Assembly: GCF_026651855.1 (NCBI RefSeq)
Contig: NZ_CP093280.1
Span: 2,582,001-2,646,000, forward strand
Length of the DNA: 64,000 bases
Source: Pseudomonas silvicola
GTDB taxonomy: Bacteria; Pseudomonadota; Gammaproteobacteria; Pseudomonadales; Pseudomonadaceae
Direction of reading: 5' to 3'
Part shown: in pieces, positions 1-64,000 of the stretch
Numbering within the stretch: position 1 is the stretch's first letter
How the letters are laid out: each line of letters opens with the position of its first letter
Program-made: the position numbers and the translations under genes
Notes under the pieces: generated by a model
Database searches by the model: none
Seen by the model: the letters and a program-made list of their open reading frames with translations, nothing else
Told to the model about the DNA's origin: nothing

Positions 1-45
1 TTCCAGGCCATCCTGCACCGTAAAGTGCACACCAGCGAAGAGTGA
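1..45 (+). CDS. tolQ: TolQ, C-terminal end only
   Basis: The first 14 codons before a TGA read FQAILHRKVHTSEE, which fits the C-terminal tail of TolQ. TolQ is the inner-membrane proton-channel subunit that works with TolR to energise TolA. The identification rests mostly on position, directly before tolR with a 14-base gap, and on the canonical tolQ-tolR-tolA-tolB order. The rest of the gene lies outside the window. Confidence 0.85.
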   Translation, partial: FQAILHRKVHTSEE

Positions 46-59
46 GCAGGTAATTACCC

Positions 60-512
60 ATGGCCCGAGTTCGCCAGAAACGCAAGCCGGTCGCCGAGAT
101 GAACGTGGTGCCCTACATCGACGTGATGTTGGTACTGCTGGTTATCTTCATGGTCACCGCACCGATGCTCAACCAGGGCGTGAAGGTTGACTTGCCCAAG
201 GTTTCCAGCGAAGCCTTGCCGCAGGACAACAACACCCAGGTCCTGACCATTTCGATCAAGGCCGACAAGACCTACTACTGGAACCTTGGCAGCGAAGTCG
301 ACGCCGACAAGGTCCAGGACAAGGCTATGACCCTGCCTGCCATGACCGACGCCGTCACCAAGATCATCCGCGCCGGCAACGAAGGCGGCAAACGTACCCA
401 GGTATTCATTCGTGGCGACAAGTCCGTGGACTACGGCGCCGTGATGGGCGCCATGGGCGGGTTGCAGAAGGCGGGTGTCGGTAACGTTGGCCTGATTACC
501 GAGGCGCCCTGA
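60..512 (+). CDS. tolR: TolR, Tol-Pal energising subunit (ExbD/TolR family)
   Basis: This 150-residue inner-membrane protein is of usual TolR length. It has a short basic cytoplasmic N-terminus and one membrane segment at about residues 17-37, read as VVPYIDVMLVLLVIFMVTAP. That segment holds the conserved Asp (D21 in YIDVMLVLLVIF) expected for proton coupling with TolQ. The remainder is the periplasmic ExbD-like domain. TolQ-TolR transmits proton-motive force to TolA to constrict the envelope during division. The stop codon overlaps the tolA start by one base (TGATG), so the two are translationally coupled. Family assignment and context are both clear. Confidence 0.97.
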   Translation: MARVRQKRKPVAEMNVVPYIDVMLVLLVIFMVTAPMLNQGVKVDLPKVSSEALPQDNNTQVLTISIKADKTYYWNLGSEVDADKVQDKAMTLPAMTDAVTKIIRAGNEGGKRTQVFIRGDKSVDYGAVMGAMGGLQKAGVGNVGLITEAP

Positions 513-1597
513 TGCGACAACGAGAGCCCTCCGCCTCGGAAAGCTATTTCTGGCCCAGTGTCTGGGCCGTTGCCCTGCATATCCTGATTTTTGGCATGCT
601 GTTCGTCAGCTTCGCCATGACCCCGGATCTGCCCCCTGCAAAGCCGATCGTCCAGGCTACGCTGTACCAGCTGAAGTCGAAGAGCCAGGCCACCACCCAG
701 ACCAATCAGAAGATTGCCGGGGAGGCCAAGAAGTCGGCTGCCAAGCAGACCGAAGTCGAGCAGTTGGAACAGAAGAAGGTCGAGCAGGAGAAGCAGGAGC
801 AAGCTGAGAAGGCCGCGGAACAAAAGCAGGAAGAAGCCGCTCAAAAGGCCCAGGAAGCCAAGAAGGCCGATGACGCGAAGAAGGCTGCCGCCGACCAGGC
901 CAAGGCCGCCGCGGCCGACGCCGCGAAGAAAGCCGACGACGCCAAGAAGGCTGCTGAAGCCAAGAAAGCCGAGCAGGCCGATATCGCCAAGAAGAAAGCC
1001 GAGGAAGACGCCAAGGAAAAAGCCGAGGAGGACGCCAAGAAAGCGGCCGATGCGGCGAAGAAGGCAGCCGAAGACGCGAAGAAGAAAGCCGCGGACGACG
1101 CTAAGAAGGCAGCCGAAGCTGCCCAGGAGGCGAAGAAGAAAGCCGCCGAAGACGCGAAGAAGGCCGCGGCCGACGACGCCAAGAAAAAGGCACAGGCAGC
1201 AGCCCGCAAGGCCGCTGAAGACAAGAAGGCGCAGGCATTGGCCGATCTGCTCTCCGACACACCGCAGCGCCAGCAGGCACTGGCGGACGAGCAGGGCGAC
1301 CAGACCGCCGGCAACTTCGACGACCTGATCCGTTCCCGTGCTGCAGAGGGTTGGGCCCGCCCACCGTCCGCGCGCAAGAACATGACAGTGGTACTGCAGA
1401 TCAACATGTTGCCTGACGGCACCATCACCAACGTTGCCGTGGCCAAATCCAGTGGCGATGGCCCGTTCGATGCGTCGGCAGTGGCTGCGGTCAAGAACAT
1501 CGGTCGCCTGGTCGAGATGCAGGGCCTGAAACCGAGTGATTTCAACCCTTACCGCAATTTCAAGATGACATTCACCCCTGAGGACCTTGCCTTGTGA
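512..1597 (+). CDS. tolA: TolA, inner-membrane to outer-membrane bridging protein
   Basis: TolA spans the periplasm and contacts TolB and Pal using energy from TolQR. The 361 residues show the expected three parts. There is one N-terminal membrane segment (about residues 16-35), then a very long Lys/Ala/Glu-rich helical domain II (about 60-250) built of repeated [12 protein letters not shown]-like units, and a globular C-terminal domain III (about 265-361) containing a TonB-like fold. The low-complexity stretch makes several other frames stay open here; they are shadows. The gene starts inside the tolR stop and ends overlapping the tolB start, typical of this operon. Confidence 0.96.
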
Positions 1598-2895
1598 TTA
1601 ACCTTCTTCGAGGACTGCTGGTTGCACTGTGCTGCGTTGCAGCCGTTGCCCAGGCAGATGAAAAGAACATTATGGTGACCAGCGGCAGCGATCGGGCCAC
1701 CCCGATCGCCGTCGTGCCTTTCGGTTTCCAGGGCGGCTCCGTGCTGCCCGAGGACATGGCACTGATCATCGGCAATGACCTGCGCAACTCGGGTTACTAC
1801 TCGCCGATCGACAAGCAGAACATGATCAGCACCCCGTCGCAGCCAGGTGAAGTGGTATGGCGCGACTGGCAGGCCCTGGGTGCCCAGTACATCATGGTCG
1901 GCAGCATCGTCCCGTCGGGCGGCCGCCTGCAGGTGTCGTACGCACTGCTCAACGTCAACACCCAGCAGCAGGTCCTGACCGGCAGCGTTTCGGGTAGCGT
2001 TGATCAACTGCGCGACATGGCGCACTACATCTCGGACCAGTCGTTCGAAAAACTGACCGGCATCAAGGGCGCGTTCTCCACTCGCCTCCTTTATGTAACG
2101 GCCGAGCGCTTCAGCACCAACAGCACTCGCTACACCTTGCAGCGTTCGGACTATGACGGTGCCCGCGCCGTGACCCTGCTGCAATCGCGCGAGCCGATCC
2201 TGTCGCCACGCTATGCCCCGGATGCCAAGCGCATCGCCTACGTTTCGTTCGAGCAGAAGCGCCCGCGCATCTTCGTTCAGAACGTCGACACCGGTGCCCG
2301 TCAGCAGATCACCAACTTCGAAGGCCTCAATGGCGCTCCGGCGTTCTCGCCTGACGGCAGCAAGCTGGCGTTCGTGCTGTCCAAGGACGGCAACCCGGAG
2401 ATCTACGTGATGGACCTGGCGTCCCGTGGCCTGACCCGCCTGACCAATGATCCGTCCATTGATACCGAACCGTTCTGGGGTAAAGATGGTCGTACCATCT
2501 ACTTCACCTCCGACCGCGGTGGCAAGCCACAGATCTATAAACAGTCGTTGGGCGGTGGCGGTGCCACTCGCGTTACCTTTATCGGTAACTACAACGCCAA
2601 CCCCAAACTTTCCGCCGATGAAAAGACCCTGGTCATGATCCATCGCCAGGACGGTTTCACCAACTTCAAGGTCGCTTCGCAAGATCTTGAGCGTGGAAGT
2701 GTAAAAATCCTCACAGATTCAAGTCTTGATGAGTCGCCTACTGTTGCGCCCAACGGCACCATGGTAATCTACGCCACCCGCCAGCAGGGCCGGGGAGTCT
2801 TGATGCTCGTGTCGCTAAACGGCCGCGTGAGGCTCCCGCTTCCTACCGCTCAAGGCGAAGTCAGAGAACCGTCCTGGTCCCCTTACCTGAACTGA
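1594..2895 (+). CDS. tolB: TolB, periplasmic beta-propeller of Tol-Pal
   Basis: This 433-residue periplasmic protein links TolA to Pal. A Sec signal peptide covers residues 1-21 and ends AVAQA, with the mature protein beginning DEKN. An N-terminal alpha/beta domain follows, then a C-terminal six-bladed propeller whose blades carry repeated WD/TolB-like motifs such as [19 protein letters not shown] and [12 protein letters not shown]. The start is GTG, read as GTGA over the tolA stop (4-base overlap). No better start exists downstream before the signal peptide. Length and domain order match the family. Confidence 0.97.
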
Positions 2896-2947
2896 CGCGG
2901 CGCTTTACGTTTTACTTAACACATTGGGGTTCATTAGGAGTTTCACG

Positions 2948-3445
2948 ATGGAAATGCTGAAGTTTGGTAAATTTGCTGCGCTGGCTCTGGCCATGGCCGT
3001 AGCTGTAGGTTGCTCTTCGAAAGGCGGCGACAACGCTGGTCAAGCAGCTGTTGACCCTAACGCTGGTTACGGCGCAAACACCGGTGCTGTTGATGGCTCC
3101 CTGAGCGAAGAAGCTGCTCTGCGCGCAATCACCACCTTCTACTTCGAATACGACAGCTCGGACCTGAAACCAGAAGCCATGCGCGCTCTGGACGTCCACG
3201 CTAAAGACCTGAAAGCCAATGGCGCTCACGTCGTACTGGAAGGTAACACTGACGAACGCGGTACCCGCGAGTACAACATGGCTCTGGGCGAGCGTCGTGC
3301 GAAAGCCGTTCAACGCTACCTGGTTCTGCAAGGCGTTTCGCCAGCTCAGCTGGAAATCGTTTCCTACGGTGAAGAGCGTCCAGTTGCCACCGGCAACGAC
3401 GAGCAGTCGTGGGCTCAGAACCGTCGCGTCGAACTGCGTAAGTAA
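2948..3445 (+). CDS. pal: Pal, peptidoglycan-associated outer-membrane lipoprotein
   Basis: Pal anchors the outer membrane to peptidoglycan and binds TolB. The start at 2948 is chosen because TTAGGAG lies 8 bases upstream, and because it places the lipobox correctly: a short basic start, a hydrophobic core, then AVGC with the acylated Cys at residue 22. A longer in-frame TTG start would push the signal inward. The mature part is an OmpA-like domain with the expected peptidoglycan-contact motif ([20 protein letters not shown]). The protein has 165 residues, the usual size. A 52-base gap separates it from tolB, long enough for its own promoter. Confidence 0.96.
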
Positions 3446-3451
3446 TTCGAT

Positions 3452-4282
3452 ATGCGAACGTGCCGCCGTGCTGTAACTATTCTGGCTCTCGCCCTGCCAC
3501 TCGTGGCATGGGCCGAGGTTCCTGTGGTCGATGGTGATGGTTCCAGCAATGGCGCCAGCAGTTATCCACCTTCGGGTTATGGCACGAGCGGCGCCTACGC
3601 TGATTCCGGGGCGCAAGCCCCGGTTTCCGCGCAGGGTCAGCTGTTCATGCAACTGCAGCAAATGCAGGAAGACATCGCGCGTCTGCGCGGACAGGTCGAA
3701 GTCCAGCAAAACGATATCCAGCAGCTTAAACAGCAGAGTCTGGAGCGTTACCAGGATCTCGATCGTCGCATTGGAACCGGCACTGCACCTGCAGCCGCCG
3801 CGCCTTCCGAGAATTCTCCTGCCGGTGGCGATGTAAATGCCGCCGGTACGCCGGTGCCTCCGTCAGCAGCCGCCCAGGCGCCTGCGGCCAGCACCGAGCC
3901 GGGTGACCCGGCGAAGGAAAAATTGTACTACGACGCGGCCTTCGACCTGATCAAGGCGAAGGACTTCGACAAGGCCAGCCTGGCGTTCGCCGCCTTTCTG
4001 CGCAAGTACCCCAACAGCCAGTACGCCGGCAACGCGCAGTACTGGTTGGGCGAAGTGAACCTGGCGAAGGGCGACCTGCAAGGCGCCGGCCAGGCCTTTG
4101 CCAAGGTCAGCCAGCTGTACCCGAAGCACGCCAAGGTACCTGATTCGCTGTACAAGCTGGCTGATGTGGAGCGCCGCCTGGGTCATACCGACCGGGTCAA
4201 GGGCATCCTGCAGCAGGTAGTGAGCCAGTACCCGGGCACCTCCGCTGCGCAGTTGGCCCAGCGTGACCTGCAAAAAATGTGA
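3452..4282 (+). CDS. cpoB: CpoB (YbgF), Tol-Pal-associated periplasmic TPR protein
   Basis: CpoB coordinates septal peptidoglycan synthesis with Tol-mediated outer-membrane constriction. The 276 residues begin with a signal peptide ending at about residue 21 (LVAWA, mature EVPVVDG). A coiled-coil trimerisation segment follows at roughly residues 65-105 (MQLQQMQEDIARLRGQVEVQ). A Pro/Ala-rich linker leads to three TPR repeats at the C-terminus (for example YYDAAFDLIKAKDFDKASLA). The gene begins 6 bases after pal and closes the tol operon; a strong hairpin terminator follows. Confidence 0.94.
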   Translation: MRTCRRAVTILALALPLVAWAEVPVVDGDGSSNGASSYPPSGYGTSGAYADSGAQAPVSAQGQLFMQLQQMQEDIARLRGQVEVQQNDIQQLKQQSLERYQDLDRRIGTGTAPAAAAPSENSPAGGDVNAAGTPVPPSAAAQAPAASTEPGDPAKEKLYYDAAFDLIKAKDFDKASLAFAAFLRKYPNSQYAGNAQYWLGEVNLAKGDLQGAGQAFAKVSQLYPKHAKVPDSLYKLADVERRLGHTDRVKGILQQVVSQYPGTSAAQLAQRDLQKM

Positions 4283-4303
4283 TTCGGCGCTGCCGATTTG
4301 AAG

Positions 4304-4329
4304 AAACCCGCGCTTGCCGCGGGTTTTTT
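4304..4329 (+). terminator. Rho-independent terminator after cpoB
   Basis: A 9-bp perfect stem (AAACCCGCG with CGCGGGTTT) around a 5-base loop is followed by a run of T. It sits 21 bases after the cpoB stop and separates the tol operon from queE. Confidence 0.85.
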
Positions 4330-4445
4330 CGTTAGAATTGATGCCCTTTTATTTCAATACCCTTCCCTGAACTGCGCGTTGGCGGGTTCATCGAAGTGCC
4401 CAACGGAGGCGGTCAGCCTGTTTAGCTGTCATGCCCGTGGACCCT

Positions 4446-5093
4446 ATGCAAGACACATTACGCATTACCGAAGTCTTCTACTCGTTGCAGGGGGAGACTC
4501 GTACCGCGGGCCTGCCCACGGTTTTCGTGCGCCTGACCGGCTGCCCGCTGCGCTGCCAGTACTGCGACAGTGCCTACGCCTTTTCCGGTGGCACCCTTCG
4601 CACCCTTGATTCGCTCATGGAGCAAGTGGCACAGTTCAAGCCGCGCTACGTGTGTGTCACAGGCGGCGAGCCGCTGGCCCAGCCCAATGCCATTCCGCTG
4701 ATCGCACGCCTGTGTGATGCAGGCTACGAGGTATCGGTGGAAACCAGTGGCGCACTGGACATCTCCAAGGTCGATACCCGCGCCAGCCGTGTGCTCGACC
4801 TCAAGACCCCGGCGTCCGAGGAATGCCATCGCAACCGCTACGAGAACATCGAGCTGCTGACCCCCAACGACCAGGTCAAGTTCGTGATTTGCTCGCGGGA
4901 CGACTATGACTGGTCGGTTTCCAAGCTCATCCAGTACGGGCTCGACCGTCGTGTCAGTGATGTCCTGTTCTCGCCGAGCAAAGGCCAACTCAACGCCACC
5001 GACCTGGCCGACTGGATCGTTGCCGACAACCTGCCCGTACGCTTCCAGGTGCAGTTGCATAAACTGCTATGGAACGACGAACCCGGCCGCTGA
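4446..5093 (+). CDS. queE: QueE, 7-carboxy-7-deazaguanine synthase
   Basis: This radical-SAM enzyme rearranges 6-carboxy-tetrahydropterin to 7-carboxy-7-deazaguanine in the queuosine pathway. With the start chosen here the protein has 215 residues and the cluster-binding cysteines are C33, C37 and C40 (GCPLRCQYC, the CX3CX2C spacing seen in QueE). A GGEP motif (VTGGEPLAQP) contacts SAM. The short insert between the cysteines and the overall length are typical of QueE. An in-frame ATG 15 bases upstream (4431) is possible; neither start has a strong ribosome-binding site. The neighbour queC catalyses the next step. Confidence 0.94.
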   Translation: MQDTLRITEVFYSLQGETRTAGLPTVFVRLTGCPLRCQYCDSAYAFSGGTLRTLDSLMEQVAQFKPRYVCVTGGEPLAQPNAIPLIARLCDAGYEVSVETSGALDISKVDTRASRVLDLKTPASEECHRNRYENIELLTPNDQVKFVICSRDDYDWSVSKLIQYGLDRRVSDVLFSPSKGQLNATDLADWIVADNLPVRFQVQLHKLLWNDEPGR

Positions 5094-5128
5094 TCGCTTC
5101 GATCCCACATTCCTGAAGGACACCAGAC

Positions 5129-5803
5129 ATGACTGACAAAAAAGCGGTAATTCTGCTCTCCGGCGGCCTGGACTCGGCGACTGTCGTGGCCATGGCCAAA
5201 GCCGAAGGCTACACCTGCTACACCATGAGCTTCGACTACGGCCAGCGCCACCGCGCCGAACTGGACGCCGCCGCACGCGTTGCCCGTGACCTGGGCGTGG
5301 TGGAACACAAAGTCATCGGCCTGAACCTGAACGGCATCGGTGGCTCGGCGCTCACCGATAGCAGCATTGACGTGCCTGAAGCCCCTACCGAAGGTATCCC
5401 GGTCACCTACGTGCCAGCACGCAACACCGTATTCCTGTCCCTCGCCTTGGGCTGGGCCGAAGTACTGGGCGCCCGCGACATCTTCATCGGCGTCAACGCC
5501 GTCGACTACTCCGGCTACCCCGACTGCCGCCCCGAGTTCGTCGAAGCCTTCGAGCGCATGGCCAACCTGGCCACCAAGGCCGGTGTGGAAGGGCAGGGCT
5601 TCAGTATCAAGGCGCCATTGCAGAACCTTAGCAAAGCCGACATCGTCAAGGCAGGCATCGCCCGGGGCGTGGACTACAGCCTCACCGTTTCCTGCTATCA
5701 GGCCGATGACCAGGGCCGTGCCTGCCGCAAGTGCGACAGCTGCCGCCTGCGCGCCGAAGGGTTCGCAGCCGCGGGTGTGAGCGACCCAACGCGATATTTT
5801 TGA
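5129..5803 (+). CDS. queC: QueC, 7-cyano-7-deazaguanine (preQ0) synthase
   Basis: QueC converts 7-carboxy-7-deazaguanine to preQ0 using ATP and ammonia. The 224-residue protein has the PP-loop ATP-pyrophosphatase motif SGGLDS at residues 11-16 and a C-terminal zinc site of four cysteines, C189, C199, C202 and C205 (SCYQ...CRKCDSC). It follows queE by 35 bases and almost certainly shares its transcript. A good ribosome-binding site (GAAGGA) precedes the start. Length and both motifs are complete. Confidence 0.96.
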
Positions 5804-5903
5804 AATTTTTTCAAAATAGGTGTTGAATAATCCTTAGAAATCAGTATTATACGCACCACAACGCGGCGACACAGACACACAGTCGCAAGCGATGCAACAC
5901 AGC

Positions 5904-5979
5904 GGGTCGTTAGCTCAGTTGGTAGAGCAGTTGGCTTTTAACCAATTGGTCGTAGGTTCGAGTCCCACACGACCCACCA
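5904..5979 (+). tRNA. tRNA-Lys (anticodon TTT)
   Basis: The 76 bases fold as a full cloverleaf. The acceptor stem is GGGTCGT/ACGACCC and the D arm is GCTC...GAGC. The anticodon stem GTTGG/CCAAT encloses the loop CTTTTAA (anticodon TTT), and the T arm is GTAGG-TTCGAGT-CCCAC. The CCA end is encoded. Accessory genes begin just downstream, as is common at tRNA loci. Confidence 0.97.
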
Positions 5980-5995
5980 TATGCAAGAAGAAAAG

Positions 5996-6030
5996 AGCCG
6001 GAAAGTGCACAGCACTCTCCGGCTTTTTTT
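5996..6030 (+). terminator. Rho-independent terminator after tRNA-Lys
   Basis: AGCCGGA and TCCGGCT pair, with an inner AGTG/CACT extension across a single mismatch, and are followed by seven T. The hairpin lies 16 bases after the tRNA CCA end. Confidence 0.85.
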
Positions 6031-6448
6031 GTGTCTGCGTTTTTTGGTTGGCCATTCTCTTGACTCCCGAACGTCTCCCGCCTCTCGAAGCAGCTGTCGT
6101 AGCGACCTTGATCAGTCGCCGTTTTTTCGCATTGCTAACTGTTTGCGATTGAATGCCCGCGTGTGAATATATTACAACTTGTGTAATTAAACGATATTTC
6201 TGTACATGTTGGCAGGTATTTGTAGGGAAAGTCTGAGCGTTAATGCGAAATTTCCCAAGCTAACGTTGAGGGGTAGAACTCTCCTACTTGTTGGTTTAAT
6301 GTCCTGTCCAGTATGGCGCGACCGCCTTGGTCAGGTCTCTATTCATGGAGCTTGGCGCGGCGATCGCTGCTGGACCAATAGCGCATTATGCGCTTCGTTC
6401 ACCTGTGTTCAATATGCACAGCGCAGATTGCTCGCCAAGGGAGTGCAC
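6031..6448 (+). promoter_or_regulatory. Non-coding region upstream of the T6SS cluster
   Basis: No supported gene is seen in these 418 bases. An AT-rich patch around 6165-6200 contains an inverted repeat, ATTACA-acttg-TGTAAT (6171-6187), which could be an operator or part of a promoter. A frame in phase with tssB is open upstream from 6206, but it lacks a ribosome-binding site and TssB-like sequence. No convincing sigma-54 site was found. The main T6SS promoter is presumably here. Confidence 0.45.
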
Positions 6449-6952
6449 ATGGCTTCGAATAGCTTTCAAAATGAAGTACCCAAAGCACGTGTCAATATAA
6501 AGCTGGACTTGCATACCGGCGGGACACACAAGAAAGTCGAGTTGCCACTTAAGCTGATGGTCCTGGGTGACTACAGCAATGGCCGGGAGCAGCGGCCTTT
6601 ATCCGGGCGCGGCAAGGTCAGCATCAACAAGCACAATTTCGATAGCGTAATGGCCGAATTTGCCCCGGCGTTGGCCTTGGGCGTCGAAAACACGCTCGCC
6701 AACGACGGCAGCGAAACGGTCGCCGAACTGCAGTTCGCTGCCATGAAAGACTTCGAGCCCGAACAGGTGGCCAGGCAGCTCCCGCAGCTACGCGCTTTGC
6801 TGGCCATGCGCAATTTGTTACGCGATTTGAAATCCAATTTATTGGATAACGCAATGTTTCGTCAGGAGCTGGAACACATACTCAAGGATGAAACGCTGAG
6901 TCACACATTGCGCGGTGAATTGTTGGCACTGACCTGCCAGGAAACGCGCTAG
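6449..6952 (+). CDS. tssB: TssB, T6SS contractile sheath small subunit
   Basis: TssB (VipA) pairs with TssC to form the contractile sheath. The 167 residues begin MASNSFQNEVPKARVNIKLD. The core carries the family motifs KKVELPLKLMVLGDYS and the C-terminal helix DFEPEQVARQLPQLRALLAMRNLLRDLKSNL. The start at 6449 is preceded by AAGGGAG at suitable spacing and gives the usual length. Starting at the upstream in-phase ATG (6206) would add 81 residues unlike the family. It is the first gene of the T6SS cluster, 32 bases before tssC. Confidence 0.95.
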   Translation: MASNSFQNEVPKARVNIKLDLHTGGTHKKVELPLKLMVLGDYSNGREQRPLSGRGKVSINKHNFDSVMAEFAPALALGVENTLANDGSETVAELQFAAMKDFEPEQVARQLPQLRALLAMRNLLRDLKSNLLDNAMFRQELEHILKDETLSHTLRGELLALTCQETR

Positions 6953-6984
6953 CGTTATCAAGCTTCGCTTATAGGAACTCGGCC

Positions 6985-8523
6985 ATGTCTACCCAACCCA
7001 ACGCGCAAACTGTGTGCGGCGCTGAAGTATTGCCTGAAGAAAGTCAGAGCATCTATAGCGCCTTGTTCGCCAGAGTTAATCTCAGCCCCGTGGAAGTGCT
7101 GAGCAGCATTGAACCGTTTCAATATCCTGAAACATTATCCGAAGCGTCCATCGATGAGCGTTTAACAGCCGCCATCAGTGTATTCCTGGAATTGCTGCAC
7201 GCCTCGTCGCGCACGATCGAACGGCTGGACAGGGCACTGCTGGACGAACATATCGCTACCCTGGATGCCCAGATCAGTCGGCAGTTGGATGCCGTGATGC
7301 ATCACCCTGACTTTCAACGGGTGGAATCCACATGGCGTGGGGTCAAGTCGCTCGTCGACCAGACCGATTTTCGTCAGAACGTGCGCATCGAACTCCTGGA
7401 CGTCAGCAAGGAGAATCTGGTCCAGGACTTCGAAGACGCGCCGGAAATTGCCCAGAGCGGGCTGTACCTCCATACCTACACGCTGGAGTACGACACACCC
7501 GGCGGCGAGCCCATCGCCGCAGCCATCTCCAATTACGAGTTCGATCGCGGGGCACAGGACATTGCCCTGTTGCGTAACATCGCCAAGGTGGCGGCTTCCG
7601 CACACATGCCCTTCATCGGCTCTGTGGGCCCGGCGTTCTTCGGCAAGCAGAGCATGGAAGAAGTCTCGGCGATCAAGGACATCGGCAACTACTTCGATCG
7701 CGCCGAATACATCAAGTGGAAGGCCTTTCGCGACAGTGACGACGCGCGCTACATCGGCCTGGCCATGCCTCGTGTACTGGGGCGCTTGCCTTACGGCCCC
7801 GACACCGTGCCGGTGCGCAGCTTCAACTATATCGAAAACGTCAAGGGCCCTGACCACGACAAGTACCTGTGGACCAATGCGTCGTTCGCCTTCGCCGCCA
7901 ACATGGTCAAAAGCTTCATCGCCAACGGTTGGTGCGTGCAGATCCGCGGGCCGCAATCGGGGGGCGCGGTCACCGACTTGCCGATTCATCTGTATGACCT
8001 GGGCACGGGCAACCAGGTGAAGATCCCTTCCGAAGTCATGATCCCCGAAACCCGCGAGTTCGAGTTCGCCAATCTCGGCTTCATCCCCTTGTCCTACTAC
8101 AAGAATCGCGACTACGCCTGCTTCTTCTCGGCGAACTCGGCCCAGAAACCGGCCCCTTACGACACGGCCGTTGCCACCGCCAACAGCCGGATCAACGCAC
8201 GCCTGCCCTACGTCTTCCTGCTCTCGCGGATCGCCCACTACCTGAAAATGATCCAGCGCGAAAACATCGGTACCACCAAGGACAGGCGCCTGCTGGAGCT
8301 GGAGCTCAACCGATGGGTCAGCGGCCTGGTCACCGAGATGACCGACCCCGGCGATGCCCTCCAGGCGTCCCACCCGCTGCGCGAGGCGAGGGTCACGGTC
8401 GAGGACATCGATGACAACCCAGGTTTCTTCCGGGTCAAGTTGTATGCCGTGCCGCACTTCCAGGTGGAAGGCATGGACGTCAATTTGTCGCTGGTTTCGC
8501 AGATGCCCAAGGCCAAGGCCTGA
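6985..8523 (+). CDS. tssC: TssC, T6SS contractile sheath large subunit
   Basis: TssC (VipB) is the major sheath protein. The 512-residue length is typical. Diagnostic segments include FQRVESTWRGVKSLVDQTDF, the ISNYEFDRG region, MPFIGSVGPAFFGK, and the conserved LARPYGP-like stretch, here MPRVLGRLPYGPDTVPVRSF. An upstream TAGGAACT provides the ribosome-binding site. In other systems the N-terminal helix is the recognition site for the ClpV unfoldase; whether it is conserved cannot be judged by eye. No clpV is present in this cluster. Confidence 0.96.
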   Translation: MSTQPNAQTVCGAEVLPEESQSIYSALFARVNLSPVEVLSSIEPFQYPETLSEASIDERLTAAISVFLELLHASSRTIERLDRALLDEHIATLDAQISRQLDAVMHHPDFQRVESTWRGVKSLVDQTDFRQNVRIELLDVSKENLVQDFEDAPEIAQSGLYLHTYTLEYDTPGGEPIAAAISNYEFDRGAQDIALLRNIAKVAASAHMPFIGSVGPAFFGKQSMEEVSAIKDIGNYFDRAEYIKWKAFRDSDDARYIGLAMPRVLGRLPYGPDTVPVRSFNYIENVKGPDHDKYLWTNASFAFAANMVKSFIANGWCVQIRGPQSGGAVTDLPIHLYDLGTGNQVKIPSEVMIPETREFEFANLGFIPLSYYKNRDYACFFSANSAQKPAPYDTAVATANSRINARLPYVFLLSRIAHYLKMIQRENIGTTKDRRLLELELNRWVSGLVTEMTDPGDALQASHPLREARVTVEDIDDNPGFFRVKLYAVPHFQVEGMDVNLSLVSQMPKAKA

Positions 8524-8543
8524 CTTGCCGAGGAAACCATGCC

Positions 8544-9899
8544 ATGAAAATCGCTCGCCCCCTCTGGGCCTCCGGGGTTTTGCTGTCCCCGCAACAATTC
8601 CAGCAACAGGCCCGATGGGAAGCCTGGACCAATGAATGCCTGGCCCATCTGGCGGTGGCACACCCTTGGGGCGTGGAAGCGGTCGAATTCGATTTGCAGG
8701 CGTTGCGCCTGGGCAAGCTTCAGCCTTCAAGGCTGCGCGTACGCCTGGGTGACGGCACGCTGATCGATACCGAGGCGGCGGACGCCATGCCGGGGGCGAT
8801 CGAACCCGACCAGCTCCTGCCGGCAGAAACCCACGACGCCATCGTGTTGCTCGCCTTGCCCCTGGAGCAGGCCAACGGCGACAACTGCCTGTTCGAGGGC
8901 GCCAGGGGGGACCACCCCCAGCGTTACCGGCAAGTGTGGCGACCGGTCCAGGACGCCTATGGTGACGATATCCAGCCGATAGGGGTGCTAGAACACATGC
9001 TCAGTCTACGGCTGGGTAGCAGTGGCCACGCCGGTTACGTCACCTGCCCGGTCGCGCGGGTGGTCAGGGACGGCCAACGGGGGTGGTTGCTGGACCCTTC
9101 GTTCGTGCCGCCACTGATGAGCTTCGCCGGGCATCCTGGGCTGGTGGTGCAACTGAACAACCTGCTGACGCAGTTATCGGCCAAGCGCCAGCGGCTGATG
9201 GGCATGCGCCGAGAAAGCAACCAGCGCATGGCTGATTTCGCCGTGGCCGATGTATCGCTGTTCTGGCTGCTCACTGCCTTGAACACCTACCAGCCCGTTC
9301 TCGCCGATATCAGCGCTTGCCCGGCTCGGCACCCCGAGCAGGTCTACCTGGAGCTGGTGAAGCTGGCCGGTGCATTGCTCACCTTTTCCCTGGAACACGA
9401 CGTTACCCAGATTCCGCCTTATCACCATCACGCCTTGAGCGAGGTGTTACCGCCATTGATGGGGCTGATCTCGGTATTGCTCGAGGCCAGTCTGCCATCG
9501 CGGGTTCTTGCCCTGGAGCTTGAGGAAAAAGGGGCGTGCCGCTGGCAGGTGACGCTCAAAGACCCCCGCCTGCGCGAGCCCGGCTGCGCCGACTTCTACC
9601 TGTCGGTCCGTTGTCGGCTACCGGTGGCGCAGGTGCAGAACCAGTTCCCGCGGTTGTGCAAGGTGGGTACGCCCGATGACGTCGATCATTTGGTCAACGC
9701 TGCGCTTGATGGTGTGCCACTGCAGCCACTCAGCCATGTCCCGGCTGCCATTCCCCTGCGGCTGGAGAACCAGTACTTCGCCCTCGACTTCACCCACGCC
9801 AGGGGAGTGGCGGTGCTTGCCGAGGGCGTTTGCGCCTTCTATGTGCCCACCACGCTCACCGAGGTGAAACTCGAACTCTATGCGGTATTGCGCTCATGA
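8544..9899 (+). CDS. tssK: TssK, T6SS baseplate subunit
   Basis: TssK is the trimeric adaptor that joins the baseplate to the TssL-TssM membrane complex. The 451 residues start MKIARPLWASGVLLSPQQFQ, a recognisable variant of the TssK N-terminus that contains the LSPQHFQ-type motif. The middle region carries the family's long helix (LNNLLTQLSAKRQRLMGMRR), and the receptor-binding-like C-terminal domain is complete. The last four bases overlap the tssL start (ATGA), so translation is coupled to the protein TssK docks on. Confidence 0.93.
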   Translation: MKIARPLWASGVLLSPQQFQQQARWEAWTNECLAHLAVAHPWGVEAVEFDLQALRLGKLQPSRLRVRLGDGTLIDTEAADAMPGAIEPDQLLPAETHDAIVLLALPLEQANGDNCLFEGARGDHPQRYRQVWRPVQDAYGDDIQPIGVLEHMLSLRLGSSGHAGYVTCPVARVVRDGQRGWLLDPSFVPPLMSFAGHPGLVVQLNNLLTQLSAKRQRLMGMRRESNQRMADFAVADVSLFWLLTALNTYQPVLADISACPARHPEQVYLELVKLAGALLTFSLEHDVTQIPPYHHHALSEVLPPLMGLISVLLEASLPSRVLALELEEKGACRWQVTLKDPRLREPGCADFYLSVRCRLPVAQVQNQFPRLCKVGTPDDVDHLVNAALDGVPLQPLSHVPAAIPLRLENQYFALDFTHARGVAVLAEGVCAFYVPTTLTEVKLELYAVLRS

Positions 9900-10576
9900 C
9901 CTTACCCATCAGAAACCACCCCCGCCCCCCGGCGCCAGATGTAGATGAGTTGCTTCAGGACACCTACTTGTTGGTGATCGAGTTGCAGCAGGGCGCCGCG
10001 TTGCTTGAAACCGATCAGTTGCGCCAACGGTGCGTGACGCAAATCCAGCACGCCCGCGATCAGCTCGCGGCCGGTGGGATGAGCCAAGCCAGCATAGACG
10101 CCATCAGCCACGCCCAGTGTGCGTTGCTGGACGAAACCATCCTCAGTCGGGCCAAGGGCGATGTCCATGGTGTGTGGGCGCGCGAGCCCTTGCAGGCGCA
10201 ATTCTTCAACCGCCATCAGGCGGGGGAGTTCCTGTACGAAGAGCTGCGCGAACTGCTGGCCAGGCCAGTGGCCGACCCGCAAGTACTGACGGCTTACCAG
10301 CGCGTGTTGATGCTGGGTTTTCGGGGCCGCTATGTCGATGCCCAAGCCCCGGAGCGCGAGCGACTGGTGGCTGCGTTGAACGAGCGGGTCGCCCCCTTGG
10401 CCGTACACCACGCGATGCCGACCCAAGTGCGTTGCAGCGCCGGGCGCTGGCGACATCGTGCCGTCTCACCACTGGCTTGCTGGCTCGCCCCGGCGCTGCT
10501 GCTAGGGGCCATCTGGTGGGGGTTGGACCGCTACTTGGAGCACCTGGTGGCAACGCTTCTGGCGGGCCAGGCATGA
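9896..10576 (+). CDS. tssL: TssL, T6SS inner-membrane protein (DotU/IcmH family)
   Basis: TssL contributes the cytoplasmic hook domain of the membrane complex and contacts TssM and TssK. The 226 residues comprise the DotU cytoplasmic helical bundle (LLQDTYLLVIELQQGA, HAQCALLDETILSRA, FYEELRELL-like FLYEELRELL) and one C-terminal tail-anchor membrane segment at about residues 191-212 (CWLAPALLLGAIWWGLD). There is no peptidoglycan-binding domain on this TssL; that activity is on the next gene product. The start is ATGA over the tssK stop. Confidence 0.93.
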   Translation: MTLPIRNHPRPPAPDVDELLQDTYLLVIELQQGAALLETDQLRQRCVTQIQHARDQLAAGGMSQASIDAISHAQCALLDETILSRAKGDVHGVWAREPLQAQFFNRHQAGEFLYEELRELLARPVADPQVLTAYQRVLMLGFRGRYVDAQAPERERLVAALNERVAPLAVHHAMPTQVRCSAGRWRHRAVSPLACWLAPALLLGAIWWGLDRYLEHLVATLLAGQA

Positions 10577-10586
10577 GGGGCGGGCA

Positions 10587-12320
10587 ATGACGCTCAAGTT
10601 CACGCGCGCCTTGTGGGCGTGGGCTGGGGTGCTGGCGCTGACCCTGCTGGTTGTGGTGCCGCTTGGCCCCGTGCTGCGTGCTGTTCTGACGCTAGGCGTG
10701 CTGGTGACCGTCGCCACGGCGTGGGTGGTGTCCGGCCGCAGTGCCGCGCGCCTGGCAGCCGCCGTGGGGTTGGCCAGCGAAATGGTACTTCCGCCGCCGG
10801 GCTACCGTCTTCCCGTGGTGCTGGTGTGTGGCGATGGGCAACGCGGGCTGTTCAGTGGGGCATCAGCGGACCGGCCCGCGCCGCACATCACGGCCCAGGC
10901 CTGTTACATCCAGGTGGTCGAAATCGAACAGCTGCCGTTGATGGTAACGGGGGTGCTCGCCTTGCGCCCCGACTGGGCCGCGCAACTGTGTGTGATGTTC
11001 GTCGTCAATCTGGGCGAGCATGGCGATGCGCTGGGCCTGGCGGTGCGGGTGCGCAGTTTCTTCGATCAAATCACGGCGGCCCGTCGGCGCGGCGTGGATC
11101 TGCCCTTGCTGCAGATCAGCTATGTGCCCGCCGCCCGCGGCGCGGGCCCATGGTTCAGTTGGGAGGAGGGGGGGAGCGCCCCTCGGGTGCGCGAAGGTGC
11201 AACCAACTGTTCGTTGGCCGATTGGCAGCGCGAGCCATCCAGCACGGCTGAACAAGCGATCCGCCTGCAGGCCAGCGTGCAGGTCAACAGTGCCGGGGCC
11301 TGGCTGCAGCAGCACTACCGGACGGTCGGCGCGCACGTTCAATCTGGGCGCCAAGCGCCGGGGTTGGCAGTGGCGCATGCCGTGACCCTGATCCCCCCTT
11401 CCTCCGAGCACTCGCCCGGAAACCTGTGGCAGCAGTGGCTACGTGATCGGGCTGGGCTGCTCGGTGGGCACATGCCTGCGGCTGACGGGCTCGGGCCGTT
11501 GCCGTTTCCCGATGCATTGGTGCCGCTGCTGCCCATCAATCCCCGGCACACCCAACGCTTGCGCGCGACGGCCATCGCCGGTTGGTTATTGGCGCTGGCA
11601 GTGCTCGTTGCCCTGCTCAGTTCAGCCTGGCAGAACACCCTGTTGGTACGCCAGGTCACCGATGACCTGCGTCGTTACGACGTCGCCACCCGACCCTCTG
11701 TCCATCGCCAGCCCGAATTCGCGCAGCAGGCGCAGGCATTGCAGACGTTGCAAGACGACGCCACGCGCCTGCATCACCACTATCGTCATGGTGTCCCCTG
11801 GGCATTGGGGCTGGGGCTGTACCGTGGCGAGCCACTGCGCCTGCGGGTGCAGGCGTTGCTCGACCATCAGCCGGCGCTCCCCATGGCACCGGCCAGTCCC
11901 GCACTAGTGCGACTGGACAGCCTGGCGTTGTTTGGTAGCGGCAGTGCGCAACTCAAGCCAGGGTCCACCAAGGTGCTGGTGAACGCCCTCGTAGGCATCA
12001 AGGCCCAGTCGGGCTGGTTGATTCTGATCAGCGGGCATACCGATGCCACCGGTACCCCCGAGCACAACCTGCCGCTGTCCCGCGCGCGCGCCGCAGCCGT
12101 GCGTGACTGGATGCAGCGCATGGGGGATATCCCCGCCAGCTGTTTCGCGGTGCAGGGCTTTGGGGCCGATCAGCCGGTCGCCAGCAATGACACCGAGGGC
12201 GGGCGCGCAGCAAACCGACGCGTCGATATCCGCCTGGTACCGGAGGCGGGCGCTTGCGCGCTGTTTGCCGCGGAACCGGGCAGGCAACCCCAGTCGCATT
12301 CCGCGACGTCAAATCTCTAG
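10587..12320 (+). CDS. T6SS-associated inner-membrane protein with C-terminal OmpA domain
   Basis: The 577 residues begin with two membrane segments (about residues 8-28 and 33-50). A cytoplasmic domain of about 270 residues follows, then a third membrane segment (about 330-350) and a periplasmic OmpA-like peptidoglycan-binding domain (about 444-555, with ISGHTDATGTPEHNLPLSRARA and NRRVDIRL). This supplies the peptidoglycan anchor missing from the short TssL, as TagL does elsewhere. The cytoplasmic domain resembles the TssM layout: a strand-loop LPVVLVCGDGQRGLFSG where a nucleotide-binding loop would sit, and a later helix VRVRSFFDQITAARRRG. No Walker A is visible. The gene lies 10 bases after tssL. 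Confidence 0.85.
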   Translation: MTLKFTRALWAWAGVLALTLLVVVPLGPVLRAVLTLGVLVTVATAWVVSGRSAARLAAAVGLASEMVLPPPGYRLPVVLVCGDGQRGLFSGASADRPAPHITAQACYIQVVEIEQLPLMVTGVLALRPDWAAQLCVMFVVNLGEHGDALGLAVRVRSFFDQITAARRRGVDLPLLQISYVPAARGAGPWFSWEEGGSAPRVREGATNCSLADWQREPSSTAEQAIRLQASVQVNSAGAWLQQHYRTVGAHVQSGRQAPGLAVAHAVTLIPPSSEHSPGNLWQQWLRDRAGLLGGHMPAADGLGPLPFPDALVPLLPINPRHTQRLRATAIAGWLLALAVLVALLSSAWQNTLLVRQVTDDLRRYDVATRPSVHRQPEFAQQAQALQTLQDDATRLHHHYRHGVPWALGLGLYRGEPLRLRVQALLDHQPALPMAPASPALVRLDSLALFGSGSAQLKPGSTKVLVNALVGIKAQSGWLILISGHTDATGTPEHNLPLSRARAAAVRDWMQRMGDIPASCFAVQGFGADQPVASNDTEGGRAANRRVDIRLVPEAGACALFAAEPGRQPQSHSATSNL

Positions 12321-12332
12321 AAGGAGCATTAC

Positions 12333-12824
12333 ATGGCTATTCCCGTTTACCTCTGGCTGAAAGATGACGGCGACGCTGACATCAAGGGTTCGGTTGATGT
12401 GCAAAACCGCGAGGGCAGCGTCGAGGTGGTCGCCCAGGACCACAAGCTGTACATCCCCACCGACAACAGCACCGGCAAGCTGACCGGTGCGCGCATCCAC
12501 ACGCCGTTCATGTTCACCAAGGAAATCGACGCCAGCACGCCGTACCTCTACAAGGCCGTCAGCACCGGCCAGACCCTCAAGAGCGCCGAGTTCAAGTGGT
12601 ATCGCATCAACGATGCGGGGCAGGAAGTGGAGTATTTCAATACCACCCTGGAGAACGTGAAAGTGGTGAAAGTCGCGCCCAAGATGCATGACGTCAAAGA
12701 CCCCGCCAAGGAAAAGCATAATCACCTGGAGGAGATCGAACTGCGCTACGAGAAGATCACCTGGACCTACAAGGACGGCAACATCATCCATTCCGACGCC
12801 TGGAGCGAACGCCAGAGCGCCTGA
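12333..12824 (+). CDS. hcp: Hcp, T6SS inner tube protein (TssD)
   Basis: Hcp forms the hexameric rings of the expelled tube. The 163-residue protein starts MAIPVYLWLKDDGDADIKGS, close to known Pseudomonas Hcp sequences. It retains the family features: RIHTPFMFTKEIDASTPYLY, a loop with VEYFNTTLENVKVV, and EEIELRYEKITWTYKDG at the end. A strong AAGGAG site lies 7 bases before the ATG, fitting the high expression Hcp needs. The following 101 bases hold no recognised gene. Confidence 0.96.
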   Translation: MAIPVYLWLKDDGDADIKGSVDVQNREGSVEVVAQDHKLYIPTDNSTGKLTGARIHTPFMFTKEIDASTPYLYKAVSTGQTLKSAEFKWYRINDAGQEVEYFNTTLENVKVVKVAPKMHDVKDPAKEKHNHLEEIELRYEKITWTYKDGNIIHSDAWSERQSA

Positions 12825-12925
12825 CCTGAAGCTGCCTGGCCGGGCGTCCTCTCGCGGGTGTTCGGCCAGGCGCAGCAGGCTTTCGCACGTGCCGCTCCGC
12901 TGAACCTTCGAACAAGGACGTAGCC

Positions 12926-13099
12926 ATGGTCCCTACCGCCAGCCGTTTGCTTCGCCGCGCCAACCTCCACTGCGTCCAGGCACGGAGCGCGGGCGCCCCG
13001 CTGTGCCCGGGCCGCGCCTGCGCCTACCTGGGCACCCTGATGAAAACGCCTGGGTTCTTGGCCTGCCAGGTCACCGAGTCCGCAGGAAGTGAGGCATGA
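12926..13099 (+). CDS. Small 57-residue ORF between hcp and vgrG, unknown
   Basis: An ATG preceded by AAGGACG at 6-8 bases opens a 57-codon frame whose stop overlaps the vgrG start as ATGA. The product begins MVPTASRLLRRANLHCVQAR and has five cysteines, a basic character and no membrane segment or signal. Third codon positions are strongly GC-biased, as in real genes here. I do not recognise it. It may be a genuine small T6SS-associated protein, or a leader that couples translation into vgrG; chance is not excluded at this length and GC content. Confidence 0.4.
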   Translation: MVPTASRLLRRANLHCVQARSAGAPLCPGRACAYLGTLMKTPGFLACQVTESAGSEA

Positions 13100-15498
13100 A
13101 CCTGCGTGATCAGCTATCAGTCTTCTTCGACCACAGCCGCCACCGCCTGGACATCACCGGCCTCCAGGCCCCTGTGAGTGTCCTGGCCTTCGAAGGCGAA
13201 GAACGCCTGAGCCAGTGCTTCACCTACCGCATCGAATTCACCAGCCCCGAACAGGATATCGACGTGGGCACCCTGTTCGGCCGCAAGGCGCGCTTTCATC
13301 TCTACCCCGCGCCTCAGAAGCCGCTTTACCGCGGCCAGGTCATCCCCGAGCCCCAGCCGCTGCGCACTTTCCACGGCGTGCTTACCCAGTTCCGCCGCCT
13401 GTCCGGCTCGCGCGACGAAGCCCGCTACGAAGTCACCCTGCAGCCGCGCCTGGCCCTGGCGGGCCGCGGCAAGCAGTGCCGCATCTACCAGCACCTGTCG
13501 GTGCCGGAAATCGTCAAGCGCATCCTCAAGACCCGCCACGCCTTCGAAGACTACGAGTTCCATTTCCGCCTGGTACGCACCTACCCCCAGCGCGAACAGG
13601 TCATGCAGTACGACGAAAGTGACCTGGCCTTCATCGAGCGCCTGCTGGCCGAGGTCGGCATCTGGTACTGCTTCGTCAACCACGAAAAGGCCCCCCTGAC
13701 CGTGGTGGAGTTCCACGATCACGTGGTCGGCTACGCATTCGACGTCGCGCTGCCGTACTACCCGCAGGCGGGGTTGGCCAAGGACGGCGAGGACAGCGTG
13801 TGGAACCTGCAGACCCACCACCAGGTGGTCGAGCAGCACGTCAGCGTGCGCACCTACCGCTACCGAGACGCCAAGGCCTGGCTCGACACCGAGATGGACC
13901 AGACCCGCGGCGCCACCACCACCTACGGCGAGGCCTACCACTTCGGCGACGGCTACGCCGCCCTGGGCGACCGCCACGCCTACCGCGACGACCTGGCGCC
14001 GGAAACCGGCGTCTTCTACGCGCGCATCCGCCACGAACGCTACCTCAACGACCAGTTGCGCCTGAGCGGCACCACCAGCAGCCCGACCCTGGCGCCACGT
14101 CAGGTGGTGACCATCAGCGGCGGCGCGCCCAAGGCCTTCGCGCCGCGCGTGGTCATCACCCAACTGAGCACCTGCGCCGCCCGCGACCGCAGCTTCATCG
14201 CCCGCTTCAGCGGCATCCCGTTCAACGACGACGTGTGCTTTCGCCCGCCGCACCTGGCCAAGCCGATCATGGCCGGCACCGTGCCGGCGCGCATCACCAG
14301 CCACACCGTCAACGACCCCTACAGCCACATCGACCTGGAAGGCCGCTACCGCGTCAGCTTCCTGTTCGACCGCGACACCTGGCAAGCCGGCCGTGAAAGC
14401 CTGTGGCTGCGCCTGGCCCGCCCCTACGCCGGCACCACCCACGGCCTGCACCTGCCCTTGCTGGCGGGCACCGAAGTGGCGGTGGCGTTCGAACAGGGCG
14501 ACCCCGATCGGCCCTACATCGCCCACGCCCTGCACGACAACCTGCGCCCCGACCCGGTGACGTTGCGCAACTACAAACGCAACGTACTGCGCACGCCGGC
14601 CAACAACAAATTGCGCATGGACGACACGCGCGGCGAAGAGCACGTCAAGCTCAGCACCGATTTTGGCGGCAAGAGCCAGTTGAACCTGGGGCACCTGGTG
14701 GATGCGCAGAAGCGCAAGCGAGGGGAGGGGTTTGAACTGCGCACGGATCACTGGGGGGCGATTCGGGCGGGCAAGGGGGTGTTCATCAGTGCCGATGGGC
14801 AGGCCAAGGCAAGTGCTGATACGTTGGCCATGGAGCCGGCAAACGCCTCGGTCGAAGGTGCCTTGGCGCAGTTGAACCAGTGGCAGGGGATTGCAGAGGC
14901 TCATCACAGCCGCCCGCCCGCCCGCCGCGGTTTGCAGAAGCTGCAAGCCGATTTAAAACAGCTTCACGCTCCGGCCATTCTCCTCAGCGCCCCTCAAGGA
15001 ATTGGTGCCGTCACGCCAGCAGGTCTGTTGCTCAAAAGTGGCGACGCGCTTCACATGCAAACGGATGACGATCTCCACCTGGCAGCGTCGCAACGCTTAT
15101 TTGCGCACGCTAACGAAGGTATTTCCCTGCTGGCCCAGCAGGAAGGGGTGCGTCTGGTTTCGGGCAAGGGCCCCCTGGAAATCGAATCTCACGGAGATGT
15201 GCTCAACCTGGTTGCGCAGCAAGACATCACCGTTCAATCAGTGCAAGGCCATCTGCAACTGACGGCCAAGAATGGAATCACGCTGGGATGTGGCGGGGCT
15301 TTCATTCGGATTACTCCGCAAGGCGAGATTCAGATTCATGGCCCCGGTCTCATCAGTATAAAGGGGCAGCACCGCTTCGATGGCCCCGACAGCCAAGCGT
15401 TTCCATTACCAGAGCTGCCAGGTTCCGTGTGCAGAGAGTGCCTCAAACGGGCGCGCGCCACCGCGCAGGCTTTGACGTTCAGGGAGGAACAGGCATGA
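13096..15498 (+). CDS. vgrG: VgrG, T6SS spike protein (TssI)
   Basis: VgrG caps the Hcp tube and carries effectors. The 800 residues start with the gp27-like region (RLDITGLQAPVSVLAFEGEE, a standard VgrG opening). The gp5-like OB and needle region follows at about residues 400-500 (HIDLEGRYRVSFLFDRD, LHLPLLAGTEVAVAFEQGDPDRP). Next comes a DUF2345 extension at about 600-770 and a short Cys-bearing tail, VCRECLKRA. The DUF2345 region suggests docking of a cargo through the adaptor encoded next. Codon use becomes more AT-rich from about base 14880, as in the genes that follow. The ATGA overlap at the end couples it to the adaptor. Confidence 0.96.
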   Translation: MNLRDQLSVFFDHSRHRLDITGLQAPVSVLAFEGEERLSQCFTYRIEFTSPEQDIDVGTLFGRKARFHLYPAPQKPLYRGQVIPEPQPLRTFHGVLTQFRRLSGSRDEARYEVTLQPRLALAGRGKQCRIYQHLSVPEIVKRILKTRHAFEDYEFHFRLVRTYPQREQVMQYDESDLAFIERLLAEVGIWYCFVNHEKAPLTVVEFHDHVVGYAFDVALPYYPQAGLAKDGEDSVWNLQTHHQVVEQHVSVRTYRYRDAKAWLDTEMDQTRGATTTYGEAYHFGDGYAALGDRHAYRDDLAPETGVFYARIRHERYLNDQLRLSGTTSSPTLAPRQVVTISGGAPKAFAPRVVITQLSTCAARDRSFIARFSGIPFNDDVCFRPPHLAKPIMAGTVPARITSHTVNDPYSHIDLEGRYRVSFLFDRDTWQAGRESLWLRLARPYAGTTHGLHLPLLAGTEVAVAFEQGDPDRPYIAHALHDNLRPDPVTLRNYKRNVLRTPANNKLRMDDTRGEEHVKLSTDFGGKSQLNLGHLVDAQKRKRGEGFELRTDHWGAIRAGKGVFISADGQAKASADTLAMEPANASVEGALAQLNQWQGIAEAHHSRPPARRGLQKLQADLKQLHAPAILLSAPQGIGAVTPAGLLLKSGDALHMQTDDDLHLAASQRLFAHANEGISLLAQQEGVRLVSGKGPLEIESHGDVLNLVAQQDITVQSVQGHLQLTAKNGITLGCGGAFIRITPQGEIQIHGPGLISIKGQHRFDGPDSQAFPLPELPGSVCRECLKRARATAQALTFREEQA

Positions 15499-16265
15499 CC
15501 GGCGCCCAGGTGAAAGACTGGCTGGAATTATTGGAATACGGCTGCACACAGGCGTCCACCACGTGCCTCGACGTCATCATCGACCAAGCCGGCCGCGACG
15601 AGCCCATTCTGCCCGGTGTACTGAGCGTGGAACCTCCGCTGCCTTGGCAGTCGCTGTTCGACGGTTTACCGGAAGAGGGCGCTGTAGAGGTAGCGCCGCT
15701 GATGGTCCGTGTCGACTTCTCTCAACCGCTGCAACGCCAGTGGCTAGTGGGGCTGACGCATGAGCTGCAGGGACAGGACCAGTTACTGGTGCTGGCATCA
15801 TTATGGCCCTTCCAGGCCTTGGCCGAACACCTTGGCCAGTGCCTGGAGGCACGCCATGGCCGTCGCACCGGATTGCTGAGATTTTATGATCCCAGGGTTT
15901 TTCCGTTGTTGTTCAGCCGCGTCCTAACGGCGGACCAACAAGCGCCGCTCTTGCTGCCCGCCGTGTTTTGGAGTTGGCAGGATCGCGATGGCAAGGCTCA
16001 GTGCTTGCCGGGTGTTGCCGGCTTACCTCTAGATGACGTGCGGTCGCTGCCGTTATTGCTGAGCGACGACCAGATTCAGGCGTTGAGTTGCTGTAGTGAA
16101 GCCACTCTTGCAATCGCCACTGCAGAGGAGGCGTTGTTTGGTGGCTGCAGCCCTGAGCAGCGCTTTCAGGCTTGCTACGGCGTGTTGCTGGAAGCTTGTC
16201 AGGCAGGCTTGCTGCTTGCTACTGAGCGGACTGCCTACCTCCTTGACAGGGCGGGCAGCGCATGA
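15495..16265 (+). CDS. DUF4123 protein, probable T6SS effector adaptor (Tap/Tec type)
   Basis: DUF4123 proteins are chaperones that load an effector onto its cognate VgrG. The 256 residues show the usual features: a Trp/Leu-rich N-terminus, YAVIDQAG-like VIIDQAGRDEPILPG, a long central region with LVLASLWPFQALAEHLGQCL, and HGRRTGLLRFYDPRVFPLLF, the conserved RFYDPRV segment. The gene starts inside the vgrG stop and is followed by the predicted immunity and effector genes. This is the canonical vgrG-adaptor-effector layout. It most likely delivers the Tle1-type lipase encoded 0.7 kb downstream. Confidence 0.9.
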   Translation: MTGAQVKDWLELLEYGCTQASTTCLDVIIDQAGRDEPILPGVLSVEPPLPWQSLFDGLPEEGAVEVAPLMVRVDFSQPLQRQWLVGLTHELQGQDQLLVLASLWPFQALAEHLGQCLEARHGRRTGLLRFYDPRVFPLLFSRVLTADQQAPLLLPAVFWSWQDRDGKAQCLPGVAGLPLDDVRSLPLLLSDDQIQALSCCSEATLAIATAEEALFGGCSPEQRFQACYGVLLEACQAGLLLATERTAYLLDRAGSA

Positions 16266-16960
16266 TCTCGAGCAGATTTTGCCAAACAGCGCAGTCCGAC
16301 ATGCTTGTCGGAGGAACGGACATGCCCGTTCTGAACTGCTCTCCCGTTCCAACATGGAAGCTGCTCATCAACCATTCGATGCATTGGTTGGGCATGTCCG
16401 GACGATCTTCAGTTGTAACGCCTCTGTTCCGTCCGGCTCAAGCAGGCAGCGTAATGCGCGCCAGTGGGTACGCATTGTTAGCGGCGGTCGTTAGTCTGGA
16501 TGCCGGGGCCAGTGCCATTTATGGCATCAACCACACGGATCTAGCGATCACCCGATTTAGCGTCAATGGACGCTCAGGGATCGACACTATTGGTCCCCAT
16601 CAGGGCGGCGGAGGTGGGTGCTGCTATGTTGCGCCCAAGCATTGGATGCCGGGGATGACCGTTGAAGTTGATTGGCAGACCGGGGCTAGTGCCGCAAGCA
16701 AGCTCGCTGATGAGTTTCCAGGATTCTCAGACGAAGTAAAGTACGACGAATGGCTTGATAAGTTGGAGGCGCAGAGGCGAAAACATTCTCGGCAGGTGTT
16801 GGTTCCCGATTACACCGATCAAAAAGTATGCGGCATCACCGTCCATTTTTTGCCTTGCGATGAAATACAGGTCACCACTTCCTGTTTCGCCTTTCGCAGC
16901 CCCGAATATCCAATCAAGACGCCATTGCTCCCGCAGGCGCCGGAGGTATGCCCGAAATGA
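16262..16960 (+). CDS. DUF3304 protein, candidate immunity protein for the lipase effector
   Basis: The C-terminal 165 residues carry the DUF3304 pattern: IYGINHTDLAITRFSVNG, GGGGGCCYVAP and WMPGMTVEVDWQTG. DUF3304 genes are often found next to T6SS lipase genes. An internal ATG at 16454 begins MRASGYALLAAVVSLDAGAS, which looks like a signal peptide, so the true mature form may be exported to the periplasm, where an immunity protein against a phospholipase would act. The upstream ATG is kept because it overlaps the adaptor stop as ATGA, but residues 1-64 look atypical and may be untranslated. Immunity function is inferred from position only. Confidence 0.7.
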   Translation: MISSRFCQTAQSDMLVGGTDMPVLNCSPVPTWKLLINHSMHWLGMSGRSSVVTPLFRPAQAGSVMRASGYALLAAVVSLDAGASAIYGINHTDLAITRFSVNGRSGIDTIGPHQGGGGGCCYVAPKHWMPGMTVEVDWQTGASAASKLADEFPGFSDEVKYDEWLDKLEAQRRKHSRQVLVPDYTDQKVCGITVHFLPCDEIQVTTSCFAFRSPEYPIKTPLLPQAPEVCPK

Positions 16961-19218
16961 AACATGCACCTGTCTGGTATCCGCCAGCGTTCCCAATTGA
17001 GGGGCGTCTGCCGCAGAGCGTCAATCAGGTGCAGGAGAATATCCTGCGCCAATGCGAACTGGAGCGGGGCTATCACGACGCCCTGTGTCTAGCCGCAGGC
17101 TATCGCGTGACTCCTCCCTGCTGCAAAACCCTGCACATCAGCCTTTTCTTCGACGGAACCGGCAATAATCTCCATAACGACCTAATAACAGCCACTACTC
17201 CACACCCCACGAATATAGCGCGGCTATTCCGTGCCACCATCGGCGACGGTATTGCAGGCGGTACTGGCCACCTTGGACCGCGGGGAGTAGGTTTGACTGA
17301 TGCGGAAGGCACAGGTCATGGGCAGTATTTCAAGTATTACATGCCAGGGGTCGGCACGCCCTTTGCCGAAGTAGGTGACCTTGACTACACCACGCTGGGC
17401 CTGGCGGGAGGCAGGCTGGGTGAGGAGCGTATCAACTGGGCCTTGCTGATGATCATCGATGCATTGCGACGCACCCTCGGCCAGCCAGGGTTGGATAACG
17501 AGGCGCTGCGAGTCGCGGTCAAGGCGATGGGGACTTGGGTCGGCATGGGAGCAATTACGGGACGAGCCAACCGTGCTACCCAGTTCGCGAAGCAGATCAA
17601 GGCTTTTGAAAAGCCACTGCGCAGTGCGCTGGTGCAACCACAGCCTGGGCAGTCGAAATTATTGGGTATCAAGTTGTATGTGTATGGGTTTTCCCGCGGG
17701 GCTGCTGCAGCACGGGCTTTTGTCAGCTGGCTGAATGAGCTGCTGCGAGGGAGGTCGATTTTCATGGTGGGCGACCTCGAAATTCCTGTCAGTGTCGAGT
17801 ATTTGGGTGTGCTGGATACCGTTGCCTCTGTAGGCATAGCTGATCTCTTGCCAGGGGCCAGCGGTCATATGGGATGGGCAGACGGTAATCAGGAGTTGCC
17901 GAGCAGTAGGCTGGTTAAACGTTGTTTGCACTTGGTAGCCAGCCACGAGCAGCGTCTCTGTTTTCCGTTGGAGTCAATTCGACGTCAAAGTGGAGATTAT
18001 CCAAGCAACTCCCAAGAGGTGATCTATCCGGGAATGCATTCGGACATTGGGGGGGGATATCCTCCTGCCGACCAAGGTAAGGCGACAGCTAGAGATGATC
18101 GGTTACTGTTGTCGCAGGTGATTTTAAATGATCTTTATGCCGATGCATTGTGTCATGGGGCGCCGCTGAAAGTCCTTAAAAGTAATTTGCCGCTTAGTTT
18201 GCGTGGCGAGTTCTGGAGGGTGATGGACCCTGACGTCTTCGCATACTTTACAATTTCTCCCGAGCTGATTGCTCGTTTCAATGCCTGGCGCCAGATTACC
18301 TTGGCAGTTTCTTCTAACTCGGAATTTGAGGTCGCCGAACAATCGGCTCAATACCTCCCAGTTCCTGCGGACACACACCTGGAACGAGCCATCCGCGCCC
18401 AAATGGGCTGGCTCACCGCCTGGCGAATCGACCGCTATGCCTTCGCCAGTCTGCACGACCGTCCCTTTTATAGACAGGCCACCGATACTCATACAGACCC
18501 TATGGAGCGAAAGCGCGCGGAGAAAAGCCGCAATGATCAACAGTCGAGAATAGAGACAAAGCGTAAAGAACAACTTGCATTGGAACGCGACAGCAATGGG
18601 CTAAGGATTCCACTTGAGCCCGGCATCCCGGACTTTGATCCTGATATTGCAAAAACTCAACTTCGCGAAGCGTCTGAAGAATTCGCCGCCGCATACCGCG
18701 ATCCAAAACGACTGGTGTCGTCGTTGCGCCAATTGGCCCCTGCCAAGAGCGCTCCTGCGTACGTCATGCGTGTCATTACTGCGGATGCGCGCATGGAAGG
18801 CCAACAGATGAAAGCGGATGGCCAAGCAAAGGTCAGCCTACTGTTCCCGCCACTTTCCGGCTACCGCAGCCATCTTGATGAAAACACCCGTGGTTTTGTC
18901 GATGAGCTGCGCAACGCAACGCTGGCGGAGGGTTTGTTGCGTTCTCTGTTCGATGATCAGGTGCACGACTCCCGCGCGTGGTTTCTGTACTCATTGGGGC
19001 GCGAGCCGCTAGGCAGCTATTTCCGTGAACGCATGGTTTTCTTCGGCGAAGCCAGCCGCCGGGAGGTGGCAATGCATACCGAGAGTGATGCCACGTGCGT
19101 GGCGGGCATGGAAAAGGGCATGGACCCGGAGCACATCGCTCAAGCGCAGCAGGCCATAAAAAATCGCTGGGAGGCTTACCATGCGGCAGCCAAGGAGGTG
19201 ACTGATGGCTTGGCTTGA
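16957..19218 (+). CDS. Tle1-type T6SS phospholipase effector (DUF2235)
   Basis: Tle1 enzymes hydrolyse membrane phospholipids in target cells. From the chosen start the protein has 753 residues. It shows the DUF2235 alpha/beta-hydrolase landmarks: LFFDGTGNN (63-71), nucleophile elbow GFSRG with Ser246, VLDTVASVG with Asp287, and GMHSDIGGGY with His361. These give a plausible Ser-Asp-His triad in the Tle1 order. The C-terminal half is helical and unassigned. The start at 16957 is preferred over 16948 because GGAGG at 16942-16946 lies 10 bases before it but only one before the other; it also overlaps the upstream stop as ATGA. Codon use is more AT-rich than the T6SS core. Confidence 0.9.
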   Translation: MKHAPVWYPPAFPIEGRLPQSVNQVQENILRQCELERGYHDALCLAAGYRVTPPCCKTLHISLFFDGTGNNLHNDLITATTPHPTNIARLFRATIGDGIAGGTGHLGPRGVGLTDAEGTGHGQYFKYYMPGVGTPFAEVGDLDYTTLGLAGGRLGEERINWALLMIIDALRRTLGQPGLDNEALRVAVKAMGTWVGMGAITGRANRATQFAKQIKAFEKPLRSALVQPQPGQSKLLGIKLYVYGFSRGAAAARAFVSWLNELLRGRSIFMVGDLEIPVSVEYLGVLDTVASVGIADLLPGASGHMGWADGNQELPSSRLVKRCLHLVASHEQRLCFPLESIRRQSGDYPSNSQEVIYPGMHSDIGGGYPPADQGKATARDDRLLLSQVILNDLYADALCHGAPLKVLKSNLPLSLRGEFWRVMDPDVFAYFTISPELIARFNAWRQITLAVSSNSEFEVAEQSAQYLPVPADTHLERAIRAQMGWLTAWRIDRYAFASLHDRPFYRQATDTHTDPMERKRAEKSRNDQQSRIETKRKEQLALERDSNGLRIPLEPGIPDFDPDIAKTQLREASEEFAAAYRDPKRLVSSLRQLAPAKSAPAYVMRVITADARMEGQQMKADGQAKVSLLFPPLSGYRSHLDENTRGFVDELRNATLAEGLLRSLFDDQVHDSRAWFLYSLGREPLGSYFRERMVFFGEASRREVAMHTESDATCVAGMEKGMDPEHIAQAQQAIKNRWEAYHAAAKEVTDGLA

Positions 19219-19354
19219 CTCGATTCGGCCTACCGTGAAGCGGGACGTACAAGTGCATCCAAGATCAGGGTTCTGCTTTAGCCTCGGTTCAGTGCGGGAA
19301 CCTCAGTCACGCCCGGCACCCGATCAGATTCATTCGAAGGGGCGCCGCACATGA
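19205..19354 (+). CDS. Small 49-residue ORF between lipase and PAAR genes, unknown
   Basis: The frame starts 14 bases inside the end of the lipase gene and stops as ATGA over the PAAR start. A near-perfect Shine-Dalgarno, AAGGAGGTG, sits at 19192-19200 with AGGAGG six bases before the ATG; that is stronger than the site of most neighbours. The product begins MAWLDSIRPTVKRDVQVHPR, is basic, and has no membrane segment or recognised domain. It may be a real small protein, a translation bridge to the PAAR gene, or the remnant of a longer gene. Confidence 0.5.
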   Translation: MAWLDSIRPTVKRDVQVHPRSGFCFSLGSVREPQSRPAPDQIHSKGRRT

Positions 19355-19608
19355 GGCCTTTCATTCGCCAAGGCGACGCATTGCGAGAGTACGGCGGCAA
19401 AGTGCTGCGGGGGCGCTATGTATCAGAGGACAAGCCCATCGCCTGTCAAGGCGATGCGGTGCAATGTGCGCGGCATGGGTTGAACCATATCGCCGAAGGC
19501 AGTGACCTGATGACGTTCGATGGCAAGCCGGTGGCGCTGGAGGGGCATGCGTGTGCGTGCGGTTGCACGCTTGTTAGTTCGATGCCTGACTCTTTGGTGG
19601 CTTCATGA
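19351..19608 (+). CDS. PAAR-domain protein, T6SS spike tip
   Basis: PAAR proteins sharpen the VgrG tip. The 85 residues are a lone PAAR domain: MRPFIRQGDALREYGGKVLRG at the start, a central ACQGDAVQCARHG, and VALEGHACACGCTLVSS, with the Cys/His residues that bind metal. There is no C-terminal toxin extension, so any cargo must be separate; the neighbouring lipase is the obvious candidate. Start and stop overlap the adjacent frames by four bases each. Confidence 0.9.
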   Translation: MRPFIRQGDALREYGGKVLRGRYVSEDKPIACQGDAVQCARHGLNHIAEGSDLMTFDGKPVALEGHACACGCTLVSSMPDSLVAS

Positions 19609-20738
19609 AATCGGCACCGGAGTTCGGCGCCTACCCGCTGGCGCCGCCGCCTGCCTACTCCAGATGGTTGGCCAGTGGATTTGCCCTGCTGGCCTTGGCC
19701 GGTGTTAGCAGCAGGGTGCTGCGCTCCTTCCTCCAACAGGACTTGGTGGGCCCCGTAGTGCTGATGGTGGCGGGGGTGTGGGGATCGGCTTTTTTACTGC
19801 GCGTGTTGCGTTATCGGCTGAATCGCCATAACGCCTCGGTTTATGCCCAAACCGCCCAGCACATTGAGCGGGCCTGGTGGACGCAACATCGGCAACAGGT
19901 AGCGCTGCTGGAGAGCGTCTTGCTCGGGCCGCAATGCAGTGAGCCCGCGCACCGAAGTCGGTTTTTCGGTTCCTATCACCCTATGCCGGTAGCAGGGCAA
20001 CTCGGTGGGGGCGAAGTCCTGCGCCTACCTCAAGTGTTTGGTTCTGATGCCGCTGGCCGCGAATCTCAGTTGGCGAGGTTGCTTGCCGTGCAGTGGCAAA
20101 AGCAGACGCCGGATCCTGCCAGCTTAACCATTCAAGATTGTTATTGGCACGGGTCCGCCGAGACTTGGCAAGCCTTCTCCGAACAGATGTCGACCAGTTG
20201 TCCGCACGTCAACCTACCCCCTTTACCCGTGGTCTGGAACGGTATTGGCACGCTTGATTCAGTCATCGACAAAATTCAAAACGCGCCTGCTGACACTCGC
20301 ATTCTCTGCGCTGGGTGTGAGGCGGCCGTGCCGGTACCAGGCGCGGCTCTCCCGGCTGGCGAAGCAGCAGTACTGTGGGTATTGGCCGCCGAAGGCCACA
20401 TTCGATTTTTTCGAGGTGAGTGGGCCGGCGCGGGCACTGATGCTCTCGATGCAGCAGCCCGGCGTGCATTGCAGCAGGCCGAAATAGAGGGCGCGGTACC
20501 GGCATGCCTCGCCACATCTGCGTCGGCAATATTCGATATGGGGAATATGGGCTGGAGCAGTGAGCGATATCCGATAGAACGGCGTTTTGGTGCATTGCCC
20601 GCGCTCGGAGGCATGGTTGTCCAAACACTCGCTGCCTGGCGCGCCGAGATGCACGGCGAACCATGCGCCTGGTTAGCCAATGACTCTCATCACACTCTGG
20701 CCCTGGGAATTGTGGAAGCTCATGACTCAACTACTTGA
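19605..20738 (+). CDS. Unknown 377-residue membrane protein in the T6SS effector cassette
   Basis: I do not recognise a family. Two N-terminal membrane segments are clear (about residues 21-39 and 47-68), followed by a cytoplasmic region of about 300 residues. Within that region lie LLLGPQCSEPAHR-like and DTRILCAGCEAAVPVPGAAL segments and a C-terminal DMGNMGWSSERYP. The topology, two membrane segments then a soluble domain, is like the start of TssM next door. The gene overlaps both neighbours (4 bases with PAAR, 17 with tssM) and shares the cassette's AT-richer codon use. A T6SS role is inferred from position; an effector-specific accessory or a second immunity protein are both possible. Confidence 0.75.
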   Translation: MKSAPEFGAYPLAPPPAYSRWLASGFALLALAGVSSRVLRSFLQQDLVGPVVLMVAGVWGSAFLLRVLRYRLNRHNASVYAQTAQHIERAWWTQHRQQVALLESVLLGPQCSEPAHRSRFFGSYHPMPVAGQLGGGEVLRLPQVFGSDAAGRESQLARLLAVQWQKQTPDPASLTIQDCYWHGSAETWQAFSEQMSTSCPHVNLPPLPVVWNGIGTLDSVIDKIQNAPADTRILCAGCEAAVPVPGAALPAGEAAVLWVLAAEGHIRFFRGEWAGAGTDALDAAARRALQQAEIEGAVPACLATSASAIFDMGNMGWSSERYPIERRFGALPALGGMVVQTLAAWRAEMHGEPCAWLANDSHHTLALGIVEAHDSTT

Positions 20739-23700
20739 AACCCCGAAAATCGGTGTTTGGCCTACTTTACTGTTGATGGCGCTGGTGATCGCTATATTGG
20801 TCAGCGTTGGTGCCGCGGCTTGGTGGTTTTGGGCGGCCCCCCAGATATTTAGCCAAGCCTTTTTGACGGATCTTGTACTCAAGGCGGTGGCATGCTGGGC
20901 GCTGTTGTTCAGCATGGCAGTGGTCGTCTGGCACATCATGCAGCGGGGAATTGGCACGCTGGTGAGACGTCCACATCAACCGTCGTTACCGCCTCCATCT
21001 GAAACAATTGATGCAACACTCGTTGGGAACTTGCGCCACCACCTGCGCCTGCACTACGGCCTGTTCTGGCGCCACAAAGTCCGCTTCCTGCTCCTGGTAG
21101 GCGACCCCGCCCAGGTCGATGCCATCGCCCCCGGCCTCACCGAGCACCACTGGCTGGAAGGCAATGGCACCGTGCTGCTCTGGGGTGGCAACCTCGCCGA
21201 TACCGCGCCGACGGACCAGGCCAAGTGGCTGAAGCAAGGCCGCGCCGGGCGCCCCATCGACGCTATCATCTGGGCCCTGACCGAACCCCAAGGCGAAGAC
21301 GCCCAGGCCATGAACACCGGCGCCCGCTACCTGCGCGACCTGTCCCGTGCCCTGGGCTGGGAGGCGCCGTTGTACCTGTGGCAGGTGTGCCATTACCGCT
21401 TCGCCATGCCCACCTCCACAGCCCAGCCCGTCGGTTGCCTGCTGCCGCCCAAGGCCACGACGGCGGAGCTCACTGCGCGACTGCAGGCCTTGGTCGAGCC
21501 GTTGCGGGCCCAGGGCATCGCCCAGATGCAGAGTGGTAACACCGCGCATTTTTTCCTGTTGCGCCTGGCCCGTGACCTGCCCTCCACCGGCATCGCTCAT
21601 TGGGCCCGCGTCCTGGCGCCTCTGCTCGCCGAGTTCGCCCGCGGCACGCCGTTACGCGGTGTGCAGTTCAGCCTGGCGCGCCAGGAGGGCCCGGTGCAGG
21701 GGGCCGACCACCTGCTGCAGTTGGATGGCGCCTGGGACGCGGTGCTGGCGGATCGGGACGCGTGCGGGCGGCGTCTGGGCTGGCATCCCAGGCGGGTGCT
21801 GTACGTAGTCTCGCTGGCCAGCCTCGGGGTGTGTGCTGCTGGCCTGCTGCTGTCTTTCATCGGCAACCGCGCGCTGGTGGCCGAAGTCGCGCACCTGGCC
21901 GAGCAGCCGCTGTCCAGTGTGAAGGCACTCACCACCCTGACCTATGAACTGGACCGTCTTGAATACCGCCGCGAACACGGCGAACCCTGGTACCTGCGCT
22001 TCGGCCTGAGCCAGAACCAGGCGTTGATCGATTGGCTGTGGCCCCGTTACGAGCAGACCAGCGCCTTGCTGATGCGCGACGTGGCGGCAGCCAGCCTGGA
22101 GCAGACACTGCAGGCCCTGGTGGCGCAGCCGCCGGACAGCAAAGATCGAAGCGCAGCCTACGCCCCGCTCAAGGCCTACCTGATGCTCGGGAACCCGGAA
22201 AAGACCGACCCTGCGTTTCTGGCCCGTGAACTCGAAGCCCGGGTACCAGCGATGCCGGTGCTGTGGCGCTTCTACGCCGAGCAGTTGCCCGCGCACCCGC
22301 AGTGGCGCATCCAGGCTGACCCGGCGCTGATCGCCCAGGCTCGCCAGGTACTGCTGGCCGAACTCGGCCAGCGCAATGGCGAAGCCAACCTGTACCAGCA
22401 GTTGCTGGTACGCGTGGGCCAGCACTACCCGGCCCTGCACCTGGCGCAAATGGTCGGTGACACCCACGCCGCTGCCCTGTTCAGCAACCACGATGCCGTG
22501 CCCGGCGTATTCACCCGCCAGGCGTGGGAAGGGCAGGTACGCACTGCGATCGACGAGATCGCCGAGGCGCGCCGCGAACAGATCGACTGGGTACTCAGCG
22601 ACCAGCCAGGCAGCGTGGCCGGGGCGCTATCACCGCAGGCCCTCAAGGCCCGCCTCGGCGAGCGCTATTTTCGTGACTTCGGCAACGCCTGGCTAGGCTT
22701 TCTCAATGGCCTGCGCTGGCGTCAGGCCGATAGCCTGCCCGACGTCATCGACCAGCTGACGTTGATGAGCGACGTGCGCCAGTCACCGCTGGTGGCGCTG
22801 CTCAACACCGTGGCCTATCAAGGCCAGACCGGCGTCCAGGCGGCGGCCCTGGCAGATTCGCTGATGAAGTCGGCGCCGCAGATGCTCGGCAAGCCGCCGC
22901 TGCCGGCGCTCGTTCAGCCCGCGCCAATGGACGACACCTTCGGCCCGCTGGTACAGCTGCTGACCCAGGGCGACAGCCAACCCGGCTTGCACGCCTACCT
23001 GACGCGCATCACCCGCGTACGCCTGACGCTGCAACAACTGCTCACCGCCCCCGACCCCCAGGCCATGACCCAGGCCCTGGCGCAATCGGTGTTCCAGGGC
23101 CACCGCGTCGACCTCACCGACACCCGCGACTACGGCAACCTGATCGCCGCCGGCCTCGGTGCCCAGTGGGGCGGCCTGGGCCGTAGCCTGTTCGTGCAAC
23201 CGGTGCAGCAAGCCTGGGAACAGGTGCTGCAGCCCTCGGCCGCCGGTCTCAACCGCCAGTGGCAACAGAGCATCGTCGAGCACTGGAACAGTGCCTTCGT
23301 CGGCCGTTACCCCTTCGTCGCCACCGGCAGCGACATCTCCCTGCCGATGCTGGGGCAGATGATCCGCACCGACACCGGGCGCATCGAGCAGTTTCTGCGC
23401 CAGCAACTGGGCGGTGTGCTGCGCAAGGATGGTAGCCGCTGGGTCGCCGACCCGCGCCACGCCCAGGGCCTGCGGCTCAACCCGGCGTTCCTGGCGGCGG
23501 TGAACCAGCTCGGCCACTTGGCCGACGTGCTGTACACCGACGGCGGCATGGGCCTGGGGTTCGAACTGCAGGCCAAACCGGTGCGCGACGTGGTGCAGAC
23601 CACCTTCATCCTCAATGGCGAGCGTCAGCATTACTTCAACCAGAAAGAATACTGGCAGCGTTTCAACTGGCCGGGGCGCAGTGACCACCCGGGCGCCAGC

Positions 23701-23997
23701 CTGAGCTGGACCAGCGTGCACACCGGTGAACGGCTGTTTGGCGACTACCCCGGTACCTGGGGGTTGATCCGGCTGCTGGAAGAGGCGCAGGTCACGGCGC
23801 TGGACGACAGCGACACACATTTTCGCATCGTGCTGAAGGCGCCGGACAGCTTGCCGCTGACCTGGCACCTGCGCACCGAACTGGGCAAGGGGCCGCTGGC
23901 GCTGTTGAGCCTGCGGGATTTCAAGCTGCCATCGCGGATATTCCTGGCCGAAGGTGAACGGGCCGACGCCTACGCGATGAATGAGGTAACCGAATGA
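20722..23997 (+). CDS. tssM: TssM, T6SS membrane complex protein (IcmF family)
   Basis: TssM spans the inner membrane and periplasm and contacts TssJ. From the chosen start the protein has 1091 residues. Two N-terminal membrane segments cover about residues 10-70, a cytoplasmic domain about 75-350, a third membrane segment about 357-380, and the rest is periplasmic, ending in the IcmF C-terminal beta domain. The expected Walker A is degenerate: VRFLLLVGDPAQVDAIAPGL has no GKT/S. The start at 20722 has GTGGAAG upstream and a 17-base overlap; an in-frame ATG at 20680 lacks a ribosome-binding site. Codon use changes from AT-richer to GC-rich near base 21030. Confidence 0.93.
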   Translation: MTQLLETPKIGVWPTLLLMALVIAILVSVGAAAWWFWAAPQIFSQAFLTDLVLKAVACWALLFSMAVVVWHIMQRGIGTLVRRPHQPSLPPPSETIDATLVGNLRHHLRLHYGLFWRHKVRFLLLVGDPAQVDAIAPGLTEHHWLEGNGTVLLWGGNLADTAPTDQAKWLKQGRAGRPIDAIIWALTEPQGEDAQAMNTGARYLRDLSRALGWEAPLYLWQVCHYRFAMPTSTAQPVGCLLPPKATTAELTARLQALVEPLRAQGIAQMQSGNTAHFFLLRLARDLPSTGIAHWARVLAPLLAEFARGTPLRGVQFSLARQEGPVQGADHLLQLDGAWDAVLADRDACGRRLGWHPRRVLYVVSLASLGVCAAGLLLSFIGNRALVAEVAHLAEQPLSSVKALTTLTYELDRLEYRREHGEPWYLRFGLSQNQALIDWLWPRYEQTSALLMRDVAAASLEQTLQALVAQPPDSKDRSAAYAPLKAYLMLGNPEKTDPAFLARELEARVPAMPVLWRFYAEQLPAHPQWRIQADPALIAQARQVLLAELGQRNGEANLYQQLLVRVGQHYPALHLAQMVGDTHAAALFSNHDAVPGVFTRQAWEGQVRTAIDEIAEARREQIDWVLSDQPGSVAGALSPQALKARLGERYFRDFGNAWLGFLNGLRWRQADSLPDVIDQLTLMSDVRQSPLVALLNTVAYQGQTGVQAAALADSLMKSAPQMLGKPPLPALVQPAPMDDTFGPLVQLLTQGDSQPGLHAYLTRITRVRLTLQQLLTAPDPQAMTQALAQSVFQGHRVDLTDTRDYGNLIAAGLGAQWGGLGRSLFVQPVQQAWEQVLQPSAAGLNRQWQQSIVEHWNSAFVGRYPFVATGSDISLPMLGQMIRTDTGRIEQFLRQQLGGVLRKDGSRWVADPRHAQGLRLNPAFLAAVNQLGHLADVLYTDGGMGLGFELQAKPVRDVVQTTFILNGERQHYFNQKEYWQRFNWPGRSDHPGASLSWTSVHTGERLFGDYPGTWGLIRLLEEAQVTALDDSDTHFRIVLKAPDSLPLTWHLRTELGKGPLALLSLRDFKLPSRIFLAEGERADAYAMNEVTE

Positions 23998-25574
23998 GCC
24001 TGAATATGTTGCTGACAACCTGCCTGGGCGACCGTGACGCGGTGGCGCTGGGGCGCGAGCAGGCGGCGCGCTGGTCAGATTGGTTGCTACCCATCAGCGC
24101 GCAGGCCCCGGCAGGAAAAGACCCGGGGTATGACGACGACTTCCAGCGCTTGCGCGAAGAAGTGAACAAGCTCTCGGGGGCCGATACCGAGCTGGTCGCG
24201 CGGGTGGGGCAGAAACTGCTGGTGCATAGCTGCAAAGACCTGCGCGTCGCTACCTATTACCTGTGGGCACGCTTGCAGCACGATGGCGAAGCCGGGTTCG
24301 CCGATGGTTTGAGCCTGTTGGCGGCGTTGGTGGAGTGCTTCGGCGCCCACGTACTACCGGAGCGCGCCAATAGCCGGCGGATGGCACTGGAGTGGCTGGC
24401 AGGTGACAAGGTGTTGGGGAGCTTGTCGTTGTACCCCGAGGTGGTGCGCACGGAGGCGGAACGTACCGTGGCCGCGCTGGCCTGGTTGGACCACGGCCTG
24501 CAGGCATGGCCACCGGAACATCGTCCGGAGCTGGGCACCCTGTACGCGGCGCTGTCGGCGCGGCTGGCGCAGTCTGGCGGTGTCGATGCGGTAGTGCCGC
24601 AGCACAGCGCCAGCTTTGAGCCAAGCGCCGTCGCGGCGCCCATGGCCACCATCAGGTCCGGGCGAGACCTGCTCGACAATGGCAAGGCGCTGGCCTCGTA
24701 CCTGCGCGACCAGCCGCAGGGCTGGCTAGCGGCCCACCGGCTGATGAAAAGCCTGCGTTGGGACACCGTGCATCAGGTACCCCCTCAGGACGCCAGCGGC
24801 AATACCCGCCTGGCAGCACCACGCGGTGAATACCGGGCCCAGCTCAAACGCCTGTACCTGCAACAACGTTGGGGCGAATTGGTCGACCAGGTGGAGCGGG
24901 TCTTTGCCGAGGGTGTCAACCATTTCTGGCTGGACCTGCAGTGGTACCTGTGCCAGGCCCTCGGCCAGCAACCAGCGCCTCAGGACGGCTGGGCAGGCAT
25001 CGTCGAGCGTGACCTGGGGATGTTGCTGGAGCGCCTGCCAGGAGTGGAAAGCCTGTACTGGAATGACGGCAGTGCCTTTGCCGATGAAACCACGCGTGAC
25101 TGGATCACCCAGCAAGTCAGCGGCAATCACCCTGCGCAGTGGTTGCCTACGACTCGGCCAGCGGGGCCACCGGGCGAGGATGGGGTCTTCGACCTTGAGA
25201 ACGAAGCCCTGGCCCAGGCCGAAAGCCACGGGGTGGAAGCCGCACTGGCCTGGCTGAACGAGCGGCCTGGTGTGCGCAGCGGCTATCAGCATTGGCGGCT
25301 GCGCCTGCTGATGGCTCGTGTGGCCGAGCAGTTCGGCAAGCCTGACCTGGCGCTGCACCTGCTGGGCGAACTGGACGCCGCAGGGCAGCGTCACGGCCTG
25401 GACGACTGGGAGCCGGAACTCGACTTCGAGGTCAAGGCGCGATTGCTCAAGCTGCTTCGCCACAAGGCCCAGCGCAACGACGCCGACAAACCTGCCCTGG
25501 CGCGGCGCACCGAGTCGTTGCTGGCCGCGCTGGTGGCCATCGACCCCGTCCGCGCCGCCGTGTTGTGCGGCTGA
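23994..25574 (+). CDS. tssA: TssA, T6SS baseplate/sheath-priming protein
   Basis: TssA coordinates tail assembly. The 526 residues carry the ImpA N-terminal domain (LLPISAQAPAGKDPGYDDDF, RLREEVNKLSGADTELVARVGQKLL) and the following YYLWARLQHDGEAGFADGLS region. A long C-terminal VasJ-like part has alpha repeats (DWEPELDFEVKARLLKLLRHK). This long form belongs to the class whose C-terminal domain contacts the distal sheath end. The ATGA start overlaps tssM by four bases. Confidence 0.92.
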   Translation: MSLNMLLTTCLGDRDAVALGREQAARWSDWLLPISAQAPAGKDPGYDDDFQRLREEVNKLSGADTELVARVGQKLLVHSCKDLRVATYYLWARLQHDGEAGFADGLSLLAALVECFGAHVLPERANSRRMALEWLAGDKVLGSLSLYPEVVRTEAERTVAALAWLDHGLQAWPPEHRPELGTLYAALSARLAQSGGVDAVVPQHSASFEPSAVAAPMATIRSGRDLLDNGKALASYLRDQPQGWLAAHRLMKSLRWDTVHQVPPQDASGNTRLAAPRGEYRAQLKRLYLQQRWGELVDQVERVFAEGVNHFWLDLQWYLCQALGQQPAPQDGWAGIVERDLGMLLERLPGVESLYWNDGSAFADETTRDWITQQVSGNHPAQWLPTTRPAGPPGEDGVFDLENEALAQAESHGVEAALAWLNERPGVRSGYQHWRLRLLMARVAEQFGKPDLALHLLGELDAAGQRHGLDDWEPELDFEVKARLLKLLRHKAQRNDADKPALARRTESLLAALVAIDPVRAAVLCG

Positions 25575-25597
25575 ACTTTCACCCAAGGAGGCTAGCC

Positions 25598-27367
25598 GTG
25601 AGCAAGGATAATTTGACCCTGCAGTATTTCGAGGCCGAGATGCGTTACCTGCGCGAGGCAGGCCACGAGTTCGCCCAGGCCTACCCTGACCGCGCCGCGC
25701 AGCTGAACCTGGACAAACCCGGCGCCCACGACCCCTACGTGGAGCGCCTGTTCGAAGGCTTTGCGTTCCTGATGGGGCGCCTGAGGGAGAAGCTCGACGA
25801 TGACCTGCCGGAGTTGACCGAAGGCTTGGTCAGCCTGCTGTGGCCTCACTATCTGCGTACCATTCCCTCGTTGTCGGTGGTGGAACTGGCGCCAGACGTC
25901 GCCACGCTCAGCCGCAGCGAGCGTATCGAGCAGGGCTTTGAAGTGTTGTCACAGCCCATCGGTCCCCAGCGCACCCGATGCCGGTACACCACCACCCAAG
26001 CAATGACCCTGCGCCCGCTGACGGTGGACAAACTTCACCTCGGCCATGACGCACAGGGCCGCTCACGGCTGCGGATACGCTTTTCCCGCGGCCCGACAGC
26101 TGCCTGGCGTGACATGGACCTGGCCAACCTGGTGCTGTACCTCAACGGCGATGCCCCCCTGGCAAACGCCCTGCACCATGCCTTGACGTTGAACGCCCAG
26201 GCGGTTTACCTGCACGTGCCAGAGGCTGCGCAGCCCCTGGCAGTGGACGCTTATTTCGCGCCCAAGGGCTTTGCCGACGAGGACCGTCTCTGGCCCAAAG
26301 GCGATAGCGCATTCAGCGGCTACCAGTTGCTGCTGGAATACTTCACGTTTCGCGAGAAGTTCATGTTCGTGACCCTGCGGGGGCTGGAGCATCTGCAGTT
26401 GCCGCCCGACGCGCTGTGGTTCGAAGTGGACGTACTGCTCAAGCAAGCCTGGCCCCAGGACTTGACGGTGAGCCGCGAGCACCTCTGCTTGCACGCGGTG
26501 CCGGTCATCAACCTGTTCGTGCTGGAGGCCGACCCCCTGGTGCTTGATCCCCTGCAGACCGACTACCTGCTACGCTCGATGCGCTTGCAGGACGGCCACA
26601 CGGAAATCTATTCCGTGGACCACGTCACCGGCACCCGTGATGGCAAGCGGTATGACTACGTACCCTTCGCCAGTTTCCGCCACAAAGGCGGCATGCTGCG
26701 CGACGAGGCGCCCGAGCGCTATTTCCATGCACGGCTGAAAAAGGGCGTGAACGGCTTGCACGACACCTGGCTGGTACTGGGAGGAGAGGGTTTCGACAAA
26801 GACCGGTTGGTCGGCAACGAATGCCTGTCATTGACCCTCACCGGCACCCACGGGCAATTGCCTCGCAAAGCCCTGCAGAGCAGCCTGATCGACGCCGTGG
26901 TGGAGGCGGCCCAGGCTGGCCTGAGAGTACGCAACCTGTGCCCGCCGACGTTACCGTGCTACCCGCCCAGCCGCGACCGTTTTCACTGGCGGGTGCTGAG
27001 CCACCTGGGGTCCAATTTTCTGCCGATGCTCGATAGCGCGCAGGTGCTGCGCGGTACCCTGGCGCTCTACGACTGGACGGCGAGCGAGCTCAACCGGCGA
27101 CGTCTGGACGCGATCGTCGAGGTGCGCCACCTGATCATCAAGCGGTTTGAAAAGGGTTTCATGCTTCGTGGCGTAGACATCGAAATCACGCTGGACGCCA
27201 GCGGCTTTTGCGGCGAAGGCGACATCCACCTGTTCGGCGAAATGCTCAACCGTTTCTTCGCCCTGTATGCCGACATTCATCTTTTCAACCAGCTCACACT
27301 GATCCTGCAACCCACCGGCAACTGCCTGCGATGGAGCGAAAACCACAGCCAGAGGATTCCCGGATGA
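25598..27367 (+). CDS. tssF: TssF, T6SS baseplate subunit
   Basis: TssF forms the baseplate wedge with TssG and TssE. The 589 residues begin MSKDNLTLQYFEAEMRYLRE and continue with the family signature EFAQAYPDRAAQLNLDKPGAHDPYVERLFEGFAFL. Later HYLRTIPSLSVVEL and the C-terminal FGEMLNRFFALYADIHLFNQL are also characteristic. The start is GTG at 25598 with AAGGAGG seven bases upstream; an in-phase opening further upstream has no such site. It follows tssA by 23 bases and overlaps tssG. Confidence 0.95.
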   Translation: MSKDNLTLQYFEAEMRYLREAGHEFAQAYPDRAAQLNLDKPGAHDPYVERLFEGFAFLMGRLREKLDDDLPELTEGLVSLLWPHYLRTIPSLSVVELAPDVATLSRSERIEQGFEVLSQPIGPQRTRCRYTTTQAMTLRPLTVDKLHLGHDAQGRSRLRIRFSRGPTAAWRDMDLANLVLYLNGDAPLANALHHALTLNAQAVYLHVPEAAQPLAVDAYFAPKGFADEDRLWPKGDSAFSGYQLLLEYFTFREKFMFVTLRGLEHLQLPPDALWFEVDVLLKQAWPQDLTVSREHLCLHAVPVINLFVLEADPLVLDPLQTDYLLRSMRLQDGHTEIYSVDHVTGTRDGKRYDYVPFASFRHKGGMLRDEAPERYFHARLKKGVNGLHDTWLVLGGEGFDKDRLVGNECLSLTLTGTHGQLPRKALQSSLIDAVVEAAQAGLRVRNLCPPTLPCYPPSRDRFHWRVLSHLGSNFLPMLDSAQVLRGTLALYDWTASELNRRRLDAIVEVRHLIIKRFEKGFMLRGVDIEITLDASGFCGEGDIHLFGEMLNRFFALYADIHLFNQLTLILQPTGNCLRWSENHSQRIPG

Positions 27368-28407
27368 GCGTGCAAAACCTGCTGGCGGTACTGCAGCATC
27401 GGGTATCCCACAGCTCGGTGTTGCGCTTCTGCCAGTTACTGGAGTACGCGTCACCTGACCGCCCGCCGCTTGGCAGCACCTCGCACCCCGCCGATGACCC
27501 GGTACGGTTTCGTCCCGATCCCGGCATGGGCTTTCCCGCCAGTGAACTCAAAGGGTTCGAAATCTGCGCCGAACATCCACACCGGCCGCCTACCGTGCGT
27601 ACGCGCCTGCTGGGCCTGTATGGCGTTGACTCGCCGTTGCCAACCGCCTACCTCGATGATATCGCCCAGCGGCGCGAGGGGCATGAAGCGCTGGAAGCCT
27701 TTCTGGATATTTTCAATCACCGCATTTTTACCCAGTTCTACCGCATCTGGCGCAAGTATTCCTACCCCGCGACCTTCGAAGCCGGTGGTACCGACGCCAC
27801 TTCCCAAAGCTTGCTAGGGCTGGTGGGCCTGGGCATTCCCGGCACCGCCCAGCACATTGCCACGCCGGTATCGCGGTTCCTGGCATTGTTGGGCGTGATG
27901 CGCTTGCCCACGCGCAACGCCGAGGGCATCACCGCCTTGGTGAAGTTGCTGGCGCCGCGTACCCGGGTGCAGGTAACACCCCACTGGCCGCAGTGCATTG
28001 CATTGGCCCGGCCTGCCGGTTTGTGCCCTCGACACCCGGTAAGCCTTGCCCAGGGCACACCGCTGGGCAACGTCGGGCGGGACGCCAACAGCCAGTTGCT
28101 GATGACATTGCTCACCGAAGACCCCGGCGAAGCGGTTGGCTGGTTGCCAGGCGGATCCTTGCACAGCGACCTGTTGGTGCTGCTGCGTGTCTACCTGGGC
28201 TGGCGCTGCACGGCCAGGCTGCGATTGTCCCTGGCGCCTCACCTGCTGCCCCCACCCTCGCTGGGGCGCGCCGACCTATCGCTGGGCATGACCGGCGTGT
28301 TGGGCAAAGTCGGCGACGCGCTCGTCACCATCGATCTAGGCCGTTACCAAGGCCTGCCGGAAAATCCGCAATTGAGGAAGACAGCACATGTCGCGTACCG
28401 TTTTTAA
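27364..28407 (+). CDS. tssG: TssG, T6SS baseplate subunit
   Basis: TssG partners TssF in the wedge. From the ATGA start over the tssF stop the protein has 347 residues. It shows FEICAEHPHRPPTVRTRLLGLYGVDSPLPTAYLDDIA (the conserved GLYG.DSPLP segment) and HEALEAFLDIFNHRIFTQFYRIWRKY. It also has the C-terminal LRLSLAPHLLPPPSLGRADLSLGMTGVLG, close to the family GWRTWL.L....LG.....G motif. Nothing is missing. It overlaps tssJ by 20 bases. Confidence 0.94.
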   Translation: MSVQNLLAVLQHRVSHSSVLRFCQLLEYASPDRPPLGSTSHPADDPVRFRPDPGMGFPASELKGFEICAEHPHRPPTVRTRLLGLYGVDSPLPTAYLDDIAQRREGHEALEAFLDIFNHRIFTQFYRIWRKYSYPATFEAGGTDATSQSLLGLVGLGIPGTAQHIATPVSRFLALLGVMRLPTRNAEGITALVKLLAPRTRVQVTPHWPQCIALARPAGLCPRHPVSLAQGTPLGNVGRDANSQLLMTLLTEDPGEAVGWLPGGSLHSDLLVLLRVYLGWRCTARLRLSLAPHLLPPPSLGRADLSLGMTGVLGKVGDALVTIDLGRYQGLPENPQLRKTAHVAYRF

Positions 28408-28924
28408 GGCAATGATGATCGCCGCTTTCAGCGCTCTGCTCGGCGGCTGCGGGGTGAGCCAGGCCGTGAGTGACGGCACTGCGTCCACCGCGCGGGGACT
28501 GTTTCAAAAACGCGTGGACACCTTGCGCCTGGACTTCGATGGGCGTGCGGCGCTGAACACGGCGGGTGCCGACATGGGGGCGTTGTCGGTCACAACCCTG
28601 GTGCGAGTCTACCAACTGCGTGACGCCATGGGGGTGGAGCACGCCAGCTATGACCGCATCATTTCCGACAGTGGGCCACTGCTGGCCGCCGACTTGCTGA
28701 ATGAACACGCCGTGGTGGTCAAACCCGGCCAAGGCGCGGTACTGAGTGTGCCACTGGCCAAGGAAACCCGGTTCGTCACAGTGGTAGCGCTGTTTCGCCA
28801 ACCGGATACGCAGTTGAACACCTGGCGCCTGACGCTGCGCCGCGACCAGTTGGACGCCGACCAGCCCCGGCGCCTCGAGTTGGCCGGCAACCGCCTGACG
28901 CTGCAGCCCATGGCCAAGGACTGA
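28388..28924 (+). CDS. tssJ: TssJ, T6SS outer-membrane lipoprotein
   Basis: TssJ anchors the membrane complex in the outer membrane and binds the TssM periplasmic domain. The 178-residue protein has a lipoprotein signal ending LLGGC with Cys21 as the acylation site. The body is the expected beta-sandwich (DTLRLDFDGRAALNTAG, TTLVRVYQLRD, YDRIISDSG, FVTVVALFRQPDTQLNTWRL). The first residues overlap the tssG end. It lies four bases before tssE, keeping core T6SS genes together. Confidence 0.93.
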   Translation: MSRTVFKAMMIAAFSALLGGCGVSQAVSDGTASTARGLFQKRVDTLRLDFDGRAALNTAGADMGALSVTTLVRVYQLRDAMGVEHASYDRIISDSGPLLAADLLNEHAVVVKPGQGAVLSVPLAKETRFVTVVALFRQPDTQLNTWRLTLRRDQLDADQPRRLELAGNRLTLQPMAKD

Positions 28925-28927
28925 GTC

Positions 28928-29356
28928 ATGGACGAACCCTCGCTCTATGAGCGTCTTTTGCGCAATTTCACCGGCGAACTGCCCGTGCAGGCCGTCGGCG
29001 AAGCGGACCACGCCATCCTTTCAGTGCTCGACAACCTGCAGCGCATCCTCGATAGCCGCGCCGGTACGCTGGCCCACCTGCCGGACTATGGCTTGCCTGA
29101 CATGGGCTTGATCCTGCAGGGCCTGCCTGCGTGCGCCCATGACCTGTCCAGAGCCATGGGCAATACCTTGCTCAGGTACGAGCCACGGCTGGCGAAGCTG
29201 CAGATCGAGCTGCTACCCCAGCGCGAGCCTGGCCAGTTGGAGTATGCCTTGAACGTTCAACTCACATGCGGCGCCAAGGTTGCGTTCGGTACTACGTTGG
29301 CGCCCGGGGGCAGGGTAGTGGTGCGACACCTGACCCGCCAGCATTACCTGAGCTGA
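28928..29356 (+). CDS. tssE: TssE, T6SS baseplate subunit (gp25-like)
   Basis: TssE is homologous to phage T4 gp25 and starts sheath assembly. The 142 residues carry the gp25 features: YERLLRNF at the N-terminus, SVLDNLQRILDSRAGTLAHLPDYGLPDMG (the LL.TR.G....P.YGLPD motif), and a final YEPRLAKLQIELLP. This is the last gene of the T6SS cluster. The next 227 bases hold no gene until the Fur box. Confidence 0.94.
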   Translation: MDEPSLYERLLRNFTGELPVQAVGEADHAILSVLDNLQRILDSRAGTLAHLPDYGLPDMGLILQGLPACAHDLSRAMGNTLLRYEPRLAKLQIELLPQREPGQLEYALNVQLTCGAKVAFGTTLAPGGRVVVRHLTRQHYLS

Positions 29357-29546
29357 ATACACCCTTGGCGCAGACCCCAGCGGTTTTGATGAGCGCCGAC
29401 GGCTGTGCGAGGGACTGGGTGAGCTGCACCACCCGGCTTGTCCGGACATCGACTGGACCACCGTGTGTAGCGCTCAGCCTTTGCAAGCCCCTGATAACTT
29501 CCGCGCATGAGAATACGGTGCAGTTGTATCCTGTTTAATAACAATT

Positions 29547-29565
29547 GATAATGGTTTGCATTAAC
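29547..29565. promoter_or_regulatory. Fur box upstream of the FecI-type sigma gene
   Basis: GATAATGGTTTGCATTAAC matches 14 of 19 positions of the Fur consensus GATAATGATAATCATTATC, with both outer hexamers well kept. It lies 18 bases before the sigma-factor start, where Fur-Fe(II) would block transcription when iron is plentiful. Confidence 0.75.
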
Positions 29566-29583
29566 CCGTCACGGTTCTGAACC

Positions 29584-30111
29584 ATGTCTTCGACACCCGC
29601 CCTCCACGGCCCTGCATTACGCCGCCATGTGCTGCACTGCCTGTTCGGTGACCACCATGGCTGGTTGTTGCAGCGCTTGCACGCCCGTCTGGGCTGCCAG
29701 CACGATGCCGCCGACATGGCGGCCGAGACCTTCATGCAGGTGGTGGCCTTGCCGGCCCCCGAAGGCATTCGGGAACCGCGTGCCTTGTTGACTACCATTG
29801 CCAAGCGCTTGATGTACGACACCTGGCGGCGCCGCGATCTGGAACGGGCCTACCTGCAGGCCCTGGCGTTGCAGCCCGAGGCGGTGGAACCCTCGGCCGA
29901 AGAGCGTGCCCTGACCATGGAAACCTTGCTGGCCATCGACGCCTTGCTCGATGGCTTGTCACCCCGTGCGCGCACGGCGTTCCTGTGCAGCCAACTGGAT
30001 GGCATGAAGTACGCCGATATCGCCGCCATGCTCGGCGTATCGACCATTCGCGTGCGCCAGTACGTGGCCAAGGGCCTGAAGCTGTGCTGCCGGGAGTTGC
30101 TGGAGTCATGA
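29584..30111 (+). CDS. FecI-family ECF sigma factor for iron uptake
   Basis: This ECF sigma factor would direct RNA polymerase to the receptor promoter downstream. The 175 residues contain region 2 (about 15-80: HHGWLLQRLHARLGCQHDAADMAAETFMQVV) and region 4 with a helix-turn-helix (about 115-165: SPRARTAFLCSQLDGMKYADIAAMLGVSTIRVRQYVAKGL). The pairing with a FecR-type gene and a TonB receptor is the classic cell-surface signalling arrangement. A Fur box lies immediately upstream. The stop overlaps the next start as ATGA. Confidence 0.93.
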   Translation: MSSTPALHGPALRRHVLHCLFGDHHGWLLQRLHARLGCQHDAADMAAETFMQVVALPAPEGIREPRALLTTIAKRLMYDTWRRRDLERAYLQALALQPEAVEPSAEERALTMETLLAIDALLDGLSPRARTAFLCSQLDGMKYADIAAMLGVSTIRVRQYVAKGLKLCCRELLES

Positions 30112-31049
30112 ACCTGCCCCGTGCGGCCGTGGAACAGGCCATCGAATGGACCGCGGTGCTTCGCGATGAACCGTTGCCCGCCAGCGAGCGCCGCGCCTTT
30201 GAACGCTGGCTCGGTGCCGATCCGGCCCACTCGGAAGCCTGGGCGCGGGTGCAGCAGCATCTGCATCGCTCGCTGGGGCCGCTTTCGGCCCGTGACGCAC
30301 CGGTGCGCCAGGCGTTGCAGGCACCGCGGCCCAGCCGTCGTCATCTGTTGCGCGGCGCATTGGTGTTGGCCGGCGTCGGCATTACCGGCATTACCCTGAC
30401 ACGTCGGGGCATGCCGTTGGCGGATGTTGCTGCCGACCTGCGCACCGGTACCGGCGAACGGTTATCCCGTGACCTGGCCGATGGCAGCCACCTGCAACTG
30501 GATGCCCGCAGTGCGGTGGACCTGGCGTTCGACGCCCATGAGCGGCGCGTGGTGCTGCGCACGGGCAAGTTGATCATCGACGCCCATGCCGACCCTCGCC
30601 CCCTGCGGGTGGTGACCGCTTTTGGCTGTGTGCAGACGTTCGATGGACGCTGCATGGTCGCCACCTACGAAGACCGCGCCCATGTCTGGGTGATGCGCTC
30701 CAGTGTCACCGTTGAGCTGGGCCGGGGCGGGCAGACGCAGGTGGTACGGGCCGATCACGGTGTGAGCCTGGGCCGCACCCTGCAGCCACTCACGGCCGAG
30801 CGCAACGGTGAAAGCACCTGGGGCGATGGCTTTCTCAACGTTGTCGACTGGCCGCTGGGGGATGTGATTGCGGCCCTTCAACCCTACCGCCATGGTGTAT
30901 TGCGCATCAGCCCCAAGGCGTCGGCCTTGCGGGTTTCCGGGCTGTTTTCCCTGGATAACAGCGACCGGGCACTGGCCTCGCTGGAACAGACCATGCCGGT
31001 GCGCGTGCGGCGCTATTTCGATTGGTGGGTCAGCGTCGATACCGTGTGA
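30108..31049 (+). CDS. FecR-family anti-sigma factor
   Basis: FecR-type proteins hold the ECF sigma factor and relay the receptor signal across the periplasm. The 313 residues show the N-terminal cytoplasmic sigma-binding domain (AIEWTAVLRDEPLPASERRAFERWL), one membrane segment at about residues 82-100 (LLRGALVLAGVGITGITL), and the periplasmic FecR domain (TGTGERLSRDLADGSHLQLDARSAVDLAF). A C-terminal STN-interacting region (VIAALQPYRHGVLRISP) follows. The start overlaps the sigma gene by four bases. Confidence 0.93.
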   Translation: MNLPRAAVEQAIEWTAVLRDEPLPASERRAFERWLGADPAHSEAWARVQQHLHRSLGPLSARDAPVRQALQAPRPSRRHLLRGALVLAGVGITGITLTRRGMPLADVAADLRTGTGERLSRDLADGSHLQLDARSAVDLAFDAHERRVVLRTGKLIIDAHADPRPLRVVTAFGCVQTFDGRCMVATYEDRAHVWVMRSSVTVELGRGGQTQVVRADHGVSLGRTLQPLTAERNGESTWGDGFLNVVDWPLGDVIAALQPYRHGVLRISPKASALRVSGLFSLDNSDRALASLEQTMPVRVRRYFDWWVSVDTV

Positions 31050-31139
31050 ATTTTTTTCGAGTGCCTATATCGCTTTTTCGATCTCGCGGGACATAGCTCA
31101 AGAACCGCACTGATATGCGGACACACCTGGAGCCCTTTC

Positions 31140-33602
31140 ATGTCCCGCCGTAGTCCTCGCTTCGCCGTTTCGCCTTTGTGTCTTGCCCTGCTGCTGGCTG
31201 GCGCGCCGCTGTTCACCAGTTCCGTCAGCGTTGCCGCCGAAACCCAGGCCACCTATGGCTTCAACCTGCCAGCGGCCCCCTTGGCCACGACCCTGGGGCG
31301 CATCGCCCAGTTGAGCGGCCGCGAGATCGTCTACGCGCCCGACCTGGTCAGCGGCCGGCAGGCTCCGGCGGTTCAAGGTGAGTTGAGCACCGAGGTGGCG
31401 CTGGCGCGGGCACTGGAAGGCTCCGGGCTGGCATTGCAGAGCACCGATGGCGGCGTGTTGACCCTCAAGCCATTGCCGGCTGGGGCGCTGAACCTGGGCG
31501 ATGTGAACATCAACGGCCGTTCCCAGACCGATGCCGGTGACAGTAACCAGACCTACGTGGCCAAGCGCAGCCGCGGTGCAACCAAGACAGATACCCCGCT
31601 GGTGGAGGTGCCGCAGTCGATCTCGGTGGTGACCCGCAAGCAGATGGACGACCAGGCGGTGCAGGGCGTCAGTGAAGCGATCCGCTACACCCCGGGTGTG
31701 TACGGTGAATTCACCGGCGCCAACAATACGCGCGAACAGTTTCGTATCCGCGGCTTCTCGCCGTACGTGTTTCAGGACGGCCTGATGCTACCTTACGGCG
31801 AAAGTGGCCAGGGCAGCGTAGCTGAGCCTTATGGGCTGCAAAGCATCGAAGTAGTGCGTGGTCCCAGTTCCATGCTGTATGGCCAGAGCCGTCCCGGCGG
31901 CCTCATCAACCTGACCAGCAAGATGCCCACCGACACGCCGCTGCATCAGGTACAAGTCCAGGGTGGCAGCCATGACCTCAAGCAACTGGGCTTCGATTTC
32001 GGCGGCCCGCTGGATGCGCAGAACACCCTCAGCTACCGCCTGACTGGCCTGGTGAAGGACAGTGGTACCCAGGTCGACCACGTCGACAACAACCGGCAGT
32101 TCATTGCCCCGGCCCTGACCTGGCGCCCCGACGACGACACCACGCTGACGGTGCTGGCCCAGTACCAGCGCGACTGGGGCGGCACCACCGAACAATATTA
32201 CCCGGCCAGCGGCACGCTTCATGCCTCGCCCTGGGGGCATATCAGCAGCCACACGCTGCTGGGCGACCCGGATTTCGACAAATTGCGGCGTGAGACCTTC
32301 CAGCTCGGCTATCTGTTCGAGCATCGCCTCAACGACACCTGGACGCTGCGCCAGAACCTGCGCTGGAGCAAAGTCAACGTCGAGAACCGCTCGGCCTATG
32401 GCAATGGTTACGTCAGCGCTACCAGCCCGTTGCTGGCCCGCGCCACCTCGGACATCAAACGTAACCTGCAAATTTTCAACGTCGACAACCAGGCCCAGGC
32501 CAACTTCAACACCGGCGCCCTTGAGCACACCTTGTTGATGGGTATCGATTATCGCCGGACCGGCTTGCTGAATACGGCGGTGAACGGCACGTTCACTTCC
32601 ATGAACCCTTACACGGGTGCAGGTACCGATGGTACCCAGGGTACTACTCGCGTGGGCCGTGACCTTTATCAGACGCTCAAACAGACCGGCATCTATTTTC
32701 AGGACCAGATCAAACTGGACCACTGGATCGTCACCTTGGGCGGGCGCTACGACCGCGCCGATGCCGATAGCCATTTCCGTCCTGACGGCAGCAACCCCAC
32801 CGACCGCTACATTCCCCAGGATGATGACAAAGGCACCTGGCGCGGTGGCCTGGGGTACCTGTTCGATAACGGTCTGATGCCGTACTTCAGCTACTCGCAG
32901 TCCTTCGACCCGATGCTCAACACCAGCGTCAGCGCCACTACGCCCATCTTCAAGCCAACCGAGGGCGAGCAGTACGAGGCGGGGATCAAGTATCAGCCAC
33001 CTGGCCAGGACAGCTTTATCACCGCGTCGGTTTATGACCTGAAACAGAAGAACCTGACCACTCCCGACCCCCTCAACATCAACAACACCGTGCAGATCGG
33101 CGAAGCTCGCAGCCGTGGGCTGGAGCTTGAAGGCAAGGCGGTGCTCAATGACAACCTCAGCTGGCTGGCGTCCTACACGTACACCGATAGTGAGGTGACC
33201 AAGTCGGGTTACCTGACCTCGCTGTATCGCGACAAGGGCAACGAACTGCCGTTCACGCCGCGCCATCAAGCGTCGACCTGGTTCGACTACACCGTGCATG
33301 ACGGTGTATTGGATGGCTTTGGCCTGGGGTTGGGCGCGCGCTACACCGGCACCTTGTGGGGCAGCAGCGTCAGTTCGACCAGCGCCACTGTCAACCGCAT
33401 CAAGACCGGTAACATCACGGTGTTCGATGGCGCCCTGCACTACGACCTTGGCAAACTCAGCCAAGGCCTGCGCGGTACCCGGGTGGCCGTCAACGCCAGC
33501 AACCTGTTCGACAAGGACTACGTGACAGCCTGCACCAACGCCAGTGCCTGCTACTTCGGCCCGCGTCGCAATGTGATCGCCACGCTGACATACGACTGGT
33601 AA
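31140..33602 (+). CDS. TonB-dependent siderophore receptor with signalling (STN) domain
   Basis: This outer-membrane ferri-siderophore transducer has 820 residues: a signal peptide (about 1-33), an N-terminal STN signalling domain (about 38-115: FNLPAAPLATTLGRIAQLSGREIVYAP), a plug (about 150-260: PLVEVPQSISVVTRKQMDDQ, IRGFSPYVFQDGL, VVRGPSSMLYGQSRPGGLIN), and a 22-strand barrel ending in the aromatic YDW. The STN domain shows it signals to the FecR-type neighbour. The plug resembles hydroxamate-type receptors of the FhuE/FoxA kind, but the ligand cannot be read from sequence. The 90-base gap before it should contain the ECF-dependent promoter. Confidence 0.93.
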   Translation: MSRRSPRFAVSPLCLALLLAGAPLFTSSVSVAAETQATYGFNLPAAPLATTLGRIAQLSGREIVYAPDLVSGRQAPAVQGELSTEVALARALEGSGLALQSTDGGVLTLKPLPAGALNLGDVNINGRSQTDAGDSNQTYVAKRSRGATKTDTPLVEVPQSISVVTRKQMDDQAVQGVSEAIRYTPGVYGEFTGANNTREQFRIRGFSPYVFQDGLMLPYGESGQGSVAEPYGLQSIEVVRGPSSMLYGQSRPGGLINLTSKMPTDTPLHQVQVQGGSHDLKQLGFDFGGPLDAQNTLSYRLTGLVKDSGTQVDHVDNNRQFIAPALTWRPDDDTTLTVLAQYQRDWGGTTEQYYPASGTLHASPWGHISSHTLLGDPDFDKLRRETFQLGYLFEHRLNDTWTLRQNLRWSKVNVENRSAYGNGYVSATSPLLARATSDIKRNLQIFNVDNQAQANFNTGALEHTLLMGIDYRRTGLLNTAVNGTFTSMNPYTGAGTDGTQGTTRVGRDLYQTLKQTGIYFQDQIKLDHWIVTLGGRYDRADADSHFRPDGSNPTDRYIPQDDDKGTWRGGLGYLFDNGLMPYFSYSQSFDPMLNTSVSATTPIFKPTEGEQYEAGIKYQPPGQDSFITASVYDLKQKNLTTPDPLNINNTVQIGEARSRGLELEGKAVLNDNLSWLASYTYTDSEVTKSGYLTSLYRDKGNELPFTPRHQASTWFDYTVHDGVLDGFGLGLGARYTGTLWGSSVSSTSATVNRIKTGNITVFDGALHYDLGKLSQGLRGTRVAVNASNLFDKDYVTACTNASACYFGPRRNVIATLTYDW

Positions 33603-33640
33603 CCGGCCCGTGGCTGCCGTCTGACACACCCGGCATCAGG

Positions 33641-33663
33641 CCAGGCCCGCTGAGTGGGCCTGG
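33641..33663. terminator. Hairpin between convergent genes
   Basis: A perfect 8-bp stem, CCAGGCCC with GGGCCTGG, around a 7-base loop lies between the receptor stop and the stop of the convergent glycosyltransferase. No T run follows on either strand, so it is at best a weak bidirectional terminator. Confidence 0.45.
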
Positions 33664-34551
33664 CTAGGGGCGCGATGCCAGCAGGCGCCACAAACCGCGC
33701 ACGGTCTTCCTGTTCCAGTGGCGCAGAGGGATATCGCGCAAGGTGCTGCGGGCCAGCGGCTTGTCGCGGCTGGCATACTTGAGGAACATCGAGTTGCGAA
33801 AGCGCATGCACACCTGTTCGTACTGGGGGTGCTCGCGGAACAGGGCGTAGGTCTTGAGTACGTTCTCCACCATGAAACGGCCATTCTTGAAGGTGTTGGT
33901 GGGGTGGTCCCGGTACTGCGCCAACACCTCGCCCAGCACGTCGATGTAATAGCCAGCGCGCAGGATCGACAGGGTGATGTAGATATCTTCCAGGCGAATG
34001 TCGGGGTCGAAACCGCCGACCTTCTCCAGCGCTTCGCGGCGGAACATCAGGGTGGCTGCCATGGGGCCCGGCTTGCGGTCCAGAAACAGGTCGTCGAAGT
34101 TCAGGCGACGAAACGGCAGGTCGCGGTTGCGCTGCTCGCGGGCTCCCATGACCAGGCCATGGTGGTCGATCGTCTCGATGTTGGCCGAGCAGACCCCCAC
34201 CTCAGGCTTGCCTCGCAGGTAATCGACCTGGGTGGCGATGCGATGAGGCAGCATGATGTCGTCGGAACCGAAGGGGACGATGAGCGTACCTTTGGCACGG
34301 GCAATGGCGGCATTGAGGGTACGCGACAGCCCCTGGTTGGCCTGCAGGCGCAGATCGAAACCGTGCAGGGCCTGAAGCTGCTTGAGCAGCCTTGGGCTGT
34401 TGTCACGTGAACCATCATCGATCACCAGTAATTCAATACGAGGGTAAGTCTGGCGGAGCACGCTACTGATACTGGCCTCGATGTAAGCCTCGTGGTTATA
34501 AGAGGCAATGATAACCGTGACCAATGGCTGATCGTGTACAACATCGGGCAT
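33664..34551 (-). CDS. Family 2 glycosyltransferase
   Basis: This soluble GT-A fold enzyme has 295 residues from the chosen start. Motifs include VTVIIASYNHEAYIEASISSVL, LLVIDDGSRDNS, GSDDIMLPHRI (the DxD-equivalent metal site) and GGFDPDIRLEDIYITLSIL, the acceptor-side ED motif. The ATG at 34551 has GAAGG seven bases upstream; the longer frame start at 34575 has none. It stands apart from the seven-gene sugar operon by a 366-base gap but has the same orientation, so it may act in the same pathway. Donor and acceptor are unknown. Confidence 0.85.
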   Translation of the reverse strand: MPDVVHDQPLVTVIIASYNHEAYIEASISSVLRQTYPRIELLVIDDGSRDNSPRLLKQLQALHGFDLRLQANQGLSRTLNAAIARAKGTLIVPFGSDDIMLPHRIATQVDYLRGKPEVGVCSANIETIDHHGLVMGAREQRNRDLPFRRLNFDDLFLDRKPGPMAATLMFRREALEKVGGFDPDIRLEDIYITLSILRAGYYIDVLGEVLAQYRDHPTNTFKNGRFMVENVLKTYALFREHPQYEQVCMRFRNSMFLKYASRDKPLARSTLRDIPLRHWNRKTVRGLWRLLASRP

Positions 34552-34917
34552 GGCACTACCTTCGGAAAAAGCCACTGAGTAGCGGCGCGATGACGGCGAG
34601 GCGATCGTGGGCTCGGGGCCGGCAGAGCGCAGGTGGGCTATTCAACGCAATTGAATCAGGGGCGGAAATGCTGCCATGCTTGGGCGTTCAATGCACGATC
34701 TTTATGAATGTATTAGTAAGTAACTATGTATGTTTCAGTTGAAGTGTAAGAGTGGGTAAAGTTTGGTTTGTTTAAGAAAGAAGTTGTTGAAGTTGCTGCG
34801 GGGTATTCAAGGCGTTTCACTGAAAGCGGGCCGTTACCGAGCCCGCAGGTGAGGCTGGCCGCCCGCGCCCGCGATGGGAAAGTTGCGTTGTTCGCGCGGT
34901 CGACCGCGCCGTCGACC
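34552..34917. other. 366-base gap between glycosyltransferase genes
   Basis: No gene is supported here. GCGGGC-cgttaccga-GCCCGC (34826-34846) is a hairpin that, on the minus strand, is followed by TTTC and could weakly terminate the sugar operon. GCGCGGTCGACCGCGC (34894-34909) is a perfect 16-bp palindrome. The stretch 34690-34795 is clearly AT-richer than its surroundings and probably holds the promoter for the downstream glycosyltransferase. Confidence 0.5.
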
Positions 34918-35736
34918 TCAGGCCCCGGGGGGGTCATAGCGCCCCAGGCAGGCGCGCGCCAGCACTGCCAGCACCGCCAGGTTACCGCGCACACTACTGA
35001 TCTTGGTCGGCACTTCGCCCTTGGGATAACGCCGCACGGTAGGCAGTTCAACGCAGTGGTAGCCCAGGCGAGGTGCACGGTATGACAGGTATGCCAGCAG
35101 TTCATAGGTCATGAACACATCGCGAAAGATCGCCACCTGAGGGTCCAGCAGTAGCCGTCGACTGTAGGCGCGGTAGCCCTGGGTGGTGTCACTCCAGCGA
35201 TACCCCGAGGCCCAGCTGAGCAGCGGGGCGTGGATGTAGCGGATGGCGAAGTCGCGCGAGGGCGGTGTGTTTTCCGCCACGCCGCCCTCGATGAACCGCG
35301 ACGCCTGCACGAAATCCACGCCGCGGCGCAGGGCCTGGATGAAATCGGGAATGGCCCGCGGGTCGTCCTTGTCGTTGCCGTCGATAGTCACCACGCCTTC
35401 ATAGCCCTGGTCCAGGGCGAAGGCGTAGGCGCAGCGCAATTGGGCACTGAGCTTGCCCGGCCCGGTCTTGACCAGCAGGGCCCGTACCCGGGTCTTGCTC
35501 AGCAGTGCGCTATTGAGGGAGTCATCCTGGCTGCCGCCATCGACGATGATGATATCGGCCAGGTGGTCCAGGGCCATGATCGCCATGCGCTCAAGCAGAT
35601 GGCGGATGCGCTCGCCTTCGTTGATGACCGGGATGACCACGCACCAGTTGCGCTGGCGCCCCAGCCACAGGGGCAGGTCGTAGGTGGGAACCTGGCGTGC
35701 GGCCAGTTGGCCGGGTAGAAATTGGGCGGATGTCAT
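34918..35736 (-). CDS. Polyprenyl-phosphate sugar synthase-like GT2, complete copy
   Basis: The 272-residue GT2 enzyme resembles dolichol-phosphate mannose synthases: WCVVIPVINEGERIRHLLER, ADIIIVDGGSQDDSL, and VVTIDGNDKDDPRAIPDFI (the D-x-D-like acidic site), with GVDFVQASRF and DTTQGYRAYSRRLL. It has no C-terminal membrane segments. It probably loads a sugar onto undecaprenyl phosphate. The start at 35736 has GAGG eight bases upstream and follows the EamA gene by 10 bases. It is the last gene of the seven-gene operon. Its first 90 codons are repeated at 43625-43894. Confidence 0.85.
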   Translation of the reverse strand: MTSAQFLPGQLAARQVPTYDLPLWLGRQRNWCVVIPVINEGERIRHLLERMAIMALDHLADIIIVDGGSQDDSLNSALLSKTRVRALLVKTGPGKLSAQLRCAYAFALDQGYEGVVTIDGNDKDDPRAIPDFIQALRRGVDFVQASRFIEGGVAENTPPSRDFAIRYIHAPLLSWASGYRWSDTTQGYRAYSRRLLLDPQVAIFRDVFMTYELLAYLSYRAPRLGYHCVELPTVRRYPKGEVPTKISSVRGNLAVLAVLARACLGRYDPPGA

Positions 35737-35746
35737 GGGCAATACC

Positions 35747-36103
35747 TCAGGCAACCCGGGCGGTGATCAACGCCACCCCGGCAATAACCAGAAAGACCCC
35801 GGCGCCGGTGGTCCAGTGAAAGGGTTCACGCAGCAACAGCACTGATGACAGCGCCACCGTGGCCACCGCGCCGGCGGTCAGCACCGGGTGGGCGACATTG
35901 AGAGGTAAGCGTGCCAACGCCGCGGCGTACAGCAGGAAGGCGGCGCCGTACAAGGCCAGGCCAAGCCAGAAAGGCCAGTTCGCCAGGGCCGCCAGGGGGG
36001 CGGCCAGGGAGGGGAAGCGCCGGGGAGGCATCATCGCCATTTTCACCAGCACGCTGGCCGAGGCGTTGGACAGAATGCCCAGGATCAGGATCGCCCATTT
36101 CAT
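35747..36103 (-). CDS. Small EamA/SMR-like membrane protein, first copy
   Basis: The 118 residues form four membrane helices: MKWAILILGILSNASASVLV, then helices near 40-60, 63-85 and 95-117. This is the size and layout of ArnE/ArnF-type half flippases and of EmrE-like proteins. Beside a polyprenyl-phosphate GT2 and a GT-C-like transferase, a role in flipping the lipid-linked sugar to the periplasm is likely. A homodimer would be needed since no second subunit is seen. It overlaps the TIM-barrel gene by four bases. An identical copy lies at 43905-44261. Confidence 0.82.
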   Translation of the reverse strand: MKWAILILGILSNASASVLVKMAMMPPRRFPSLAAPLAALANWPFWLGLALYGAAFLLYAAALARLPLNVAHPVLTAGAVATVALSSVLLLREPFHWTTGAGVFLVIAGVALITARVA

Positions 36104-36936
36104 GCACGTACTCCGCTTTCATGGTGTCGGTAATGGCGGGTCGCGGCGTGCAGGGCACGTTCGATCACCGGGACTGAGGGCTGGTCGGGTTGCTTTACCA
36201 TTTCGATGGTCACCACCTGTTCGGGCAGGTAGCCACGCAGGGCAGTCAGCATGCGGTCATGGTCGGTGCCGCCCTCGCCCAGGGGCACCAGGTGCGGCTC
36301 GCTGGCGTGTACATGGCCGATCAGGTCGGCGTGCTCATGCAGCACCCGGGCCGGGTCTTCGCCGTTGAGGGTCAGGGCGCCGGTGTCCAGTTGCATGCGT
36401 ATCGCGCCATGGGCCACCTGGCGTACCACTTGGGCGGTTTCATTGCTATCGAGCATGAAATTGGCGCCGTAGCAGGCCGGGTTCGGCTCCAGGCAAATCA
36501 CCACCCCGTGGTCGTGGGCGATGTCGCCCAGGCGGCGGAAAAAGTTCAGGGCGATCTCCAGGCTGTGCTGGTCATCCAGGCCGGCCCGGTCACGGTTTTT
36601 CGGCGAGCCGAACACCAGGCGCCGGGCCCCCAGCCCGGCAGCAATGCGGCACACGGCAGCCAGGTGGTCGAGCATGCTTGCCTGGCTGTCGGCACCGGCG
36701 AACAGGTTCAGACCTTGGGTGCCAAACAGCAGCGCCTGCATGCCGTAGATTTCGATGCCCCGCGAGCGCCACCACCGACGTACCTGGCTTATCTGCGCCT
36801 CGGTAGCCTTTGCCGGGTTGGGAAAGTATTTGCCGGGGGCCACGTCGATCGCATCGATCTGCAGTTGTTGCAGCAGCCTGCTCACGGCCATGTCCTCGTC
36901 TCGGTCCCAGGCAATGTTGGAAATGGCCAGCCTCAT
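36100..36936 (-). CDS. Sugar phosphate isomerase/epimerase-like TIM-barrel protein, first copy
   Basis: The 278-residue protein has the xylose-isomerase-like AP-endonuclease-2 fold, with candidate metal ligands in the usual order: Glu150 (CLEPNP), Asp184 (QLDTGAL), His208/His210 (GHVHASEP) and Glu245 (VTIEMV). Members of this family isomerise or epimerise sugars, or act on inositols. The substrate is unknown; operon context suggests it shapes the sugar precursor before lipid loading. It overlaps both neighbours by four bases. The second copy (44258-45094) differs at four residues: M16I, H124R, L126R and N165D. Confidence 0.83.
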   Translation of the reverse strand: MRLAISNIAWDRDEDMAVSRLLQQLQIDAIDVAPGKYFPNPAKATEAQISQVRRWWRSRGIEIYGMQALLFGTQGLNLFAGADSQASMLDHLAAVCRIAAGLGARRLVFGSPKNRDRAGLDDQHSLEIALNFFRRLGDIAHDHGVVICLEPNPACYGANFMLDSNETAQVVRQVAHGAIRMQLDTGALTLNGEDPARVLHEHADLIGHVHASEPHLVPLGEGGTDHDRMLTALRGYLPEQVVTIEMVKQPDQPSVPVIERALHAATRHYRHHESGVRA

Positions 36937-37736
36937 GCGTGTGCCTCCAGAGGCAGGGCAATGCCCTGCGGTTCAGACTGGGCATAGGCGCGTACCGCCA
37001 GCAGGGTATCGCGCGCGCTGTAGGGGTAACGGCCGGGCGCGCCATACAGGTTGGCGAAGCGGCTGTGCAGGTCGTAGCGGGAGGGGCTGGCGCTCAGATG
37101 CTGCTCCATTATCCGGCCGAAACCTTCGCGGGCCAGGCGTGCGACGCTGATGGGTTCAGCACACAGGTGAACCAGCGAGAGGCCGGCCTGCAGCGCGATC
37201 TGGATGTCATGCCAGAGGTTGACCATGGGGTAGAACTGGAACACGCCACGGCTGTCGACAGCGGCCAGGTTGTTGTTGTGCAGCAGGTCGAACACCACGT
37301 TTTTGCGTAGCCCCGGGCCTACCAGGCCAGGCAGGCGCACGATCAGGTGGCACGGGAAGTGTTCGGCGACGAACTTTTCCAGGCGCCTGCGGTGCAGGCC
37401 GTAGGGCTGCAGCCCGGTTTCATCCACGGTGCTGTATTCGTCTACCCCCACGGGGTGGGCAAACACGTCCACCGTACTGATCAGCACGAATACCTTGCAG
37501 CGCACGGTGCGCAGGTGTTCGATCAGCGAATCGATGGCATGCAGGTCGGCTTCCGGCTCGCGGTTGGCGAGCCACTTCTGGGCCGGGGCGCCGGCGCATA
37601 CCAATGTGTCGAACGGCAGGTGATCGATCTCGCCAATGGTGGTGGACCGGTAGTGGGCGGCAAAGGTGGTCTGGCGCAACAGGGTCGAGCCAACGAAACC
37701 GGTGTAGCCGATCAGTGCATCGCGGGTCGTGGTCAT
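36933..37736 (-). CDS. NAD-dependent epimerase/dehydratase-like protein, complete copy
   Basis: The 267 residues start with a Rossmann glycine motif, GYTGFVGSTLL (10-20). VFVLISTVDVFAHP and RLPGLVGPGLRKNV follow, as in extended short-chain dehydrogenases. The catalytic YxxxK is altered: YGLHRRRLEK puts Arg where Lys is expected, so the enzyme may be a non-classical member. It is likely a sugar-nucleotide modifying enzyme. It overlaps the membrane protein gene before it and the TIM-barrel gene after it by four bases each. The second copy in opgC lacks the first 48 codons, including the nucleotide-binding motif. Confidence 0.8.
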   Translation of the reverse strand: MTTTRDALIGYTGFVGSTLLRQTTFAAHYRSTTIGEIDHLPFDTLVCAGAPAQKWLANREPEADLHAIDSLIEHLRTVRCKVFVLISTVDVFAHPVGVDEYSTVDETGLQPYGLHRRRLEKFVAEHFPCHLIVRLPGLVGPGLRKNVVFDLLHNNNLAAVDSRGVFQFYPMVNLWHDIQIALQAGLSLVHLCAEPISVARLAREGFGRIMEQHLSASPSRYDLHSRFANLYGAPGRYPYSARDTLLAVRAYAQSEPQGIALPLEAHA

Positions 37737-39217
37737 AGGGGGCCTCGGCAGTTGAGGTGCAACAATTCGGCGTCCGTCACGCTCAGTTCCGAGGTGTAGG
37801 CGCAGCGGTACTTGTCCAAGGCGGCTTGCATCAGGTTGCCCACGCCGGTTTCTCCCGGTTGCAGGTCCAGGTGTGACGTCAGGAAGTACACCGAATCACT
37901 GGGCCGCTGGGCGAGCAGTTGGTCGATGTCGTTGGCCATGGTGGCCATTTCCTGATTCGGGTCGCGGCGCCGGGTGGTGTCGTCCAGCCGGGTGAAAAAG
38001 CGCTGGCGGGCCAGTCCGGGGTCCAGCAACTGGTAATACTCCAGCGACGGCTGGGCATTGGGGTGCACCAGTATATCGCTGGGCGGCATGGCTGAGAGGT
38101 ACTGGTACAGGGCGTTATTATCGGTGTACTGGAAGTTGTCGCCGTCCAGGTTGTTGTGCACGGCCTTGCCGGCTTGCAGCGCCAACAGCGCCAACAGCAC
38201 CCAGCCCAGCACCTTGAGGCTTTTGCTCATGCCTTGGGTAAACGTGAGAATGGCGAAGGTGTCGATGACCAGGCTCAGGGGCACCATCCAGATCACGTGG
38301 CGGGGGTAGGTGGCGGGGTACACGCCTGCGACCTTGCCTGCCAGTACCAGCAGCACCAACACGCAGAAGAACTGGTTGACCCGGTGAACGAAGGTACGCG
38401 GTGGGTACACCAGCAGCATCAGGCTCGACACCACCGAAACCGCCATCAGCACCTTGCCATAAGCGCCCAGCAGCGCATGCAATACGCTTTCCAGCGCGTC
38501 CAGCGGGCCAGAGCTGGCATAGGTGTTGTAGTTGCTGATCTGGTAGGTGGTCAGGTACTTCATGCACAAGTACGACAGCGCCACGCAAGCGGCGGAGACA
38601 ACGAAGCCGCCGATTTTGTACAGCCGTTGGCTGCCGTCATCACGGCTCACGAACCACCAGCACGCGTACGCCAGCAGGCCGCCAGCGATGATCAGGGTGG
38701 AAAACCCCAGCAGGCTGATCAGCGCCGCCACCAGCAGGGTCCAGTAGATGTCGTCGTGGTCTTCGGCTTCGCGGATGGCCAGAACGGCCATGAAGCTGCC
38801 GCTCATTTCCAGGAAGTAGAACTTGAGTTCGGTGAAGTGGAAACCGGTCGAGAACGAGTTGCCAATCACCGCCACCAGGAACACGAACACGCCCCAGCGA
38901 TAGGGGCGGAACAGCAAGGCAACCGGTATGGCCAACAGCAGCGACACCGCCAGTACCGACAGGCGCAATGGCCGAATGTCGTAATGAAACACGGCCATCA
39001 CGAGCTTGAAGAACACCGATGCCAGTACTGGCTCGGCCTGGTCGTAGTAGGGCAGGGGAGCTGCGAAGTCGGCGGGGTTGCTGATGGCGATGATGTTCTT
39101 GAGCAGCATCGCCTCATCCATCCACACCGAGCGCGTCGACAGTGTGACGAAGATACTGGCCAGTACCAGCAGGGCTACCAGGGTGCAGAGTTTCGACAGT
39201 TCAAAGTGCTTCATCAT
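37733..39217 (-). CDS. Multipass membrane glycosyltransferase-like protein (GT-C type)
   Basis: The 494 residues have about ten membrane helices and a C-terminal soluble domain of about 130 residues. After the first helix comes TRSVWMDEAMLLKNI with Asp34-Glu35, the early acidic pair expected in the first periplasmic loop of GT-C enzymes such as ArnT or the PMT family. This suggests it transfers a lipid-linked sugar in the periplasm. The acceptor is unknown. The start ATGATG has GGAG seven bases upstream and overlaps the FAD gene by 17 bases. Confidence 0.75.
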   Translation of the reverse strand: MMKHFELSKLCTLVALLVLASIFVTLSTRSVWMDEAMLLKNIIAISNPADFAAPLPYYDQAEPVLASVFFKLVMAVFHYDIRPLRLSVLAVSLLLAIPVALLFRPYRWGVFVFLVAVIGNSFSTGFHFTELKFYFLEMSGSFMAVLAIREAEDHDDIYWTLLVAALISLLGFSTLIIAGGLLAYACWWFVSRDDGSQRLYKIGGFVVSAACVALSYLCMKYLTTYQISNYNTYASSGPLDALESVLHALLGAYGKVLMAVSVVSSLMLLVYPPRTFVHRVNQFFCVLVLLVLAGKVAGVYPATYPRHVIWMVPLSLVIDTFAILTFTQGMSKSLKVLGWVLLALLALQAGKAVHNNLDGDNFQYTDNNALYQYLSAMPPSDILVHPNAQPSLEYYQLLDPGLARQRFFTRLDDTTRRRDPNQEMATMANDIDQLLAQRPSDSVYFLTSHLDLQPGETGVGNLMQAALDKYRCAYTSELSVTDAELLHLNCRGPL

Positions 39218-40322
39218 CGAGTTTCTCCAGCACGTCGTAGAGGTTGTCGATTTTGCCGCCCAGTACCGAAAAGCACCCGGGTAGCGTGGCGTGGCGTTCG
39301 AAGAGAATCGGCCGGCCGTCGTCGTCTTCGTTGCGCTGCAGCACGGTTTTCACTTCGTACAACGAGTCCACATGCCGGGCATCGGCCACCGCGGGAATGT
39401 AGCGGGCCACGTCGCGCACCATCCGCTCGACCCGGCTGACCCGCTCGTAGTCGCGCAATTTGCGATAGGGGTCCAGGCCGGGCCTGTCCTGCCAGTTCAA
39501 GTGGGGGGTGAAGCGCACATGGGACAAGGTATGCAGGCCCCGGGCGGGGAATGGCATCAGGGAAAAGAACGGCCCGTCCATCACCGTGATGCCCAGGCCT
39601 GACAAGGCGGGCGGCATGGCCATCAGTGCCATTTCGGTGATTTCCTGCTTGAGGGGGCTGGTCACTCCGGGAAAGTCACCGCCCAGCTGGTTGGTGCCGC
39701 TGTAGCTGCAATTGAACACATAGCGGCTCTCGACGTGGGTCTTTTCGCCACGCTCGTTTTCCAGGTGCACCCGTAGCCCGTCCGGTACCTTGTCGATCGC
39801 CAGGGCGCAGGTTCGGTAGTGCACCTGGACCGCGAAACGGTCCAGTTCGCGCAGGGCCCACTCGGCCAGGCGGGTACTGTCGAAAGCGTATTCCTGCACG
39901 GCGAACACGTCTTCGATCAGCCGGGTCTGAAAAAACTCGCGCACATTCGCCGGCGCCTGCTGCACCGGGGCGCCGATGTCGCGGCAGAAACGCTCGAATT
40001 GGCGGGCGGTCAGCTTGGAGTTGTGCCGCGCGATGGCGTAGAGCTTGGTGAAGTCTTGCCGCACTGCCTGCGGCCAGTCGCGCACGAACCGTGGCAGGTT
40101 CACCCGGCTGCGATAGGCCGTGGTGTAGCTGCGCGGGTAGTGGTAGCCATTGTGCACGCGGGCCTGGTTGTTGTAGGAGGCGCGCAGCATCAGCGCCGGT
40201 TCGCGCTCCACCAGCAGCATGTGCCTGAACCCACGCTGGGCGGCCAGGTAGACGGCAATGGCCGCGCCGTAGAAACCGCCGCCGATGATCACCGCGTCAT
40301 GGCGTGGCGCATGGGCGGCCAT
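39201..40322 (-). CDS. FAD-dependent oxidoreductase (DAO-like)
   Basis: The 373-residue protein opens with a dinucleotide-binding motif, AVIIGGGFYGAAIAVYLA, and an acidic strand end, LLVEREPALMLRAS. NNQARVHNGYHYPRS follows. The later VFNCSYSGTNQLGG and the C-terminal FSVLGGKIDNLYDVLEKL are consistent with the DAO/glycine oxidase fold with FAD contacts at both ends. It sits between glycosyltransferase genes and probably oxidises a sugar or amino-sugar intermediate, but that is inference. It overlaps the upstream GT2 stop by one base (TGATG). Confidence 0.82.
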   Translation of the reverse strand: MAAHAPRHDAVIIGGGFYGAAIAVYLAAQRGFRHMLLVEREPALMLRASYNNQARVHNGYHYPRSYTTAYRSRVNLPRFVRDWPQAVRQDFTKLYAIARHNSKLTARQFERFCRDIGAPVQQAPANVREFFQTRLIEDVFAVQEYAFDSTRLAEWALRELDRFAVQVHYRTCALAIDKVPDGLRVHLENERGEKTHVESRYVFNCSYSGTNQLGGDFPGVTSPLKQEITEMALMAMPPALSGLGITVMDGPFFSLMPFPARGLHTLSHVRFTPHLNWQDRPGLDPYRKLRDYERVSRVERMVRDVARYIPAVADARHVDSLYEVKTVLQRNEDDDGRPILFERHATLPGCFSVLGGKIDNLYDVLEKLDDEAL

Positions 40323-41347
40323 CAGGAGAACCGTCCAGTGACCACGACCGCCGAGTCGATGGCGGGCGCGGCTGCTTCTTCGATGTTCAGCCGTTCGCGC
40401 CGGGTCATGCGCGCGCTGGTGAACTCCTGGGCCACGTGATAACCAGGGCCTTGCTGGGTGGCGCTGGCCATGTTCATGAGGTATTCGCCCAGCACCATCA
40501 GTACTAGCGAGATCAGGAAAAACATCCCCGATTGTTGCAGCGACAGGCTGATCCAGCCGGGTGCCACATCAGCCTTGAAGAAGCCGATGGCCACCACGTA
40601 GACGCAGTACACCAGGTTCATGACCGCACCGAACAGCGACAGGGCCGTGACCAGGCGCATGGGCCCGCGAGTGGTGGACAGCAGCAGGCCGACCCCGCGG
40701 TCGATGTTGTCGCGCAGACGCTTGCGCGGCTGGGGCCGGGGTGGTTCGCTGTAGCGCAAGTTGGCGCGAGCGAAGCCGCCGGTCGCCGGCAAGTGGCGGT
40801 AGCCGATCACCGGCTTGGGATGCTGCAGGATGAAGTTGATCACTTCCCGCGACATCAACCGGTAGGGCGGTGCTTCCTTCGCCAGGTTGATGCCGTTGAA
40901 ACGGTGATAGCACCAGTGGAACACCCGGAACGCCAGGCGGTAGAGCGGCCCCTGGCGCGGCCGTTGTTCGTTGCACACGAACACCACGTCCGCCCCTTGG
41001 CGTGCTTGCTCCAGCAGGTTGGGCAGGTAGCGAATGTCATCGGTCATGGGGTCGATCACGGCCACATGGTCACCCAGGGCGTTTTCAAGCCCAACCCACG
41101 ATGCGGTGTCGATGTCCACTTCCTTGGTCAAGGCGTAGACCTGCAAGTTGGCAATGCCTGTCTCGCTGCTCAGGTGCTTGAGCACGGCGATGCTGTTGTC
41201 CGCGGAGGCGTTGTCGACCACGATCAGTTCGTAGTCGCGCACCATGGCACTGACCACCTCGGTGGCGTCCAGCAGCAGGGCTTCAAGAAAGTCGGCATGG
41301 TTGCGAACGACAAACACCACCGACAGGAAACTCGGGACGTGGGCCAT
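40322..41347 (-). CDS. GT2 glycosyltransferase with two C-terminal membrane helices (GtrB/DPM-like)
   Basis: The first gene of the sugar operon. The 341 residues show a GT-A domain (FLSVVFVVRNHADFLEALLL, YELIVVDNASADNS, DHVAVIDPMTDDIRYL) and, from about residue 230, two membrane helices (LVTALSLFGAVMNLVYCVYVVAIGFF and GMFFLISLVLMVLGEYLMNM). This is the layout of GtrB-type polyprenyl-phosphate glycosyltransferases. Having both this and a second DPM-like enzyme in one operon suggests either two sugars or successive steps. Confidence 0.85.
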   Translation of the reverse strand: MAHVPSFLSVVFVVRNHADFLEALLLDATEVVSAMVRDYELIVVDNASADNSIAVLKHLSSETGIANLQVYALTKEVDIDTASWVGLENALGDHVAVIDPMTDDIRYLPNLLEQARQGADVVFVCNEQRPRQGPLYRLAFRVFHWCYHRFNGINLAKEAPPYRLMSREVINFILQHPKPVIGYRHLPATGGFARANLRYSEPPRPQPRKRLRDNIDRGVGLLLSTTRGPMRLVTALSLFGAVMNLVYCVYVVAIGFFKADVAPGWISLSLQQSGMFFLISLVLMVLGEYLMNMASATQQGPGYHVAQEFTSARMTRRERLNIEEAAAPAIDSAVVVTGRFS

Positions 41348-41899
41348 GGGGGCGGTTCTCTATTCGACGGGGGCGAGGTACCGGGCAGGCGCAAGGCGGC
41401 CGTACGGCATTGGCAATCACGTTGAGGGTGGGCAGTGCGAAGGGGCATGCGGAACAGCGGGTAGGCTACCGCCAGGCAACGCAACGGTTGCCGCGGGCCT
41501 TTCAAGGCTGGGCGTCAGGTTTCTGTATATGTGTCCTGACTTTAAACGTCCTGTTACAAGCGAGGCTAGCGCAGCGCCACGATCTTGGCTACCGCTGGAT
41601 AATTAAAAGCGCCGAATGGCCCACGGCTATCGGGTTGGAGATTGAATGTTCTGTCAGCCAATGGTCGGCTGCGCGACGGCCGGATCCATCGGGTACCCGT
41701 TGCGGGTCGGGGGGGTGGGCCTCTCGGGCTCAGCGCGCTCCATTGCCGGCCTCCACAAAAAAATCTTTGGAAATCATTCCGATGGCTGTAGCCTTCCTCG
41801 GCCTGGCGGTCTGTACCACCAGGGAAACAACACCCAGGCTCGCGTAAGCCGGGTGGTATACTCGACTTTCGCGCACAAGCGCCTGCAGGTCTTGCCAAC
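41348..41899. promoter_or_regulatory. Divergent intergenic region between sugar operon and nadA
   Basis: No gene is supported in these 552 bases. For nadA, TATACT at 41857-41862 with an upstream TGG makes a good extended -10 about 38 bases before the start; the -35 match is poor. The sugar operon on the other strand must be transcribed from the left part, where an AT-rich patch lies around 41520-41620. No tRNA fragment or attachment-site repeat matching the tRNA-Lys end was found. Confidence 0.5.
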
Positions 41900-42958
41900 A
41901 TGACGCAGATTTCCGAACGCCTTCTGGTCCAGGCCCACCTCGACGCCAAGCAGCCCAAACCGCTGACCGTCGAGCAGGAAGCCGACTACCGCGCTGCCAT
42001 TGCCGCCGAGCTCAAGGCTCAGGATGCCGTGCTGGTGGCGCATTTCTATTGCGACCCGGTGATCCAGGCCCTGGCCGAGGAAACCGGTGGCTGCGTGTCC
42101 GACTCCCTGGAAATGGCCCGCTTCGGCAAGAACCACCCGGCCAGGACCGTGGTGGTGGCCGGTGTGCGGTTCATGGGCGAGACGGCCAAGATCCTCACCC
42201 CCGAAAAGCGCATTCTGATGCCGACCCTGGAGGCCACCTGCTCGCTGGACCTGGGCTGCCCGGTGGAAGAGTTCTCGGCGTTCTGCGACCAGCACCCCGA
42301 ACGCACGGTGGTGGTTTATGCCAACACCTCGGCGGCAGTGAAGGCGCGGGCCGACTGGGTGGTGACGTCCAGTTGCGCACTGGAAATCGTCGAAAGCCTG
42401 ATGGACAACGGCGAGACCATCATCTGGGGGCCGGACAAGCACCTGGGCCGCTACATTCAGAAGCAGACCGGCGCCGACATGCTGCTGTGGGACGGTGCCT
42501 GCATCGTCCACGAAGAGTTCAAGTGGCGCCAGTTGGCAGACATGAAGGCGTTGTACCCGGACGCTGCGATTCTGGTGCACCCCGAGTCGCCGGAGTCGGT
42601 CATCGAATTGGCTGATGCCGTGGGTTCCACCAGCCAGTTGATCGCCGCCGCTCAGCGCCTGCCGAACAAAACCTTCATCGTGGCCACCGACCGCGGCATC
42701 TTTTACAAGATGCAGCAGTTGTGCCCGGACAAGATCTTCGTCGAGGCCCCCACCGCCGGCAACGGCGCGGCATGCCGCAGTTGCGCGCATTGCCCGTGGA
42801 TGGCCATGAACACCCTGGAGCGCACCCTCACGGCCTTGCGCGAAGGCCGCAACGAGATCTTCGTCGACCCGGCGCTGATCCCCAATGCCGTGCGCCCCCT
42901 CAAGCGCATGCTTGACTTCACCCACGCCGCGCGCATGAAGGCGGCAGGCAACGCCTGA
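41900..42958 (+). CDS. nadA: NadA, quinolinate synthase
   Basis: NadA condenses iminoaspartate with dihydroxyacetone phosphate to quinolinate for NAD synthesis, using a 4Fe-4S cluster. The 352 residues show [50 protein letters not shown] and the C-terminal [17 protein letters not shown], giving the conserved cysteines. Length and motifs are complete. It marks the return to conserved chromosome after the accessory stretch that begins at tRNA-Lys. Only three bases separate its stop from the stop of the opgC fragment on the other strand. Confidence 0.97.
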
Positions 42959-42961
42959 GGC

Positions 42962-43894
42962 CTAAGCGTTGCTGACCACGCCCGTTGCCGTTGCCGTTGG
43001 CGATGGGCTGGTCAAGCGCTTGTTCCACTCCAGCCACTGGGCCAGGCCAAGCATCAGGCCCAGGCCGGCCAAGGCTGTGGCGATCTGCATGGGCAGGCGG
43101 TCATCGCCCAGGGCGTTGGCCATGTCGGCCAAGGGCGCCAACACCACGCTCAAACAGAAAATTTCCAGCGAATAGCGGCCCATCATCGCCACTTTCTGCA
43201 CCAGCCAGTGCTGCACCCACGGCCCGGTAGGGATCAGCTTGGCCACGCAATACGCCAATGCCAGGAAGTGCACCAGGCGCACCGGCGCCAGGTTGGTCTT
43301 GCTGATGGGGTACAGCTGTTCGCTGACCCACTGGGGCATGAAAGCGTCATGCAGCGCCGGCCACTTCCAGCTCAGGGCAATGGGCACGCTGAGCGCTGCG
43401 ATGCTGGCGCAGGCCATGAACAGTGGCTGGCGATGCAGCGGGCGCGGGTCCGCGGCGTGGGGTTGCTGGCTGTGCAGGGCCGCCGCGCCCCCGAGCACGA
43501 ACAGTGCTTGCCACGCATAAGGGTTGAAGTACCACAGGCCATTGCCATGGGCGGGAATGTTCCAGCCAAACCACTGGGTCAGGCCGTAGACCGCCAGCGA
43601 CAGCCCCACGGCATGGCCGGTGTGCTTGACCAGCAGGGCCCGTACCCGGGTCTTGCTCAGCAGTGCGCTATTGAGGGAGTCATCCTGGCTGCCGCCATCG
43701 ACGATGATGATATCGGCCAGGTGGTCCAGGGCCATGATCGCCATGCGCTCAAGCAGATGGCGGATGCGCTCGCCTTCGTTGATGACCGGGATGACCACGC
43801 ACCAGTTGCGCTGGCGCCCCAGCCACAGGGGCAGGTCGTAGGTGGGAACCTGGCGTGCGGCCAGTTGGCCGGGTAGAAATTGGGCGGATGTCAT
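42962..43894 (-). CDS. Chimeric ORF: GT2 N-terminus fused in frame to OpgC C-terminus
   Basis: The first 90 codons repeat the start of the GT2 enzyme at 34918-35736, including its own ribosome-binding site. After the shared codons LLVK the frame continues without break into the C-terminal 220 residues of an OpgC-family membrane acyltransferase (HTGHAVGLSLAVYGLTQWFG onward, about six membrane helices). The result is an open 310-codon frame. It lacks the GT2 acidic catalytic site and the OpgC N-terminal helices, so neither activity is expected. It is the downstream half of an opgC gene disrupted by duplicated DNA; it might still be expressed. Confidence 0.8.
   Translation of the reverse strand: MTSAQFLPGQLAARQVPTYDLPLWLGRQRNWCVVIPVINEGERIRHLLERMAIMALDHLADIIIVDGGSQDDSLNSALLSKTRVRALLVKHTGHAVGLSLAVYGLTQWFGWNIPAHGNGLWYFNPYAWQALFVLGGAAALHSQQPHAADPRPLHRQPLFMACASIAALSVPIALSWKWPALHDAFMPQWVSEQLYPISKTNLAPVRLVHFLALAYCVAKLIPTGPWVQHWLVQKVAMMGRYSLEIFCLSVVLAPLADMANALGDDRLPMQIATALAGLGLMLGLAQWLEWNKRLTSPSPTATATGVVSNA
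43489..43638. repeat. 150-bp direct repeat of opgC, left copy
   Basis: Matches 45754-45903 at a constant offset of 2265 and encodes the opgC segment from about FVLG back to LLVK. It lies immediately left of the inserted block and shares its last 14 bases with it. Just outside the repeat, a C run is five bases long here and four in the right copy. Confidence 0.93.
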
Positions 43895-43904
43895 GGGCAA
43901 TACC

Positions 43905-44261
43905 TCAGGCAACCCGGGCGGTGATCAACGCCACCCCGGCAATAACCAGAAAGACCCCGGCGCCGGTGGTCCAGTGAAAGGGTTCACGCAGCAACAGCAC
44001 TGATGACAGCGCCACCGTGGCCACCGCGCCGGCGGTCAGCACCGGGTGGGCGACATTGAGAGGTAAGCGTGCCAACGCCGCGGCGTACAGCAGGAAGGCG
44101 GCGCCGTACAAGGCCAGGCCAAGCCAGAAAGGCCAGTTCGCCAGGGCCGCCAGGGGGGCGGCCAGGGAGGGGAAGCGCCGGGGAGGCATCATCGCCATTT
44201 TCACCAGCACGCTGGCCGAGGCGTTGGACAGAATGCCCAGGATCAGGATCGCCCATTTCAT
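43905..44261 (-). CDS. Small EamA/SMR-like membrane protein, second copy
   Basis: This is an intact 118-codon copy, identical at protein level and, as far as I could compare, at DNA level to 35747-36103. Four membrane helices as described there. It lies inside the duplicated block and keeps its overlaps with the TIM-barrel copy and the short gap to the chimeric frame. With the GT-C and FAD genes missing from this block, its expression would depend on read-through from the opgC promoter or an internal promoter. Confidence 0.82.
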   Translation of the reverse strand: MKWAILILGILSNASASVLVKMAMMPPRRFPSLAAPLAALANWPFWLGLALYGAAFLLYAAALARLPLNVAHPVLTAGAVATVALSSVLLLREPFHWTTGAGVFLVIAGVALITARVA

Positions 44262-45094
44262 GCACGTACTCCGCTTTCATGGTGTCGGTAATGGCGGGTC
44301 GCGGCGTGCAGGGCACGTTCGATCACCGGGACTGAGGGCTGGTCGGGTTGCTTTACCATTTCGATGGTCACCACCTGTTCGGGCAGGTAGCCACGCAGGG
44401 CAGTCAGCATGCGGTCATGGTCGGTGCCGCCCTCGCCCAGGGGCACCAGGTGCGGCTCGCTGGCGTGTACATGGCCGATCAGGTCGGCGTGCTCATGCAG
44501 CACCCGGGCCGGGTCTTCGCCGTTGAGGGTCAGGGCGCCGGTGTCCAATTGCATGCGGATCGCGCCATGGGCCACCTGGCGTACCACTTGGGCGGTTTCA
44601 TCGCTATCGAGCATGAAATTGGCGCCGTAGCAGGCCGGGTTCGGCTCCAGGCAAATCACTACCCCGTGGTCGTGGGCGATGTCGCCCAGGCGGCGGAAAA
44701 AGTTCAGGGCGATCTCCCGGCTGCGCTGGTCATCCAGGCCGGCCCGGTCACGGTTTTTCGGCGAGCCGAACACCAGGCGCCGGGCCCCCAGCCCGGCAGC
44801 AATGCGGCACACGGCAGCCAGGTGGTCGAGCATGCTTGCCTGGCTGTCGGCACCGGCGAACAGGTTCAGACCTTGGGTGCCAAACAGCAGCGCCTGCATG
44901 CCGTAGATTTCGATGCCCCGCGAGCGCCACCACCGACGTACCTGGCTTATCTGCGCCTCGGTAGCCTTTGCCGGGTTGGGAAAGTATTTGCCGGGGGCCA
45001 CGTCGATCGCATCGATCTGCAGTTGTTGCAGCAGCCTGCTCACGGCTATGTCCTCGTCTCGGTCCCAGGCAATGTTGGAAATGGCCAGCCTCAT
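44258..45094 (-). CDS. TIM-barrel sugar isomerase-like protein, second copy
   Basis: An intact 278-codon copy of 36100-36936. All candidate metal ligands (Glu150, Asp184, His208, His210, Glu245) are kept. It carries all seven base differences I found between the two duplicated blocks, four of which change residues: M16I, H124R, L126R and N165D. Two of these introduce Arg within three positions on the same helix. The protein is probably functional; whether it has diverged in role is unknown. Confidence 0.83.
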   Translation of the reverse strand: MRLAISNIAWDRDEDIAVSRLLQQLQIDAIDVAPGKYFPNPAKATEAQISQVRRWWRSRGIEIYGMQALLFGTQGLNLFAGADSQASMLDHLAAVCRIAAGLGARRLVFGSPKNRDRAGLDDQRSREIALNFFRRLGDIAHDHGVVICLEPNPACYGANFMLDSDETAQVVRQVAHGAIRMQLDTGALTLNGEDPARVLHEHADLIGHVHASEPHLVPLGEGGTDHDRMLTALRGYLPEQVVTIEMVKQPDQPSVPVIERALHAATRHYRHHESGVRA

Positions 45095-45751
45095 GCGTGT
45101 GCCTCCAGAGGCAGGGCAATGCCCTGCGGTTCAGACTGGGCATAGGCGCGTACCGCCAGCAGGGTATCGCGCGCGCTGTAGGGGTAACGGCCGGGCGCGC
45201 CATACAGGTTGGCGAAGCGGCTGTGCAGGTCGTAGCGGGAGGGGCTGGCGCTCAGATGCTGCTCCATTATCCGGCCGAAACCTTCGCGGGCCAGGCGTGC
45301 GACGCTGATGGGTTCAGCACACAGGTGAACCAGCGAGAGGCCGGCCTGCAGCGCGATCTGGATGTCATGCCAGAGGTTGACCATGGGGTAGAACTGGAAC
45401 ACGCCACGGCTGTCGACAGCGGCCAGGTTGTTGTTGTGCAGCAGGTCGAACACCACGTTTTTGCGTAGCCCCGGGCCTACCAGGCCAGGCAGGCGCACGA
45501 TCAGGTGGCACGGGAAGTGTTCGGCGACGAACTTTTCCAGGCGCCTGCGGTGCAGGCCGTAGGGCTGCAGCCCGGTTTCATCCACGGTGCTGTATTCGTC
45601 TACCCCCACGGGGTGGGCAAACACGTCCACCGTACTGATCAGCACGAATACCTTGCAGCGCACGGTGCGCAGGTGTTCGATCAGCGAATCGATGGCATGC
45701 AGGTCGGCTTCCGGCTCGCGGTTGGCGAGCCACTTCTGGGCCGGGGCGCCG
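45091..45751 (-). pseudogene. Epimerase copy truncated at its N-terminus
   Basis: This repeats codons 49-267 of the epimerase at 36933-37736. The first 48 codons, including the Rossmann glycine motif, are absent because the duplicated block ends there. The frame remains open upstream into opgC sequence in another phase, to an ATG at 45834, giving a 37-residue unrelated leader. Without the nucleotide-binding start the product should be inactive. Confidence 0.8.
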
Positions 45752-46372
45752 CGCCCCGAGCACGAACAGTGCTTGCCACGCATAAGGGTTGAAGTACCAC
45801 AGGCCATTGCCATGGGCGGGAATGTTCCAGCCAAACCACTGGGTCAGGCCGTAGACCGCCAGCGACAGCCCCACGGCATGGCCGGTGTGCTTGACCAGCA
45901 GGGGCAATACCAGCGGCAGGCCCGCCAGCAGCACGATGTACAGCGGCAAGGGGTCCATGAGGTTGGGCTTGAAGCGCAGCAGCAGTTCATCCACCAGGGC
46001 CTGTTGCGGGTCGAGGAGGAAATAGTTGAGGTTCATTTCCTGGATCATGTCGCGGGTTTCGACATGGCTGTTGGCAACGAAGATGATACCCATCAGCAGC
46101 ACCAGCAGGAAAATATGCACCACGTACAGCACCCACGCTCGGCGCAGAATCCGCACCCCGGCGATGAGGTAGCCACTGCGCTCGGCAATCCGGCCATACG
46201 CCAGCACGGCTGCGTAGCCCGCCAGGAACACGAAGATCTCCGCCGCGTCGCTGAAGCCGAAATTGCGCAGGGTGAAGTTGGCGAGGGGATTTTGCGGTAT
46301 GTGATCCCAGAAAATGAAGATCAACGCCAAGCCTCGATAGAAGTCGATGCGGTGGTCGCGGCGGGTGATCAT
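45578..46372 (-). pseudogene. OpgC-family membrane acyltransferase, N-terminal fragment
   Basis: The start encodes MITRRDHRIDFYRGLALIFI, a clear OpgC opening, followed by NFGFSDAAEIFVFLAGYAAVLAYG and further membrane helices. OpgC-family proteins modify periplasmic glucans or related polymers with acyl groups. True opgC sequence runs down to 45754; after that the frame enters the duplicated epimerase out of phase and stops at 45578. Deleting 43639-45903 (2265 bases) joins this fragment to the C-terminal part at 42962 and restores a 381-codon gene. AAGG lies nine bases before the start. Confidence 0.85.
45754..45903. repeat. 150-bp direct repeat of opgC, right copy
   Basis: Right-hand copy of 43489-43638, lying directly after the inserted block. 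Together the two copies act like an unusually long target-site duplication. Recombination between them would remove exactly 2265 bases and repair opgC. Confidence 0.93.
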
Positions 46373-46699
46373 GACGATTGGCCTTGAGCGAAAGGTGGTT
46401 GAATAAGGATAGGTGCGCGGCAGGGCTGGTTCCGCCAGAACGCAGGCTGCCGATCAGCGGCGGGGAGGTTGGCGCTTTTTGGAGGGGAATGCAAAAGAGG
46501 GTTATTACCGGATGTCACAGCGCCCCTGATGACCCGCATCCCCCCTGAGGGACCGGAACGGGGCGCCGCGCACTACCTTTATACCGGAGGTGCCTGCTTC
46601 CCGAGCTTGCGCCCGGTCCCACAGGGGCGCGCCGCCTTGGCCTGACGCGCCCTGGTTGTCACCGCTCCCCCTTTTGGGACCGGGCGTGAAGACAGATGG
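46373..46699. other. Intergenic region with inverted REP-like elements
   Basis: No gene is seen in these 327 bases. TTCCCGAGCTTGCGCCCGGTCCCACAGG-like sequence (46598-46625) recurs at 50791 and 58958. GGGACCGGGC (46676-46685) is the inverse of its GCCCGGTCCC core, so the two halves form a pair resembling a BIME. Promoters for opgC (leftward) would be at the left end. Confidence 0.6.
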
Positions 46700-47869
46700 C
46701 TAAGGTGCGGTTCCAAACCCTGCATTGCGCGCATGCCGGTATTCGCTCACCGCCTCGTACACCGCTTTGCGCAACCGGTTGATACCGCCAATCGGCCGGT
46801 GGGCTTCGATACCGTGCCAGGGGTTGAACGACAGGTTGTCGCACATCAGGTTCTGCGCCGGTGTGTCGAAGTCCTGCGGCCCAACGCGAATAGCGGCGAC
46901 TGTCTGGAACGGCGCGTCGCTTTCCTTCCACTGCACGCTGGTGTCCTCGATGGGCATGTATTTGCTCGGGTCCTGGCGCTGCACCTGCAGCATGAAGCAC
47001 GCCGGTTGCTGGTCGGTGGTCAATTGCTGGTGCAGGGCGGTACGCAGGAAGTTGGGCAGGTCCTCGTTCTGCTTGGCCACTGTGTACGCCGGGCAACTGG
47101 CCGGGTCGGGCACCACGCGGAACTTGACGTTGGCGCTGCCGAACTTGTACGGCGACACCGAGTAATAGGTGGCTAGCGTCGGGCTTAGCGGGGCGTTGGC
47201 CAAGGTGGCCTTGGCGATCAGCAGGTGGCGCAATTGCCAGCTGCGTGGGTCCAGGCTGGGGAAGAAGGCCAGCGCCTGCTTGCCATCCGCCTGGGCGCCG
47301 ATGTTCTGCCGGTATTCAGCCACGTCGCTGACAAAGAAGTTCGGGTGGTTGAACATCACGAAATCCTGCTCGTGACGCTCGGCCTGGTCAGCCATCAACT
47401 GCTTGCCTGGCACGTCCAGCAACTTGATCGCCATGCCGCGTGCGTCCTGCAACTGGTCGAACTGAGGGTAGGCATTGCCGTTGGACAGACGAATCCATGC
47501 CTGCCACGTCTTGCCCGGTTCGGCGAACACGCCCTGACGCAGGTCGGGTGCCAGGTTCTGCGGCACGCTGACCTGGGCCGTGACGCAGCCGTGGGCCTTG
47601 GCGTGGGCATCGCGCAGGTAACGGGTGGGTTCACGGTGCTGATCGACGATGCGGATGGCCGTCTGGATGATGTCCTGGGTCATGGCCGCTTCCCCGGGTG
47701 GAACCTGTTCTTCAGCGGCCACCGGCCCGGAAAATTTCCAGGCGTAGTAGCCATAGCCAGCGGCGAAAGCCAGCGCGGCGATGGCCAGCAGCCATAGGGC
47801 CAGCTTGAGCAAGGCGCGGGCAAGGCGGCAAAAGAATCCCGGACGGCGGGTTGTGTCAGTGAACATCAT
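46700..47869 (-). CDS. Membrane-anchored catalase-family protein
   Basis: The 389 residues begin with a membrane anchor (about residues 21-42: LKLALWLLAIAALAFAAGYG). A catalase-like haem fold follows, with AHAKAHGCVTAQV around the distal His, FVMFNHPNFFVSDV with the conserved Asn, and a C-terminal FNPWHGIEAHRPIGGINRLRKAVY. The fold is shortened compared with true catalases, as in SrpA-type or allene-oxide-synthase-like members, so the activity may be peroxidase-like. It overlaps the dihaem cytochrome gene upstream by four bases, suggesting a joint periplasmic peroxide or lipid-peroxide function. Confidence 0.82.
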   Translation of the reverse strand: MMFTDTTRRPGFFCRLARALLKLALWLLAIAALAFAAGYGYYAWKFSGPVAAEEQVPPGEAAMTQDIIQTAIRIVDQHREPTRYLRDAHAKAHGCVTAQVSVPQNLAPDLRQGVFAEPGKTWQAWIRLSNGNAYPQFDQLQDARGMAIKLLDVPGKQLMADQAERHEQDFVMFNHPNFFVSDVAEYRQNIGAQADGKQALAFFPSLDPRSWQLRHLLIAKATLANAPLSPTLATYYSVSPYKFGSANVKFRVVPDPASCPAYTVAKQNEDLPNFLRTALHQQLTTDQQPACFMLQVQRQDPSKYMPIEDTSVQWKESDAPFQTVAAIRVGPQDFDTPAQNLMCDNLSFNPWHGIEAHRPIGGINRLRKAVYEAVSEYRHARNAGFGTAP

Positions 47870-49680
47870 GGCAATTTCTCCTCGAGCGGGCCGCCCAGCA
47901 CTTTCAGGTATTCGATCAGGGCGCGGCGCTCTTCGGGCGCCAGGTAGCGGCCGATCACGCCGCGGCCACGGGGGCCGTCGCGGAATTCATGGCCGCTGTT
48001 GTGGTTGCCGGTGATAGCGGTGTCGTACAGGAACGCGCCGTCGAAGCGTTCGGTGCGGTAACCCAGGTTCCGCGGGTCGTATTCCAGGCTGCCCCGGTAG
48101 AACGTGCGGGGGCGTTCGTCCTGGGGCGAGAGCAGCAGGTAGACGCTGGGTACCGAACCGTTGTGCAGGAACGGCGGGGTGGCCCATACGCCATCCAGTG
48201 GCCGTGCCTTGTAGGCTTTCACTTCCAGCACGCCGATGCCCAGGCCGAAGCCGTCGTAGCGCGCCCGCTCCGCGCCCTCGATACCGGCCGCGCGGTAGGC
48301 GTGGTCTTCGACGAACGCGGTGACATAGGCCAGGCCCTGGGCCACGGATACCTGGGTGAGGTCCAGCGTGCCCGGGTCGGGATGCACGGTCACGCCCAAC
48401 TTGCCCAATTCGTCGGGGTTCCACTTCAGGCTGCTGACGTCATAGCGGTAGGTGGCGATGTTCTCGGCCACGGCAGGGTCGGTGCCGATTTCGTCGACCG
48501 GCTTGAGCACCATGGTGCGCACCGGCCGGCCCCCTTCCTGCTTCACCGGGGGCACGTGGCACATGGCGCAGTTGGCATCGAACAGCGCTCGGCCAGCGGC
48601 CGCCTTGGCCAGGTCGACCTTGCCCAGAATGTCTTCCGGCCAGGCTGGGGGCTTGAGGTGCTGCAGGGTTTCCTCGATACGGTACAGGTCATGTATCCGC
48701 ACGCTGGAGGGGTAGCGAGCGTCACCGGTCAGCGGCTGGCCATGGTCGTCGAAGAACTGCAGCGTGGTGCCCACCCCCAGCGACTCGCCCACGTTGCGGG
48801 CCATGGGCTGCTGGGCCGAACCGGTCCATTGCACCCAGTCGAACGTCCAGATGTCCCACAACTGCGGGTAGTCCACCGGGGCGTTGGCCACCCGGTAGTT
48901 GGCAGGCGAGATAGCGTCACCGAACGTGGCGTTGGCGATACGCCCGAAGGCGTCGGTACGGCCCGGGCCTTCCTGGGTCGGGTACAGGCCGCGATGCCAG
49001 TCATTCCAGGCCGTGTGGGCGAAGGTGTCCAGCGAAGCCTTGAATTGCTTGCGCAGGGTGTCCTTGTCACGGTCGTAGTGGTCGCCTAGTACCCGGTGAG
49101 CAAAGCGGCTCCACTTCCAGGGCAGGTAATAGGTGGCCGCCAGGCTCGACACCAGCGCCTGGCCGAAGCTGCCACCGCGCAGCGTGGGCACGCTGGAGGG
49201 CAGCACGTGCTGGGCCGTGCCGCCGTCAATGCGCACCGCCTGGCCATTGAAGCGCAACTCGCCGGTGTGGCAGGCGGCGCAGGTGATGTCCAGGTACTCG
49301 GCGGGGTCGCCGTCGTTGCGGTGGCGCGCGAAGCCTACCGGCAGGTTGCCAGGGTTGGCGGCGCTGGCCTGCTGGTTGGGCTCGGTCAGGAAGCCGAAGC
49401 GGGCCATGTACTGCGGCGCGGCGAAACGGTCTTCGGAGAAGGGCAGTTCCAGCTGGGTGAACCAGTCGTAATGCAGGCCCTTGACCTGGGTACCCTGGGG
49501 CGTGAAGTAGTAGAGCTCGCGGTCGGCGGCGCTCCATTGGTCGAGGTAGCGCAGGTTCTGCACGGGCTCGTAACGCGGCAGGTTGGGCCGGGCGGTGTAA
49601 TAGAGCACCACCGCCAGGGCGATGATGACGAGAGCGAGCAGCACCAGCAGGCTGCGACGGATCAGGCGCACGGTAAACAT
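47866..49680 (-). CDS. Dihaem c-type cytochrome, peroxidase/RoxA-like
   Basis: The 604 residues have an N-terminal membrane anchor or signal (about 8-28) and two haem-attachment motifs, CAACH at 134-138 and CAMCH at 371-375. This is the number and wide spacing seen in large dihaem peroxidase-like proteins such as RoxA. A late ATPPFLHNGSVPSVYLLLSP stretch is typical of that group. It is far longer than classical cytochrome c peroxidases. It is first in a two-gene unit with the catalase-like gene and is divergent from a LysR regulator across 170 bases. Substrate unknown. Confidence 0.83.
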   Translation of the reverse strand: MFTVRLIRRSLLVLLALVIIALAVVLYYTARPNLPRYEPVQNLRYLDQWSAADRELYYFTPQGTQVKGLHYDWFTQLELPFSEDRFAAPQYMARFGFLTEPNQQASAANPGNLPVGFARHRNDGDPAEYLDITCAACHTGELRFNGQAVRIDGGTAQHVLPSSVPTLRGGSFGQALVSSLAATYYLPWKWSRFAHRVLGDHYDRDKDTLRKQFKASLDTFAHTAWNDWHRGLYPTQEGPGRTDAFGRIANATFGDAISPANYRVANAPVDYPQLWDIWTFDWVQWTGSAQQPMARNVGESLGVGTTLQFFDDHGQPLTGDARYPSSVRIHDLYRIEETLQHLKPPAWPEDILGKVDLAKAAAGRALFDANCAMCHVPPVKQEGGRPVRTMVLKPVDEIGTDPAVAENIATYRYDVSSLKWNPDELGKLGVTVHPDPGTLDLTQVSVAQGLAYVTAFVEDHAYRAAGIEGAERARYDGFGLGIGVLEVKAYKARPLDGVWATPPFLHNGSVPSVYLLLSPQDERPRTFYRGSLEYDPRNLGYRTERFDGAFLYDTAITGNHNSGHEFRDGPRGRGVIGRYLAPEERRALIEYLKVLGGPLEEKLP

Positions 49681-49850
49681 CCATGTAGGGGAAAGATCGC
49701 CTGTTATGCCTGATTATATATACAGTGGCAAGTGGCTATTTCCCTACTTTTTGTAGTTTTTTCGACAAATGTTGAGAGAACATTCCTACTCGGCCGAACC
49801 GCCTGCACGGCTCGCTGGCAAGGCGGCGCTCACCTACGTAACATCAGGAC
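49681..49850. promoter_or_regulatory. Divergent promoter region, dihaem cytochrome / LysR
   Basis: This 170-base region is shared by the two divergent starts, the usual place for LysR binding. An AT-rich core (49707-49775, with TTATATATACAG) is likely to hold the promoters. No single LysR T-N11-A box stands out. Confidence 0.5.
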
Positions 49851-50774
49851 ATGAATCTCGACACCCGTATAAAATTTCGCCACCTGCTGTGCTTTCTCGA
49901 AATTGCCCGCCAAGGCAGTTTCGCCAAGGCCGCCGACGCGGTTGCCATCAGCCAGCCCGCCATCTCCAAGACCCTCAAGGAACTTGAGGATTTGTTGCAG
50001 ACTCGCCTCTTCGACCGCGACAAGAGCGGCGTGGAACTCACCCCCGCCGGCGTGCGCTTCATGCGCTATGCCGCGCCCTGCGTGCAGGCCCTGCGCGATG
50101 GTGTCAGCACCCTGCGCAGCGAGGAACATGAGCCGCCCCAGGTTCGGGTCGGCGTACTGTCCACCGTTGAAAGCCTGCTGATGCCCGAGGTGCTGTGCCG
50201 CCTCAACGAACGCCACGCGGCCCTGGTGGTCAGCGTGGCCACCGGCCCGGGCGCACACTTGCTGGCGCAATTGCACGTCGGCGAGCTGGACCTGGTGATC
50301 GGGCGCATGACCGACAGCCCGCAGATCCAGGGCCTGATGTTCGAACACCTGTACAGCGAAGCCATGACCCTGGTGGTGCGCCCCGGCCACCCACTGCTGG
50401 GCCAGGCCCCCATTGACCGCGCCAGCGTCAACCGGTATCCGCTGGTGCTGCCACTGGCTGGCACCACCATTCGCAAGCATGCCGACAGCCTGTTCGTGCA
50501 ATGCGCCATCGAGCCCGCCGCCCAGCGGCTGGAAACCCTGTCACCGACCCTGAGCCGCCGCTACGTGCTCAGCAGCGACGCTATCTGGGTGGCGCCTCGT
50601 GACGCTGTATTGCTGGACATCCGCCAGCAGGAGCTGTTCGAACTGGACTTGGGGGTACGCGAACCGGGCGGGTCGGTGGGTATCTGCAGCAATGCGTCAT
50701 TGGCGCTGCCGTTGCCAGCGCAATGGTTGTGCGATGTGGTACGGGAGGTGGCGGCCAGTTATCGTGAAGGCTGA
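49851..50774 (+). CDS. LysR-family regulator (PcaQ/GbpR-like)
   Basis: The 307 residues start with a winged helix-turn-helix (about 8-66: IKFRHLLCFLEIARQGSFAKAADAVAISQPAISKTLKELEDLL) and continue into a periplasmic-binding-like effector domain (about 95-300). The opening DTRIKFRHL and the KTLKELEDLL recognition helix resemble the PcaQ/GbpR branch. It is divergent from the dihaem cytochrome and catalase-like genes and probably controls them; its effector is unknown. Confidence 0.88.
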   Translation: MNLDTRIKFRHLLCFLEIARQGSFAKAADAVAISQPAISKTLKELEDLLQTRLFDRDKSGVELTPAGVRFMRYAAPCVQALRDGVSTLRSEEHEPPQVRVGVLSTVESLLMPEVLCRLNERHAALVVSVATGPGAHLLAQLHVGELDLVIGRMTDSPQIQGLMFEHLYSEAMTLVVRPGHPLLGQAPIDRASVNRYPLVLPLAGTTIRKHADSLFVQCAIEPAAQRLETLSPTLSRRYVLSSDAIWVAPRDAVLLDIRQQELFELDLGVREPGGSVGICSNASLALPLPAQWLCDVVREVAASYREG

Positions 50775-50790
50775 ATTCGGTGTTTTCATG

Positions 50791-50817
50791 TTCCCGAGCT
50801 CCGCCCGGTCCTACAGG
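50791..50817. repeat. REP-like element
   Basis: TTCCCGAGCTCCGCCCGGTCCTACAGG is a variant of the element at 46598 and 58958, located 16 bases after the LysR gene stop. Such repeats are common between genes in pseudomonads. Confidence 0.6.
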
Positions 50818-51039
50818 CAATCTGGACACGCTGTAGGGCATCGCGAAGCCTGGGGACAGGACAACACCGATTCAACTGTAAGGTTTCGGTAAGGTTCGCC
50901 CTCATTTCGATGAAACCCTTTAAACCCCTGAACTTATCGTCATTTCCTGGCTCTCATGCCGGTAGCCATTGGTCGTGGCCGCCTGATAAGCTCGCGGCTT
51001 TACTCGATTGCCCATTTGGCGCATGAACAAGGAAATAGC

Positions 51040-51813
51040 ATGAAACAGCATCGGTTGGCGGCGGCGGTTGCCTTGGTCACTCTGGTACTCGCAGGTTGCG
51101 ACAATCATTCCAGCGTGGAACTGAAAACCCCGGCGCAGAAGGCTTCCTACGGTATCGGCCTGAACATGGGCAAGAGCCTGGCTCAGGAAGGCATGGATGA
51201 TCTGGACTCCAAGGCCGTCGCCCAAGGCATCGAAGATGCTGTCGGCAAGAAACCTCAGAAGCTCAAGGACGATGAACTGGTCGAAGCCTTTGCCGCGCTG
51301 CAGAAGCGTGCCGAAGAGCGCATGACCAAGATGAACGCCGAAGCCGAGGCTTCGGGCAAGAAATTCCTGGAAGAGAACGGCAAGAAGGAAGGCGTGGTCA
51401 CCACCGCTTCCGGCCTGCAGTACCAGGTCATCAAGAAAGCCGACGGCCCACAGCCGAAGCCGACTGATGTCGTGACTGTTCACTACGAAGGCAAGCTGAC
51501 CGATGGCACTGTCTTCGACAGCTCCATCGAACGTGGCAGCCCGATCGACCTGCCGGTCAGCGGCGTGATTCCAGGTTGGGTCGAAGGCCTGCAACTGATG
51601 CACGTTGGCGAGAAGGTCAAGCTGTTCATCCCGGCTGACCTGGCCTATGGCGCGCAAAGCCCAAGCCCGAAAATCCCGGCCAATTCGGTGCTGGTGTTCG
51701 ACCTGGAACTGCTGGCTATCAAGGACCCGGCCAAGGCCGACCAGGAGCCTGCCGCGGCTGACGCCGACAAGGCTGAAGCTGCCGACAAGGCCGACAAGGC
51801 CGCTTCGAAGTAA
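51040..51813 (+). CDS. FKBP-type peptidyl-prolyl isomerase lipoprotein (FklB/Mip-like)
   Basis: This periplasmic folding catalyst has 257 residues. A lipobox, VLAGC with Cys20, follows the signal; it predicts an anchored lipoprotein. An N-terminal helical dimerisation domain (about 35-125: KASYGIGLNMGKSLAQEG) and a C-terminal FKBP domain (about 135-230: VHYEGKLTDGTVFDSSIERG, VIPGWVEGLQLMHVGEKVKLFIPADLAYG) follow. A Lys/Ala/Asp-rich tail ends it. The start at 51040 has AAGGA six bases upstream and gives a proper signal; an upstream in-phase start would bury it. A strong terminator follows. Confidence 0.93.
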   Translation: MKQHRLAAAVALVTLVLAGCDNHSSVELKTPAQKASYGIGLNMGKSLAQEGMDDLDSKAVAQGIEDAVGKKPQKLKDDELVEAFAALQKRAEERMTKMNAEAEASGKKFLEENGKKEGVVTTASGLQYQVIKKADGPQPKPTDVVTVHYEGKLTDGTVFDSSIERGSPIDLPVSGVIPGWVEGLQLMHVGEKVKLFIPADLAYGAQSPSPKIPANSVLVFDLELLAIKDPAKADQEPAAADADKAEAADKADKAASK

Positions 51814-51828
51814 TTCGTCGCCTTGTGC

Positions 51829-51861
51829 AAAAAACGCCCCGCCTCGCGTGGCGTTTTTTTT
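51829..51861 (+). terminator. Rho-independent terminator after the FKBP gene
   Basis: AAAAAACGCC pairs with GGCGTTTTTT around an 11-base loop, ending in eight T. It lies 15 bases after the stop. Confidence 0.88.
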
Positions 51862-52054
51862 GCGCGGGCAGGTCTTGAGACCGGGCGTGAAACTGTCAGG
51901 GTGCAAGCGGGTCTCAATAACAGCCCTGTACAGGGGCCCGCAAACGTTCACGCCGCACTGGCCTGGGCGATGTCAAAGTGTGTAAAAAACGCCCGATCCA
52001 ACCCGGACCCTTGCATAGCGTGGCTTTCAGCCATTAAAACGACCGCTGTTCACA

Positions 52055-52083
52055 AGGTTATCCACAAAAACTGTGGATAACCT
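52055..52083. promoter_or_regulatory. Palindrome of two perfect DnaA boxes
   Basis: AGGTTATCCACA-aaaac-TGTGGATAACCT is a 12-bp perfect inverted repeat. Each arm contains the consensus DnaA box TTATCCACA. It sits 28 bases before the DUF1232 gene start. It could bind DnaA as an operator or titration site, or form a hairpin in RNA. Confidence 0.65.
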
Positions 52084-52111
52084 GGCCAGCCAGTTTCCCT
52101 GCGGAGGGCTA

Positions 52112-52579
52112 ATGAAAGCACCCTGGAATTTCGCCCGTTTCGTGCCATTGGCCGAACGGTTGCTCAGCCGCGGCCGGCTGCCGGCCCTGATCTTCGCGGT
52201 GGTGCGCAAGAGCAAGGGCCAAGCCAGCCGTTTCAGCCAGTTGAAAACCAATGCCAAGCTGCTGCAGGACTTGTGCGTCGCTTACTGGCGCGGCGAATAC
52301 CGGCAGGTCAACCCGCGCGCGCTGGTGATCATCGTCGCGGGCCTGATGTACTTCGTCAGCCCCATCGATGCCATTCCCGACTGGATTCCGGGCATCGGCT
52401 TCCTGGATGACATTGCGGTGCTGGCCTGGGTAGTGCGCAGCCTGGAAAACGAAGTCAATGCCTTCAAAACCTGGCGCGAGAGCCTGCGCCCGGAGAACCT
52501 GCGCAAGGTCGAACGCCTGCCCGCCAGCCCCCAAGCCCTGCAACTTGAACACAACAGCGGCGAAAAGCGCGGTTTGTAA
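52112..52579 (+). CDS. YkvA-like DUF1232 membrane-associated protein
   Basis: The 155 residues carry the DUF1232 core: RALVIIVAGLMYFVSPIDAIPDWIPGIGFLDDIAVLAWVV, with the diagnostic SPIDAIPDW.P..G..DD pattern, on a likely membrane-inserted hairpin. The function of the family is unknown. The start at 52112 has GGAGG four to eight bases upstream; the frame is open further up but lies within the DnaA-box palindrome. Confidence 0.88.
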   Translation: MKAPWNFARFVPLAERLLSRGRLPALIFAVVRKSKGQASRFSQLKTNAKLLQDLCVAYWRGEYRQVNPRALVIIVAGLMYFVSPIDAIPDWIPGIGFLDDIAVLAWVVRSLENEVNAFKTWRESLRPENLRKVERLPASPQALQLEHNSGEKRGL

Positions 52580-52683
52580 GCAAGTTGAAATAGGAAATCC
52601 CGTTCCGGGCCGCCTACTGTTACTATATTCGGCATAAGGATTATGCCTACAGATTACATATGGTGATCCTACAGGGGGTTGTA

Positions 52684-53022
52684 ATGGGTGTTCAGGTCAT
52701 CAGTCGCGATGGCAAGCCGGAATATGCCGTGCTGCCGTGGGAGCAATACCAGGCGTTGCTGGCTGCCGCCGGGCAGCCGGTCGCCCAGCCGACAGCCGCC
52801 GCGGTACAGGCGCCGCCCGCCAACGAGGCGTTGCCGGCCTTGTCGCGCCTGGCCCAGTTGCGCGAGGCCAAGGGCCTGGCACGGGACCAGCTGGCGCGAA
52901 CCGTGGGCATCAGCCCCTCGTACCTGGCCATGATCGAGTCCGGTGAGCGTGTGCCTGACGCGGCCATCCGACGAAGCCTGGCGTGGGAGCTGGGGGTTCC
53001 CGGCTGGGGAGAGGTGTCGTGA
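52684..53022 (+). CDS. XRE-family helix-turn-helix regulator with Phd-like N-terminus
   Basis: The 112 residues join two parts. Residues 1-32 (MGVQVISRDGKPEYAVLPWE) look like the start of a Phd/antitoxin-type fold. After an Ala/Pro linker, residues 55-105 form an XRE helix-turn-helix (LAQLREAKGLARDQLARTVGISPSYLAMIESGE). It overlaps the next gene as GTGA. Such proteins often repress their own operon. A toxin partner of known family is not seen, so a toxin-antitoxin role is only a possibility. The start has AGGGGG eight bases upstream. Confidence 0.85.
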   Translation: MGVQVISRDGKPEYAVLPWEQYQALLAAAGQPVAQPTAAAVQAPPANEALPALSRLAQLREAKGLARDQLARTVGISPSYLAMIESGERVPDAAIRRSLAWELGVPGWGEVS

Positions 53023-53390
53023 GCGTGCGCATCAGCCGTCAGCAGTGGGATGGCCTGCTGAGTGAGCTGGACATTGCCCGCCGCCAACGCCACTTGCTGA
53101 CTTACCGCGCCCTGCTCGAACGCCTGCAATTGCCCACCCCGGCCATGCAGACGCTCACCGCGGCCCTCGAATACCTGGCCGTCATCGATGCTCGGGCCGA
53201 GCAGCCCCTGCGCAGCTCGCTGGTGATCAGCCAAGGCGCCAGCCGCCTGCCGCGCACCGGCTTTTTCGAATGCGTGGAACGCCTGGGGCGCTTTTCGGGG
53301 CCGTCCGATGGTGTCGCTGCCGCGTCGTGGCATGCCTCGGAAGTGGTGCGGGTGTTCGAGTTCAGCTACCCGGAAGAATGCATATCGTGA
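53019..53390 (+). CDS. Conserved-looking small protein after the XRE gene, unknown
   Basis: The 123-residue soluble protein starts with GTG overlapping the XRE stop by four bases. It begins with V (read as M) SVRISRQQWDGLLSELDIAR and is helical in its first half. It contains TFFECVERLG-like TGFFECVERLGRFSGPSD and ends EVVRVFEFSYPEECIS. I do not recognise a family. Tight coupling to an XRE regulator and to a Sel1-repeat gene suggests a small co-transcribed unit. A partner or target of the regulator is one possibility. Confidence 0.75.
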   Translation: MSVRISRQQWDGLLSELDIARRQRHLLTYRALLERLQLPTPAMQTLTAALEYLAVIDARAEQPLRSSLVISQGASRLPRTGFFECVERLGRFSGPSDGVAAASWHASEVVRVFEFSYPEECIS

Positions 53391-53851
53391 GACCGGGGCT
53401 GTGGCTGTTCCGTGTCAGGATCAGCTATTGGCTGGCGCGTCGCTGCTTCCATTGGCCCTGGCTGGTGCGTCAGCCCTGGGGCTGGCGCTGGCTGGAACGC
53501 CAATTTTCGCGCATGGCCACGCTGGGCAACGTCGATGCCATGGGCTTCTATGGCCATATTCTATTGCTGCGCGGCACCGGCCTTGCCGCTCGTGATGAAG
53601 GTCTGCGCCTGCTGCGCCTGGCCGCCGAACGTGGTAATGCCAAGGCGGCTTATCAGATGGGCGCCATCAGCCTGGCGGGTAGCTTGCGCAGTGCTCCCGA
53701 CGCCGTCGCGGCGCTGCACTGGTGGGAGACCGCCCTGGCCGCTGGCCACCCGGTTGCGGCGTTCAAGCTGGCGCAACTGTACCGCCAAGGTGGCCCGGGC
53801 CTTGCCCCAGACCTGGCGAAGGCGGCGCACTACGCAGCTGTTCAAGGGTAA
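53387..53851 (+). CDS. Sel1/TPR-like repeat protein
   Basis: The 154 residues open with a Trp/Arg-rich segment (WLFRVRISYWLARRCFHWPW), possibly membrane-associated. Three Sel1-like repeats follow (NVDAMGFYGHILLLRGTG, GLRLLRLAAERGNAKAAYQMG, ALHWWETALAAGHPVAAFKLAQLYRQG). Sel1 proteins are usually adaptors for complexes. The start is uncertain: GTG at 53387 overlaps the previous stop as GTGA with GGAAG ten bases before, while ATG at 53378 is only one base from that site. Its 3-prime end overlaps the convergent EAL-CBS-GGDEF gene by 89 bases. Confidence 0.75.
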   Translation: MRPGLWLFRVRISYWLARRCFHWPWLVRQPWGWRWLERQFSRMATLGNVDAMGFYGHILLLRGTGLAARDEGLRLLRLAAERGNAKAAYQMGAISLAGSLRSAPDAVAALHWWETALAAGHPVAAFKLAQLYRQGGPGLAPDLAKAAHYAAVQG

Positions 53852-55595
53852 GCGGGTCAAGCACATGGATGCTGTAGCCGGGCACGATCTTGGCTTGATG
53901 CTTGGCCTGGGAGGCCAGCTCGGCCAGCAGGCTGGCATCCAGGGCTCCGCAGTCCTGGGCCGGCAGGTGCACCACCCCGATCGATAGCGACAGCAGGGCG
54001 AACGCTTGCCGCTGCCCCTGGCGGTTATGGGCCACGAAACAACCCTCTTCCAGGTGCTCGGGGCGGTAGAAGCGTCGGCATTGCGACTGGAAATCCTCCA
54101 GCAGGTCGGTCAAGCGCTTGCGCCAGTCGGCCGAACCCAGCACCAGCATGAAATCATCACCGCCAATATGGCCGACGAAATCGCGCGTCGGGTCCACCCG
54201 CTCATTGAGGCATTGCGCCAGGCACAGCAGCACTTCATCGCCCCGGCCGTAGCCGTAGATATCGTTGAACGGTTTGAAACTGTCCACATCCACGTAGCAG
54301 ATCGCCGCCTCGCGTCCCTGTTGCAGCACCCGGGTCAGGCATTGCTGGATGGGTACGTTGCCGGGCAGCAGGGTCAGCGGGTTGGCATAACGGGCTTGCT
54401 GGATCTTCATTTCGGTAATCAGCTTGAGCACGTCGATCACCCGGCCCAGGCCCAGGTAGCGGCCTTCAAGGGTGATGATGAAGTCTTCTTCCATGCGCTG
54501 GCGCGCGCGGCTGGTCAGCAGGCGGCTGACCTGTTGCAGTGACTGGCTCATTTCCACGGCCAGAAAATCGTCGCTCATCAGGCGGCTGATGGGCTTGCGG
54601 GCAAACAGGTCCGTGGCGAAGGGTTTGAGCAGTGCCTCGGACAGGGAATGGCGGTGGACGATGCCGCACGGTTGCTGCTGTTCATCCAGCACAGCCAGGG
54701 AGTTGAGGTTGGCCTGGCTGCGGAACGCCTCCAGCACGGCGGCGGTCGCCAGGTCGTGGCGCACGGCCACCTGTTCGATCAGCAGGGCGCTGAGGTCGCT
54801 GCCGTCTTCACCCAGCGCAAGGTTGCCGGGGTCCAGCTTGGGCAGCAGGTTGCGAGCATCATGGGGTGGTTGTTCCTGGGGGCGGCACAATAAGTAGCCC
54901 TGGACCAGGTCCACGCCCATTTCCGCCAGCACCACCAGCTCTTCCTGCAACTCGATGCCTTCGGCGATCACCTGGGCGCGGGAGGCTTTGGCGATCTGCA
55001 GAATAGACCCAACGAACTCGCGCTTGAGGGCGTCCTGGTGGATGCCGTCGATGAAGTGCCGGTCGATTTTCACGTAGTCCGGGCGCAGTTCCGACCACAG
55101 GCGCAAGCTGGAATAGCCGGCACCCAGGTCGTCCAGGGCAATCGAAAAGCCCATGGCGCGGTAGTGGTGCAAGGCGTTGTACAGCAGTTGGAAGTCGTCG
55201 GTGGGGGTTTGCTCGGTGAGTTCGATGACCACGTCACTGGGGGCAATGCCATGGGCCTTGAGCACCTTGAGCGTCATGCCTGGCGGATGGTTGGCCTCCA
55301 GCAGGGACTCGGGGGATACGTTGAGGAAAATCTTGCCCGGCAGCTTCTGCTCGCTGAAGCGTCGGCAGGCGGTGTCGCGGCAGGCGATTTCCAGTTCACT
55401 CAGGCGCCCGGCCTGGCGTGCCACGGTGAACAGGTTGATGGGCGAATGCAGCGCACTATTGGATGGCCCGCGGCTCAAGGCCTCGTACCCCAGTATGCGC
55501 CGCTCCGACAGCGAGACGATGGGCTGGAACAGGGTGTGCAGGCTGCCCTGGGCCAGAATGCTGGCCAAAGCGCCTAGCTGTTCGGTGATGGTCAT
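53763..55595 (-). CDS. Cyclic-di-GMP protein, EAL-CBS-GGDEF
   Basis: The 610 residues hold an EAL phosphodiesterase domain (about 10-250; EAL at 38-40 as YEALSRG, then LNVSPESL, IELTEQTP, IALDDLGAGYSSL, DYVKIDRHFIDG). Two CBS-like domains follow (about 275-400), then a GGDEF-type cyclase domain with GGDDF at 478-482. Both catalytic signatures look intact, so net activity cannot be told. CBS domains usually sense nucleotides. The start at 55595 is chosen because the longer open frame begins inside the prc terminator; GAGG lies eleven bases before it. The end overlaps the Sel1 gene tail to tail. Confidence 0.88.
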   Translation of the reverse strand: MTITEQLGALASILAQGSLHTLFQPIVSLSERRILGYEALSRGPSNSALHSPINLFTVARQAGRLSELEIACRDTACRRFSEQKLPGKIFLNVSPESLLEANHPPGMTLKVLKAHGIAPSDVVIELTEQTPTDDFQLLYNALHHYRAMGFSIALDDLGAGYSSLRLWSELRPDYVKIDRHFIDGIHQDALKREFVGSILQIAKASRAQVIAEGIELQEELVVLAEMGVDLVQGYLLCRPQEQPPHDARNLLPKLDPGNLALGEDGSDLSALLIEQVAVRHDLATAAVLEAFRSQANLNSLAVLDEQQQPCGIVHRHSLSEALLKPFATDLFARKPISRLMSDDFLAVEMSQSLQQVSRLLTSRARQRMEEDFIITLEGRYLGLGRVIDVLKLITEMKIQQARYANPLTLLPGNVPIQQCLTRVLQQGREAAICYVDVDSFKPFNDIYGYGRGDEVLLCLAQCLNERVDPTRDFVGHIGGDDFMLVLGSADWRKRLTDLLEDFQSQCRRFYRPEHLEEGCFVAHNRQGQRQAFALLSLSIGVVHLPAQDCGALDASLLAELASQAKHQAKIVPGYSIHVLDPLTLEQLRSAPPSPGLGQGPGHLGGTVAPA

Positions 55596-55663
55596 GGAGA
55601 TCGCAACCTCAGGTGGACTCGGGCCGACCCTGGGAACGGCGGAGGGCGATGGAACAAAGTCAT

Positions 55664-55699
55664 AAAAAAGGCCGGGCACTTATACCAGTGCCCGGCCTT
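55664..55699 (-). terminator. Rho-independent terminator after prc
   Basis: A 13-bp perfect stem (AAGGCCGGGCACT with AGTGCCCGGCCTT) around a six-base loop is followed on the minus strand by TTTTTT. It ends prc transcription and shows that the EAL-CBS-GGDEF gene must start downstream of it. Confidence 0.9.
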
Positions 55700-55750
55700 G
55701 TATTTCACGACAGTTGCATGACCATTTGATGACAAATGGCCATCATTTTG

Positions 55751-57832
55751 TCAATGCTTGGCGACGGTCGAGTTCAGCTTCAGGTAGTCCAGCAGGATGC
55801 GGCCTGTTTCGGCCAGGTAGGCGTCGTCTTCCGGTTTGGTCTTGTCCGGCTCGGCCGCCAGGGCGTCCTCGTCTTCCTTTTTCATTTCCTTGAGCGGTGC
55901 TTCACCCTTGGCCTTGCGGCGGGCGTTTTCCAACGCCAGCTGCTTGGCTTCGATGTCGGCGTGCTGGGCACGGCGCTCGGCTTCGTTGAGGCTGACGGTC
56001 TTCTCGTTCATCAGCTTCTCGGCCAGGGCCAGGCGGTCACGGATGTAGATGAACTCGGCATCCTTGTCGGTGCGCGCGTCATGGTCAGCCTTGAGCTGGG
56101 CAATGAACGGCTTGAACGGGTCGGTGGTCGGCTTGATGGACGGCTTGATGGTGTCCCACGGCATTGCTTCGGGCAGCGCGCTCTCGCCGATTTCCTTGGT
56201 ATCGATGATCGACGGGAACGCCACGTCAGGCAACACGCCCTGGTGCTGCGTGCTCTGGCCGGAAACGCGGTAGAACTTGGCCAGTGTCAGCTTCAGTTCG
56301 CCATGGTTCAGCGGCTGGATGGTCTGCACGGTCCCTTTGCCGAAGGTCTGGCCGCCGATGATCAGCGCACGGTGGTAGTCCTGCATGGCGCCGGCGAAAA
56401 TCTCCGACGCCGAGGCCGACAGGCGGTTCACCAGCAGGGCCATCGGGCCCTTGTAGAACGCGCCGGGGTTTTCATCTTCCAGCACGTCCACGCGGCCATC
56501 GGCATTGCGCACCAGCACGGTGGGGCCTTTTTCGATGAACAGGCTGGTCAGCTCGGTGGCTTCCTGCAGGGAACCGCCGCCGTTGTTGCGCAGGTCGATG
56601 ACCACGCCGTCGACTTTCTCGGCTTGCAGTTCAGTCAGCAGTTTTTTCACGTCACGGGTGGTGGACTTGTAGTCCGGGTCACCGGCACGGAAGGCCTTGA
56701 AGTCCAGGTAGAAGGCCGGGATGTCGATGACGCCCAGCTTGTAGTCCTTGCCATTCTCGGTCAGGTGCAGGATGGATTTCTTCGCCGCCTGCTCTTCCAG
56801 TTTCACCGCTTCACGGGTGATGGAGACGATTTTGCTGGTCTGGTCGTTCGGCGCATTGGTGTGCGGGATCACTTCCAGGCGGACCACGGAGCCTTTGGCG
56901 CCACGGATCAGCTTGACCACTTCGTCCAGGCGCCAGCCCACCACGTCGACCATTTCCTTGTCGCCCTGGGCGACACCGATGATCTTGTCGGACGGGGCGA
57001 TCTGCTTGGTCTTGTCGGCAGGGCCGGCCGGTACCAAGCGTACCACCTTGACCTGGTCGTTGTCGCTTTGCAGCACGGCGCCGATACCTTCGAGCGACAG
57101 GCTCATGTTGATATCGAAGTTTTCCGCACTGTCGGGCGACAGGTAGTTGGTGTGCGGGTCATACGACTGCGCGAAGGTGTTGATGTACGCCTGGAAGATG
57201 TCTTCGCTGCGGGTCTGGTCCAGGCGCGCCAGCTGGTTCTTGTAGCGCTTGGTCAGGGTGTCCTGGATCTGCTTGTTGTCCTTGCCGGCGATTTTCATGC
57301 GCAGGACTTCGTCCATCACGCGCTTGCGCCACAGGTTGTCCAAGTCGGCTTCGGTGGTGATCCACGGGGCGTCCTTGCGGTCGACCAGCAGGGTCTCGTG
57401 GCCAGTGAAGTCCATCTTGTCGACACCTTTGGCCAGTTCGGCCAGGGCGAAATCAAGACGCGCCTTCACGCGGTCCAGGTAGCGTTTGTAGATGGTGAAG
57501 CCGGGGTCCAGGTCACCGCTCTTGAGGAAGTCGTCGAACTGCGTCTTCCACTTGTCGAATTCGGTGATGTCGCTGGCCAGGAAGTAACTGCGCGACGGAT
57601 CCAGCAGCTTCAGGTAGCTGTCGTAGATAATGACCGAGCGTTTGTCATCCAGCGGCGGCTTGCTGTAGTGATGGCGCTTGAGCAGCTCGACGATGTTGAG
57701 GCTGGCGATCACCTCGTCACGGTCAGGCTGAAGTTTATCCCAGCTGTTGGCTGCGAATGTAGTGGCGGACATCGACAGCGCGCCGAGGCCGATGCACAGT
57801 GCAAGGGCGGAGCTTGGGAGTAGATGCTTCAT
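55751..57832 (-). CDS. prc: Prc, periplasmic tail-specific protease
   Basis: Prc trims C-termini of periplasmic proteins, including peptidoglycan hydrolases. The 693 residues have a signal peptide (1-28, ending TFAA) and an N-terminal domain. A PDZ region lies at about 240-330 (SLSLEGIGAVLQSDNDQVKV) and the S41 protease core at about 365-505. Its candidate Ser474-Lys499 dyad sits in LSASASEIFAGA and GGQTFGKGTVQ, and a DUF3340 C-terminal domain follows. The start at 57832 gives a normal signal peptide; an in-phase ATG 33 bases upstream adds RDQLSPRRIS and is less likely. Neither has a clear ribosome-binding site. Confidence 0.94.
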   Translation of the reverse strand: MKHLLPSSALALCIGLGALSMSATTFAANSWDKLQPDRDEVIASLNIVELLKRHHYSKPPLDDKRSVIIYDSYLKLLDPSRSYFLASDITEFDKWKTQFDDFLKSGDLDPGFTIYKRYLDRVKARLDFALAELAKGVDKMDFTGHETLLVDRKDAPWITTEADLDNLWRKRVMDEVLRMKIAGKDNKQIQDTLTKRYKNQLARLDQTRSEDIFQAYINTFAQSYDPHTNYLSPDSAENFDINMSLSLEGIGAVLQSDNDQVKVVRLVPAGPADKTKQIAPSDKIIGVAQGDKEMVDVVGWRLDEVVKLIRGAKGSVVRLEVIPHTNAPNDQTSKIVSITREAVKLEEQAAKKSILHLTENGKDYKLGVIDIPAFYLDFKAFRAGDPDYKSTTRDVKKLLTELQAEKVDGVVIDLRNNGGGSLQEATELTSLFIEKGPTVLVRNADGRVDVLEDENPGAFYKGPMALLVNRLSASASEIFAGAMQDYHRALIIGGQTFGKGTVQTIQPLNHGELKLTLAKFYRVSGQSTQHQGVLPDVAFPSIIDTKEIGESALPEAMPWDTIKPSIKPTTDPFKPFIAQLKADHDARTDKDAEFIYIRDRLALAEKLMNEKTVSLNEAERRAQHADIEAKQLALENARRKAKGEAPLKEMKKEDEDALAAEPDKTKPEDDAYLAETGRILLDYLKLNSTVAKH

Positions 57833-57915
57833 GCTGATTCGACGAGGGGACAATTGATCACGCATATTAGGCCGTCTTTGAAGTCGCCGGTTCCATGGGA
57901 ACCGGACGCATAATG

Positions 57916-57945
57916 CAAAAAGCCCGTTGCCTAAAGCATCGGGCT
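57916..57945 (-). terminator. Terminator-like hairpin in the prc leader
   Basis: On the minus strand AGCCCGATGC pairs with GCAACGGGCT (one mismatch) and is followed by TTTTT. It lies 84 bases before the prc start with no minus-strand gene upstream of it, so it may act as an attenuator in the prc leader. It could equally be a relic terminator. Confidence 0.5.
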
Positions 57946-57972
57946 CAGTCTTGAGTCAACTATGGAGGCACT

Positions 57973-58935
57973 GTGAAGGCATTGCAAGGCGTTGAAGGAC
58001 ATGTGGAGTGGGTAGACCATCCGAGCGTGGTTTGTGACGTGGGTCAAGTGAAAATTCGGACAGCTGCCGCGGGGCTCAATCGAGCCGACCTGTTGCAGCG
58101 CGCCGGGTTATACCCGCCGCCGCCAGGTGCCAGTTCGGTGCTGGGGCTGGAATGCTCTGGCGTCATCAGTGAAGTCGGGCCGGGTTCTGCGTGGCAGGTA
58201 GGCGACCGAGTGTGCACCCTGCTGGCAGGCGGCGGCATGGCCGAGGAAGTGGTGGTCGATGGCCGCCACGTGCTGCCGGTGCCCGCCGGGCTGTCGCTGG
58301 TGGAAGCCGCGGCCATCCCCGAGGTGTATGCCACGGTGTGGTTGAACCTGTTCCAGTTGGCGGCCCTCAAGCCGGGTGAGAAAGTGCTGCTGCATGCCGG
58401 CGCGAGTGGCATCGGCTCGGCGGCTCTGCAGTTGTGCAAGGCCTTCGGCAACCCTGCGTGGGTCAGCGTCGGTTCGGCCGAGCGCCTGGCCTACTGCGAA
58501 AGCCTGGGTGCCCAGGGCGGGGTGGTGCGCGGTGATGGCCTGGAGGCCTTGAGCGATTTCGGCCCGTTCGACGTGATCCTCGACCCGGTTGGCGCCAACT
58601 ATGTGGACGTCAACCTGAAGGTGGCAGCCGTAGATGCGCGTTGGGTGCTGATCGGCCTGATGGGCGGTACCAAGACCGATATCGACCTGGCCAAGGTGCT
58701 GGGCAAGCGCGTGCATTTGCTCGGTTCGACCCTGCGCAGCCGCAGCGACCAGTTCAAGGCCGACCTGCTCAGCGACCTCGGCCAGCACGTATGGCCGTTG
58801 TTCGAGGAAGGCCGGTTGAAGCCGCAAGTGGCGCGCACGTTCCCGGTGAAGGATGCTGAAGCGGCGTTCGCCGAGCTCGCCACCAACCAGGTGTCGGGAA
58901 AGGTCGTGCTGGTGATTGATCCGACTCTGGTCTGA
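57973..58935 (+). CDS. NAD(P)H quinone oxidoreductase, PIG3 family
   Basis: The 320 residues are a zinc-free medium-chain reductase: GroES-like domain (QVKIRTAAAGLNRADLLQRAGLYPPPPGASSVLGLECSGV, split here by function), then a Rossmann domain with LHAGASGIGSAALQLCKAFG as the NADPH-binding AxxGxxG-type motif. The RADLLQR.G.YP.P.G segment is diagnostic of the PIG3/quinone oxidoreductase branch. It is divergent from prc and convergent with the secretion operon. The role is reduction of quinones or related electrophiles. Confidence 0.92.
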   Translation: MKALQGVEGHVEWVDHPSVVCDVGQVKIRTAAAGLNRADLLQRAGLYPPPPGASSVLGLECSGVISEVGPGSAWQVGDRVCTLLAGGGMAEEVVVDGRHVLPVPAGLSLVEAAAIPEVYATVWLNLFQLAALKPGEKVLLHAGASGIGSAALQLCKAFGNPAWVSVGSAERLAYCESLGAQGGVVRGDGLEALSDFGPFDVILDPVGANYVDVNLKVAAVDARWVLIGLMGGTKTDIDLAKVLGKRVHLLGSTLRSRSDQFKADLLSDLGQHVWPLFEEGRLKPQVARTFPVKDAEAAFAELATNQVSGKVVLVIDPTLV

Positions 58936-58957
58936 AGTGACGATCGGCGGCGCCTGA

Positions 58958-58999
58958 TTCCCGAGCTTCGCCCGGTCCCACACGGGTTAAGCTCGGGAA
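58958..58999. repeat. REP-like palindrome between convergent genes
   Basis: TTCCCGAGCTT at the left and AAGCTCGGGAA at the right form a perfect 11-bp stem around a 20-base loop that contains CGCCCGGTCCCACA. It is the complete form of the elements at 46598 and 50791. Lying between two converging genes it may also halt transcription from both sides. Confidence 0.75.
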
Positions 59000-59012
59000 C
59001 GGCGCGGCGCGG

Positions 59013-60368
59013 TCAGCGTTCGCGCATGGCCTCGGTGCGTGCCTTGAGCACCGGCTTGAGCAGGTAGTCCAGCACGCTTTTCTCACCCGTGATGATGTCC
59101 ACCGTGGCGGTCATCCCCGGAATGATCACCAGCGGCTTGGCATCGCCACCCAGGTGGTTCTTGTCGGTGCGTACCTGGATCAGGTAGAAGCTGTTGCCCT
59201 TGTCATCGGTGATGGTGTCGGCGCTGATCAGCTCCAGCTTGGCCTTCAAGCCACCGTAGATGGTGTAGTCATAGGCACTGAACTTGACCATGGCCGGCTG
59301 GCCGGGGTGCAGGAAGGCCACGTCCTGGGGGCGGACCTTGGCTTCGATCAGCAGGTTGTCCTCCAGCGGCACCACCTCCACCATGTCGCTGCCCGGCTGC
59401 ACCACGCCGCCAATGGTGTTCACTTTCAGGGTCTTGATGATGCCGTGCACCGGCGACACCACAGTGGTGCGGCTGACCCTGTCATCGATGGCGATGCTGG
59501 TGGCGGTGATCTTCGACAGGTCGGTCCGCTTGGCGTTGAGGTCTTTGGCGGCGTCAGAGCGGAACTGCTGGTTCGACTCATTCATCTTGCTCTTGATCTC
59601 GTTGATCGCCGCTTCCGCCCGCGGGATCGCCAGCGTCGTGGCGTCCATCTGCCCGCGTGCCTCCACGGCACTGCGCTTGAGGCGCAGAATCTCCACCGGC
59701 GAGATCGCCCCGGTGCCCACCAGGGGCGTGGACATGTTCAGTTCTTGCTGCAACAGCGCCAGGCTGGACCGGTACTGGTCCTGTTTGGAGCGAAACTCAG
59801 CCAGTTCCTGGGTTTTCTGCCGCAGTTGTTCGTTGAGGGTCTGCTGTTCGCTGGCCAGGCGCCGCTGACGCGAGGTGTACAGCGACATCTCGTCCTCGGC
59901 CACTTGCGGCGCCTTGCTGCGCACGGCGTCCGACACCGTGAACGGCTTGCCGTCGGTTTCAGCCTGCAGGCGTTCCACCTGGGCCATCAACGCATAGCGG
60001 TCAGCCTCGCTTTCGCCCTTGTTGGACAGAAAGCGCGTGTCATCCAGGCGCAGCAGGGTGTCGCCCTTGTTCACCACTTGGCCTTCACGCACGTAGATCT
60101 CGGTGACGATACCGCCCTCCAGGTTCTGAATGACCTGAACCTTGCTGGAGGGAATGGCCTTGCCTTCGCCCATGGTGACTTCCTGCAGCACCGCGAACCT
60201 GGCCCAGACCAGCGCCGCCACGATCAGGCCGGCGCACAGCCACACGGTGATGCGCGTCAGGCGCGGTGAATCCTGAAGCGCGGCGCTGGCCAGTTCAGGC
60301 ATGAACTCGCTTTCGCCGGTCTTGCCGAAGCTGCTGAAATAACCGCGCAGGCCTTGGGAAGCTGACAT
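59013..60368 (-). CDS. HlyD-family membrane fusion protein of type I secretion
   Basis: The periplasmic adaptor links the ABC transporter to the TolC-type channel. The 451 residues have one membrane segment at about 38-60 (ITVWLCAGLIVAALVWARF). A lipoyl-like half-motif (VQVIQNLEGGIVTEIYVREGQVVNKGDTLLRL), a long coiled coil (about 115-290) and the second half-motif with TTVVSPVHGIIKTLKVNTIGG follow. The ATG at 60368 has TAGGAG eight bases upstream; a GTG nine bases earlier lies on that site. It is last in the operon and resembles LapC in size. Confidence 0.92.
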   Translation of the reverse strand: MSASQGLRGYFSSFGKTGESEFMPELASAALQDSPRLTRITVWLCAGLIVAALVWARFAVLQEVTMGEGKAIPSSKVQVIQNLEGGIVTEIYVREGQVVNKGDTLLRLDDTRFLSNKGESEADRYALMAQVERLQAETDGKPFTVSDAVRSKAPQVAEDEMSLYTSRQRRLASEQQTLNEQLRQKTQELAEFRSKQDQYRSSLALLQQELNMSTPLVGTGAISPVEILRLKRSAVEARGQMDATTLAIPRAEAAINEIKSKMNESNQQFRSDAAKDLNAKRTDLSKITATSIAIDDRVSRTTVVSPVHGIIKTLKVNTIGGVVQPGSDMVEVVPLEDNLLIEAKVRPQDVAFLHPGQPAMVKFSAYDYTIYGGLKAKLELISADTITDDKGNSFYLIQVRTDKNHLGGDAKPLVIIPGMTATVDIITGEKSVLDYLLKPVLKARTEAMRER

Positions 60369-60379
60369 CGATACCACTC

Positions 60380-62539
60380 CTAAACAGGTGTCTGGCCGAC
60401 GCGGCCTTTGCGCAGGGCTTCAATCACCGCTTCCTTGGGACCGTCGGCCACGATACGGCCGTTGTCCAGCACCAGCAGGCGGTCGACCAGGCTGAGCATG
60501 GAGGTGCGGTGCGTGACCAGCAGCACGGTCTTGCCCACCACCCAGTCGTGCAGGCGCAGGCGCAGGGCGTCCTCGCTGGCGTTGTCCATGTGGCTGGTAG
60601 GTTCGTCCAGCACCATGATCGGTGGGTCGAGCAGCAGCGAGCGGGCCAGCAACACGGCCTGGCGCTGGCCACCGCTGAGCAGTTGACCACGCTCGCCCAC
60701 CGGGCGGTCGAACCCTTGCGGGTGCTGGCGGGCCAGCTCGGTGACGCCGGTCATTTCCGCCACTTCCAGCATGCGCGCGTCGCTCACGTAGCGGGCGCCC
60801 ATGGTCAGGTTATCGCGCAGGCTACCGGCCAGCAGTGGCAGGTCATGGGCCACGTAGCCGATCTGCTGGCGCAGGTCGGCCACATCCAGTTGCCGCAAGT
60901 CCAGGTTGTCCAGCAATACCTGGCCTTCCTCGGGCTCATAGAAACCCATCACCAGGCGCGCCAGGGTGCTTTTGCCTGAACCGCTGCGCCCGATGATGCC
61001 GATACGTTCGCCCGCCTGCATGCTGAAGCTGATGTTGCCCAGCGCCGGGGCATTCTGCCCGGTGTAGCGAAAGGTCACCTGGCTCACGGCCAGGGCGCCC
61101 TGCAGCTGCGTGCGTTCCAACGGCCGTTGGCGTGGGTCACGTTCCTGGGGCAGGGCCATCAGGGCGTCGGTGCTGACCATGGTCAATTGCGCCTGTTGGT
61201 AGCGCGTGATCAGCCCGGCGATCTGCCCCAGGGGCGCCAGTACACGACTGCTCAGCATGTAGCTGGCCACCAGGGCACCGACGCTGAGGTTGCCAGCGAT
61301 AATGGTGTAGACCCCAGCGACGATCACCGCCATGCCGGCGAATTGCTGGATGAACAGCGTGCCGTTGGTGGCCAGCGCGGACAGGTTGCGGGCATGGCTG
61401 TCCAGGCGGGTCAGCGCGCCATGGGTTGACTCCCACATGTACTGGCGTTCGCTTTCAGCGCTGCACGCCTTGATGCTTTCCAGGCCGCTGAGGGTCTCGA
61501 TCAGCAAGGCCTGGCGCTCGGCGCCCAGGGCCAGGCTTTTTTGCACGGTATCGCGCAGGCGCACCTGGATCAGCAGGGCGAAAACGATGGTCAGGGGGAA
61601 GGCGACAATGGGCACCAGCACCAGCCAGCCGCCCAGCAGGCCGATCACGGCCAGCATCAGCACGGCGAACGGCAGGTCGATGATACTGGTCAGGGTCACG
61701 GCGGTGAGAAACTCGCGCAGGCCCTGGAAGTCATGGATGCTCTGGGCGAAACCGCCGATGGTCGCCGGCTTGGCCTTCATGGCCATGCCGGTGATGCGTT
61801 CGAACAGGGTGGCGGAAAGAATCAGGTCAGTCTTCTTGCCAGCGGTGTCCAGCAGGTGTGCGCGCAGTACCCGCAGCACCAGCTCGAACAGGGTGCCCAC
61901 CAGCAAGCCGATGGCCAGCACCCACAGGGTCGAAGTGGCCTGGTTGGGCACCACGCGGTCGTAGGTCTGCATCACGAACAGGGGCACCATCAGGCCCAGC
62001 AGGTTGATCATCAGGCTGGCCAGGATGGCGTCGCTGTACAGCCAGCGCGACAGTTTCAGGGTGTCGCGAAACCAGGCATGCACCCGTGGCATCAACGGCT
62101 GGCGCAGGTCTTCGAGCTCATGGCGGGGGCGGGCGAACAACGCCTGGCCACTGTATTCGGCGGCCAGTTCCTCGCGGGTTACCCACTGTTCGCCACCGTC
62201 GGCCTCGCTAGGCAGGATCAACGCGCGGTCGTCCTCGCCCCAGCGTCGCAGCACGGCGCAGCGGCCGTCGCGAAGCAGCAGTAATACTGGCAGGTTCAGG
62301 CCGGATATCGCGCCCAGTTCGCGGCGCAACAGGCGTGCCGACAGGCTGGCGCGGGCGGCCGCGCGCGGCAGCAGTTCCTGGCTCATGCGCTGTTGGGCCA
62401 GCGGCAGCCCCGCGCTAAGGCTGGCGCGGCTGACGGTACAGCCGTGCAGCTTGCACAGGATCAGCAAGCCATCCAACAGCGGGTCATCGAAACTCAGGCG
62501 CGGGTCCGTTGCCGGCCCCGCAGGTTGCATGCTGGTCAC
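60380..62539 (-). CDS. Type I secretion ABC transporter with C39-like domain (LapB-like)
   Basis: This peptidase-like, membrane and ATPase fusion has 719 residues. The N-terminal C39-like domain (about 1-125) lacks the catalytic Cys-His pattern, as in adhesin exporters. The membrane domain spans about 155-440. The ATPase shows Walker A GRSGSGKST, signature LLSGGQRQ and Walker B IMVLDEPT. The start is GTG at 62539 with TGGAG eight bases upstream; a longer TTG-initiated frame and a shorter ATG at 62530 are alternatives. The domain order is that of LapB-type exporters of large RTX adhesins. Confidence 0.92.
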   Translation of the reverse strand: MTSMQPAGPATDPRLSFDDPLLDGLLILCKLHGCTVSRASLSAGLPLAQQRMSQELLPRAAARASLSARLLRRELGAISGLNLPVLLLLRDGRCAVLRRWGEDDRALILPSEADGGEQWVTREELAAEYSGQALFARPRHELEDLRQPLMPRVHAWFRDTLKLSRWLYSDAILASLMINLLGLMVPLFVMQTYDRVVPNQATSTLWVLAIGLLVGTLFELVLRVLRAHLLDTAGKKTDLILSATLFERITGMAMKAKPATIGGFAQSIHDFQGLREFLTAVTLTSIIDLPFAVLMLAVIGLLGGWLVLVPIVAFPLTIVFALLIQVRLRDTVQKSLALGAERQALLIETLSGLESIKACSAESERQYMWESTHGALTRLDSHARNLSALATNGTLFIQQFAGMAVIVAGVYTIIAGNLSVGALVASYMLSSRVLAPLGQIAGLITRYQQAQLTMVSTDALMALPQERDPRQRPLERTQLQGALAVSQVTFRYTGQNAPALGNISFSMQAGERIGIIGRSGSGKSTLARLVMGFYEPEEGQVLLDNLDLRQLDVADLRQQIGYVAHDLPLLAGSLRDNLTMGARYVSDARMLEVAEMTGVTELARQHPQGFDRPVGERGQLLSGGQRQAVLLARSLLLDPPIMVLDEPTSHMDNASEDALRLRLHDWVVGKTVLLVTHRTSMLSLVDRLLVLDNGRIVADGPKEAVIEALRKGRVGQTPV

Positions 62540-62567
62540 GTGCGGTACTCCAGACGCCAAGAGGCGA

Positions 62568-63923
62568 TCACTTCATTTCCGGAAGGCGGGCTTCGTTCTT
62601 CACTTCCGACTGGGCGATGGCCTCGTTGGGCAGTACCACGCGTTCCTTCTCCAGCAGCACGCCCATGTTGGCGAGCACGCGGTACATGGAGAACTCTTCT
62701 GTGTAGCGCACTTCTGTGTAGCGGCTGTTGGCGGTGTACAGCTCGTTTTCGCTGTCCAGCAGGTCGAGGAGGGTACGCTGGCCCAGGCCGAACTGGTCCT
62801 GGTAGGCCGCGCGCACTTTGGTGGTGGTCTCGGCGTATTCGCGGGCGTACGGGGTCTGGGTGTGGGCGTTGTTCATGGCGTTCCAGGCCAGCGACAGGTT
62901 CTCGTTGAGCATGCGCAGGGCGTTGTTGCGAATGTCCATGGCCTGGTTGATCTTGTGCGCGTCGGACTGCAGGCGAGCCTTGTCGCTGCCGCCCTTGAAC
63001 AGGTTGTAGTTCATCACCACGCCGGCGCGCCATTCGTTGTCGCGGCCCTGTTCGCCGGAAATGTTGTTGTTGGCGTCCACCGCCAACTCGGCGTCGAAGC
63101 GCGGGTAGAAGGGCGACTTGGCCACTTCGTATTGGCTTTCGGCGGCCTGCACGTCGGCCTGGGCCGACTTGAGGTAAGGGTTGTTGGTGAGCATCGCCTG
63201 GCGCGCGGCGATCAGGTCGGTGGGTACCTCGCCGCGGATGCTGGGCGGCGCTTCCAGCTCGTCGGGCATGCGCCCCACGGTGCTGAAGAAGTTCGCCTCG
63301 GCATCGGAGAGGTTGACCTGGGCAGTGTTCAGGTTGTTTTCCGCCAACGCGCGACGGGCGCGGGACTGGTCGACGTCCGCGGTGCTGCCCACCCCGCGTT
63401 CGCTGCGCAGGCCGATCTGATCGTTGACGCGCAGGTGTGCCCGCAGGTTGTTCTTGGCAAGGTCCACCAACTCGCGAGCCTTGAGTACGTTCAGGTACAC
63501 CTCGATGGCTCGCAACGCCTGGGTCTCAGCCGTGCCGCGCAGGTAGTACGCCCGCGAGTTGACCACTTGCTGGGTACGCGCCACCTCGTTGGGGGTGTTG
63601 AACCCATCGAACAGCATTTGCCGCAGGCGCAACTCCGACTGGGTGTAGTTCAGGGTCTCGGCGTTGTTGCCTTCGATGGCCCGTGTGGTGGGGTTGTCCG
63701 TGCGGGCGCGGCCGTAGGCGGCTACCAGGTCGACAGTGGGGTAGTACCCACCGCGCGCGACTTTCTCATCCTCATCTGCCGACAGGCGATTGTTCAGATT
63801 CGACTGCACCTCGGGGTGGTAGTTGATGGTGCTCTGAATCGCATCTGTCAGCGTCATGCCGTGGGCCTGGGCGCAGGCCAATGCCATCAGGACAGCGCTG
63901 CAGATGGGGGTGCGAGTGCGCAT
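62568..63923 (-). CDS. TolC-family outer-membrane channel of type I secretion (LapE-like)
   Basis: The 451 residues start with a signal peptide (to about 22, AQAHG). They carry the TolC family repeat structure: MTLTDAIQSTINYHPEVQSN, LRLRQMLFDGF, VYLNVLKARELVDLAKNNL, and in the second half VVMNYNLFKGGSDKARLQ and FGLGQRTLLDLLDSENELY. It is first in the TolC-ABC-HlyD operon, the order found for LapE-LapB-LapC. AGGGAG lies seven bases before the start. The last 77 bases of the window are its upstream region. Confidence 0.93.
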   Translation of the reverse strand: MRTRTPICSAVLMALACAQAHGMTLTDAIQSTINYHPEVQSNLNNRLSADEDEKVARGGYYPTVDLVAAYGRARTDNPTTRAIEGNNAETLNYTQSELRLRQMLFDGFNTPNEVARTQQVVNSRAYYLRGTAETQALRAIEVYLNVLKARELVDLAKNNLRAHLRVNDQIGLRSERGVGSTADVDQSRARRALAENNLNTAQVNLSDAEANFFSTVGRMPDELEAPPSIRGEVPTDLIAARQAMLTNNPYLKSAQADVQAAESQYEVAKSPFYPRFDAELAVDANNNISGEQGRDNEWRAGVVMNYNLFKGGSDKARLQSDAHKINQAMDIRNNALRMLNENLSLAWNAMNNAHTQTPYAREYAETTTKVRAAYQDQFGLGQRTLLDLLDSENELYTANSRYTEVRYTEEFSMYRVLANMGVLLEKERVVLPNEAIAQSEVKNEARLPEMK

Positions 63924-64000
63924 TGTGGTTCTCCCTGGAGTCTCTAAGTGCCGCAGTAATCGCCAAAAAAATGGCGAAAAAAGAACTTAAACCGTTTCAG

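Follow-up and report, generated by a model that had tools for sequence, protein, structure and literature searches.

A partly deleted tandem duplication as the probable origin of a split opgC gene in Pseudomonas silvicola

How does a gene come to be divided by a copy of part of a neighbouring operon when the copy bears none of the marks of a transposon? The question is raised by a locus of Pseudomonas silvicola (assembly GCF_026651855.1, contig NZ_CP093280.1, positions 2,582,001 to 2,646,000), a stretch of 64,000 nucleotides to which we refer throughout as the window. The gene concerned, opgC, serves in the decoration of periplasmic sugars, and the sequence found inside it comes from a sugar operon about 8 kb away. 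A first-pass annotation of the window had described the copy as an insertion into opgC and had tentatively attributed it to replication template switching or to a broken circular molecule.

Results

Comparison of the window with itself by blastn showed that a 2,127-bp segment of the sugar operon, here called c, recurs inside opgC in the same orientation, with 2,120 of 2,127 positions identical (99.67%), seven mismatches and no gaps (Table 1). Two pieces of opgC, R1 and R2, flank the copy; they are identical at all 150 positions and are spaced 2,265 bp apart. The recurrence and the flanking direct repeat had been reported in the first-pass annotation and were reproduced here, as was its figure of 2,265 bases, which is the R1-R2 distance, while the differences between the copies, all seven of them in 500 bp, were absent from it. 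R1 and the copy share 14 bp at the left joint. On the right, the copy and R2 are separated by two bases (45752-45753), and by comparison with opgC the C run there is one C shorter. The remaining matches in the self-comparison are low-complexity repeats (823-1191); an imperfect direct repeat array, spaced mostly at 21 or 24 bp, was seen at 863-1215. A search for a further copy of the segment in the 8.65-Mb genome, which is assembled in three contigs, found nothing longer than a 28-bp match.

Based on open reading frames and Pfam, segment c contains the start of a glycosyltransferase gene, a small EamA/SMR-like transporter gene, a TIM-barrel isomerase-like gene and most of an epimerase-like gene. 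At the 14-bp joint an in-frame ORF is created, and its predicted product would fuse the beginning of the glycosyltransferase to the final part of OpgC. The OpgC_C profile (PF10129) matches two pieces only in this genome, at profile positions 1-204 and 156-358, and in the window opgC no continuous frame spans the profile. That the genome might hold another opgC was considered and rejected, as the profile search returned just these two pieces.

Table 1. Features of the opgC locus and of the operon segment copied into it (window coordinates).
Feature	Coordinates	Strand	Basis
Source segment c	35467..37593	-	Window self-blastn, ORFs, Pfam
M: remaining sugar operon, nadA and opgC end, single-copy	37594..43488		Collinear with L077 and L078
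nadA (NadA, PF02445), within M	41900-42958		Pfam
Chimeric ORF, 316 aa: glycosyltransferase start in frame with OpgC C-terminal part (profile 156-358)	42962..43912	-	ORFs, Pfam
R1, 150-bp opgC piece, end of first unit	43489..43638	-	150/150 identical to R2
Joint 1, 14 bp common to operon and opgC; putative tandem-duplication joint	43625..43638
Second copy of segment c	43625..45751	-	2120/2127 identical to source
Complete copy of 118-aa EamA/SMR/TMEM234-like transporter gene	43905..44261	-	ORFs, Pfam
Complete copy of 278-aa AP_endonuc_2 (xylose-isomerase-like TIM barrel) gene; holds all seven mismatches	44258..45094	-	ORFs, Pfam
500-bp tract with all seven mismatches	44548..45047 (copy) = 36390-36889 (source)
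Truncated epimerase-like copy, start fused to opgC bases	45091..45834	-	ORFs; 0 Pfam matches
OpgC N-terminal part (profile 1-204), reads on into copy	45578..46372	-	ORFs, profile match, Pfam
Joint 2, about 5 bp shared and one C fewer; putative deletion joint	45747..45753
R2, 150-bp opgC piece, original setting beside gene start	45754..45903	-	Identity to R1

The segment was searched in 398 genomes of the genus, its own included, of which 193 matched at 1e-60. The closest matches came from genomes G307 (87-92% identity) and G407 (79-87%), and 20 kb around the corresponding locus was compared for these two (L077 and L078, respectively) and for a third genome, G106 (L079). Both L077 and L078 are collinear with the window in the order operon, nadA, opgC; in the 20 kb of each, the operon segment and each part of opgC have one match apiece, the two joint sites lie about 8.09 kb apart, and opgC is a single unbroken ORF of 379 aa. 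The OpgC profile match of G307 is full length with no stops (G407 was not among the genomes in the profile listing). In its 20 kb, L079 has nadA and opgC and, of the operon segment, just an isomerase-like gene with 75% identity. Because two relatives have one operon copy and an unbroken opgC in the same gene order, the arrangement in the window is the derived state and that of the relatives the original order. The alignment of the relatives' nadA-opgC region thus bears out the earlier proposal that opgC was whole before it gained the copy. The copy is 99.67% identical to the operon of its own genome and 87% to that of the nearest relative and is therefore of local derivation; acquisition from a sampled relative was rejected on the same figures.

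The order of the sequence blocks offers the simplest layout for the locus, one that the first-pass annotation missed. With T standing for the start of opgC, the relatives have c-M-R-T and the window has c-M-R-c-R-T. The first unit, c-M-R, is complete and contiguous (35467-43638) and collinear with the two relatives. The second unit consists of c followed by R2, with its internal block absent and both of its ends kept in order, and the new joint between the end of one unit and the start of the next lies on the 14-bp direct repeat. The coordinates agree with this layout, as 43625 - 35467 = 8158 = 2265 + 5893. We put at about 0.7 the probability that the opgC locus arose in two steps, as a tandem duplication of an 8,158-bp unit that was then partly deleted.

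Under the two-step reading, the locus would have started as c (part of the operon), M (the rest of the operon, nadA and the end of opgC), R (150 bp of opgC) and T. Duplication at the 14-bp direct repeat would have joined opgC to the operon, giving c-M-R-c-M-R-T. Loss of the second M (5,893 bp by the coordinates, the two bases of joint 2 aside), at a joint where about 5 bp are shared, would then have left c-M-R-c-R-T, and it is at this deletion step that opgC would have lost its continuous frame. The two joints would accordingly be the records of a duplication and of a subsequent deletion. The 150-bp flanking repeat is, on this account, the end of the duplicated unit, which the deletion spared, so that neither an insertion, nor a circle, nor a target duplication is needed; the same orientation of the copies and their 8-kb nearness are both required by a tandem duplication. 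Of the mechanism put forward earlier, the joint homology stands and template switching may have formed one or both joints, whereas there is no longer any call for a broken circle, or for an insertion that duplicates a long flanking stretch. Against the two-step model, the full-duplication intermediate was not seen in the one genome of the species that was examined, and the clustering of the mismatches is not something that the model predicts.

The joints differ in how much homology they hold. The 14-bp sequence of joint 1 has four occurrences in the genome, at 35467, 43625 and 45890 of the window and at one site elsewhere, and those at 35467 and 45890 form a pair that no exact match between 30000-43488 and 45754-50000 exceeds in length and only one other equals. 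When 3,000,000 joints were drawn at random, with one side in 30000-43488 and the other in 45754-64000, 14 bp was never attained, and at least 10 bp was reached at a frequency of 3.1e-5. The homology at joint 1 is thus far beyond chance. Other exact matches nearby were left unused, namely the equally long one between the two parts, two of 14 bp within the left part (30000-43488) and one of 15 bp and one of 14 bp within the right part (45754-50000). At opgC in both relatives the 14-bp sequence is near but imperfect, and the exact ancestral repeat is for this reason reconstructed from the window alone. Joint 2 shows about 5 bp of shared sequence with a one-base slip and no clean microhomology; at least 5 bp is expected by chance in 0.8% of cases, and the homology, weakened by the slip, is suggestive only.

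A single replication event with two direct template switches would yield the same sequence as the two-step reading. Replication would have passed from opgC to the operon 8 kb off at a short homology, copied 2.1 kb and returned about 150 bp behind its point of departure, the sole difference being that the full duplication never existed. Short homology at both joints is in keeping with such an event, and a matching structure in E. coli was read by its authors as two direct template switches (PMC3161906). The same paper gives a fork dimension of 1.5 kb for E. coli (PMC3161906), however, and a span of 8 kb would call for a second fork or a sister molecule; moreover, one long joint of 14 bp together with one short and imperfect joint fits two separate events easily. 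We favour two steps over one event with two switches on simplicity alone, and regard the latter as the less likely course, although one with a real share of the probability.

The quality of the assembly bears on whether the arrangement exists at all. The genome consists of contigs C1 (7,613,303 bp, holding the window), C2 (952,764 bp) and C3 (84,880 bp). The start of C2 has 51.4% GC, and its ten best listed plasmid matches are all from Pantoea, with 77-81% identity over 13-36% of the query. Stop-free stretches of at least 200 codons cover 25% of the first 20 kb of C2, which is thus frame-broken; the corresponding figures are 91-96% for four stretches of C1 and 84-90% for three named loci from enterobacteria whose GC is similar. 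In the first 20 kb of C3 (54.1% GC) the coverage is 49%; C3 matches Pseudomonas plasmids in small pieces, and 20 of the 22 matching plasmid records are from Pseudomonas. The start of C2 is likely a poorly covered contaminant and may account for the contamination estimate of 8.04% for the genome. Since a frame-broken, foreign-looking contig is present, the assembly is of uneven quality.

An assembly or mixed-culture artefact, with the cell itself carrying one unbroken opgC, would find some encouragement in that contamination estimate, in the enterobacterial-looking and frame-broken C2 and in the shortage of long frames in C3. The mismatches, too, lie mid-repeat, where short reads would not be uniquely placeable, and could be a residue of polishing. 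Contig C1, however, is clean: three coding blocks chosen for comparison with G307 (6,422, 4,071 and 1,059 window bases, 11,552 in all) are free of indels, and in each of the longer alignments between C1 and the relatives, where intergenic sequence and the joints are covered too, 0 to 10 positions are gaps. Two independent joints would have to be artefactual, and a random chimera would not be expected to hit a 14-bp shared sequence. Taken together, these points make an artefact quite improbable.

All seven mismatches fall between 36390 and 36889 of the source, leaving 923 bp and 704 bp of identical repeat on the two sides, and six of the seven lie within 177 bp, a concentration with a simulated chance of 1.15e-4. 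When polarized against L077, L078 and L079, the change appears to be in the copy at five sites and in the source at one, with one site ambiguous. Four of the seven change a residue and three are silent. A decayed isomerase-like gene in the copy was considered as proof of age and rejected, since the four changed residues are at positions that vary among 24 homologues. The cluster could be a mutation cluster, a conversion from an unsampled allele or a mid-repeat polishing residue. Because both mutation and polishing fit, we neither date the copy by the mismatches nor take them to prove that there are two distinct copies, and as evidence of the age of the copy or of the correctness of the sequence they are weak.

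Signs of a mobile element were sought at the locus. No inverted repeats of at least 40 bp were found in the window, and closer inspection of 43400-45960 brought up 28 short imperfect inverted pairs; among the 25 of these that were listed (12-24 nt, 71-92% complementary), none had one arm at each end of the copy. Sixteen proteins between 31140 and 50774 were scanned with Pfam in sets of ten and six, two of the ten being without a match, and no transposase, recombinase, phage or plasmid families were found among them. Additionally, no short target duplication accompanies the copy, as the flanking repeat is 150 bp long. A chimeric circle of 2.1 kb of operon and 150 bp of opgC, integrated by homologous recombination within the 150 bp, would give R-c-R, but it demands both illegitimate joints, the circle and its integration, that is, more steps for the same result, and phage, plasmid and recombinase families were not found among the 16 scanned proteins; we consider it very unlikely indeed. 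Transposition or insertion of an IS element is rejected, with terminal inverted repeats, a transposase and a short target duplication all missing in these scans, in agreement with what had been claimed earlier for this locus.

The state of opgC in the genus was surveyed with the same profile, which matched 150 of 298 genomes. In 140 of the 150 there was a single match without stops that was close to full length, running from profile position 1 to at least 342 of 358. Six have a broken or partial gene (G000, which is the genome of the window, G134, G204, G212 and G306, with G252 at full length and carrying one in-frame stop), so that five of the 298 genomes beside G000 hold a split, partial or stop-bearing opgC. 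In four (G008, G132, G167 and G257) there are weak matches alone (E 2.8e-5 to 3.6e-4). These classes were counted by hand on the profile-search listing, and the five other defective genes may be real losses or sequencing errors.

Discussion

The opgC arrangement appears to be an ordinary, known kind of rearrangement in an unusually clear natural example. The E. coli lac isolate PJH2058 (PMC3161906) shares with it a direct duplication, a deletion between the repeats, short joint homology and the lack of a transposon. It differs in that its amplification was selected under starvation in the Lac assay (PMC3161906), whereas in the window the state is chromosomal, the genus is a different one, no selection is known and opgC is broken. 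Among spontaneous duplications in Salmonella, padlock probes supported five of the eight tested, with joints of 11, 13, 14, 16 and 27 bp (PMC3411829), and the 14-bp joint of the window falls within the same 11-27 bp. Those duplications were rare molecules in chemostat cultures and lacked a second deletion (PMC3411829). Such a deletion has a counterpart in the remodelling of E. coli amplicons, where co-amplified genes were removed by deletion inside the amplified unit (PMC8763031). The E. coli amplicons differ in their length of 109-110 kb, in the assistance of IS5 and in being selected for a single gene (PMC8763031).

The consequences of losing opgC may be modest. In Dickeya dadantii, virulence was unaffected by opgC loss (PMC4726272), and by analogy a mild cost of the loss is plausible in this genome.

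The direct repeats that remain would allow further recombination. Exchange between the two R pieces would remove the segment between them, and exchange between the two copies of c would duplicate or delete an 8.2-kb unit. A self-kept switch could be imagined on this basis, in which recombination through the arms and the copies maintains a mixture of opgC-off, opgC-on and 8.2-kb-amplified cells, balanced because loss through the copies removes nadA; we think it improbable that the locus works in this way.

In summary, a partly deleted tandem duplication would make this locus a natural record of how duplication at a 14-bp repeat, together with loss of the greater part of one unit, can leave a dispersed-looking gene copy, an in-frame chimeric ORF and a broken gene without the participation of a mobile element. 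It would also show that, where an insertion with a long flanking repeat is suspected, a remodelled tandem duplication needs to be tested first, ahead of any proposal for a new mechanism of insertion.
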